From: Candidatus Kapaibacterium sp.
GTDB taxonomy: Bacteria; Bacteroidota; Ignavibacteria; Kapaibacteriales; UBA2268
DNA length: 39,500 nucleotides
Assembly (NCBI GenBank): GCA_028376765.1
Contig: JAONBD010000014.1
Coordinates: 1-39,500, forward strand
Reading direction: 5' to 3'
Shown here: positions 1 through 39,500 of the stretch, in pieces
How positions within the stretch are numbered: the stretch's first letter is position 1
Layout: each line of letters begins with the position of its first letter
Made by a program: the position numbers and the translations under genes
Notes under the pieces: model-generated
What the model was told of the DNA's origin: nothing
Databases searched by the model: none
Seen by the model: only the letters and a program-made list of their open reading frames with translations

Positions 1-50
1 AGCAAAAAAAATTGCTTTGAATTGAAAATCTTTTAAAAATTACAATTTGA

Positions 51-78
51 AAAGCTACCTATTTTGGTAGCTTTTTTT
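51..78 (+). terminator. Rho-independent terminator of a gene upstream of the window
   Basis: AAAGCTACC-TATTTT-GGTAGCTTT stem followed by a T tract. Confidence 0.8.
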
Positions 79-204
79 ATTTTAACATTATATATTTTCA
101 GCTTATAAAAAATATTATTTTTTAGTTGATTAAGCGTTGATTGCTTTATATTAATTGAGCCAATAATGTTTTTTATTAGACTCTTTAATGCAATATATTT
201 TTCT

Positions 205-212
205 TAAATTTG
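205..212 (+). promoter_or_regulatory. Bacteroidetes-type -7 element (TAAATTTG) upstream of murC
   Basis: Matches TAnnTTTG; lies 30 nt upstream of the ATG at 242; no good -33 TTTG seen. Confidence 0.4.
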
Positions 213-241
213 CAGACTTTTTTAATCGAAATAATTTAAAT

Positions 242-1615
242 ATGTTCAGATCTGTTAAACATTTACATTTTGTTGGAATTGGTGGCATTGGAATGTCAGG
301 AATAGCTGAAATTCTATTAGAAAAAGGGTTTACTGTATCTGGCTCGGATCTCAATCCATCACAAAATACTGACTATTTAAAAAATAAAGGTATTGATATT
401 TTTATAGGTCATAGTGCCTCTAACATAAATGGTGCGGAAGTCATTGTCTACTCATCAGCTGTTAATATAAATGAGAATCCTGAAATAATTCAAGCCAAGA
501 AAAACAACATTCCTGTTATTAGAAGAGCTGAGATGCTTGCTGAAGTATCTAGATTAAATTATAGCATCGGAGTTGCTGGAACACACGGTAAAACAACAAC
601 TACATCTATGTTAGGGCTTATTCTTATTGAAGCCGGTTTAGATCCTACTGTTATTGTTGGCGGCAGGTTGAAAGATTTTGGAGGTACCAACGCAAGACTT
701 GGAAATGGTGAATGGACTGTTGTTGAAGCTGATGAATTTGATAGATCTTTTTTGCAACTTTTTCCTACTATTTCTATAATAAACAACGTCGAAGCTGAAC
801 ATTTAGATATTTATAGAGACCTAGAAGATATTGAAGCAACTTTTACAGAATTTGCTAATAAAACTCCCTTCTATGGACTATGTGCTTTAGGATTGGATGA
901 TGATGGGGTTAAGAATATTTTACCTTCTATTAATAAACAAATTAAAACATTTGGGTTTAATAGAAACTGCGATATAAGAGCTGATAAAGCTAAGTACGAG
1001 AATGGTGAATCTTATTGCGATGTTTATGAAGATGGAAAGAAACTTGGAGGCATTCATATACGTATTCCAGGTGAATACAATTTGAAGAATGCACTTGGTG
1101 CTCTAACTGTTGCTAGGAACCTAGGTATAGAATTTGACATAATTAAAAATGCTTTATCAAAATTTTCAGGTGTATTTAGAAGATTTGAAATTAAAGGTGA
1201 ATACAAAGGTATCAAAATTATTGATGACTATGCACACCATCCATCTGAGGTAAAAGCTTGTTTGGAAGGTGCTAGAAAAGCATTTAATAATAGAATAGTT
1301 TGCCTATTTCAGCCACATACTTTTACAAGGACAAGAGATCAATATAAAGATTTTGCTAAATCTTTTGATAATGCTGATCTGCTTTTTGTAACTGATATCT
1401 ATCCAGCTAGAGAACAACCAATCGAGGGTATCTCTGGAAAATTAATTGCAGATGAAGCAGTATCTTACGGATATAAAAATGTTAATTATATAAATAAAAA
1501 CGAAAATATTATTCCAATCGTAAAGGAACATTTAAAAGAAGGTGACATTTTTATTACAATGGGTGCCGGTAATATTTGGAAATATGGATTAGAATTAATT
1601 GACAGTCAAAATTAG
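242..1615 (+). CDS. murC: UDP-N-acetylmuramate--L-alanine ligase (ORF-track start 188; ATG 242 preferred)
   Basis: MFRSVKHLHFVGIGGIGMSGIAEIL start, GVAGTHGKTTTTSM ATP loop, DDYAHHPSEV, FQPHTFTRT motifs. Confidence 0.95.
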   Translation: MFRSVKHLHFVGIGGIGMSGIAEILLEKGFTVSGSDLNPSQNTDYLKNKGIDIFIGHSASNINGAEVIVYSSAVNINENPEIIQAKKNNIPVIRRAEMLAEVSRLNYSIGVAGTHGKTTTTSMLGLILIEAGLDPTVIVGGRLKDFGGTNARLGNGEWTVVEADEFDRSFLQLFPTISIINNVEAEHLDIYRDLEDIEATFTEFANKTPFYGLCALGLDDDGVKNILPSINKQIKTFGFNRNCDIRADKAKYENGESYCDVYEDGKKLGGIHIRIPGEYNLKNALGALTVARNLGIEFDIIKNALSKFSGVFRRFEIKGEYKGIKIIDDYAHHPSEVKACLEGARKAFNNRIVCLFQPHTFTRTRDQYKDFAKSFDNADLLFVTDIYPAREQPIEGISGKLIADEAVSYGYKNVNYINKNENIIPIVKEHLKEGDIFITMGAGNIWKYGLELIDSQN

Positions 1616-1646
1616 TTAGTTTTAATTTTTTTGGAGAATTTAAAAT

Positions 1647-3650
1647 ATGATAAAATTTCTTAGTGCAATAATACTATTTTCTTTAGCTACATTTTCTGAT
1701 GAAATTGTGGCTGAGGTCGGTAATGAAAAAATTACTTTCAGCCAGCTTGAAAAAGCCTATGAAAAAAACTTGCAAAATGATGCAAAAAGATTTAGAGAAT
1801 TAAGCCTAGATAGCGCTCTAAGCTTTATCAATTTATATACTGATTATAGATTAAAAGTACAGGACGCCATTGATAAAGGCTATTTAAAAGATTCTAGTAT
1901 TCAATCAGAAATTGAATCAAATAGGAGGCTCCTTGCAGAATCATTTTATTTTGAAAACGAATTAATGAACCCCAAAATAAATGAAATAATCTCAAGAAGA
2001 AAATCAGAATACAAGTTTGCGTTTATTATTATTCCTTTCGATAATGCAGAAGAAGGTCATAAAATCGAAAAAAGACAAAAAGCTCAAAAAGCTTTAGATT
2101 CGATTAACTCTGGAATGAGCTTTTCTGATGCAGCAATGAAATTTTCCGAAGATGGTAAAACTGCACAAGAAGGTGGAGTTGTTAATAATTGGGTTACTGG
2201 AGGATCTATTCAGAAACCTTTAGAAGATGTATTTTTTAACTTGAAGCCAGGTGAAATTAATACCGAAGTAATTGAAACTTCTTATGGATGTTTTATTGTT
2301 AAATTATTAGAAAGAAAACCAAGAAAATTAATTGATGCTTCTCATATATTACTTGGGCAAATGTCTCAAATGTCTAATAAATCTGATAGTCTAAAATTTA
2401 TCAAACAGGCAGATTCTGTTTTAGCATTAATAAACAATGGCGAGGATTTTGAAAGGCTTGCACGTGAGCTTTCAAAAGATAATACCACTAATGAAAATGG
2501 TGGTCGTTTTGGAAAATTATATAGCCGTTCTACTGGATTTTTAGGAACAGGTGCTCCCCTAGAACCATCTATATCCGAAAAGCTTTATACAATGAAAAAA
2601 GGTGATGTCCCAAAAATTGTTGTAACGTATATGGGCGTTCATATTTTAAAGGTTAATGTTGTTAAGGAAATTGATAAAGATTCAGAGTATGAAGCTGCAA
2701 AGGAAGTGTATAAAAAAGTATTTTATAAAAAAGATAAAATTACCTTTATGGATTCTGTTGCAAAGAAATTTGGTTTCAAATTAAATCCGAAAGTAGTAGA
2801 ACAATTCCAAATGGAATTAGATACCAATAAAACAACAATCGGAGAAAATTGGGCTGATAATGTAAAAACATCTACTAAAAGTTTGGAATTATTCAAGTTT
2901 AATGGAAAGTCATACAATCTAGGTACTTTTATAAAAGAATGTATAAACAGAAAAGAGCTTAGGGGCTATTCGTTAAATGATGAAGGAATCAACTTAGCAT
3001 CTAGAAAAATTATTGATAATGAATTGTTTAATCTTGCTACCACTAATCTAGAATCAAAATACCCTAATTACAAGTTATTGTTAAATGAGTTTAGAGATGG
3101 TATAATTTTATTTAAAGCCGAAGATGAAGAAGTTTGGTCTAAAAGAAAGTTTGATGAACAGATAGCTAAAACCTACTGGGATAGCACAAAAAATAATTAT
3201 ATGACTAATTATAAATTTGATGTTTGTGAGATTTTTAGATTAAATGAAGCTTCAATGAAAGAAATTCAAAAAGAAGTAAATTCTGGAAGTGCTGATTTTG
3301 AAACAATTGCTGAAATGAAAACTCAAAGAGAAGGCTTCAGAGAAAAAAGTGGGAAACTTGGCTGGATTGAAAAGAACAAAGATGAAACAGCAAATATTAT
3401 CCCAATTGATGAGGCTAAAAAAGGAAAAATAATAGGACCTTATAAAAATAAATATGGACTATCATTAATCAAAATTTATGATATTGAAAAGCCAAGATTA
3501 ATGACTTTTGAGGAAGCAAAACCATTTATTACTCCTAATGTACAGGATATTGTTCAAGCAAACTTAAGAGATAAGTGGCTTAAAAGAGTAAGGACAAATC
3601 ACCCTGTTAAAATTTATGATAAATCAATAAAAAATATATTAAATAAATAA
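1647..3650 (+). CDS. Secreted/periplasmic PpiC-type peptidyl-prolyl isomerase (667 aa)
   Basis: N-terminal signal-like segment; parvulin motifs (GGVVNNWVTGGSIQKPLEDVFFNLKPGEI, DASHILL, GGRFGKLYSRSTG). Confidence 0.85.
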   Translation: MIKFLSAIILFSLATFSDEIVAEVGNEKITFSQLEKAYEKNLQNDAKRFRELSLDSALSFINLYTDYRLKVQDAIDKGYLKDSSIQSEIESNRRLLAESFYFENELMNPKINEIISRRKSEYKFAFIIIPFDNAEEGHKIEKRQKAQKALDSINSGMSFSDAAMKFSEDGKTAQEGGVVNNWVTGGSIQKPLEDVFFNLKPGEINTEVIETSYGCFIVKLLERKPRKLIDASHILLGQMSQMSNKSDSLKFIKQADSVLALINNGEDFERLARELSKDNTTNENGGRFGKLYSRSTGFLGTGAPLEPSISEKLYTMKKGDVPKIVVTYMGVHILKVNVVKEIDKDSEYEAAKEVYKKVFYKKDKITFMDSVAKKFGFKLNPKVVEQFQMELDTNKTTIGENWADNVKTSTKSLELFKFNGKSYNLGTFIKECINRKELRGYSLNDEGINLASRKIIDNELFNLATTNLESKYPNYKLLLNEFRDGIILFKAEDEEVWSKRKFDEQIAKTYWDSTKNNYMTNYKFDVCEIFRLNEASMKEIQKEVNSGSADFETIAEMKTQREGFREKSGKLGWIEKNKDETANIIPIDEAKKGKIIGPYKNKYGLSLIKIYDIEKPRLMTFEEAKPFITPNVQDIVQANLRDKWLKRVRTNHPVKIYDKSIKNILNK

Positions 3651-3657
3651 GATAATT

Positions 3658-4938
3658 ATGAAACTATTAATTTTATTTTTATTAATTACTTCTCATCTTT
3701 TAGCACAATTAAAAGAGGGTGAATCTTTAGATAGGATTTTAGCTGTTGTTGGAACAGAGAAAATCATGAAAAGTGAAATTGATGCCCAAATGATAAGAAT
3801 GCTAGAAATGAATCAGGGCATAGATTTTTATGATTCTAAAGTTAGAGATCAGATATTAAATTCTTTAATTGATGAAAAATTAATAGTAGTAAGAGCACAA
3901 GAAGATTCTGTTACAGTTTTGGACGCAGAAGTTGAAGCTAGATGGAATCAACTCGTTGAACAGTGGAAAGCCAATTATGGTTCAGTTCAAAGAATCGAGG
4001 CGGTTTTCAAAAAGTCTTTAACCGAAGTTAAATTCGAATACGAAGATCAAATCAGAAATCAATTAATGGCTATGAAATTACAACAAACTAAATTTGGTGT
4101 AATTTCAATTACAAAATCAGAAGTCACAACATTTTACGAAGATTATAAAGATTCTCTTGATGTAATTGGTGATAGATATAAGATAGCTCATATTGTTAGA
4201 AAAATAAAGGCAAACACAGATCAGAAGAATATGGCCTATAAAAAAGCTATGGCAATTAGAGACTCCCTCCTTGAAGGTAAAGCTTTTGAAGAATTGGCAT
4301 TAAATAATAGTGAAGACCCTAATACAGCTGCTGATGGAGGCGGTTTAGGGTGGTTTGATAAAGGTAGATTATTTCCAGAGTTTGAAAATGCTGCATTTGC
4401 ACTTCAACTAGGGGAAACTTCTTTGCCAGTCGAAACCCCATTTGGATATCATTTGATTCAGACTATAACTAAAAAAGAAAACTCGATCAACACTAGACAT
4501 ATACTAATCAAAATTGGAGAAAGTTCTGATAACACTATTAAAACTAAAGAATTTTTAATTGCTTTAAAAGATTCTATAATTAATGGTGCTGATTTTGGCA
4601 AAATGGCTTTGCGTTACTCAGAAGATGAATCAACCAAGGGATTTGAAGGAATTATAGGTGAACTTACTATCGAAGAAATGCCTCCAAGTTACAGAACCGA
4701 AGTTGCTAATTTACAAGAAAATACAATTTCTGATCCATTGAGTTATCAATTAGGAGATGGAAAAAAATCTTTATCTATTATTAAGGTATTAGAATTTTTG
4801 CCCTCACATAAAATAAATTTAGAAAGAGATTACACAATTATAGAGAATTACGCTAAAAATTATAAGCAACGACGCTTAATGAATGATTGGGTGAAAGAGC
4901 TTAGAACAGAACTTTATTGGGAATTAAAAGATGATTAG
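3658..4938 (+). CDS. SurA-like periplasmic peptidyl-prolyl isomerase
   Basis: SurA-like N-terminal domain (LDRILAVVGTEKIMKSEID), parvulin domain (AADGGGLGWFDKGRLFPEFENAAFALQLGE), second NTRHILIKIGE repeat. Confidence 0.88.
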   Translation: MKLLILFLLITSHLLAQLKEGESLDRILAVVGTEKIMKSEIDAQMIRMLEMNQGIDFYDSKVRDQILNSLIDEKLIVVRAQEDSVTVLDAEVEARWNQLVEQWKANYGSVQRIEAVFKKSLTEVKFEYEDQIRNQLMAMKLQQTKFGVISITKSEVTTFYEDYKDSLDVIGDRYKIAHIVRKIKANTDQKNMAYKKAMAIRDSLLEGKAFEELALNNSEDPNTAADGGGLGWFDKGRLFPEFENAAFALQLGETSLPVETPFGYHLIQTITKKENSINTRHILIKIGESSDNTIKTKEFLIALKDSIINGADFGKMALRYSEDESTKGFEGIIGELTIEEMPPSYRTEVANLQENTISDPLSYQLGDGKKSLSIIKVLEFLPSHKINLERDYTIIENYAKNYKQRRLMNDWVKELRTELYWELKDD

Positions 4939-5473
4939 TATGAATAGAGACCAACTTTGCCTTGAAATATTTAATTCGGCACACATAACTGGAGAATTTA
5001 AATTAAGATCTGGTGTTGTGAGTAACGAGTACTTTGATAAATATCAATTTGAATCAATCCCTCAATTGCTGAATAACATTGCTATTCATATTACAGAAAT
5101 AGTATCAAAACTAGATTATGATATCCTAGCACCACTCGAAATGGGTGGAATACCAATATCAACTGCACTTGCTTTAAAAGTAGACAAAATCCAATGCTTT
5201 GTAAGAAAAAAAGCTAAGGAATATGGAACAGCAAAGCTAGCAGAAGGTCCAAATATTGATGGTAAGAAGTTATTAATAGTTGAAGATGTTGTAACCAGCG
5301 GTGGGCAAATTATATTAAGTACAAATGATTTGAGAAAGCAAGGAGCTATCATCACAGATGCTGTTTGTGTAATTGATAGAGAAGCAGGTGGAAAAGAAAA
5401 ACTTACTGAAATTGGAGTTACTTTACACCCCCTATTCACAATGACAGAGTTGAAAGCTATTTCGCAATTATAA
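4931..5473 (+). CDS. pyrE: Orotate phosphoribosyltransferase (alternative ATG at 4940)
   Basis: LLIVEDVVTSGGQI PRPP-binding motif, GEFKLRSGVVSNEYFDKYQFES; overlaps the previous CDS by 8 nt. Confidence 0.9.
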   Translation: MISMNRDQLCLEIFNSAHITGEFKLRSGVVSNEYFDKYQFESIPQLLNNIAIHITEIVSKLDYDILAPLEMGGIPISTALALKVDKIQCFVRKKAKEYGTAKLAEGPNIDGKKLLIVEDVVTSGGQIILSTNDLRKQGAIITDAVCVIDREAGGKEKLTEIGVTLHPLFTMTELKAISQL

Positions 5474-6797
5474 TAATTTCAGTTCTTCTATTGAGTTTTT
5501 TACCCCAATCTGAATTATTCGAAGCAATTGGTCTTCTTTCGCCGTAGCCCTTTGTTTTTATTCTAAGAGGAGATATTCCTTTGTTAATCAAATATTTTTT
5601 TACTGCATTTGCTCTTTTTAGCGATAGTCTATCATTTGTAGCATAAGACCCAACATTATCAGTATGACCTTCTATTAAAATTACTACATTTTCTCTATTA
5701 GCCATAAACTCATTTAATACATTTAGCTCTTTTACAGATTTAGGTAATCTACTTTTACCAGTCCCAAACAACATATTTTCGATAATAAGTTTTCTTCCAA
5801 GTTCAACAATTGGAATTGTTTTCTGGGTTATTATTTGTTTCTTTGCATCTACTATTCCAATATCAATAGAATCTGGAATTGCTGGCTTTAAAGTTTTATA
5901 TTTTATAGCATATAGATTAGTCAATTGATTAGAAAAGTTATCTAATATTGATGAAAAAGGATAATCCATATCATAATTGTTACCACGAGTCTTATTTGCA
6001 ATCAATTCGTAATCTCCCAACTTAGGAGATGTAATACAAAAGGCACGTATTTCATTTTCATTCATCAGCTTTATAATTGATTCGGTAGTTTGATCGGTTT
6101 TACCAGCTCCATTTTCTCCTGCTTGATGATATGGTGCATCTGTAATGATCACTAATACTTTGTTTGCCGATGGTCTATATTTAATCTTATTAGTACCCAG
6201 CTTGATAGCTGCCAAACAATTTTCTTTAATGTCATTACCACCTCTAGCTTTTACATCACGAAGCCAACCTAAAAACTCACCAACTGATCCAGTAGGTTGA
6301 TAGAAATTTTCTAATTTATCAGAAAATAAAACAAGACTTAATGTATAGTCAATACCACGGTTGTGTAGGGTATTTGTAAAGTTAATTATTCTTTGTTCCA
6401 TTGCATCAATGTAAGGTTGCATGGAACCAGTTTGATCAACTACAAAGCAAAAATCTACAGGAATTCTATCTTTAATTGATATTTTTTCTACAGAAATTAT
6501 CGATTTTGAGGATCCATTTTCAAGAACTGAAATATCTTCCTTTAGAAGAGTATCTAATGGTTCTCCATAAATGTTATATGCTTCAACAATTAATTTTATC
6601 TCTGGGTAGGTAGAAATGTCTACATTTCTAATTGTCATTCTTATTGATTTCTGCGAAGATCTTACCTTAGCTTCTTCAAGTAATTTTTTTGCTTGAAGTA
6701 TAGAATCTTGAACAGAAAGTTTTTTTGATTCTTCTTTAGCATCTAAGCCAAAAATGAATAATAATAGTAGAATGTACGTAATATTTCTTGTTAGCAT
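5457..6797 (-). CDS. von Willebrand A domain protein with C-terminal OmpA peptidoglycan-binding domain
   Basis: VDFCFVVDQTGSM (MIDAS-like DxTGS); C-terminal VVILIEGHTDNVGSYATNDRLSLKRANAVKKYL...GYGERRPIASNNS...NRRTEI; signal peptide. Confidence 0.9.
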   Translation of the reverse strand: MLTRNITYILLLLFIFGLDAKEESKKLSVQDSILQAKKLLEEAKVRSSQKSIRMTIRNVDISTYPEIKLIVEAYNIYGEPLDTLLKEDISVLENGSSKSIISVEKISIKDRIPVDFCFVVDQTGSMQPYIDAMEQRIINFTNTLHNRGIDYTLSLVLFSDKLENFYQPTGSVGEFLGWLRDVKARGGNDIKENCLAAIKLGTNKIKYRPSANKVLVIITDAPYHQAGENGAGKTDQTTESIIKLMNENEIRAFCITSPKLGDYELIANKTRGNNYDMDYPFSSILDNFSNQLTNLYAIKYKTLKPAIPDSIDIGIVDAKKQIITQKTIPIVELGRKLIIENMLFGTGKSRLPKSVKELNVLNEFMANRENVVILIEGHTDNVGSYATNDRLSLKRANAVKKYLINKGISPLRIKTKGYGERRPIASNNSDWGKKLNRRTEIIIIAK

Positions 6798-6865
6798 TAG
6801 AATTAAAGATTAATTATCGGGTACAATGCAAAATTATGCATTTATACCCGATTAATATAATATTT

Positions 6866-8359
6866 TTAGATTGTGATTCTTAACACAGGTGATATCATAA
6901 AGAAGTTATCCAATTCATAAGGTAACGGATCTCTAAGTGGCTTAGCATATTTCGCTTCTAAAAACAACCAATTACCAAATAATTTAACAAATGCTCTTGT
7001 CAATAGTATTTGATTTGAATATTGAGCACTTACACTAAATGGATAAACTGCTTGGTTTCTGTACTCAATTTTTGCAAAAATCCAATCAGCTAATTCGTCT
7101 GGATGAACAAGGCCAACACCTGAAGTGTTTAACTGAGTAATTTGTTGAAGTGGTGCACCTATTTCTTCACCTTCTTCGTTAGTAAATTTCTGAGTGTAGA
7201 ATAAATATTCTCTGATTTCTGAATAGCTAACACCAAGCTCTAATCTAAAGAAATTTTCGGCTTTATTTTCATCAATCCATAAATTGTAAAAGGCAGTTAA
7301 TTGACCTGTTGTCTCAAGTACAGGAGCTATTCTAAACTGATTATTTGTAGCGAGATTACCTTCTCTTTCGTCATTAGCAAATCTATCAAAACCAGGTAGA
7401 TCTCCATTTGCTACATCATCTGATGCACTAGCACCACCATGTAAATAAAAATCATCTGCATCAATAGTTTCAGTTTGAATCTTCTGTAAAGGAGTTGAAT
7501 AATTCAAACTAATACCCGCTTGAGGATGAAAAGGGAAGTTATACTCTAAACCAAAATTAATTTTTCCAGATGGATGTGAATTTAGTTGTCTTTCAGGAAT
7601 AATTTCAAGTAATCCAGAATTATTAATTCCTGTATTCAATCTATAAGTTCCACCTAATGCAATTTTTAATAATTCAGGATTTCTTACTGATGTATTTGGA
7701 TCATTGTTTAGGTACAAGTCATATTTCATTTGAATACTTGATTCGCCTGCTAACCAAAAAGGTAACCCGACACGATCATTTCCAATTTGAGATGACAACC
7801 AAAAACCAGTATTACCAATTTTCAAAGATTGCTCATATAACGATAAAACCATTGCTTGGTTTACACCTTTTGGTCTGTTAAGGTAATCAACCATTATAAC
7901 GCCCTGATCTTCTTCTACAGGAACTTGAACAGGAATATCTTGGTATGAATAATCTCTATCTCCACGTTGATGTGAACCTGCTATAAATGTAGCTTCTCTG
8001 TATGCTTTTTTTCCAGATAACACATTTGCAACCGTTGGTAATTCTCTGTCTAAAATTTGAGAATTCATTGACTCTACACCACAAGAAAGTAAAAGTATAT
8101 CAAACTCTTTACCATCAAAAGGATTTTTAGGAGCAGCAAGAATAATTATATTTTGCTTATCTAATGAATCTTTGTTGTAACCTAGTTGAAGAAATGATTG
8201 ATAAATCTGAAACTGTAAATCAGGTTCTGTTATTTTCCATCTTGGAAAATATTTTTTCAAATCACCATTTATGTCAGTTAATGAATCTAAATATCTTTCA
8301 TTTGCAAATAATGACGAAGATAAGATAACTGCGAATATTATTATTTTTAAAAATTTCAT
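6866..8359 (-). CDS. Secreted protein, probable outer-membrane beta-barrel with N-terminal soluble domain; unknown family
   Basis: Signal peptide (MKFLKIIIFAVILSSSLFA); alternating aromatic/polar strands in the C-terminal half, ends PVLRITI. Confidence 0.55.
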   Translation of the reverse strand: MKFLKIIIFAVILSSSLFANERYLDSLTDINGDLKKYFPRWKITEPDLQFQIYQSFLQLGYNKDSLDKQNIIILAAPKNPFDGKEFDILLLSCGVESMNSQILDRELPTVANVLSGKKAYREATFIAGSHQRGDRDYSYQDIPVQVPVEEDQGVIMVDYLNRPKGVNQAMVLSLYEQSLKIGNTGFWLSSQIGNDRVGLPFWLAGESSIQMKYDLYLNNDPNTSVRNPELLKIALGGTYRLNTGINNSGLLEIIPERQLNSHPSGKINFGLEYNFPFHPQAGISLNYSTPLQKIQTETIDADDFYLHGGASASDDVANGDLPGFDRFANDEREGNLATNNQFRIAPVLETTGQLTAFYNLWIDENKAENFFRLELGVSYSEIREYLFYTQKFTNEEGEEIGAPLQQITQLNTSGVGLVHPDELADWIFAKIEYRNQAVYPFSVSAQYSNQILLTRAFVKLFGNWLFLEAKYAKPLRDPLPYELDNFFMISPVLRITI

Positions 8360-8385
8360 TTTTTTATTTACCTATTTTGTCAATA

Positions 8386-10197
8386 TTAAAAGATGTAAAT
8401 TAAATTAAACATTGGTTGGAAAAAGCCAGTAGATTCCCAAGGGTCTCTTTCTGATTTTATATCGAATCTACCAACTGCATTAATCTTAGCAAAAAGTGTG
8501 TTATCAATAATAGCAAACTGAGCGAATATGTTTGAATAAAACGACTCGTTGAAGTATTGTAATGAAGCACCCCAAGGTAAATCGCCAGCAGATGACATGA
8601 AGTCCATTTTTATTGATATACCACCAATACTTTCATCACCATTTTGTCCAAATATTTCTTTTCTAGTTACACCATCTTCCAAGACACTTGTGCTGTAAGA
8701 CCAATTTTCTACGTTATAATAGGCACCACCAAGACTAAATCTTAAAAGATTATCTTTATCTATGCTCATTCCAAATGTGTAGTGCGCAGCTGCATTGGCT
8801 CTAATGAAGTATGACTGGTTTCCAGGATTAGTCATAAACTGATTAAACTGAAAATCATTGATATTTCCTGAAGTCCAAGAGTCAATGTTATTATCGTAAT
8901 CAGTACCTAAAAAATCAGCAGGCTCTGCATCAGATGAAACATAAGCACCATCAATATGAAATACATCACTTCTATTTATTACTGGTACATCAAAGTCAGC
9001 AGAAAAATTGAATCCAAATCCACCATAAGTAAGGTTTCTTTGTTGATTATATATATCTTCAGAAATACTTGACCAACCACCAGTTGGAAGTATTAAACCA
9101 AATTTCAATGATTTCCAAATTAAGTTTAAGCTTAATCTTTCAGAACTAAATGATGGTACATTAATAGATTCAACTCCATATTTTAATTCAACACCAATTT
9201 CTGGCAAGTCTTCATTTGTAGGAACAAATTCATCTAACATTGGATTGCCAAGTGAATCTAATTCTATTTCACCTTTTCTATTATACAAATAAGCCTTTGG
9301 ATATTTTTTCCAGCTAATTTTATCTGGACCTACAAATACTTCCATATTTTTTTTGTAATAACTTTCTGGCTCTCCATTCGATATTCTTTTGAATAATTGA
9401 ATGTCATAGTCGCTCACATAGTAAGGAGCGTTGTAACTAATTAGAGGTTCAGAAACTCCCTTTTCTTGGTCTAACCAAATAATATTTGGATCGCCTAGGG
9501 CTCTTGCTTCTAATGTTTTATTTTGTACGTTATCCTGTTGGAAATACACTTCAGCAAGTTCGTACAAGTTAGTAATTGAAGCACCAAGCTTAACTTTACT
9601 TGTATCGATTTCTGTTAATTTCATCTCTCTGTATGAAAAAGCTTCGTCAACTGTTACTTCTTCAAGGTTTTCAATAAGATCATCAGTTTGTTCATCAAAT
9701 GAAGTTTGCTTTACTACCATTCCAATTATTTCTTCTGGGTATCTACCAGGCTCTGAAGGAGGAAGTGTTATGATAAAAGCTGTTGTTATTTTATCATCAG
9801 TTCCACCAATAATTTGAGCTAAATAGTATTGATAAATAATATTCATATCATCTTCTGGTATAACATCGTAACCTTGAGCAAGTAAATCGTTCGTTATATC
9901 AGATTTTAATTTTTCAGACCCAACGCCTTGTTCAACGATTCTAATTGCACCTGGATCATACTTTGACTTTGCAGCCTCAAAATCTTCGGAACTCGCTTGA
10001 TTTTGATTTGAAGGATCATTTGCTTTTATTATTTCGCCGATTGTTGATGCGTCTCTAACCTTGTAGATATAAACATTACCGAAACGATAATTTTTAAATT
10101 TTTGTAGAGTTTTCTCTACATCGTCTGTAGATCCTGTTTGGGCAAATAAACCCACAGAAGATACTACTGCTATTAATATTAATAATTTTTTCATCAT
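8386..10197 (-). CDS. Secreted protein, probable outer-membrane beta-barrel with long N-terminal domain; unknown family
   Basis: Signal peptide (MMKKLLILIAVVSSVGLFAQ); barrel-like strands in C-terminal half, terminal Phe (FNLIYIF). Confidence 0.55.
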   Translation of the reverse strand: MMKKLLILIAVVSSVGLFAQTGSTDDVEKTLQKFKNYRFGNVYIYKVRDASTIGEIIKANDPSNQNQASSEDFEAAKSKYDPGAIRIVEQGVGSEKLKSDITNDLLAQGYDVIPEDDMNIIYQYYLAQIIGGTDDKITTAFIITLPPSEPGRYPEEIIGMVVKQTSFDEQTDDLIENLEEVTVDEAFSYREMKLTEIDTSKVKLGASITNLYELAEVYFQQDNVQNKTLEARALGDPNIIWLDQEKGVSEPLISYNAPYYVSDYDIQLFKRISNGEPESYYKKNMEVFVGPDKISWKKYPKAYLYNRKGEIELDSLGNPMLDEFVPTNEDLPEIGVELKYGVESINVPSFSSERLSLNLIWKSLKFGLILPTGGWSSISEDIYNQQRNLTYGGFGFNFSADFDVPVINRSDVFHIDGAYVSSDAEPADFLGTDYDNNIDSWTSGNINDFQFNQFMTNPGNQSYFIRANAAAHYTFGMSIDKDNLLRFSLGGAYYNVENWSYSTSVLEDGVTRKEIFGQNGDESIGGISIKMDFMSSAGDLPWGASLQYFNESFYSNIFAQFAIIDNTLFAKINAVGRFDIKSERDPWESTGFFQPMFNLIYIF

Positions 10198-10215
10198 TTT
10201 TTTAAATACCCTTAA

Positions 10216-12561
10216 TTATCTTCTTCTTCTACCACCACGCGTATTTCCGCCAGTGTCCATTTTTTTGTTAACTCTAATTTTGTACGTTTTGAAAGTTGGT
10301 TCCGATACTTTACCATTTTCAGGATTAATGGAAGTAGCTTCCATTTTTATTGAAATCTCCCCTCTTACCTTACCTTCATCATCAGGTTCACCTGTCATTC
10401 CAAAATTAATTTGAACTGTGTTATCATCATTTACAGTTGATTTTGGTGTTCCAACAATTGTATAGCCTTTAACTTTAGCGTCTGTATCAACAATTCTAAA
10501 ATTAACATTAGATTTCTTTTCAGAATCGTTTGGATCATAAGTAGGAGCATCAATTTTAATATTTTGAATTCTAACTAGTAATTGATCCTCTCCAGCTATA
10601 TTATCAGTAGCAAAATTTGTTGACAAACCTGGTTGTCTTTGTTTGATACTAACCGAAGTTTCAGGGAAAATTGGAATTTCCTTTTTGCTAATAGGATCTA
10701 CCCATACTATTTCAAGAATTGCATCATTAGCGGAAGCAGAAAAGTTCAATTTATCTTCTCTACCAGCATTTAAGCCAACAATTCTTTTACCTTGAGCATC
10801 AGCATCTGTTTTAAAGTAAATAGCGAATTGATCGGCTGCAATCTTCTGACCAGATGGTGGAGTATATTCAAAGAACATCTGCTGTCCATAATTAGCTAGT
10901 GCAGCAAACTGATTTTTCAGCCTTGAAACATCTTCTTCGATTACACTAGGGAAAACTGTTAGATCAACATTCTTTTCAGATCTATTAGGAACAATATTAT
11001 GTTCTAATTTAACTATATATTCTTTTGGTACACCTTCTCCCGAAGATAAAGCCTGACTTACCGTACCATAATAATCTCTTGATTGACCTTCAGCAGGAGT
11101 TGTTTCGCTTACAGGACGCATTACTATAGTTGCGAGTGGCTGACCTGCCCCTCCAGATTCTTTAGAATATACATTACCTTTTACCACATTCATTCCTGTT
11201 CTCCAAGGAGCAATTTGGAATCTAAAGTTAGCTGGCTGACCCGCAAAAGCATAAACATTATTACTTGCTTCAATAATTGGTTTACTTGGAGGAGGATCTA
11301 ATACATTTACCCTAACATCAAATTCGATTGTATTCTGATTCTGTTCAAAGTTTTTGGACATCCCAGGACTTAGCAGAGTTACTATATAGCCGTATAATTG
11401 AACATTTCCAATTTTATCAAGTGCTTTAATATCTCCACTAACTTCAAGTTCAGCTATCTCTTTGTTTACAGCAGCAATGAAAGAATCGTGTGTTGCTGGT
11501 TCAGCAAAAACGAAAGCACCACGTCTTTCTTTTACCATTTTAATAATATCAGCATTTACTTCTTTTTCAAGTTGTTTTTTTACTTTTTTAAGTTCTCCAA
11601 TCTTAAGTTGAACTGTACCAATATTCACGGTAGATTCGTCTTCAACCGATTCATTTTGGCCACCCTTGATACCAAGAATTTTATTTGTTTTTGCATCATA
11701 TCTAAGCTTAAACCATCCTTCAGTAGCAGGAGGTTCAAAATTAACAACAAATAATTTGTTGCTTTTATTCTCATCAGATTGTGTTAGGTCAGCATCAACG
11801 TCATCAACATCAACCGAATCTTTTGCATAAAAGAAAATATTTTCATCGTTTACATCACTAGGTTTAAAATCTTGACCGATAGAAACAGCTTTGTAAATTG
11901 GCTCAACAGTTTTACGTCCTACTGTTCCATTCTTTACATGCTCTTCTACCCTCTTATTCATTGCTTCGTGATCTAGATACAAGTCACGAACACCTTTAAG
12001 TTCCCAGCCAGTATCCAAAATTTTAGTGCCGATTGGCATTTCGTTCATATTTGTGATTTTATTCTGAGCCATAAATTCATTAAGTATAGAATCATTAGGG
12101 AAAGGAGGTGATATTCCCTGCTCATCGCTTGGATTGTAAAATATTTCGTATTGAATATTTTCAACATTAGCAAGTTTTACATTTTTTTCTAATCGCTCGA
12201 TGTATTCCTTATCTGTTTCAGCTTCCATTCTGTCTAAAACACCAGAAACATCAGTTACACCAACTGCTATTAGATACCTTCGGTCCGATTTGATATCAGC
12301 ACCAATTAAGTCTTTGATCATACCCGTAGCTTTAAGCTCGGCACTTGGTACACTAACCTCATCTTGAGGTTTTGTAGTAATACCTTCAGTACCAGCACCA
12401 GCTTGAAGTTGGGATAAAATACTTTTAACAATTTTCATTGTTTCTTTTTGCTTCTGATGTAGATGCTCTTCGGCCTCATCACGCTCAACAATGATTATCA
12501 GCAGTTCTAATACTACTGCTAAATACAATACGAAATATACCTTTCCGGCAGAACCTGACAT
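10216..12561 (-). CDS. Inner-membrane-anchored large periplasmic protein, GldM/PorM-like (T9SS core) by architecture
   Basis: Single N-terminal TM (VYFVLYLAVVLELLIIIV), helical region, then beta/Ig-like domains; resemblance to GldM is architectural only. Confidence 0.45.
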   Translation of the reverse strand: MSGSAGKVYFVLYLAVVLELLIIIVERDEAEEHLHQKQKETMKIVKSILSQLQAGAGTEGITTKPQDEVSVPSAELKATGMIKDLIGADIKSDRRYLIAVGVTDVSGVLDRMEAETDKEYIERLEKNVKLANVENIQYEIFYNPSDEQGISPPFPNDSILNEFMAQNKITNMNEMPIGTKILDTGWELKGVRDLYLDHEAMNKRVEEHVKNGTVGRKTVEPIYKAVSIGQDFKPSDVNDENIFFYAKDSVDVDDVDADLTQSDENKSNKLFVVNFEPPATEGWFKLRYDAKTNKILGIKGGQNESVEDESTVNIGTVQLKIGELKKVKKQLEKEVNADIIKMVKERRGAFVFAEPATHDSFIAAVNKEIAELEVSGDIKALDKIGNVQLYGYIVTLLSPGMSKNFEQNQNTIEFDVRVNVLDPPPSKPIIEASNNVYAFAGQPANFRFQIAPWRTGMNVVKGNVYSKESGGAGQPLATIVMRPVSETTPAEGQSRDYYGTVSQALSSGEGVPKEYIVKLEHNIVPNRSEKNVDLTVFPSVIEEDVSRLKNQFAALANYGQQMFFEYTPPSGQKIAADQFAIYFKTDADAQGKRIVGLNAGREDKLNFSASANDAILEIVWVDPISKKEIPIFPETSVSIKQRQPGLSTNFATDNIAGEDQLLVRIQNIKIDAPTYDPNDSEKKSNVNFRIVDTDAKVKGYTIVGTPKSTVNDDNTVQINFGMTGEPDDEGKVRGEISIKMEATSINPENGKVSEPTFKTYKIRVNKKMDTGGNTRGGRRRR

Positions 12562-12590
12562 AAATATCCTCGTTATTTCATATTAATTTA

Positions 12591-12619
12591 CAAAAATATT
12601 TCGGACAATTCTTGTCCAA
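12591..12619 (-). promoter_or_regulatory. Candidate promoter of the GldM-like cluster: TTG-N18-TATTTTTG (alternative TTTG-N22), with palindrome in the spacer
   Basis: Reverse complement gives GCTTGGACAAGAATTGTCCGAAATATTTTTG; -7 box at 12591-12598, TTG at 12617-12619; 30 nt upstream of the ATG. Confidence 0.5.
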
Positions 12620-12756
12620 GCAAATTAATTAAGTTTACAATATATGTGAATTTGAACAAAATTACAAATAAGTGTTTGTAATGTTCTTTAGAACTTTTTA
12701 AAAAAATAAAAAATTTAGTAGATATGGATCAGAGGCAATTTTAATTTATTATTGAT

Positions 12757-12764
12757 TAACTTTG
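12757..12764 (+). promoter_or_regulatory. Bacteroidetes-type -7 element (TAACTTTG) upstream of trkA
   Basis: TAnnTTTG match 46 nt upstream of the ATG at 12810; weak -33. Confidence 0.4.
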
Positions 12765-12809
12765 AACTTCAAATTATGTAAAGATTTCTTAATAAAAAAA
12801 TTATTTTTT

Positions 12810-14153
12810 ATGAATATCCTTATAATAGGTGCAGGAAATATTGGCTCTCAATTAGCTAAAAGATTGTCAATACAAAAACATAGTATTACTATAGTAGAAC
12901 AAGATCATGTTAAATCAGAATATGCAAAAGAACATCTTGATGCAATAGTAATAGAGGGTTCGGCAACTGATTACAAGACATTATTGTTTGCTGGAATTGA
13001 ATCCGCAGATATAGTAGCTTCTTTATCAAACTCTGATGAAGTTAATTTATTTGTATGTCAAGTTGCTAAAAAACTTAATGTAGAAAGTACAATTGCTAGA
13101 GTTAGAAATCCTCAATTTTTAGAAAAAGATTTTATTTTGAACAAAAAAGATCTTGGAGTTGATTACTTTATTCATCCTGAAAAAGAAGCGGCGGAAGCTA
13201 TATTAAGATTAATTCGACAGACTAATGCTACAGATGTAATTGAATTTGAAGATGGTAAAATTAAATTACTTGGAATTAGAATTGAAAGAGACTCGCAAGT
13301 ATTAAATATTCCCCTGCATGAGCTTTCTAAAAAATTTGGAAGGTTACCTTTTACACTAGTTGCAATCAAAAGGAACCAATACACCATTATACCAAGTGGT
13401 TCTGATATACTTCTTGCAGGAGATCAAATTTTCCTTATCAGTAAAGATGAAGACATTGAAAAATCTCTACAAATTCTTGGAAAAAAAGATTCATCGATAG
13501 ATAATGTGATGATAATTGGTGGAGGGATGATTTCCAGATTTATTTGTGAAGAAATTGATAAATCAATCAAATTAAAAATAATTGAAAAATCTGAGAAAAA
13601 AGCAGCTGTCATTTCTGAAAAATATAGACAGCCATTAATAATACTCGGTGATGGTTCAGACCTTGATTTATTAAATTTTGAAGGGCTTATGGATATGGAC
13701 GCCTTTGTATCTATAACTGGTGATGATGAAACAAATATTATTACAAGCCTAGTAGCTAAACATTTAGAAGTACCAAGAACAATTACATTAATTGCAAAAA
13801 GTGAATACATTCCACTAACACCAACTATAGGTCTTGATTCTGTGATCTCTAAACAGCAAATGACGGTTAATTCAATTCAAAAATTCATAAGAAGAAAACA
13901 AGTAGCCTTATTTGCCGAAATTCCTGGAGTAGATGCCGAAGTAATAGAATTTATCGCAAATGAGGGAACTCGAGTATGTAAAAGGCAGTTAAGCAAAATT
14001 AAATTCCCCAAAAAAACTATTGTTGGAGCAATTCTAAAAGGTGGCGATAAATTAGAAGTACCAAAAGGCGACACACAAATAGAGCCTGGAGACAAAGTAA
14101 TCGTAGTTGCCGAACCTGAAGCAATTAATGAAATAGAAAGGCTTTTCAGATGA
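12810..14153 (+). CDS. trkA: Trk-type potassium uptake regulatory protein TrkA (ORF-track TTG start 12762; ATG 12810 preferred)
   Basis: MNILIIGAGNIGSQLAKRLS Rossmann motif, second NVMIIGGGMISRFICEEI repeat, two TrkA-C-like regions. Confidence 0.9.
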   Translation: MNILIIGAGNIGSQLAKRLSIQKHSITIVEQDHVKSEYAKEHLDAIVIEGSATDYKTLLFAGIESADIVASLSNSDEVNLFVCQVAKKLNVESTIARVRNPQFLEKDFILNKKDLGVDYFIHPEKEAAEAILRLIRQTNATDVIEFEDGKIKLLGIRIERDSQVLNIPLHELSKKFGRLPFTLVAIKRNQYTIIPSGSDILLAGDQIFLISKDEDIEKSLQILGKKDSSIDNVMIIGGGMISRFICEEIDKSIKLKIIEKSEKKAAVISEKYRQPLIILGDGSDLDLLNFEGLMDMDAFVSITGDDETNIITSLVAKHLEVPRTITLIAKSEYIPLTPTIGLDSVISKQQMTVNSIQKFIRRKQVALFAEIPGVDAEVIEFIANEGTRVCKRQLSKIKFPKKTIVGAILKGGDKLEVPKGDTQIEPGDKVIVVAEPEAINEIERLFR

Positions 14154-14920
14154 AAATAAGTGTAATAACACCTTCCTATAATCAAGGTAATTTTATTTCT
14201 GAAACAATCGAATCTGTTTTAAATCAAAATTGGGATAATCTCGAATATATCATTATGGATGGTGGCTCGACCGACAACACTTTAGAAATTATTAAAAAAT
14301 ATGACAAAGATAATCCTAACAAAATAATTTGGAAATCTGAAAAAGATCGTGGTCAATCCCATGCAATTAATAAAGGGTTTGAACTTGCTACTGGCGATAT
14401 TGTTTGCTGGCTAAATTCTGATGATTATTTCCCAAAAGATACATTAAAAAAGGTAGCTGCCAAATTTGAAGATAATCCTAACTCAAAATGGTTAACAGGT
14501 GATTATATTATTATCGATGCCAATGGAAATGAAATTCAGAATTTCGTAAAAAAGTATAAAAACTTGCTCAAACTTTTACCAAAAAAATTGACATTATCAA
14601 TAGCAAATTATGTTAACCAACCTTCTACTTTTTGGAGAAAGGACATAATTGATGAAATTGGACTAATTAATGAAGATCTTAATTATACAATGGATTATGA
14701 ATACTGGATTAGAATCATTCAAAAATATGATCCATTAATAGTTAAAGATGCCTTATCAGTTTTTAGGATTCATGGCGAATCAAAAGGTGGTGATCAATTT
14801 GAAAAGCAATTTAAAGAAGAATACCAAGTTGCAAAAAACAACAATGTTGGCATTTTACCTCTCCTTCTTCACTCTATCCACAATAAATTAATAATTGCTG
14901 CTTACAAATTTCTAAAGTAG
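14150..14920 (+). CDS. Family 2 glycosyltransferase
   Basis: ISVITPSYNQGNFISETIESVLNQ, IMDGGSTDNTLEII, WLNSDDYF; 4-nt ATGA overlap with trkA. Confidence 0.9.
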   Translation: MKISVITPSYNQGNFISETIESVLNQNWDNLEYIIMDGGSTDNTLEIIKKYDKDNPNKIIWKSEKDRGQSHAINKGFELATGDIVCWLNSDDYFPKDTLKKVAAKFEDNPNSKWLTGDYIIIDANGNEIQNFVKKYKNLLKLLPKKLTLSIANYVNQPSTFWRKDIIDEIGLINEDLNYTMDYEYWIRIIQKYDPLIVKDALSVFRIHGESKGGDQFEKQFKEEYQVAKNNNVGILPLLLHSIHNKLIIAAYKFLK

Positions 14921-14948
14921 ATTAAAAACAAGTAAATTTAATAAAAAA

Positions 14949-14974
14949 AAGCTTCTCAATAAATTGAGAAGCTT
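14949..14974. terminator. Bidirectional terminator between GT2 (+) and tRNA-Thr (-)
   Basis: AAGCTTCTCAAT-AA-ATTGAGAAGCTT palindrome with A/T tracts on both sides. Confidence 0.85.
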
Positions 14975-14984
14975 ATTTTTTGAG

Positions 14985-15058
14985 AGCCACTTGTCGGACT
15001 CGAACCAACGACCTGCTGATTACAAATCAGCTGCTCTAGCCAGCTGAGCTAAAGTGGC
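14985..15058 (-). tRNA. tRNA-Thr (anticodon TGT); CCA not encoded
   Basis: Reverse complement GCCACTTTAGCTCAGCTGGCTAGAGCAGCTGATTTGTAATCAGCAGGTCGTTGGTTCGAGTCCGACAAGTGGCT folds as cloverleaf; loop TTTGTAA. Confidence 0.96.
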
Positions 15059-15072
15059 GTCAAAACAGAGCA

Positions 15073-15103
15073 CAAAAATAAGGAAGTTTTTTTAATTAGC
15101 AAA
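15073..15103 (-). promoter_or_regulatory. Promoter of tRNA-Thr: TTTG-N19-TATTTTTG
   Basis: Perfect match to the Bacteroidetes TTTG/TAnnTTTG consensus just upstream of the tRNA. Confidence 0.75.
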
Positions 15104-15121
15104 TATTTTTTTCAATCTTTA

Positions 15122-15895
15122 TTATTTTTCTTGATTTTTTTTGGATATGCTCTGAATTTCCCATAGAAAGGAGTATTTCAAGAAAGTTGAAATCATTGTG
15201 GAAGTTGCAACTAAGAAGCCATGAATACCATCTTTCCAAGCATTTCTTAATATATACTGCCTGATAAATGCACTCAAAGGATTAACGATTAAGTTTGATA
15301 TTTTAAATAATTTACCTTCAGAGTGGTATGATTCAGCAGAAATTTGAGCATATCGCACTAGCTTAGAATAATGATGATATATTCCAGTATAAGAATGGTG
15401 GATTAATTTTCCATTAATTTTTTTTGATTTAACATTACAATACAGTTTATCGTGAGGATCCTTTCCTTTCCAAATTGGTTCAGTACTTTTATGAACTAAC
15501 CTAAGATTCCAATCAGGTTGCCAGGCATATTTCAACATTTTCCCTAAATAGAAAGTTGCCCTATTTAATTGGTAAGCCCCAAAAGTTTTGTTATTAATTA
15601 TATCAGATATTTCATTAAGCAAATCTAAATCAGGAATTTCATCACAATCTAAAGATAATATCCAATCATTAGTACATTTAGATAATGCAGAGTTCTTTTG
15701 AGCAACGTGGCCCTTCCATTCCTCAATATAGACTCTAGCTCCATTTTTTTTGGCTATTTCTATTGTCTTATCGGTTGATCCAGAATCGACAACAATTATT
15801 TCTGAAGCAATTGAGGAAATAGAATCCAACATTTTGTGAATGATTCGTTCTTCATTAAAAGAAATTACTGCTACCGACAATGGTAGTTGTTTCAA
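15122..15895 (-). CDS. Family 2 glycosyltransferase, WaaE/KdtX-like
   Basis: LSVAVISFNEERIIHKMLDSI, EIIVVDSGSTDKTIEIA, WILSLDCDEIPD, AYQLNRATFYLGK. Confidence 0.87.
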   Translation of the reverse strand: MKQLPLSVAVISFNEERIIHKMLDSISSIASEIIVVDSGSTDKTIEIAKKNGARVYIEEWKGHVAQKNSALSKCTNDWILSLDCDEIPDLDLLNEISDIINNKTFGAYQLNRATFYLGKMLKYAWQPDWNLRLVHKSTEPIWKGKDPHDKLYCNVKSKKINGKLIHHSYTGIYHHYSKLVRYAQISAESYHSEGKLFKISNLIVNPLSAFIRQYILRNAWKDGIHGFLVATSTMISTFLKYSFLWEIQSISKKNQEK

Positions 15896-15974
15896 ATCTA
15901 GCCCCTTTTTGTAACTATAAGTAATATATAAGTGTCTATATTAAGTAAATAAAAATATTAAAGCAAAACATATC

Positions 15975-18746
15975 ATGAAAAAAATCATATTAATCATCTG
16001 TATTATTTCAATCTCTTTAAAATCAAAAGAGATTATTATCAAAACAAAATCCGATTTTACCTTAGATGCAATAACCAATTATTTAGAGAATAACTACAAA
16101 TCAATTCTGTCCGATTTTGACACACAATTCTTTATTAATAATCGAACTATTTTCAACCCTAAATCTCACTATAATAATTTACTCGAAAGAAGTGCTAATA
16201 TTAATAGTTTAAAAAATATCTATATAGTAAGCTACAGCTCTTCTATAAATGCCGAGATACTAATTTCTAAACTTAAACCAGATCCCTCATTTGAATTTGT
16301 GGAGCAAATGCCAAAAAGAGAATTACTTTTTGAAGCAAATGACTCTTTACTACAACAACAATATTACCTTGAAAATATAAAATTATTTGAAGGACTTGAT
16401 AACTTTTCACCTAGTGAAAATGAAGTTCTTATTGCTATAGTAGATACTGGGCTAGATTATTTACATGAAGATTTAAAAGAAAATATCTGGATTAATACTG
16501 GTGAAACTGGTATTGATGAGAACGGAGAAGAAAAAGAAAGTAATAATATTGATGATGATAATAATGGATATATTGATGATTATCGAGGTTGGGATTTTGT
16601 TTCTTCTTTTGGAGAAGATAATGATCCTTATCCTGGTAATGGTCATGGTACTCATGTAGCTGGTATAGCTGCTGCAAAAACTAACAACAAAATTGGAGTT
16701 GTTGGCATTGCACAAAATTCTAAATTAGTTGGTGTGAAAATTGGATCTGATAATCCTAATAGCAGAAGTGTTGCCAGAGGCTACGAAGGAATATTATACG
16801 CTGCAATAATTGGTGCAGATGTTATAAATTGCTCGTGGGGTGGTGGAGGATTTTCTCAATCGGAAGAGTTGGTAATTGAAACGGCTTATGAACTGGGTTC
16901 TATTATAGTTGCAGCTGCTGGAAATGATAATTCGGATATAGCCTTCTACCCTGCTGCTTATGACCATGTTGTTTCAGTTGCCTCAAGTGGAGCTTCAAAT
17001 TCAAAATCAGGTTTTTCAAATTATAATTCTACAGTAGATATTACAGCTCCTGGAAGTGGAATTTTTAATACAATTCCCAACAATGATTATGCATCATTGA
17101 ATGGTACTTCAATGGCATCACCAGTTGTTGCAGGTGCTTTCGCTCTTGCCTTGCAATCTTTCCCAAATTATTCTAAAGATCAAATAATTGAACAGATGCT
17201 TGGTACAGCCAGCTCCGATTTAAATACAAATAATTTTGTTGGAAAACTTGGCAGTGGTCTTCTTGATATTGAAGAAATGATTAATAATAAAAATGCTAAG
17301 AATATAAGCCTAGCAAACTACAATGTATCAGATCTAGATAATAATAATATTTTTGAATCGGGCGAGGAACTAAGAATTGATTTTAGTTTAAAAAACATAT
17401 TAAACAATATTAATAATTTTTCATATAATTTTTATAATAATCAAACATCCGAAATATTAGAATCTGAGATTATCAATAAAGGATTATTTGAAACAAATCA
17501 GTCATTTTTAGAATCTCAAGTTATTACTTTACCAGAAGAACTCCCATTAGATTTTAATTACAACCTATCATTAAATGTTACTGGCGATGGATACTCAAGA
17601 GAATTTATTCTTCCATTTAATGTAAATCAATCATATCGTAATATTGGAAATCAAAAAATTGATTTAACTATTAATTCACGTGGGAATTTAGGATTTAATG
17701 ATTATCCGTCTAACAATCAGGGAATTGGTTTTTCTTACTTAGATGGATCCAACTTGTTATTTGAAGGAGGTTTAATAATTTCTACCTCTTCAAATAGTAT
17801 TTCTTCGGTTGTAAGATCTTCTAACCAAGGCTCTCAATATTCAGACTTTACACCAAACTCTGTAGTTGTTACAGAAGATTTATGGGGTGCCGCAAGAGCA
17901 ACAAACTCATTTAAAGATAATAATATTATTGGTAGAGCTGGTGTTGAAATTACAAAGGAATATTTAATTTCTAAATCGGATGAACTTTCTAATGTTGTAT
18001 TTATAAAAAATATTATTAAAAATACTTCCAATTTTGATACAGACTCACTTTTTGTGGGATATTTCTTTGATTGGGACTTAGGGCAAAGTGGTAGAAATAA
18101 TGTAGCAGAATTTTGGGAAGAAGAAAACATAGGAATACAATACAGCAATGATGACCAAACTTTACCTTATGTTGCTTCTGCACTTATTTCTGATGGCGAG
18201 TTTATCTTCTACCCTCTTGATAATGATGGAAGCTCTGAGATGAATCCTGGCGTTTATGATGGCTTTACAAAAAATGAACAGTGGCAACTTATATCTGGAG
18301 AAATATCTAGATCTAAATCCAATATTACTGATGCGTCAATGGTATTTTCATCAGGGCCATACAGTTTGCAAAAAGAAGAAACAATTGAAATAATTTATGT
18401 TTTAATGGTTGCTGATAGTAAGAGTGATTTCCCAGATCTTTATTCAAAAGCGAAAATTAATTTTGAGCAACTAAGTATTAAAAATCAAAATGATAATGAC
18501 GCAGAACTTTTAATAAGTCCAAACCCGATTAAAGGTAATTCTTTAACAATAGAAACACCAAACGAAATACTAGGTCTCACCACTATAAACATCACTAGTA
18601 TTAAGGGAACAAATGTATTTTCTGAAACTTTAAATATTGATAAATCTGTAATCGAGTTAAATTTAGATTTAATTGAAAGTGGAAGTTATTTTATTGAATT
18701 AATTAACAATGGTAATAAATATAAAGGAAAGTTTATATCATTATAA
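15975..18746 (+). CDS. Secreted S8 (subtilisin-like) peptidase with T9SS C-terminal sorting domain
   Basis: Catalytic motifs AIVDTGLDY, GHGTHVAGIAA, NGTSMASPVVAGA; tail LLISPNPIKGNSLTI...IKGTNVFSETLN...LIESGSYFIELINNGNKYKGKFISL. Confidence 0.93.
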   Translation: MKKIILIICIISISLKSKEIIIKTKSDFTLDAITNYLENNYKSILSDFDTQFFINNRTIFNPKSHYNNLLERSANINSLKNIYIVSYSSSINAEILISKLKPDPSFEFVEQMPKRELLFEANDSLLQQQYYLENIKLFEGLDNFSPSENEVLIAIVDTGLDYLHEDLKENIWINTGETGIDENGEEKESNNIDDDNNGYIDDYRGWDFVSSFGEDNDPYPGNGHGTHVAGIAAAKTNNKIGVVGIAQNSKLVGVKIGSDNPNSRSVARGYEGILYAAIIGADVINCSWGGGGFSQSEELVIETAYELGSIIVAAAGNDNSDIAFYPAAYDHVVSVASSGASNSKSGFSNYNSTVDITAPGSGIFNTIPNNDYASLNGTSMASPVVAGAFALALQSFPNYSKDQIIEQMLGTASSDLNTNNFVGKLGSGLLDIEEMINNKNAKNISLANYNVSDLDNNNIFESGEELRIDFSLKNILNNINNFSYNFYNNQTSEILESEIINKGLFETNQSFLESQVITLPEELPLDFNYNLSLNVTGDGYSREFILPFNVNQSYRNIGNQKIDLTINSRGNLGFNDYPSNNQGIGFSYLDGSNLLFEGGLIISTSSNSISSVVRSSNQGSQYSDFTPNSVVVTEDLWGAARATNSFKDNNIIGRAGVEITKEYLISKSDELSNVVFIKNIIKNTSNFDTDSLFVGYFFDWDLGQSGRNNVAEFWEEENIGIQYSNDDQTLPYVASALISDGEFIFYPLDNDGSSEMNPGVYDGFTKNEQWQLISGEISRSKSNITDASMVFSSGPYSLQKEETIEIIYVLMVADSKSDFPDLYSKAKINFEQLSIKNQNDNDAELLISPNPIKGNSLTIETPNEILGLTTINITSIKGTNVFSETLNIDKSVIELNLDLIESGSYFIELINNGNKYKGKFISL

Positions 18747-18770
18747 ACTCTCCGATATTATTATAAATTA

Positions 18771-20801
18771 TTATTTGGAAGGAGTAAATTCAATTTTTTC
18801 GTTTGTGTTAAATTTGTACTCCAAATTCAACTCGTAAGAGAACATTGGGGTAGTCGATTTAACCTTTGAAGGTAATGTTAGTTCACCTGTTTTGGTATAC
18901 TCTAAGTACTTGGTTTCGATTTCAATTAATCCCTGTGGAGTTTGTTCACTTGTCGAAGAACTTATTAGTAAATAAGTAGAAGAATCGAACATATAAATAG
19001 TTTTTGTTCCACTTGGCGATACAGCCTCTAGTGCTACTTTGTTTTCTTTTTCGCCTAAAACTTTAAGTGCATAATCTGATTTTTCTAATTGGCTTACTCC
19101 AAATATTTTGCTTTCGAGCTTAAATGCATCGTTAATGTCCATTTTTTGCTCCATTCCACCAGCATTAATCCAAACATCATTTTCATTTATCCATTTTTGC
19201 TGTGCCATTCCAGCTACATCTAACTTTTGATAAAGCTTATTACCTGATTTTCTATATTCATACAGTTCGGTTGGCATCTCTCTTCCTTGAAGATTAGCAG
19301 TACCCTTTCCTGTGGTAAGTAACGATTCAATTTTTTTTAGATTAGACATACCACCAATTGCAGAATTATATTTTTCTAAAAGATCGTCTGAATCAAGACT
19401 TGAATTAGAATAACCAGCATCTGCCATAATATTTTTATCGTATTCGTAAACTTTGCCGAATTTTTCTAATTTAGATTTAATTGATGCAGGTCCTACCACT
19501 ACTATTTTTACTTGATCTTCTTTAAGAAATTTCTTAGCAGATAATGAAACTTGCGAAGATTGAATATTTTTTAATCTATCTAAAAACGATTCAACTTGTC
19601 TTGCTTTTTTACCTTTAAATTCTGAGTTTTGTAACATAGCAGCCACAAATGATGAGTTCTCAAAATTCATCATGTAAGAACCAGATTTATATTTTTTAAT
19701 TGATTCTAATTCATCATTTGAAATTTCAGATTTATATAAGTTGAATATTTGTTCATTTATAACTTCAATTGAAGAATCGGTTACTGCTTCCTTAACATCA
19801 GCAGCAGCATAAAAATAGTTTGAAAATCTTTTGTTAGTAAGACCACCTGAAGGCGAGTATGTAAATGAATATTTTTCTCGAAGGGTACGGAAAAGCCTTC
19901 CAGTGAAACTAGCTCCTATAATTGAACCATTGAAGCTTAAAGTTTCATAGTCGTAATCGTTGAAACTAGGTGCAGGGAATAATACTCTTACTGTTGATTG
20001 AACCGAGCCTTCCCTTTCAATAAAATAAATTCCTTTAGGAAGTGGTTTTGGATTTGGAACATCAATTATTGGTTTTGTTTCTTTATCATCTGTAATCTTA
20101 GAAATGATGTTCTTAATTTTCTGAATAGATTCATCAGAATAGTCACCATAAATTGCAAGACTCATATTCCTAGCATGCAAATATTTCTTGTAGTAATTTT
20201 TTAAATCATCTACTTCTATTTTCTCTATATCAGATTCCCTTGCAAATTTAGAATAAGGATGGTTCTCACCATAAATAACTATCTTTGAAAGATTACTAGC
20301 AAGAGAGCTAGGGTTTGCTTTATCGGCAATTATTGAAGATATCGCCAGTTTTTTAATTTTTTCCAATTCTCTTTTATCAAAAGTTGGATTATTAATTATC
20401 AATTCAAATATTTCGAGAGCTTTATCAAGATGTTTATTTAATACCTCAAGATTAGCAACTATAAAATCGTCAGCAGCATTTATACTAAGACTTGCACCAA
20501 TTCCATCTAAGCTCTCAGCAATTTGCAGGGCAGACAATTCACCGGCACCTTTTGTAAGCATTGCTGCTGTTAAATCAGCTACACCTGTTTTAGACTCAAC
20601 GGAAGTCCCTCCACCAATTATCAATCTAATGTTTGTAATAGGTTGTTTATCATCTTTAATTAACAATAATTGAATATTGTTATTAGTAGACTTTATTTCA
20701 TATTCAGGAAACTTAAAATTATAACCTGATATTGGTTTAGGTTTTTGAGCAATTAGTTGATTCAGCATAATAAAGATTAATAATATAAATAGTTTTTTCA
20801 T
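18771..20801 (-). CDS. M16 (insulinase-family) protein lacking HxxEH, with extra C-terminal domain
   Basis: M16 fold motifs (NIRLIIGGGTSVE, GVADLTAAMLTKGA, RLFRTLREKYSFTYSPSGG) but no HxxEH; signal peptide. Confidence 0.87.
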   Translation of the reverse strand: MKKLFILLIFIMLNQLIAQKPKPISGYNFKFPEYEIKSTNNNIQLLLIKDDKQPITNIRLIIGGGTSVESKTGVADLTAAMLTKGAGELSALQIAESLDGIGASLSINAADDFIVANLEVLNKHLDKALEIFELIINNPTFDKRELEKIKKLAISSIIADKANPSSLASNLSKIVIYGENHPYSKFARESDIEKIEVDDLKNYYKKYLHARNMSLAIYGDYSDESIQKIKNIISKITDDKETKPIIDVPNPKPLPKGIYFIEREGSVQSTVRVLFPAPSFNDYDYETLSFNGSIIGASFTGRLFRTLREKYSFTYSPSGGLTNKRFSNYFYAAADVKEAVTDSSIEVINEQIFNLYKSEISNDELESIKKYKSGSYMMNFENSSFVAAMLQNSEFKGKKARQVESFLDRLKNIQSSQVSLSAKKFLKEDQVKIVVVGPASIKSKLEKFGKVYEYDKNIMADAGYSNSSLDSDDLLEKYNSAIGGMSNLKKIESLLTTGKGTANLQGREMPTELYEYRKSGNKLYQKLDVAGMAQQKWINENDVWINAGGMEQKMDINDAFKLESKIFGVSQLEKSDYALKVLGEKENKVALEAVSPSGTKTIYMFDSSTYLLISSSTSEQTPQGLIEIETKYLEYTKTGELTLPSKVKSTTPMFSYELNLEYKFNTNEKIEFTPSK

Positions 20802-20821
20802 TTGGATAATGCCTCATTAGG

Positions 20822-22126
20822 TCATTTTTTTGGTAAATAATTTAATACGACTTTGTTTTTGTTAATCAAATATTTTTTTGCCACGTTAACAATATCATCT
20901 GTAGTGATTGAATTGTACTTTTTAATTTCACTATTTATTAGTTCAGGGTCATCATAGTATGCCTTGTATCTGGCAAGAGACATAGCTTTTTCCAAAACAT
21001 CCTTGTTGGAAGTAAGTAAATCTATCTCTGTAATATTCTTAGTTTTTTCTAATTCTTTGTTAGATATTCCTTTCTCAGCAATTTTTTCTATTTCTTCTTC
21101 AATCTCTTCTTTCAAAATTTCTAACTCAGTATCTCCGCTTGCAACTGCATAGAAGATAATACCTCCATCAGCTTCTAATGATAAAGGCATCATTGAAGCC
21201 TGAACAGCAATTTGTTCTTTATCAACAAGTTTTCGATATAATCTGGAAGATTCGCCTGCAGCCAAAATATTAGCAAGTAGGTTCATAGAATAGTAATCGT
21301 CAGAGCCTAATTTAGGACCACGATACCCCATGAAAACAGCTTTAAGAGGAGCTTTATCATCTATAATTGATTCGGTATAATCTTTATTAAATGGTACTAC
21401 TTCTATATTATTTCTAACAGGTAAATCGGAATTTGTAATACCACCAAAATATTTAGCTACATATTCTTTTGTTGTTTGGTATTCAAAATTTCCAGAAATA
21501 ACTAATATGGCATTCTTTGGTTTATAGAAATTATCATAAAAATCTTTAAAGTTTTTAATTGTTGCATTTCTGATATGATCAGCATCACCAATAGTTGCCC
21601 ACGAATATGCACCACCAATGAATAGATTCGACAACATTTTTTCTAGCATTGTACCATAGGGTTGGTTATCTACCCTAGCATTTTTTTCTTCGAGAACTAC
21701 ACCTCGTTGTGTTTCCACACCAGTCTTTTCGACCTGAAGACCTCTCATCCTTTGGGATTCAATCCAAAGTGGTAATTGAATTTCGTTTGAAGGAACTTTA
21801 AATTTGTATACGGTTTCATCAAAAGAAGTGTGAGCATTTAACCATCCACCAGCCTCATTGATATATTTAGCAATTTCAGACCTAGGTATGCTGTCTGTTG
21901 CTTCGAACATTAAATGTTCAAAAAAGTGGGCATATCCAGTTTTATCTTTATCTTCATCCTTAGATCCAACTTTGTAATGAACAACAGTAGATACTACAGG
22001 AGCAGTTTTATCGATATGGTAAATTACTTGCAGACCGTTGTCTAAAGTTTCTTCAACAAAGACAATGTCTTTTGCAGTTAAATTTAATGACATAGTAAAA
22101 AGTGTGATTATTAATGATAGTTTCAT
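20822..22126 (-). CDS. M16 zinc peptidase, catalytic type (ORF-track start 22213; ATG 22126 preferred)
   Basis: GYAHFFEHLMFEAT (HxxEH) plus downstream GVVLEEKNARVDN; signal peptide MKLSLIITLFTMSLNLTA. Confidence 0.92.
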   Translation of the reverse strand: MKLSLIITLFTMSLNLTAKDIVFVEETLDNGLQVIYHIDKTAPVVSTVVHYKVGSKDEDKDKTGYAHFFEHLMFEATDSIPRSEIAKYINEAGGWLNAHTSFDETVYKFKVPSNEIQLPLWIESQRMRGLQVEKTGVETQRGVVLEEKNARVDNQPYGTMLEKMLSNLFIGGAYSWATIGDADHIRNATIKNFKDFYDNFYKPKNAILVISGNFEYQTTKEYVAKYFGGITNSDLPVRNNIEVVPFNKDYTESIIDDKAPLKAVFMGYRGPKLGSDDYYSMNLLANILAAGESSRLYRKLVDKEQIAVQASMMPLSLEADGGIIFYAVASGDTELEILKEEIEEEIEKIAEKGISNKELEKTKNITEIDLLTSNKDVLEKAMSLARYKAYYDDPELINSEIKKYNSITTDDIVNVAKKYLINKNKVVLNYLPKK

Positions 22127-22210
22127 TGTTCCGATTTTATTGACATTGAACAAAGTGTATATTACGAATAAATTGCATCTTTTGTTTAAAAGAGTTATTT
22201 TAAATTTTTT

Positions 22211-22218
22211 CAAATCTA
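22211..22218 (-). promoter_or_regulatory. Candidate -7 element (TAGATTTG) for the M16 operon
   Basis: TAnnTTTG match 85 nt upstream of ATG 22126; -33 not clear. Confidence 0.3.
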
Positions 22219-22229
22219 AAAATCAAATT

Positions 22230-23570
22230 ATGAAGAACCTAATTTTCATTCTAATAATTCTATTAAGTAAAGTTGATGCTCAAATTCTAGATCAATCCAC
22301 AAACCAATCTATTTGCTTAGATTCCGAATTATTCCTTTATATAAAGGCAACTGGTGAAAGCAATATTTATAAATGGTTCAAAGATGGTATTGAAATATCA
22401 GAATCGTCGAACCCTGCTTTTTCTATCAATAATGCAAAATTTATGGATAAAGGAGTTTATCAATGCAGGGTTGAAAGCCAACAAAATAATTTAATTTCTA
22501 AATTTTGGTCTGAGCCAATAGTTGTTGACATAAATCAAAGTACTCAAATTATTGACATAAAACGAAGTTTCAGAGTTGATGGTGATGAACAAATATGGAA
22601 TTTCTGGGCAGATGTACACGATGATGATCTATCAGATAATACATTTAGATGGGAGTTCGATCAATCAATTGGTGATATTAATCAGGTAGAGGGTTTTTCT
22701 GGAATCAACTCAAACTTATTAACTGTAAGATTTAAATACAAAGAAAATAATTTTGACTATGTAAGAAAATTAAGATTTATAGCCGACGCTGACTGTGGAG
22801 CAGATACTGCTTACACAGAAGTTGAACAAATAAATTTTCAAATTACAAATCTAAATAGTGATACAACGATTTGTGAAAATGAAGTTGCTTATCAAGACTA
22901 TAAAATTGATTACACCTTACCACTATCAATTGAGTCAATTAAAGCAGAAGTTATTTTAAATAATGAAGATAAAGAAATTGAAAAAAAAGAAATATTACTT
23001 CAACAAAATACTAATTCAAAAAATATTAGTTTTGATTACATTATTGATGAAAGTTCTATTGGTAATACATTTGCAAAACTTCAAATAAACCAACTTGATA
23101 TTTCTTCGATTTCAGATGCAAACAGAATTTCATATTACCCAGAAATAATAATTAATGACAGATCAACAAACCCATTTATAATCGATGCGGGTCAACCTTT
23201 AAAACTTAGAATATGGGCTGAAGGAAGCATTTCAAATTATGTTTGGATAAAAGGTGAAGCAGATACACTCAAAAATAATGATGACCCTTATTATGAAGTT
23301 CTATCAACTAGTCCAAATGACGCAGGAGACTATAAATGTATTCTAAAAAGTCAGTGTGGTGATAAAATAGTTTATTTTGATGTAATTATTAATAAGAATG
23401 AAATTGAAAATGTCCTATCTATTTCAATTGATGAGTTGCAGAATAATAGCAGATTGAAAGATGCAATATTTTATTCTCCAACAGGACAAGTTATAGAGCC
23501 CAAAAATGTAAATAAAGGATTATATTTTATAGATTTGGAAGGTCGTTATTTAACAATCTTTCTTAATTAA
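22230..23570 (+). CDS. Secreted Ig-like domain protein with T9SS-tail-like C-terminus (ORF-track start 22038; ATG 22230 preferred)
   Basis: Signal peptide MKNLIFILIILLSKVDAQ; Ig motif YKWFKDGIEISES...DKGVYQCRVES; tail FYSPTGQVIEPKNVNKGLYFIDLEGRYLTIFLN. Confidence 0.75.
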   Translation: MKNLIFILIILLSKVDAQILDQSTNQSICLDSELFLYIKATGESNIYKWFKDGIEISESSNPAFSINNAKFMDKGVYQCRVESQQNNLISKFWSEPIVVDINQSTQIIDIKRSFRVDGDEQIWNFWADVHDDDLSDNTFRWEFDQSIGDINQVEGFSGINSNLLTVRFKYKENNFDYVRKLRFIADADCGADTAYTEVEQINFQITNLNSDTTICENEVAYQDYKIDYTLPLSIESIKAEVILNNEDKEIEKKEILLQQNTNSKNISFDYIIDESSIGNTFAKLQINQLDISSISDANRISYYPEIIINDRSTNPFIIDAGQPLKLRIWAEGSISNYVWIKGEADTLKNNDDPYYEVLSTSPNDAGDYKCILKSQCGDKIVYFDVIINKNEIENVLSISIDELQNNSRLKDAIFYSPTGQVIEPKNVNKGLYFIDLEGRYLTIFLN

Positions 23571-25589
23571 TTACCAATCCAATAGTTTTTTTAAATCTAA
23601 TTTAAATCTATCCTTTGGTAGGAACTGTTTTTCTAGATTCCTAGCAAAAGGTACTGGAGTATCTAAACTACCTGTACGAATTACTGGTGCATCTAGATAG
23701 GTAAATAAGTCTTGAGAAATCCAAGCAGCTATCTCTGCACCTATTCCAAGGGTAATGGTGTCTTCGTGTAGTATAATAACTTTGCCAGTTTTTTTAATTG
23801 ATTTTTCAATTGAATCTTTATCTAATGGAACTAATGTTCTAAGATCTATTAAATCTACATTGTAATTATTTTCATCTATAATTTCCTTTGCCCAATGAAC
23901 ACCATAACCATAAGTTATGACTGTTGCATCATTTCCTTCGTTTACAAGCATTGCTTTGCCAGGTTCAAGGTTATAATATCCCTCTGGAACAGTGCTACTT
24001 ATCTTCCTGTATAAAGCTTTATGTTCAAAAAATAAAACAGGGTTAGGATCCTCAATTGCTGATAACAGTAAGCCTTTAGCATCTTTCGGATTTGAAGGGT
24101 AGAAAATTTTCAAACCGGGAACTTTTAAAAACCAACCTTCGTTAGATTGGCTATGGAAAGGTCCAGCACCAACATCGGCACCTGTTGGCATTCTTAAAAC
24201 AACATCAGCATTTTGTCCCCATCTGTAATGGATTTTTGCTAAATTATTCACTACTTGGGTAAATCCACTTGAAACAAAATCGGCAAATTGCATCTCGCTT
24301 ACCGCTTTCATTCCTTTAATTGAAAGACCTAAGGCGGTACCTATTATTGCGGATTCACACAAAGGAGTATTACGAACTCTATCCCTACCATATTTTTCTA
24401 ATAACCCTTCTGTAACCTTAAATACACCACCGTAATCAGCTATATCTTGCCCCATCAGAATCAATTGGGGGAATTTTTTCATGGCTTCATCTAGACCATC
24501 ACTAATTGCATCTACTAATCTTAATTCTTTTGTTATTTTTGATTCTTCTTGTTTTTGGAATAAATAAGGTGCAAAAACATCAGATAGTTCATTGTTTAAA
24601 CTTGGCTCAATCTCTTCTTCTGAATAAACAATATCAATTTCTGAATCAATATATTGAGAATATTCATTCCTTATTTCTGATATTATAGTATCATCAATAA
24701 TATTAATTTCTTTTAGGAATAATTCATAATTCTGTACTGGATCTCTTCTCTCCCAATATTGCATTAACTTTTTAGGTATGTACTTAGTACCAGAACTCTC
24801 TTCGTGCCCCCTCATTCTGAAAGTCATTGCTTCAAGTATAACTGGCTTAGGATTTTTTCTTATGTCTCTAGTTATTTCATCAATTTTTGAATATACTTCT
24901 AATATGTTATTACCATCAACTGAGTAAGCATCAATCCCATAGGCAGGGCCTTTTACTGTAAAACTATTAAATTTAAACTGCTCACTACTTGGAGTTGAAA
25001 GTCCATAACCATTGTTTTCAATAACAAAAATAACGGGTAAATCCCACACTGCTGCAACATTAATAGCTTCATGGAAATCTCCTTCGCTTGTACCACCATC
25101 TCCAGTAAATACCATTGTTACATTTTTTTGCTTTTTTAATTTTGAAGCTAGTGCAATTCCATCTGCAACACCTAATTGAGGTCCTAGATGCGAAATCATA
25201 CCTACTAAATTATAGTCCTTTGTGCCAAAATGAAAAGACCTATCTCTCCCCTTGGTAAATCCATTCTCTTTACCTTGCCACTGTGAAAATAATTTTCTTA
25301 ATGGAATACCACGATTTGTAAATACTCCAAGATTCCTGTGCATTGGTAATATATGTTCATCTTTATTCATCAAAATAGAAGTCCCAACTGATATTGCTTC
25401 TTGTCCAATTCCAGAAAACCATTTTGAAATTCTATTTTGTCTCAACAATAAAATCATTTTTTCTTCTATCATTCTTGGTAGAAGCATTTTTTTATAAAGA
25501 TCTAACAATGTTTCATCTTTATAATCTTTCCTATCATAATCAATGACTTTCTTGTCTAATTTTTTTAATATCTTAGAATTATTTTTCAA
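23571..25589 (-). CDS. Fused alpha+beta E1 subunit of 2-oxoacid (branched-chain/pyruvate-type) dehydrogenase; TTG start or a downstream Met
   Basis: TPP motif VFTGDGGTSEGDFHEAINVAA...NNGYG; second half EGLLEKYGRDRVRNTPLCESAIIGTALG, RMPTGADVGAGPFHSQSNEGWF. Confidence 0.93.
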   Translation of the reverse strand: MKNNSKILKKLDKKVIDYDRKDYKDETLLDLYKKMLLPRMIEEKMILLLRQNRISKWFSGIGQEAISVGTSILMNKDEHILPMHRNLGVFTNRGIPLRKLFSQWQGKENGFTKGRDRSFHFGTKDYNLVGMISHLGPQLGVADGIALASKLKKQKNVTMVFTGDGGTSEGDFHEAINVAAVWDLPVIFVIENNGYGLSTPSSEQFKFNSFTVKGPAYGIDAYSVDGNNILEVYSKIDEITRDIRKNPKPVILEAMTFRMRGHEESSGTKYIPKKLMQYWERRDPVQNYELFLKEINIIDDTIISEIRNEYSQYIDSEIDIVYSEEEIEPSLNNELSDVFAPYLFQKQEESKITKELRLVDAISDGLDEAMKKFPQLILMGQDIADYGGVFKVTEGLLEKYGRDRVRNTPLCESAIIGTALGLSIKGMKAVSEMQFADFVSSGFTQVVNNLAKIHYRWGQNADVVLRMPTGADVGAGPFHSQSNEGWFLKVPGLKIFYPSNPKDAKGLLLSAIEDPNPVLFFEHKALYRKISSTVPEGYYNLEPGKAMLVNEGNDATVITYGYGVHWAKEIIDENNYNVDLIDLRTLVPLDKDSIEKSIKKTGKVIILHEDTITLGIGAEIAAWISQDLFTYLDAPVIRTGSLDTPVPFARNLEKQFLPKDRFKLDLKKLLDW

Positions 25590-25658
25590 ACTTTAAACTC
25601 ATTATATACTTTCAATAATATCAAAATTATAATATTATTTATAAACTTGTAAATCAAA

Positions 25659-26717
25659 ATGTCCACAAAACCCATACTATTAACAAATTCTAACATACCA
25701 TTGGTTCAAGAAACCTTTAATGATGTTTTTAAAATTATAAGTTTTAATCAAGGTGAACTAACAAAACAATTTCTAATTGAATCCAATGCGGAATTTCTTT
25801 TTTCAAGATCAACAGAAAAAATCAATAAAGATTTGATTGAAGGGACAAATGTACAATTTTATGCAAGTGCAACAAGTGGTTCGGATCATGTAGATATTAA
25901 ATATCTAAAAACAAAGGGAATACATTGCTTTATTGCTAAAGGTTGCAACGCAAATTCTGTAGCCGAATACGTACTTTATTCTATTTTTAACCAGCTTAGA
26001 GGAAACATTAAAAATAAAACAATTGGAATTGTTGGATTTGGTAATATTGGTAGTTTAGTTGCAAAGTATTGTTCTTTAATAGGTATGGATATAATTATTA
26101 ACGATCCACCAAAAGCAAATGAAAACTATTCTTTTCCCAATTATGTCAAATCACAAAGCATAGAATATTTAATTGAAAAATCGGATATAATAACAACTCA
26201 CGTTCCATTAACAATAACTGGTAATTTCAAAACTGATAATTTATTAAATGGAAATCTTAAAAATTTTAATGGTAAACTTATTATCCATTCATCAAGAGGT
26301 GGAGTTATCAATGAAGATATATTGCTGAAGCTAAATAAAAATATAAAATTAGTAATTGACGTTTGGAAAAATGAACCATATTTTAATAGTTTCCTTGCTA
26401 ATAGAGCTAATATTATTACACCCCATATCGCAGGTCACTCTAGAAATGGAAAGGTAAATGCTACTGAAATGATTTACAAAGAAGTTGTAAAATACCTTAA
26501 TATAGATGAAGTAAAAATTGATTTTGGTCTAAAATCAAGAGAAAGTCTTTCAAGTGACAATTATGCTAGATTGATTGAAGAATTAAAAAATACTAGAGAT
26601 ATTGATGGAGACTTTGAAAAATTTAGAGAAATTATTAATGTTGATGAGAATAAAAAGGGTACTGAATTTAAGAATCAAAGATCTAACTACCCAATTAGAT
26701 ACGAGATAATAAAATAA
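25659..26717 (+). CDS. pdxB: D-2-hydroxyacid dehydrogenase, probably erythronate-4-phosphate dehydrogenase
   Basis: FYASATSGSDHVDIKYLKTKGI...GCNANSVAEYVLYS; GIVGFGNIGSLVAKYC; THVPLT; TPHIAGHS; PdxB-like short C-terminus. Confidence 0.78.
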   Translation: MSTKPILLTNSNIPLVQETFNDVFKIISFNQGELTKQFLIESNAEFLFSRSTEKINKDLIEGTNVQFYASATSGSDHVDIKYLKTKGIHCFIAKGCNANSVAEYVLYSIFNQLRGNIKNKTIGIVGFGNIGSLVAKYCSLIGMDIIINDPPKANENYSFPNYVKSQSIEYLIEKSDIITTHVPLTITGNFKTDNLLNGNLKNFNGKLIIHSSRGGVINEDILLKLNKNIKLVIDVWKNEPYFNSFLANRANIITPHIAGHSRNGKVNATEMIYKEVVKYLNIDEVKIDFGLKSRESLSSDNYARLIEELKNTRDIDGDFEKFREIINVDENKKGTEFKNQRSNYPIRYEIIK

Positions 26718-26831
26718 ATACTGGGAATGCACTTTTCTTACTTTGAAAACCGCCCAATGTAAAATTAGTGGCACTCACCAGTATTAAATTACTGTTAGTA
26801 TCGGCTAATTTTTTTAAACCTTTAATGATTA

Positions 26832-27599
26832 TTAAATATTGCTACAATCAGCAACTTCAAGGTATTGGGAACTTGGGTAATACTTTCTAAGCATTAAAAA
26901 ATATTTTATCGCTTCAGATTCTTCACCAAGTACGCAGTGGATTTGACCAGCTCTTACTAGGGATCTTTCATTAACAAAATCTGGTATGTCTTCTTTGGAG
27001 AGAATTTCAGAAAATACTGTTAATGATTCTTTAAAATTATTTTCGTTGACTAAACACTCACCTAGGTAATATGATGATTCGTACCAAAGTGGGTCGTCTT
27101 CAAGAAGTGATTCTTTCATAAATGAAAAAATACCTTTTGATTTTTCAATATTTCCAGCTTCGTAGTAATCAATTGCAATTTCAAAAAACTTGGTCATACC
27201 ACCTTTAATTTGCTCACCATAAAGCTCGTATGATTTGTTTATTACTTTTTTATCTGTATATCTATCTCTGTAATATATCTGCTTATATCTTTCTTGACCT
27301 TGATTAGTACCTTTTATTGATGAATTTAGTTCTTCAATTTTATTTTCGTCAAATCCATACTGATTTAATAAATAGTTTATTTGTCGTTTAGATAAACTAG
27401 CAATGTAGTCTTTTTCAAAACCAAGTGAATCTACTAATAAGTCTTCTTTTGATATAATATTATTTTCTTCTTCTTCTGATATAATAGACTCAGAACCTAT
27501 GCTTTGCATTCTATCCGATGGAGATTGCTTTGAGCCTCTTGTTTTCAAGTTAGAACAAGAAATGGTTAATATTATCAATAATGTAGTTAAATACCGCAT
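26832..27599 (-). CDS. TPR-repeat-like lipoprotein
   Basis: Lipobox LLIILTISCSN; helical repeats (AIDYYEAGNIEKSKGIFSFM, SYYLGECLVNENNFKESLTVFSEIL). Confidence 0.65.
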   Translation of the reverse strand: MRYLTTLLIILTISCSNLKTRGSKQSPSDRMQSIGSESIISEEEENNIISKEDLLVDSLGFEKDYIASLSKRQINYLLNQYGFDENKIEELNSSIKGTNQGQERYKQIYYRDRYTDKKVINKSYELYGEQIKGGMTKFFEIAIDYYEAGNIEKSKGIFSFMKESLLEDDPLWYESSYYLGECLVNENNFKESLTVFSEILSKEDIPDFVNERSLVRAGQIHCVLGEESEAIKYFLMLRKYYPSSQYLEVADCSNI

Positions 27600-27675
27600 A
27601 GATTCATAATAATCATTATTTGTGCCAATTCTAAATTTGATTATTTATTCCAAAAAATTTTACGCTTGAACTTGT

Positions 27676-28263
27676 CTAACGCATATCAATAGTTTCGGCA
27701 TCTTCGGGGATATTAAAATTGTATTCACTATCTGATTTTTCTTTGCTGATGTCTAGTTTTAGTATTTTCCAAACTTCATTATACTGGGACATCTCTAATA
27801 GTTTTATTTCATAATTTTCATCAAGTTCTAATATTATCTGATCTGTGTTTCTCTTGTCCTTTAAAACAAGTTTGTAACTATTACCATTTTTAGAGTTCAA
27901 TATTTTACTAAAGGACTTTGCTTCCATATTATTAACAATATCAAAAAATACTGTTTCAATTCCAGAATTTGAGTTTTCTTGATATTTAGATATCAAAACC
28001 TGATTATCTGGCTTAGAATAGTTCCAGATAGATTTACCATCTGATACAAGCTGCCTATCTCCAAATATCATTTTATATTTGTTACCTTTTTCTGCTTTGA
28101 TAGACCCAGTCAGTCCAGAGCCAACTGCTTCTACATTTAATTGAATCATTTCAAAATTATCTAATTTTGACTTAATTTTTTCAAGTACTTGATCTTTATT
28201 TATAGCCAAGGTAGAAATACTAAAAGTTACAAATAGTATTATCATACTAATCAATTTTTGCAT
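27676..28263 (-). CDS. lolA: LolA-like outer-membrane lipoprotein carrier protein
   Basis: Signal peptide; GSIKAEKGNKYKMIFGDRQLVSDGKSIWNYSKPDNQVLIS, VFFDIVNN, typical LolA layout and size. Confidence 0.8.
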   Translation of the reverse strand: MQKLISMIILFVTFSISTLAINKDQVLEKIKSKLDNFEMIQLNVEAVGSGLTGSIKAEKGNKYKMIFGDRQLVSDGKSIWNYSKPDNQVLISKYQENSNSGIETVFFDIVNNMEAKSFSKILNSKNGNSYKLVLKDKRNTDQIILELDENYEIKLLEMSQYNEVWKILKLDISKEKSDSEYNFNIPEDAETIDMR

Positions 28264-29047
28264 TTATTTTTCCTTTTATTCCTTTATAATCTCTCAGTTC
28301 TGCCCCAACAAATCCTATCAATACTTTTGTACCAACTTTCACTGGGATTTTTTTTTCATCATCTGTTATCCAAACTTTTATACTGCCTTCGCTTTTAAAT
28401 AAACCACCTTCAACTACTAAAGGTTCAATTAGTATTGTATGAAACTCCCCAGCATCAACTTCAATTATCTCTCTTTTTATAATCTTGATACCTAGTACAT
28501 AAGTTGAATCATTAAAAAATTGATTAAATTCAATAATAGAATCATTTTTAACTTCACTTAAATCCATAGTTCTTAAGTAATACAATGCAGATACAACATC
28601 GTGAACATATTCGGGTATTTGGGTTGTATCCTTGCCAGTTACTGCGAAGTTTTTCTCTTGATTAAAAAAAGTTTTGACATCTCTTCTATAACCACCCTCT
28701 TTAATATGTTGCTCATATTGCCAAGGGAATATACCTTGTTCATCAACAAATGTTTGGTACCTATCATGGACTCTATATAACCACCTAAGGCTAGATAATG
28801 ATTTCACAGCAAATCTAATGTCATAAGTGTTTCTGCCATTTAAAATTTTTGGTTTTGCCATAACTTTAAAATGACCTTCACCTGCAGTAATAAACCCATA
28901 TCCAACATCATAGAAAAGTTGCTCACCATAATCAAAAGCATTATTTTCGATTGACCTGAAAGTCGAACTTGACTTTTGAAAAGGATTAAATCCTTGAGAG
29001 AAAGTCAAGCTAGATAGTATTATTAATATTAAATATATATTTTTCAT
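28247..29047 (-). CDS. DUF3108-type secreted protein
   Basis: AFDYGEQLFYDVGYGFITAGEGHFKV, YRVHDRYQTFVDEQGIFPWQYEQHIKEGGYRR, IKVWITDDEKKIPVKV. Confidence 0.75.
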   Translation of the reverse strand: MKNIYLILIILSSLTFSQGFNPFQKSSSTFRSIENNAFDYGEQLFYDVGYGFITAGEGHFKVMAKPKILNGRNTYDIRFAVKSLSSLRWLYRVHDRYQTFVDEQGIFPWQYEQHIKEGGYRRDVKTFFNQEKNFAVTGKDTTQIPEYVHDVVSALYYLRTMDLSEVKNDSIIEFNQFFNDSTYVLGIKIIKREIIEVDAGEFHTILIEPLVVEGGLFKSEGSIKVWITDDEKKIPVKVGTKVLIGFVGAELRDYKGIKGKINAKID

Positions 29048-29050
29048 AAT

Positions 29051-29076
29051 AAAAAGGCTCCTATTATTGGAGCCTT
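29051..29076 (-). terminator. Terminator/attenuator hairpin downstream of the PorV-family gene
   Basis: Reverse complement AAGGCTCC-AATAATA-GGAGCCTT followed by TTTATT. Confidence 0.7.
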
Positions 29077-29103
29077 AAATTTTATTTTTATTTGCTTAAG
29101 GGG

Positions 29104-30198
29104 CTATCTCCAATCAACTAGTAACGAGAATCTCATTGTGTTAGCTAATGGATGGTTTGCTTCCATTGTTAAAATATATCCAAAATCTAATTTGAATATA
29201 TCATATTTTATTCCTGCACCTAGATTATAAAATCTTCTGTCACCAGCTACCTGAGGCTCAGTAAAATATCCAGCTCTCAGTGCAATTATTTGTTGATACC
29301 AATATTCAGCTCCAATTGAAATTTCAGCACCAGGGTTATCCCAACCAGTATATAAAGATACAGGAAGCGGATCAGATCCCAATGAATCTCTTTTTACTAG
29401 TAACTTTCCAAAGTCAAATGCAAAAGTTAAATCACTAAATTCATCTTCATAAGCCCTATAAGCTGCACCTAATCTTAATTGAGTTGGAAGAGGATCCGCC
29501 TGTCTTACATACGTCATTTGTGGTCCAATGTTCTGCAAGTTAAAACCTAATGATAGTCTATCTTCAAAAATTGAAAAATCAATTGGTTTCCAAAGTAGTC
29601 CTAAATCAAATGAAACACTGACACCAGTTCCAGCATCACCTGATGCAGTTGTCGTTGGAGTCAAGTTAGATTGAATGTACCGTAGTTGAAACCCAGCAGA
29701 TAAATCTTCCGCTATTATAGTCCCATAAGCTAGTCCCAAACTAAACTCAACTGATCTAAACTTACCTTCCTCTCTACCATTTATATCTGTTGCAGTAAAT
29801 TCTCCTAAGTTCATTAAGATTAAATTAAATGCGACGGTACCATCTAAATCTTCAAAATGCTGCCCTACAGTTAAATAACTGTAATACAAATCTGCATTGA
29901 ACTGTGGTAACCACGGAGAGAAAGAAAGTGCTACTTGGCGATAAGGCTCAAGCTCAGCATCTGGATCGAAACCATAAGCAGGCTCAAAATAATCTAGAAA
30001 TCCAAGACCAGCAGGATTCCAATAAATCGCATTAATATCATCTGCTATTGCTGTTCCCGTCTCACCCATTCCACTAGCTCTTGCATCTGGAGCTATTAGT
30101 AAGAATGGTACAGCAGAACCACCCGCTTGTGCTAAAACTGTTCTAGCACCAAAAGTGATCGACAAAATCAAAATGATTAATATTCCTATTCTTTGCAT
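29104..30198 (-). CDS. porV: PorV/PorQ-family outer-membrane protein (T9SS, PorV by context)
   Basis: GGSAVPFLLIAPDARASGMGETGTAIADDINAIYWNPAGLGFL; downstream of PorU. Confidence 0.85.
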   Translation of the reverse strand: MQRIGILIILILSITFGARTVLAQAGGSAVPFLLIAPDARASGMGETGTAIADDINAIYWNPAGLGFLDYFEPAYGFDPDAELEPYRQVALSFSPWLPQFNADLYYSYLTVGQHFEDLDGTVAFNLILMNLGEFTATDINGREEGKFRSVEFSLGLAYGTIIAEDLSAGFQLRYIQSNLTPTTTASGDAGTGVSVSFDLGLLWKPIDFSIFEDRLSLGFNLQNIGPQMTYVRQADPLPTQLRLGAAYRAYEDEFSDLTFAFDFGKLLVKRDSLGSDPLPVSLYTGWDNPGAEISIGAEYWYQQIIALRAGYFTEPQVAGDRRFYNLGAGIKYDIFKLDFGYILTMEANHPLANTMRFSLLVDWR

Positions 30199-30227
30199 AT
30201 TATTAAAGCCTCTTTTACAAAATATTT

Positions 30228-33200
30228 TTATTGAACTTTTATACTAACTATTCCGGCGTTATTTTTTTCGTAGCCGTTTATACTTTTTACATTTACTTGA
30301 ATTAAATATGAACCACTCATTATTGGTTCACCGTTTTGTGCTGTTCCATCCCAAAAAACTTCTAGAATTTGCCTAGAAAAATCTCTTCCATCAAAAGTGC
30401 GAACTAAATGACCTTCAATATCATAAATATTTATGGAATAATCAAATCCTGGTTCTAAATTATGCTTAACTTGAATGGTTGTATTATCAGAAAATGGGTT
30501 TGGATAATTTTTTATATCACTGATTCTAATATCAGATGCATTATCTGGTATATAAAAATATGTAGTTGCAGTTTCAAAATTATTGAATAAATCCCACGCT
30601 CTAACCGTTACTTTATTCAGACCTGGTTGTAAATTATTTAGCTGTATATTACTTGTTCCTTGCTGGTTACTACCATTTAAAGTTGTATAGTTGTTAGTCA
30701 TATCTAATGAATTTGGTGAATCATTAACCCATGCTTCAATCCTATGCCCAATTCCTACACCAGTAGAATTTATCCCTAAGCTGTCGAACAAATCAATAAT
30801 TAGAAGTGGATTTCTACTAACAATATCTCCCTGAATAAATTTTCTAGAATCAAGATAAATCTTAATTTCTGGTCCAATATCATCGTTAAATGAATTAGTA
30901 TCAATTCCATAGATTCTAAAGTTATTGAAATTACCTTTAGCAAATTTGGTAGAATCATTACTGCTAGCATAAGCAAACATTCTTCCTAAATTCTCAGAAA
31001 AACTAATATCTTTAGGGATAATAAAATCTATTTCGAAGCTCCCATCAGTAACATCAGTAGTACTTTTGTTTAGAATACCACCATATTTGTTAAAGAAGTA
31101 AAATCTTTTTAACTCTTCAATTTCATAAGACCTGTCTCCATCAAAAATACTAAATTCTAACTGCCCATTGAAACTAGGATCAAAAGAACCATTTGGAGTA
31201 TTAATATGGCCTTTAACTTTTACTTTTGATAACCCTTTCAAAATCATTGGTGATTCAGGGTCAGTTGGTAAGTCAGTATCGGGAAAGCTGTCAATAACTA
31301 CTTGATAATCTGGTATTAATAACTTAATAGTTGGGTCACCAAGAATTAGATATTTCTCATCATTAGTTTTATTAAGAATCTGCTTTACGTTAAACAAAGC
31401 CTCGCCAACACTTGGGTACAATCCAGTTTCAGAATTACGCTTTAATATCTCTTGGAAATATAATTCATTAATGGTTCCATTCTGAATGGCATAAACAAGC
31501 CTTGTTGCTGCAAATAAGGCTACAGCACCCGAATTCTCCATGAAAAGTAATTCTTCGGCAGCAATTGTCCCATTAAAATTATCGAATTGACCAAAGGAAC
31601 AAGTTGCTGCAGTAGCAAAAAATAACTTATCACCATTGTTTAGTTTATCAAGTGATTCATTTTGATTAAATACATTTTCATGAGCCCAAACGTAAGGATT
31701 GCCATGTCCAGACCAATTTAATATCAATGATCCTTTATCATTGATAGCTGTTAAAATATCATTATTTGCATTTGGTTTTCTTCTACCATCAGAAGTTAGT
31801 TCTGTTTGATATTCAATTAAGTACACTTTGCTATGAACAAATTTTTCCATGTTATCAACATCAGTCAAATCCTCAGAAGCTTTTATATGAGCATTACCAT
31901 CGTTTGAACCATCTCCTTGAAGACCATCATCAGCAACAAGGGTTATATTATTTCTCCAATTCCCTGTACTTGAGTTATGTTCATATTGTTCAATTTTTTT
32001 TACATATAACTCACCTAGTTGGTCCGCAGATAATTTGCTAGTAGGATGTAAAGGCACTCTTCCAGAAATCATGTCAATTAGATCATCCTCACCATCAACT
32101 CTAATAAAAAAATCATCATGAGCTGTGGTAGATGTGGCAAACATTTCTCTTAATGAATCTGCCGAATGATATAATGGCACATAAATTTTATCTTTGATAG
32201 ATAAGTTTCTATTATCAGAATGTGCATCACCCCAAAAAAGAACATATTTAGGTGTGTTAGACCAAGTTAAATAAGAGTACTTTAAAAAGTTTCTTATTGA
32301 TGCAATGTCTTTTACACCACAACCAAACTCGTTATATATTGATTGAGTAGAAACAACTGAAACACTTAAATCGCTATTAGATTCACGATATTCTTTAAAT
32401 TTATTTGCAGAATTAAGAAGTTCATTATCAGTAATTACTATTACATCAGTGTTAAGAGGGTCAGAACGTAAGTTTGCAAAATTAATATTTTCCAAGACGG
32501 GTGATTTAAAATCACTAGATACAAAGAATTTATTTACTTGATCTGCATTAAATTTTATAATTGGATTAGAGTTAGAACCATAGTTATTAAGAAAAACTGG
32601 GTTTCTTGAATCGGTAACATTAACAACATAAAGTTCATTACCCGAAAAGCCAGAGAGATTAAACTGTGTCCCAGCTTCCAATTCATAATCAGAAAAGAAG
32701 CTCATTCTATTATTAATCGCAACAAATTCTCTAGGATAGTGTATTTCGATATAATCCATATAAGGGCTATCAGTAGGGTTACCAACATAATTAATATCAA
32801 TTACACTCTTATTACCTACCACATTCGATGCAGGAGCCGTTAAATATTTACTGGGTCTATCAGCATACATATAGCTTCCAGTCGGAATATCTAGCAACCT
32901 TAAGTTTCCAACTTCTGTCCCGTTTTCATTGACATAAGCAACAGCATTCGAAGAAGATTTATGAGCAATCGCAACTCTGTAAGTAATTTCTCCAGTTCTA
33001 TCAAGGTTATATAATTGCTGTTCGTATTTTTTACCACTACTTATAAGGTTTCCAACCATTTGCCGACCAGAACCAGATGGATCTAAATTGAATTTTTCTT
33101 CATGGTACAATGAGTGTTGTTTATAGATACTGGGCTGATTGATAATTGCACCATCAAATTTTTGATAGGAGGCTCTTTTACCCGGCAGGCCTCCCCAAGT

Positions 33201-34199
33201 AAGTATGTAATGATTTTTTTGAGAATACCAATTAATATAATTTTCGGCACCTTTTTGAGAAGGTTTGAAACCAACTGCATCATTTGCATAAAAAATGGCT
33301 TCAATAAAATTGCCATTAGCATCTGTTTTTACTACAATTTCATTTTCTGGTAGGGATTCCCAATCATCGTTTTCAACATGTTCGTCCATTGGAATTCCGC
33401 CATAACCGAATAGCTTTAAAGATTTAGCATCATCGCTTGTTAAATCGAAACCCATAGATGAAAGGTTTTCTTTAGTTATTTTATACAGATTTTCTTTATC
33501 AACTGTAACCTTAAGCCAATTGCCAGAAGAAACATTTGTAATAGTTTGAAGTTGATTTTGCGATTTTTTATTTTTTGTTAAAGACTCCCAATTAGCAATT
33601 ACCTCGCTATTAATAGTATTGTGGAAATCATTTTGAGTGATATTAGAGTTTGCCTTGCTTACATCAAATTTTATTTTTAGTATTAATCGCTCTGTTATTG
33701 ATGTTTTTTGCTTCGCTGAATTAAAAAAAGCAGCTAATAAATTTAGCTTTAAAACAGGCTGACCAGCCGAAACACCTAAATACTCTGAGCTAAATATAGG
33801 AGGTTGGGGTGCGTTAAAGTAATTTTCAGATGTTTTATAAACTACATCCGATTGATATAAATTATCTTCCTGTGGAACTGGTGGTAGCAGATTATCCACC
33901 AATTGATAATCTGGTGTAGAAATAATTTCAATTGAATATCCATTTTCTGATGGTACGCTTACTAGAACAGGCACAGCAAAATGGTAAGGCTCACCTGCAA
34001 CATCACCCATTGGTATTGCTCCAGAGAATTTTGGATAATAACTAATGTTATTTTCTACAGTCTTAATTTTATCGAAACCTTTAAGGCTAGGACTAAAGGA
34101 TATTATTAATTCTTCTGGGCCTGATGAAATGATTTCTACACCATTGTTAGCATTTAAGCTAATGGTTAGAATACTTAGAATTAAAAGAATTTTTAACAT
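30228..34199 (-). CDS. porU: Type IX secretion system C25-family sortase PorU
   Basis: Gingipain-type catalytic region LILNWSGHGNPYVWAHE...FFATAATCSFGQFDNF; C-terminal YPNPFSDNTTIQV...FWDGTAQNGEPIMSGSYLIQV. Confidence 0.9.
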   Translation of the reverse strand: MLKILLILSILTISLNANNGVEIISSGPEELIISFSPSLKGFDKIKTVENNISYYPKFSGAIPMGDVAGEPYHFAVPVLVSVPSENGYSIEIISTPDYQLVDNLLPPVPQEDNLYQSDVVYKTSENYFNAPQPPIFSSEYLGVSAGQPVLKLNLLAAFFNSAKQKTSITERLILKIKFDVSKANSNITQNDFHNTINSEVIANWESLTKNKKSQNQLQTITNVSSGNWLKVTVDKENLYKITKENLSSMGFDLTSDDAKSLKLFGYGGIPMDEHVENDDWESLPENEIVVKTDANGNFIEAIFYANDAVGFKPSQKGAENYINWYSQKNHYILTWGGLPGKRASYQKFDGAIINQPSIYKQHSLYHEEKFNLDPSGSGRQMVGNLISSGKKYEQQLYNLDRTGEITYRVAIAHKSSSNAVAYVNENGTEVGNLRLLDIPTGSYMYADRPSKYLTAPASNVVGNKSVIDINYVGNPTDSPYMDYIEIHYPREFVAINNRMSFFSDYELEAGTQFNLSGFSGNELYVVNVTDSRNPVFLNNYGSNSNPIIKFNADQVNKFFVSSDFKSPVLENINFANLRSDPLNTDVIVITDNELLNSANKFKEYRESNSDLSVSVVSTQSIYNEFGCGVKDIASIRNFLKYSYLTWSNTPKYVLFWGDAHSDNRNLSIKDKIYVPLYHSADSLREMFATSTTAHDDFFIRVDGEDDLIDMISGRVPLHPTSKLSADQLGELYVKKIEQYEHNSSTGNWRNNITLVADDGLQGDGSNDGNAHIKASEDLTDVDNMEKFVHSKVYLIEYQTELTSDGRRKPNANNDILTAINDKGSLILNWSGHGNPYVWAHENVFNQNESLDKLNNGDKLFFATAATCSFGQFDNFNGTIAAEELLFMENSGAVALFAATRLVYAIQNGTINELYFQEILKRNSETGLYPSVGEALFNVKQILNKTNDEKYLILGDPTIKLLIPDYQVVIDSFPDTDLPTDPESPMILKGLSKVKVKGHINTPNGSFDPSFNGQLEFSIFDGDRSYEIEELKRFYFFNKYGGILNKSTTDVTDGSFEIDFIIPKDISFSENLGRMFAYASSNDSTKFAKGNFNNFRIYGIDTNSFNDDIGPEIKIYLDSRKFIQGDIVSRNPLLIIDLFDSLGINSTGVGIGHRIEAWVNDSPNSLDMTNNYTTLNGSNQQGTSNIQLNNLQPGLNKVTVRAWDLFNNFETATTYFYIPDNASDIRISDIKNYPNPFSDNTTIQVKHNLEPGFDYSINIYDIEGHLVRTFDGRDFSRQILEVFWDGTAQNGEPIMSGSYLIQVNVKSINGYEKNNAGIVSIKVQ

Positions 34200-34340
34200 A
34201 AATTACCTATAAGAAATATTAAGATTATCGACATTTAGTCAATGCTATTATTGTTTTTCAAAATAAGTAAATGTTATGTAATAAGCTATCCTTTCTATTA
34301 TTCTATATTGTAAATAACTCTTATGCGATAAAAAAGTTAC

Positions 34341-34384
34341 AAAAAAAAATGCCTTACTAACGGGGGGACATGTCAGTAAGGCAT
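34341..34384 (-). terminator. Rho-independent terminator downstream of tRNA-Gly with 16-nt C-rich loop
   Basis: Reverse complement ATGCCTTACT-GACATGTCCCCCCGTT-AGTAAGGCAT followed by T8. Confidence 0.8.
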
Positions 34385-34420
34385 GCAGCATAAAGAGGAA
34401 GAACGACTTTCGTCGTCTCG

Positions 34421-34492
34421 AGCGGGAGACGAGATTTGAACTCGCGACCCCAACCTTGGCAAGGTTGTGCTCTACCGCTGAGCTACTCCCGC
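34421..34492 (-). tRNA. tRNA-Gly (anticodon GCC); CCA not encoded
   Basis: Reverse complement GCGGGAGTAGCTCAGCGGTAGAGCACAACCTTGCCAAGGTTGGGGTCGCGAGTTCAAATCTCGTCTCCCGCT folds as cloverleaf; loop TTGCCAA. Confidence 0.97.
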
Positions 34493-34515
34493 TGATTCCT
34501 ATTAATTAAGGATTT

Positions 34516-34546
34516 CAAAAATATGTGCTTTTTTTTTAAAATGCAA
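34516..34546 (-). promoter_or_regulatory. Promoter of tRNA-Gly: TTG-N20-TATTTTTG
   Basis: -7 box identical to that of tRNA-Thr; -33 TTG at 34544-34546. Confidence 0.7.
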
Positions 34547-34549
34547 GAA

Positions 34550-35182
34550 TTAATTAAAATATTTTTTGAAGTTTTTAATAATCTTGTTTTTCAATTGTAA
34601 CATATCAACTTGTGTGCCAATTTCCTTTGATATTGAAGTTACTTCTTTCTCCTTTATACCACAAGGAATTATAAATTCAAATTCACTCAAATCATTATTT
34701 ACATTTAAAGCGAGACCGTGTGAAGTAACCCATCTGGAACAATGCAAGCCCATAGCACAAATTTTTCTTTGCTCCTCTAGCCAAACGCCCGTGTATGAAT
34801 CAAATCGTCCAGATTTTATATCAAATTCTGCTACTGTATCAATAACAATTTGCTCAAGTGTCCTTAAAAACCAGTGCAGGTCTGGCTTAGACTTATTTAA
34901 ATCGAAGATAGGATAAACTACAAGTTGCCCTGGGTTGTGCAGAGTAACATCTCCTCCTCGATTATTAAAAATAACTTGAATATTATTGTTATTATAAAAT
35001 TCTTCTGATTTAGTTAGGTTTTCTTCAGAACCATTTTTGCCTATAGTTATAACTGTGGGATGTTCACAAATAATAAGCGTACTATCCTTTTGTTGTTTTT
35101 GAACAGAAGTTGCTATTTCTTTTTGCAAGTCCCATGCTTTTTGATAATCAAATAAACCAATATCTAAAATATTGAATTCCAT
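34550..35182 (-). CDS. lipB: Lipoyl(octanoyl) transferase
   Basis: NRGGDVTLHNPGQLVVYPIFDL, MGLHCSRWVTSHGLALNVN, FIIPCGI. Confidence 0.93.
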   Translation of the reverse strand: MEFNILDIGLFDYQKAWDLQKEIATSVQKQQKDSTLIICEHPTVITIGKNGSEENLTKSEEFYNNNNIQVIFNNRGGDVTLHNPGQLVVYPIFDLNKSKPDLHWFLRTLEQIVIDTVAEFDIKSGRFDSYTGVWLEEQRKICAMGLHCSRWVTSHGLALNVNNDLSEFEFIIPCGIKEKEVTSISKEIGTQVDMLQLKNKIIKNFKKYFN

Positions 35183-35200
35183 ACTATTTTCTTAATTTTG
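35172..35200 (+). promoter_or_regulatory. Promoter upstream of aspartokinase: TTG-N18-TAATTTTG
   Basis: Bacteroidetes-type consensus; overlaps the start of divergent lipB. Confidence 0.5.
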
Positions 35201-35223
35201 TAATAATAATTGGTGTAACGAAT

Positions 35224-36606
35224 ATGACGGTAAAAAAATTTGGTGGAACTTCAGTTGGTACTGCCGAAATGATAAAAAAAGTAAAAGAAATTGTAAGTTT
35301 CAATGATGAAAAAGTTATTGTTGTTGTTTCTGCTGTTGCAAAAACAACTAATAGGTTGGTTTCATTACTAGAAAATTTGGAACATAACGACATTATTTTT
35401 GCGAATAATGATCTAAAAACTATATATAAATATCATTTTGAATTGATTAGCGAATTAGGGATTAAAGATGATACTATTGAATATTTAGATAAGATTATAC
35501 ATGTTCTAAAAAATATTATTGAATCTGTGAACAACAAAATTGATCTTACAAATAACCAAAAAGATGTAATACTTTCTTGTGGTGAACTGCTATCCTCTAA
35601 GATAGTTTATCAATATTTACTTTCAGAAAATGTTAAAGCAAGCTTTATTGATTCCAGAGAAATTATTAAAACCGATTCTGAATTTACTAATGCAGAGGTA
35701 AATCTTGAACAATCTAAATATCATATAAATAATAAATTAAAAGACTCCTTTAAAAGTTCTGATGTCATTATAATGGGAGGCTTCATTGCATCTGACGAGA
35801 AAGGCAGAACTACAACAATTGGGAGAGGAGGTTCAGATTTTTCGGCATCAGTTATGGCATGGGCATCTGAAGCAGAAAAATTAGAAATTTGGACTGATGT
35901 TGATGGTATTATGAGTATCGATCCAAAATTAAATAAGAATGCTCTCAGAATATTACAACTTTCTTATGATGAGGCAGCTGAACTTGCATACTTTGGAGCT
36001 AAGGTTCTCCACCCTAAAACAATTGGTCCTGCTATCAAGGCAAAGATTCCAGTAATTGTAAAAAATACTTTTAACCCCAATTTGAAGGGAACTTGGATTC
36101 AGGATTCAGATACAAACACAAAAATAATCAAAGCATTCTCCTACTGGGATGATATTATTGTTATTAATATTAAATCTAATAGGATGCTAGGAGCTCATGG
36201 CTTTTTAAATAATGTATTTGAAATATTTAAAAATTATAAAACCCCAGTTGATTTAATTGCGACTTCAGAAGTTAGCCTTTCACTCACAATTGATTCCGAT
36301 AAAAATTTGGGGTACATTATAGGTGAGCTAGAAAAATTTTCAAATGTCACTGTACATACAAACCATTCAATAATATCGGCTATTGGTGATGGGATTAAAG
36401 AAACTGCCGGTATAGCATCTCGCTTTTTTGGAGTTCTAAAAGATGTAAATATTAAAATGGTCAGCATTGGTGCTTCCGAAGTAAACATTTCAATTGTTGT
36501 TCACCAAGGTGATCTTGAGCGAAGTCTTGATTTGCTCCACAAAGAATTTTTTGATAATCTAGAATACCCTAACATATTTGAAAGGATAGAAAATGGAAAA
36601 AATTAA
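35224..36606 (+). CDS. lysC: Aspartate kinase
   Basis: VKKFGGTSVGTAEMIKKV, TTIGRGGSDFSASVMAW, WTDVDGIMSIDP, C-terminal ACT domains. Confidence 0.92.
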   Translation: MTVKKFGGTSVGTAEMIKKVKEIVSFNDEKVIVVVSAVAKTTNRLVSLLENLEHNDIIFANNDLKTIYKYHFELISELGIKDDTIEYLDKIIHVLKNIIESVNNKIDLTNNQKDVILSCGELLSSKIVYQYLLSENVKASFIDSREIIKTDSEFTNAEVNLEQSKYHINNKLKDSFKSSDVIIMGGFIASDEKGRTTTIGRGGSDFSASVMAWASEAEKLEIWTDVDGIMSIDPKLNKNALRILQLSYDEAAELAYFGAKVLHPKTIGPAIKAKIPVIVKNTFNPNLKGTWIQDSDTNTKIIKAFSYWDDIIVINIKSNRMLGAHGFLNNVFEIFKNYKTPVDLIATSEVSLSLTIDSDKNLGYIIGELEKFSNVTVHTNHSIISAIGDGIKETAGIASRFFGVLKDVNIKMVSIGASEVNISIVVHQGDLERSLDLLHKEFFDNLEYPNIFERIENGKN

Positions 36607-37843
36607 TAATCTTGATATTAAAGATCTAACTAATCAATTTGGATCACCACTTTATGTTTATGATTCAGATAGAATTGAAGCCAACTATAAAAGGTTAAAA
36701 ACGGCTCTCACTGATCATTACCCAAACAATAACATTCACTTTTCTGTGAAAGCAAACAGTAATCTATCTATATTAGATATTTTCAGAAGAAATGGCTCTG
36801 GAGCAGATTGTTCATCACCTACCGAGCTTAGATTAGCTCTTATGGCAGGTTTTGATCGGGAAGATATTCTTTATACAGGGAACTATGAAAGCTACGAAGA
36901 TCTAGAATATGTAAGCTCTATTAAAGGTATAAAGCTAAATCTTGACGATATTACTTCACTAGAAAGAATATTAAAATTTGGTGTGCCAGAAAGAATTTCG
37001 TTCCGAATAAATCCAGGAATAGGTCGTGGTGGCTTCGAAGGTATTACAACAGCTGGCTCTGATGCGAAATTTGGTATCCCCTACGAAAAGGCAGCCGAGG
37101 CATACAAAATGGCGCTTGATGCAGGTGTTAAAAGGTTTGGCATTCACATGATGACTGGTTCTAACAACCTTGAACCTTACTACTTCGCCGAAGTAGTGGA
37201 TAAACTACTTATCATTGCAGGTGACATTTTCCCTGAACTAGGAATAAAACCAGAATTTATTGACATTGGTGGAGGTCAAGGTATCCCCTACAGAGATGAT
37301 GAAGACCCTCTTAATGTTGATTTAATGGCAAAATTAATTGCTAAAATTATCAAAGAACGATGTCAAAGTTACGACTTCGGTTTGCCACAACTACTACTTG
37401 AACCTGGAAGATACCTAGCTGCAGATGCTGGATACCTAATAGCTAAAGTTACTGGTATCAAAAATGGTTATAAAAAGTTTATCGGACTTGATGCCGGTAT
37501 GGGCACTCTAGTACGGCAAAGTCTTTACGGAGCTTTCCACAGAATGGAAGTCTATGGAAAAAATTCAGATTTTGAGAACGTAAATATCTGTGGTCAGATT
37601 TGTGAAAATTCTGACATCTTTGCTAAGAACATAAGATTGCCTAAAATGGATATTGGCGATTTAGTAACTTTCAAAGATACTGGTGCTTACGGATTTGTTA
37701 TGTCATCGGTTTACAATAATCGAACAAGACCGGCTGAAGTACTCATTGAAAATGGTAAACCAATTCTTATTAGAAAAAGAGAATCTTTTGATGATATTTT
37801 AAGGCTATACCCCGAAGAAATCCTTCAAAAATATAACTCTTAA
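36593..37843 (+). CDS. lysA: Diaminopimelate decarboxylase
   Basis: FGSPLYVYDSDRIEANY, HFSVKANSN PLP-Lys motif, IDIGGGQGIPY, LLEPGRYLAADAG; overlaps aspartokinase by 14 nt. Confidence 0.92.
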   Translation: MEKINNLDIKDLTNQFGSPLYVYDSDRIEANYKRLKTALTDHYPNNNIHFSVKANSNLSILDIFRRNGSGADCSSPTELRLALMAGFDREDILYTGNYESYEDLEYVSSIKGIKLNLDDITSLERILKFGVPERISFRINPGIGRGGFEGITTAGSDAKFGIPYEKAAEAYKMALDAGVKRFGIHMMTGSNNLEPYYFAEVVDKLLIIAGDIFPELGIKPEFIDIGGGQGIPYRDDEDPLNVDLMAKLIAKIIKERCQSYDFGLPQLLLEPGRYLAADAGYLIAKVTGIKNGYKKFIGLDAGMGTLVRQSLYGAFHRMEVYGKNSDFENVNICGQICENSDIFAKNIRLPKMDIGDLVTFKDTGAYGFVMSSVYNNRTRPAEVLIENGKPILIRKRESFDDILRLYPEEILQKYNS

Positions 37844-38575
37844 CATCAAATAAACATTGAAACCACAATATAGACTAAATAGTAAACCAACAATCATAAA
37901 AATTCTCCTGTGTACTCTACGGACTAATAATCCGTAGTGGTACCATAGGAAAAATATTGCCAATAGAAATACAACACCTTTTTTAATTTCAGTTTCGAAA
38001 TCTTTTTCAAAATCCAATAATACTTCGTCTTGTAATTCCTTCGTAAAAATCTTTACAGGTACATCATTAGCTCTTAGTTTTAGCCCATACTGCAAATCAG
38101 AATTTGAAGGGTAATAACTAATTAAAAAACTATCATATTTACTAGTATCAATTAATATCCTAGCTTCTTTGTTAGCATTAGCTTCAACATAAAACATATC
38201 CATAGAAAATAAACCCAGCCCATCGTTGATATGTCGCCAATTGTTGCTATCCTTATGTTTCAGAAAAAAACTAAATTCAGATTTAGAATCTAAATTATTT
38301 TCGATTTCTACTTTTTTTTCAATGGTCGGAGTAATGTATTCTAGAGCTATATTAGGAACTGTTATATCAAATGTATAAACTATTAACAATAGCCAAAACG
38401 GTACAATTAAAATCAATCTAAAATAATGCTCAAAAAATGAATTAGCTTTTTTATGGAAGCCCGTAAGCGAGGTAATCCAGTAAATAAAATACACCATAAA
38501 TGACCCAACTATAATTGACAATTCCCAATTGATTAGGTATCCTTCTATGTTAATATAAGTATCTAATAATTCCAT
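37805..38575 (-). CDS. Uncharacterised membrane protein with about four TM segments
   Basis: Intact 256-aa ORF; hydrophobic segments SIIVGSFMVYFIYWITSL, LILIVPFWLLLIVYTF, VVFLLAIFFLWYHYG, IFMIVGLLFSLYCGFNVYLML. Confidence 0.6.
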   Translation of the reverse strand: MELLDTYINIEGYLINWELSIIVGSFMVYFIYWITSLTGFHKKANSFFEHYFRLILIVPFWLLLIVYTFDITVPNIALEYITPTIEKKVEIENNLDSKSEFSFFLKHKDSNNWRHINDGLGLFSMDMFYVEANANKEARILIDTSKYDSFLISYYPSNSDLQYGLKLRANDVPVKIFTKELQDEVLLDFEKDFETEIKKGVVFLLAIFFLWYHYGLLVRRVHRRIFMIVGLLFSLYCGFNVYLMLRVIFLKDFFGV

Positions 38576-38657
38576 TCAATTTAATATCGGCACTTATCAA
38601 TAAAACTGATATTCACTAATTTTTAATCTAATTCTTTTTTTGATTTTCTAAATTAAG

Positions 38658-38693
38658 CAAAAGTCTCATATATTTTATAATATGAGACTTTTG
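38658..38693. terminator. Hairpin downstream of the 226-aa lipoprotein gene, probable terminator
   Basis: CAAAAGTCTCATA...TATGAGACTTTTG, 13-bp perfect stem. Confidence 0.6.
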
Positions 38694-38733
38694 ACATTCA
38701 AGCTAATTCAATTTTAATTAAGAAGGTGTATTA

Positions 38734-39414
38734 CTAACCTTTTTCTGTTGTTAATGTTTCCCAAATTGCTAATTGCTCATCGCTAAGAATCGACTTTATG
38801 TTTTCTTCAAACACAAGTTTACATTCTTTCATCGAATCAATTAAAGAAGCTCTTTCGGTACTATTTTCAAATGCAGTTCGGATTTCCTCTCTCAAACTTT
38901 TTAATGCATCTAACAGCTCATCTTTGCTCAAATTCCCAGCTTTGTAATCTTCAATTAAAAGTGATCTGCGACCATTAAATTGTTCTAAAATGGTATTATC
39001 AATTTCTCGTAATTGTTCCATATAAGACTTGCTACATTCTTTTCTAGCAATTACAAAGGCCTTCAATTGCTCTTTTTGCTCATCGCTTAAATCTAACTGA
39101 CTTAAGCCTCCACGCCTGTCTTCACGTTTTACGTCTTTTTTCTTGCCACCACGGAATCCTTTCTTTCCATATTTTTTTCTTGCTGGTCCAACTTTTTCCT
39201 CATAGCCATAAATCTCCTGCGAATCAAATTCTGATTCAAAGGTTCCACCATCTATTTGAATATTATCAAACTCTGATAGTGATGTGAATACAGCTTCGCT
39301 AAGATCTGTATCTCCAGATGGTTCGGTTCCATTTTTTCCTAAATTATCGCAGGAAACTAGACCCAAAAGCGATACTAGCAATAGAATTGCTACATTTTGT
39401 GATATTCTGTTCAT
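38734..39414 (-). CDS. Lipoprotein with basic linker and Spy/CpxP-like (LTxxQ-type) helical domain
   Basis: Lipobox LLGLVSCDN; LDLSDEQKEQLKAFVIARKE...ILSDEQLAIWE; linker RKKYGKKGFRGGKKKDVKREDRRGG. Confidence 0.55.
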   Translation of the reverse strand: MNRISQNVAILLLVSLLGLVSCDNLGKNGTEPSGDTDLSEAVFTSLSEFDNIQIDGGTFESEFDSQEIYGYEEKVGPARKKYGKKGFRGGKKKDVKREDRRGGLSQLDLSDEQKEQLKAFVIARKECSKSYMEQLREIDNTILEQFNGRRSLLIEDYKAGNLSKDELLDALKSLREEIRTAFENSTERASLIDSMKECKLVFEENIKSILSDEQLAIWETLTTEKG

Positions 39415-39500
39415 TTTAATGAACTCCTATATTTGTGATTATTAATTTTCTCACTTCCTAAATTCATTATATAAGACAAACTAATCTAAATAAAGTTTAA

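Follow-up and report, generated by a model that had tools for sequence, protein, structure and literature searches.

The window analysed here, a stretch of 39,500 nucleotides from Candidatus Kapaibacterium sp., contains a block of four neighbouring genes that is real and conserved, and that is a good candidate for the missing motor of the type IX secretion system (T9SS) in this lineage. Its products probably make up the periplasmic and outer-membrane portion of a proton-driven motor module, a divergent one of the GldLM type, which most likely powers the T9SS. Since SprA, the T9SS translocon, is present in the whole order (the Kapabacteria/Ignavibacteria-type order to which the source organism belongs) and the known motor families were not found there, the block is a candidate for the motor that should accompany it.

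The four-gene block and its products

The four open reading frames, W8, W7, W6 and W5, are all on the minus strand and are separated, in that order, by gaps of 18, 26 and 68 nt. The earlier note had given the same arrangement, and the listing of open reading frames yields identical figures.

10216..12561, minus strand: W8, GldM-like trans-periplasmic protein, 781 aa (homologue search, AlphaFold2, Foldseek, profile chain to GldM)
8386..10197, minus strand: W7, exported protein, 603 aa (signal-like segment; C-terminal β-barrel paralogous to that of W6)
6866..8359, minus strand: W6, outer-membrane β-barrel protein, 497 aa (AlphaFold2, Foldseek)
5457..6797, minus strand: W5, exported protein with VWA and OmpA peptidoglycan-binding domains, 446 aa (Pfam)

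A search of genome contigs with the single W8 protein gave no relatives, while the W8 alignment retrieved 118, of which 80 were kept; many are titled Kapabacteria or Ignavibacteria. In the class, 105 of 294 genomes carry homologues of W8, and within the order almost every genome does, so the block is not a product of chance. Conservation of gene order in relatives, which the earlier note had proposed as a check, is found: the exact order W8-W7-W6-W5 is kept in 50 of the 62 relatives' loci that have at least 6 kb of downstream DNA.

W8 has one hydrophobic segment, residues 8-26, which forms a single N-terminal transmembrane helix. No other part of the protein is as conserved as this helix, which is nearly invariant across the family; near-invariant positions account for 27 of the first 35 residues, compared with 37 of the other 746. 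Unlike that of GldM, it carries an invariant glutamate, E19. The AlphaFold2 model (pLDDT 81.6) consists of an α/β domain at about residues 65-400, followed by Ig-like β-sandwich domains at about 410-770, and agrees, like the hydrophobic segment, with the earlier description of a single-helix protein with a large periplasmic part. The first domain of GldM is helical, while that of W8 is α/β in the model.

No Pfam or NCBIfam model matches W8 over its cut-off, and weak matches to NEAT (E 0.05), HAN nuclease (E 0.0016) and DUF6705, all far below cut-off, were set aside. Against the GldM models TIGR03517, PF12081, PF21601, PF21602 and PF12080, W8 gives nothing at E≤1; canonical GldM, used as a control, does match the four Pfam models among them. 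A sequence search of the PDB gives no GldM signal, and direct hhalign comparison of W8 with GldM gives E 0.016, within the range of the reversed, shuffled and unrelated controls, the best of which reach about E 0.01. Direct homology of W8 to GldM thus gains no support from these searches. The structural match that the earlier note proposed to look for does not appear among the top hits: GldM is absent from the 50 best PDB folds found by Foldseek, and the matches of the model, in the viral library as well, are generic Ig and cadherin arrays only. A MotB/ExbD-type domain was not found in W8. Because neither a direct sequence match nor a GldM hit among the 50 best folds was obtained, W8 is not filed as GldM, but it may work like GldM.

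W7 and W6 both have N-terminal hydrophobic, signal-like segments. The N-terminal half of W7 is soluble, and its barrel half is paralogous to that of W6 (hhalign P 99, E 5e-19). The AlphaFold2 model of W6 (pLDDT 81.6) has a small N-terminal α/β domain, predicted to be periplasmic, and a C-terminal β-barrel. Its Foldseek matches are outer-membrane barrels from many families, all with low TM scores, and point to no particular TonB-dependent receptor. Neither protein passes a cut-off in Pfam or NCBIfam. These results bear out the earlier claim that both proteins have signal peptides and barrel-like C-termini, and the barrels match no known porin family. Profile comparison rejected W7 and W6 as PorP/SprF, GldN or GldK, the short matches being mostly at signal peptides.

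In W5, the VWA and terminal OmpA domains proposed from the letters alone are both confirmed by Pfam (VWA_4, E 4e-12; OmpA, E 2e-22). PorE has TPR, propeller-type and OmpA domains. W5, with VWA and OmpA only, does not have this full set; the OmpA domain is the one feature common to both proteins, and it alone gives rise to the match of W5 to the NCBIfam PorE model, which is far below cut-off.

Type IX secretion genes and the GldL-like and GldM-like families

Three other genes in the window belong to the T9SS context.

30228..34199, minus strand: PorU, T9SS sortase (NF033707, 774 bits, cut-off 420)
29104..30198, minus strand: PorV, T9SS outer-membrane shuttle (NF033710, 255.8 bits, cut-off 250)
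15975..18746, plus strand: subtilase with a T9SS type A C-terminal sorting domain (Por_Secre_tail and TIGR04183 over cut-off)

The subtilase is likely to be T9SS cargo. SprA scores over cut-off in 61 of 61 genomes of the order, this one included, and occurs throughout the class, so that translocon, PorV, PorU and sorting-domain cargo are all present in this lineage. In one genome only (G194, locus L186), the gene immediately upstream of the four-gene block is that for SprA. The canonical motor genes give a different picture. The GldM model TIGR03517 has no match over cut-off in the 61 genomes of the order, and GldL_N (PF22827), with which canonical GldL proteins score 99-111 bits, has none in the 149 genomes searched in the class. 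GldL (TIGR03513) and GldN (TIGR03523) each pass their cut-off in 28 genomes, none of this class and all of others. The phylum sample includes ten genomes of the order, and none of them has a match to GldN or PorP/SprF (TIGR03519). A search of freely available literature found no motor described for Kapabacteria or Ignavibacteria.

A GldL-like family of two-helix proteins, here called L, is present in 70 of 70 genomes of the order. Its strictly conserved glutamate in TM2 aligns with GldL E49, a residue required for secretion by F. johnsoniae (PMC8986121). This genome has three copies, LA (G000:C24), LB (G000:C35) and LC, none of which is beside the four-gene block. The earlier remark that no GldL candidate is adjacent therefore holds at the block itself but not for the genome, and the genome-wide search it called for recovers these three GldL-like genes while leaving the canonical GldL and GldN models unmatched. 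The L proteins match neither the GldL models TIGR03513 and PF22827 nor Pfam MotA/ExbB. Four membrane segments are predicted in each of LA and LB. In other families, L is found directly upstream of W8-type genes (L032, L039-L041, L043 and L045-L050); LA itself adjoins W8 in two sampled genomes and a PorU2-like T9SS protein in 26.

LC is the member that can be connected to canonical GldL, by profile-profile comparison with hhalign (P 88, E 3e-6). It adjoins a GldM-like gene, MC, in the order gldL-gldM, in this genome too (L184) and in most LC loci examined. W8 connects to GldM only through two intermediates, C7 (locus L043) and MC: W8 matches C7 with P 99, C7 matches MC with P 99.8, and MC and C7 together match canonical GldM with P 77 and E 2e-5. 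The matches to canonical GldL and GldM are both far better than those of the reversed, shuffled and unrelated controls. Judged by these comparisons, the other members of the W8 family have a GldL-like two-helix protein as partner, and intermediates link them to canonical GldM. The tree separates two L clades, each of which pairs with its own M type.

A putative motor module and its alternatives

In the arrangement proposed here, W8 would be the GldM-like axle, with its single helix inside a ring of a GldL-like protein, either LA or LB, and its long periplasmic part reaching towards the outer membrane. The periplasmic domains and barrels of W7 and W6 would receive the motion, in place of PorP/SprF and the GldK/GldN ring, and W5, like PorE, would anchor the assembly to peptidoglycan via its OmpA domain. 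For this module we infer that it forms a pentamer-dimer assembly, is coupled to protons, brings the four products into contact and serves the T9SS. The suggestion in the earlier note of a divergent T9SS energising module is partly supported. It is favoured by the conserved gene order, by the presence of SprA, PorU and PorV without known energisers, and by the relation of the family to GldLM; the lack of a direct GldM match for W8 weighs against it, as does the fact that LA and LB do not adjoin W8 in this genome. The co-occurrence of SprA with L does not discriminate everywhere, since SprA is also present in the f12, f16 and part of the f18 genomes of the class, where the L-family model has no match.

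Of these proteins, LC and MC come nearest to canonical GldL and GldM. This pair could itself drive the T9SS, with W8 then doing something else. An unlikely version of this makes W8 with LA or LB a second, paralogous motor, for example for surface motility or envelope maintenance, which would fit the pairing of two L clades with two M types and the fact that W8 has its own barrels and anchor. However, LA adjoins a PorU2-like T9SS protein, SprA is beside the W8 block in G194, and in f11/f26-type genomes both pairs are clustered as LC-MC-L-W8'-barrel-barrel-VWA/OmpA (L043, L044), which suggests one machine. It is conceivable, and is put forward tentatively, that the T9SS of these bacteria has two motors, the divergent GldLM-like pairs LC-MC and L-W8, acting on a new outer-membrane complex of two paralogous barrels with a VWA-OmpA anchor and replacing the whole GldKLMN/PorP apparatus.

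The remaining alternatives give W8 a role outside secretion or no motor at all. Tandem Ig-like domains are typical of passive scaffolds, and no ion-motor gene adjoins the block in this genome; the four proteins might then form a motorless tether or transport complex between outer membrane and peptidoglycan, with the helix a mere anchor. This is improbable, as a passive anchor would not be expected to be the most conserved part of the protein, and in several families the gene upstream of a W8-type gene encodes a two-helix L protein with an invariant membrane glutamate. Ton and Tol systems energise outer-membrane barrels, and the four predicted segments of LA and LB are reminiscent of MotA. Nevertheless, a Ton/Tol-like energiser of the ExbBD/TolQR class, serving the two barrels and unrelated to secretion, is very improbable: the L proteins have no Pfam MotA/ExbB match, LC matches GldL, and the structural matches of W6 single out no TonB-dependent receptor.

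Comparison with known motors

The preferred reading, a divergent GldLM-type module, shares with GldL/GldM the gene order, in which a two-helix protein whose TM2 glutamate is invariant and whose cytoplasmic tail is long is followed by a single-helix protein with a long periplasmic part, and the profile relations of LC and of MC with C7. It differs from GldL/GldM in that no GldL or GldM model is matched, and in its L paralogues, which number up to three and of which two are predicted to have four transmembrane segments. An outer-membrane barrel and an OmpA-type anchor are encoded with or near the motor, as are PorP/SprF, GldK/GldN and PorE of the T9SS, even though the W7 and W6 barrels differ by profile from PorP/SprF, GldN and GldK, and W5 has a VWA domain that PorE does not. 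The combination of a multi-helix membrane protein and a single-helix periplasmic protein, together with the four-helix layout of LA and LB, also recalls the 5:2 motors MotAB, ExbBD and TolQR, but there is no Pfam match to these and W8 is far longer.

Until now, SprA together with the GldLM motor has defined the T9SS. Surveyed with the known models, it was found in Bacteroidetes only (PMC4793230), while other work holds that Ignavibacteriota and related phyla may have it as well (PMC11285876). The module described here provides named candidates for powering secretion in a SprA-bearing order in which no known motor family was found. It would widen the GldLM motor family to members that are invisible to present models. 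With its duplicated motors and other outer-membrane receivers, it would also offer a second design from nature on which the mechanism of the Flavobacterium motor could be tested.

The four-gene block and its barrels

The four genes of the earlier note are confirmed by the ORF coordinates in position, in strand and in their intergenic gaps of 18, 26 and 68 nt:

10216..12561, minus strand: W8, 781 aa, predicted single N-terminal membrane helix
8386..10197, minus strand: W7, 603 aa, predicted signal-like N-terminus
6866..8359, minus strand: W6, 497 aa, predicted signal-like N-terminus
5457..6797, minus strand: W5, 446 aa, VWA and OmpA domains (Pfam)

W8, W7 and W6 pass no Pfam or NCBIfam cut-off, in agreement with the earlier remark that the two barrel-like genes fit no recognised family, and a PDB sequence search with W8 gives no match. 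The AlphaFold2 model of W8 (pLDDT 81.6, pTM 0.48) has a helix at residues 5-54, followed by an alpha/beta part and Ig-like sandwich domains. Since its highest-ranking PDB hits are arrays of cadherin or immunoglobulin domains at low TM scores, and the top 50 contain no GldM, the structural match to GldM sought for this protein is not established by fold. Near-invariant positions make up 27 of the first 35 residues of W8 versus 37 of the remaining 746, and such conservation centred on the membrane helix would be expected of a motor helix that works within a ring of its partner. The AlphaFold2 model of W6 has a barrel and a periplasmic domain, and its fold matches are to many outer-membrane barrels, none of them specific. 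The W7 and W6 barrels are paralogues (profile comparison, E 5e-19). They have no resemblance to PorP/SprF, GldN or GldK in profile comparison.

Of 294 genomes of the class, 105 encode a W8 homologue, among them nearly every genome of the order; relatives in named assemblies mostly bear the names Candidatus Kapabacteria/Kapaibacterium or Ignavibacteria. The gene order proves to be conserved, with W7, W6 and W5 following W8 exactly in 50 of the 62 loci having at least 6 kb downstream, and most of the others lack just one of the three by ORF calls. In families f11/f26 W8 is shorter and is accompanied by two barrels and VWA-OmpA; f28/f18/f21 have a 205-aa protein (C10), a separate 360-aa exported protein (C8), then C5 and C6. 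Profile comparison pairs C10 with W8 (P 98), C8 with C7 of L043 (P 97), C6 with W6 (P 98) and, less strongly, C5 with W7 (P 82), so these loci in distant families appear to be a single module, differently arranged. At L045, L046, L047 and L049 the GldM-like protein seems to be split into C10, with the TM segment, and C8, which is followed by duplicated C5-C6 barrel-type pairs. In family f5 (L032 8825-12705, L087; also L279, L286, L289, L290) W8 has a second paralogue, preceded by an L protein (GldL-like, two-helix) and not followed by a W7/W6/W5 block.

The GldL-like family and its partners

In other families, the gene directly upstream of W8-type genes encodes a protein (c4) whose two membrane helices are adjacent. 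A search with the L-core alignment (A2) is positive in all 70 genomes of the order, typically with three copies, as in this genome:

Contig C24: LA, 440 aa, four-TM, GldL-like
Contig C24, 4470-11434 of locus L092: LA directly upstream of a 1846-aa PorU2-like protein
Contig C35, 7485-8444 of locus L093: LB, about 320 aa, four-TM, GldL-like
Contig C13: LC, 259 aa, GldL-like
Contig C13, 4956-7208 of locus L184: LC-MC, closest relatives of canonical GldL-GldM

The rest of the genome, where GldL was to be sought, has these GldL-like copies; canonical GldL is not found, GldL_N matching 0 of 149 genomes of the class in a search without its own positive control, with a model that gives canonical GldL 99-111 bits. 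In hhalign, LC aligns with canonical GldL across the two helices (P 88, E 3.2e-6), its invariant TM2 glutamate falling on GldL E49, a strictly conserved residue on which secretion in F. johnsoniae depends (PMC8986121). MC, a single-TM protein of 488 aa, directly follows LC here and at most LC loci compared. Together with C7 (from L043), it aligns over the second and third domains of GldM (P 77, E 2e-5). Reversed, column-shuffled and unrelated alignments reach about E 0.01 at best. We conclude that LC and MC very probably represent a divergent form of the GldL-GldM pair, and that L and W8-type proteins make up a second pair paralogous to it. The gene upstream of LC-MC is presumably LptF/LptG-like, judging from its N-terminus. 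The gene adjoining LB is no conserved partner.

In a tree of the L cores, which are short, the MC-adjoining copies of the order appear nearest to canonical GldL, those adjoining W8, C7 or C10 seem to group with LA and LB, and first-position copies from f11/f26 and f13 appear intermediate.

Possible relation to type IX secretion

Some 17 kb away from the block, the window also has genes for T9SS attachment, and it encodes a subtilase with a T9SS sorting domain (Pfam, NCBIfam):

Within 29104-34199: PorU, 774 bits (cut-off 420)
Within 29104-34199: PorV, 255.8 bits (cut-off 250)
27676-28263: LolA-like gene near PorV and PorU

Two adjoining minus-strand genes occupy 18771-22213, the first of which we take to be M16-type peptidase-like.

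All 61 genomes of the order, including this one (76% complete), score above cut-off for the translocon SprA, and none of the 61 has a GldM match over cut-off. GldL (TIGR03513) and GldN each exceed cut-off in 28 genomes, those with GldL being of the same phylum, and neither does so in this class; PorP/SprF does so in 27 genomes of the phylum sample, in which the order's ten genomes give no match. The known T9SS motor and ring families are missing from the searched genomes of the order or class, novelty being gauged against existing family models and open-access literature. Since many SprA-bearing genomes of the phylum sample (f12, f16, f32, f34, f43 and others) lack both canonical GldL and the L family in its modelled form, there may be other divergent motors, phyletic co-occurrence being no proof; the gap may also reflect limits of the models.

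Three observations connect W8 with the T9SS. In 26 distinct genomes sampled from the order, the gene directly after LA encodes a large PorU2-like protein, and a few sampled genomes are exceptions; the one such protein examined scored under the cut-offs of the PorU2 and PorU models and narrowly under that of a T9SS sorting tail. Two genomes, G282 and G156, instead have an LA-like protein immediately before a W8 homologue. One cluster in f11/f26-type genomes (L043, L044) comprises LC, an MC-type protein, L, a W8-type protein, two barrels and VWA-OmpA. In a single genome, G194 (L186), SprA is directly upstream of the W8 block, separated by one small opposite-strand gene, which is suggestive of a link between W8 and T9SS.

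Sequence and gene order are what is observed here, and each step of the following mechanism is drawn by analogy with GldLM (PMC9389320). The L subunits would assemble into an inner-membrane ring, in which proton passage at their TM2 glutamates would move the W8 helices. The periplasmic shaft of W8 could pass this motion on to the W7 and W6 barrels, while W5 would hold the complex on peptidoglycan.
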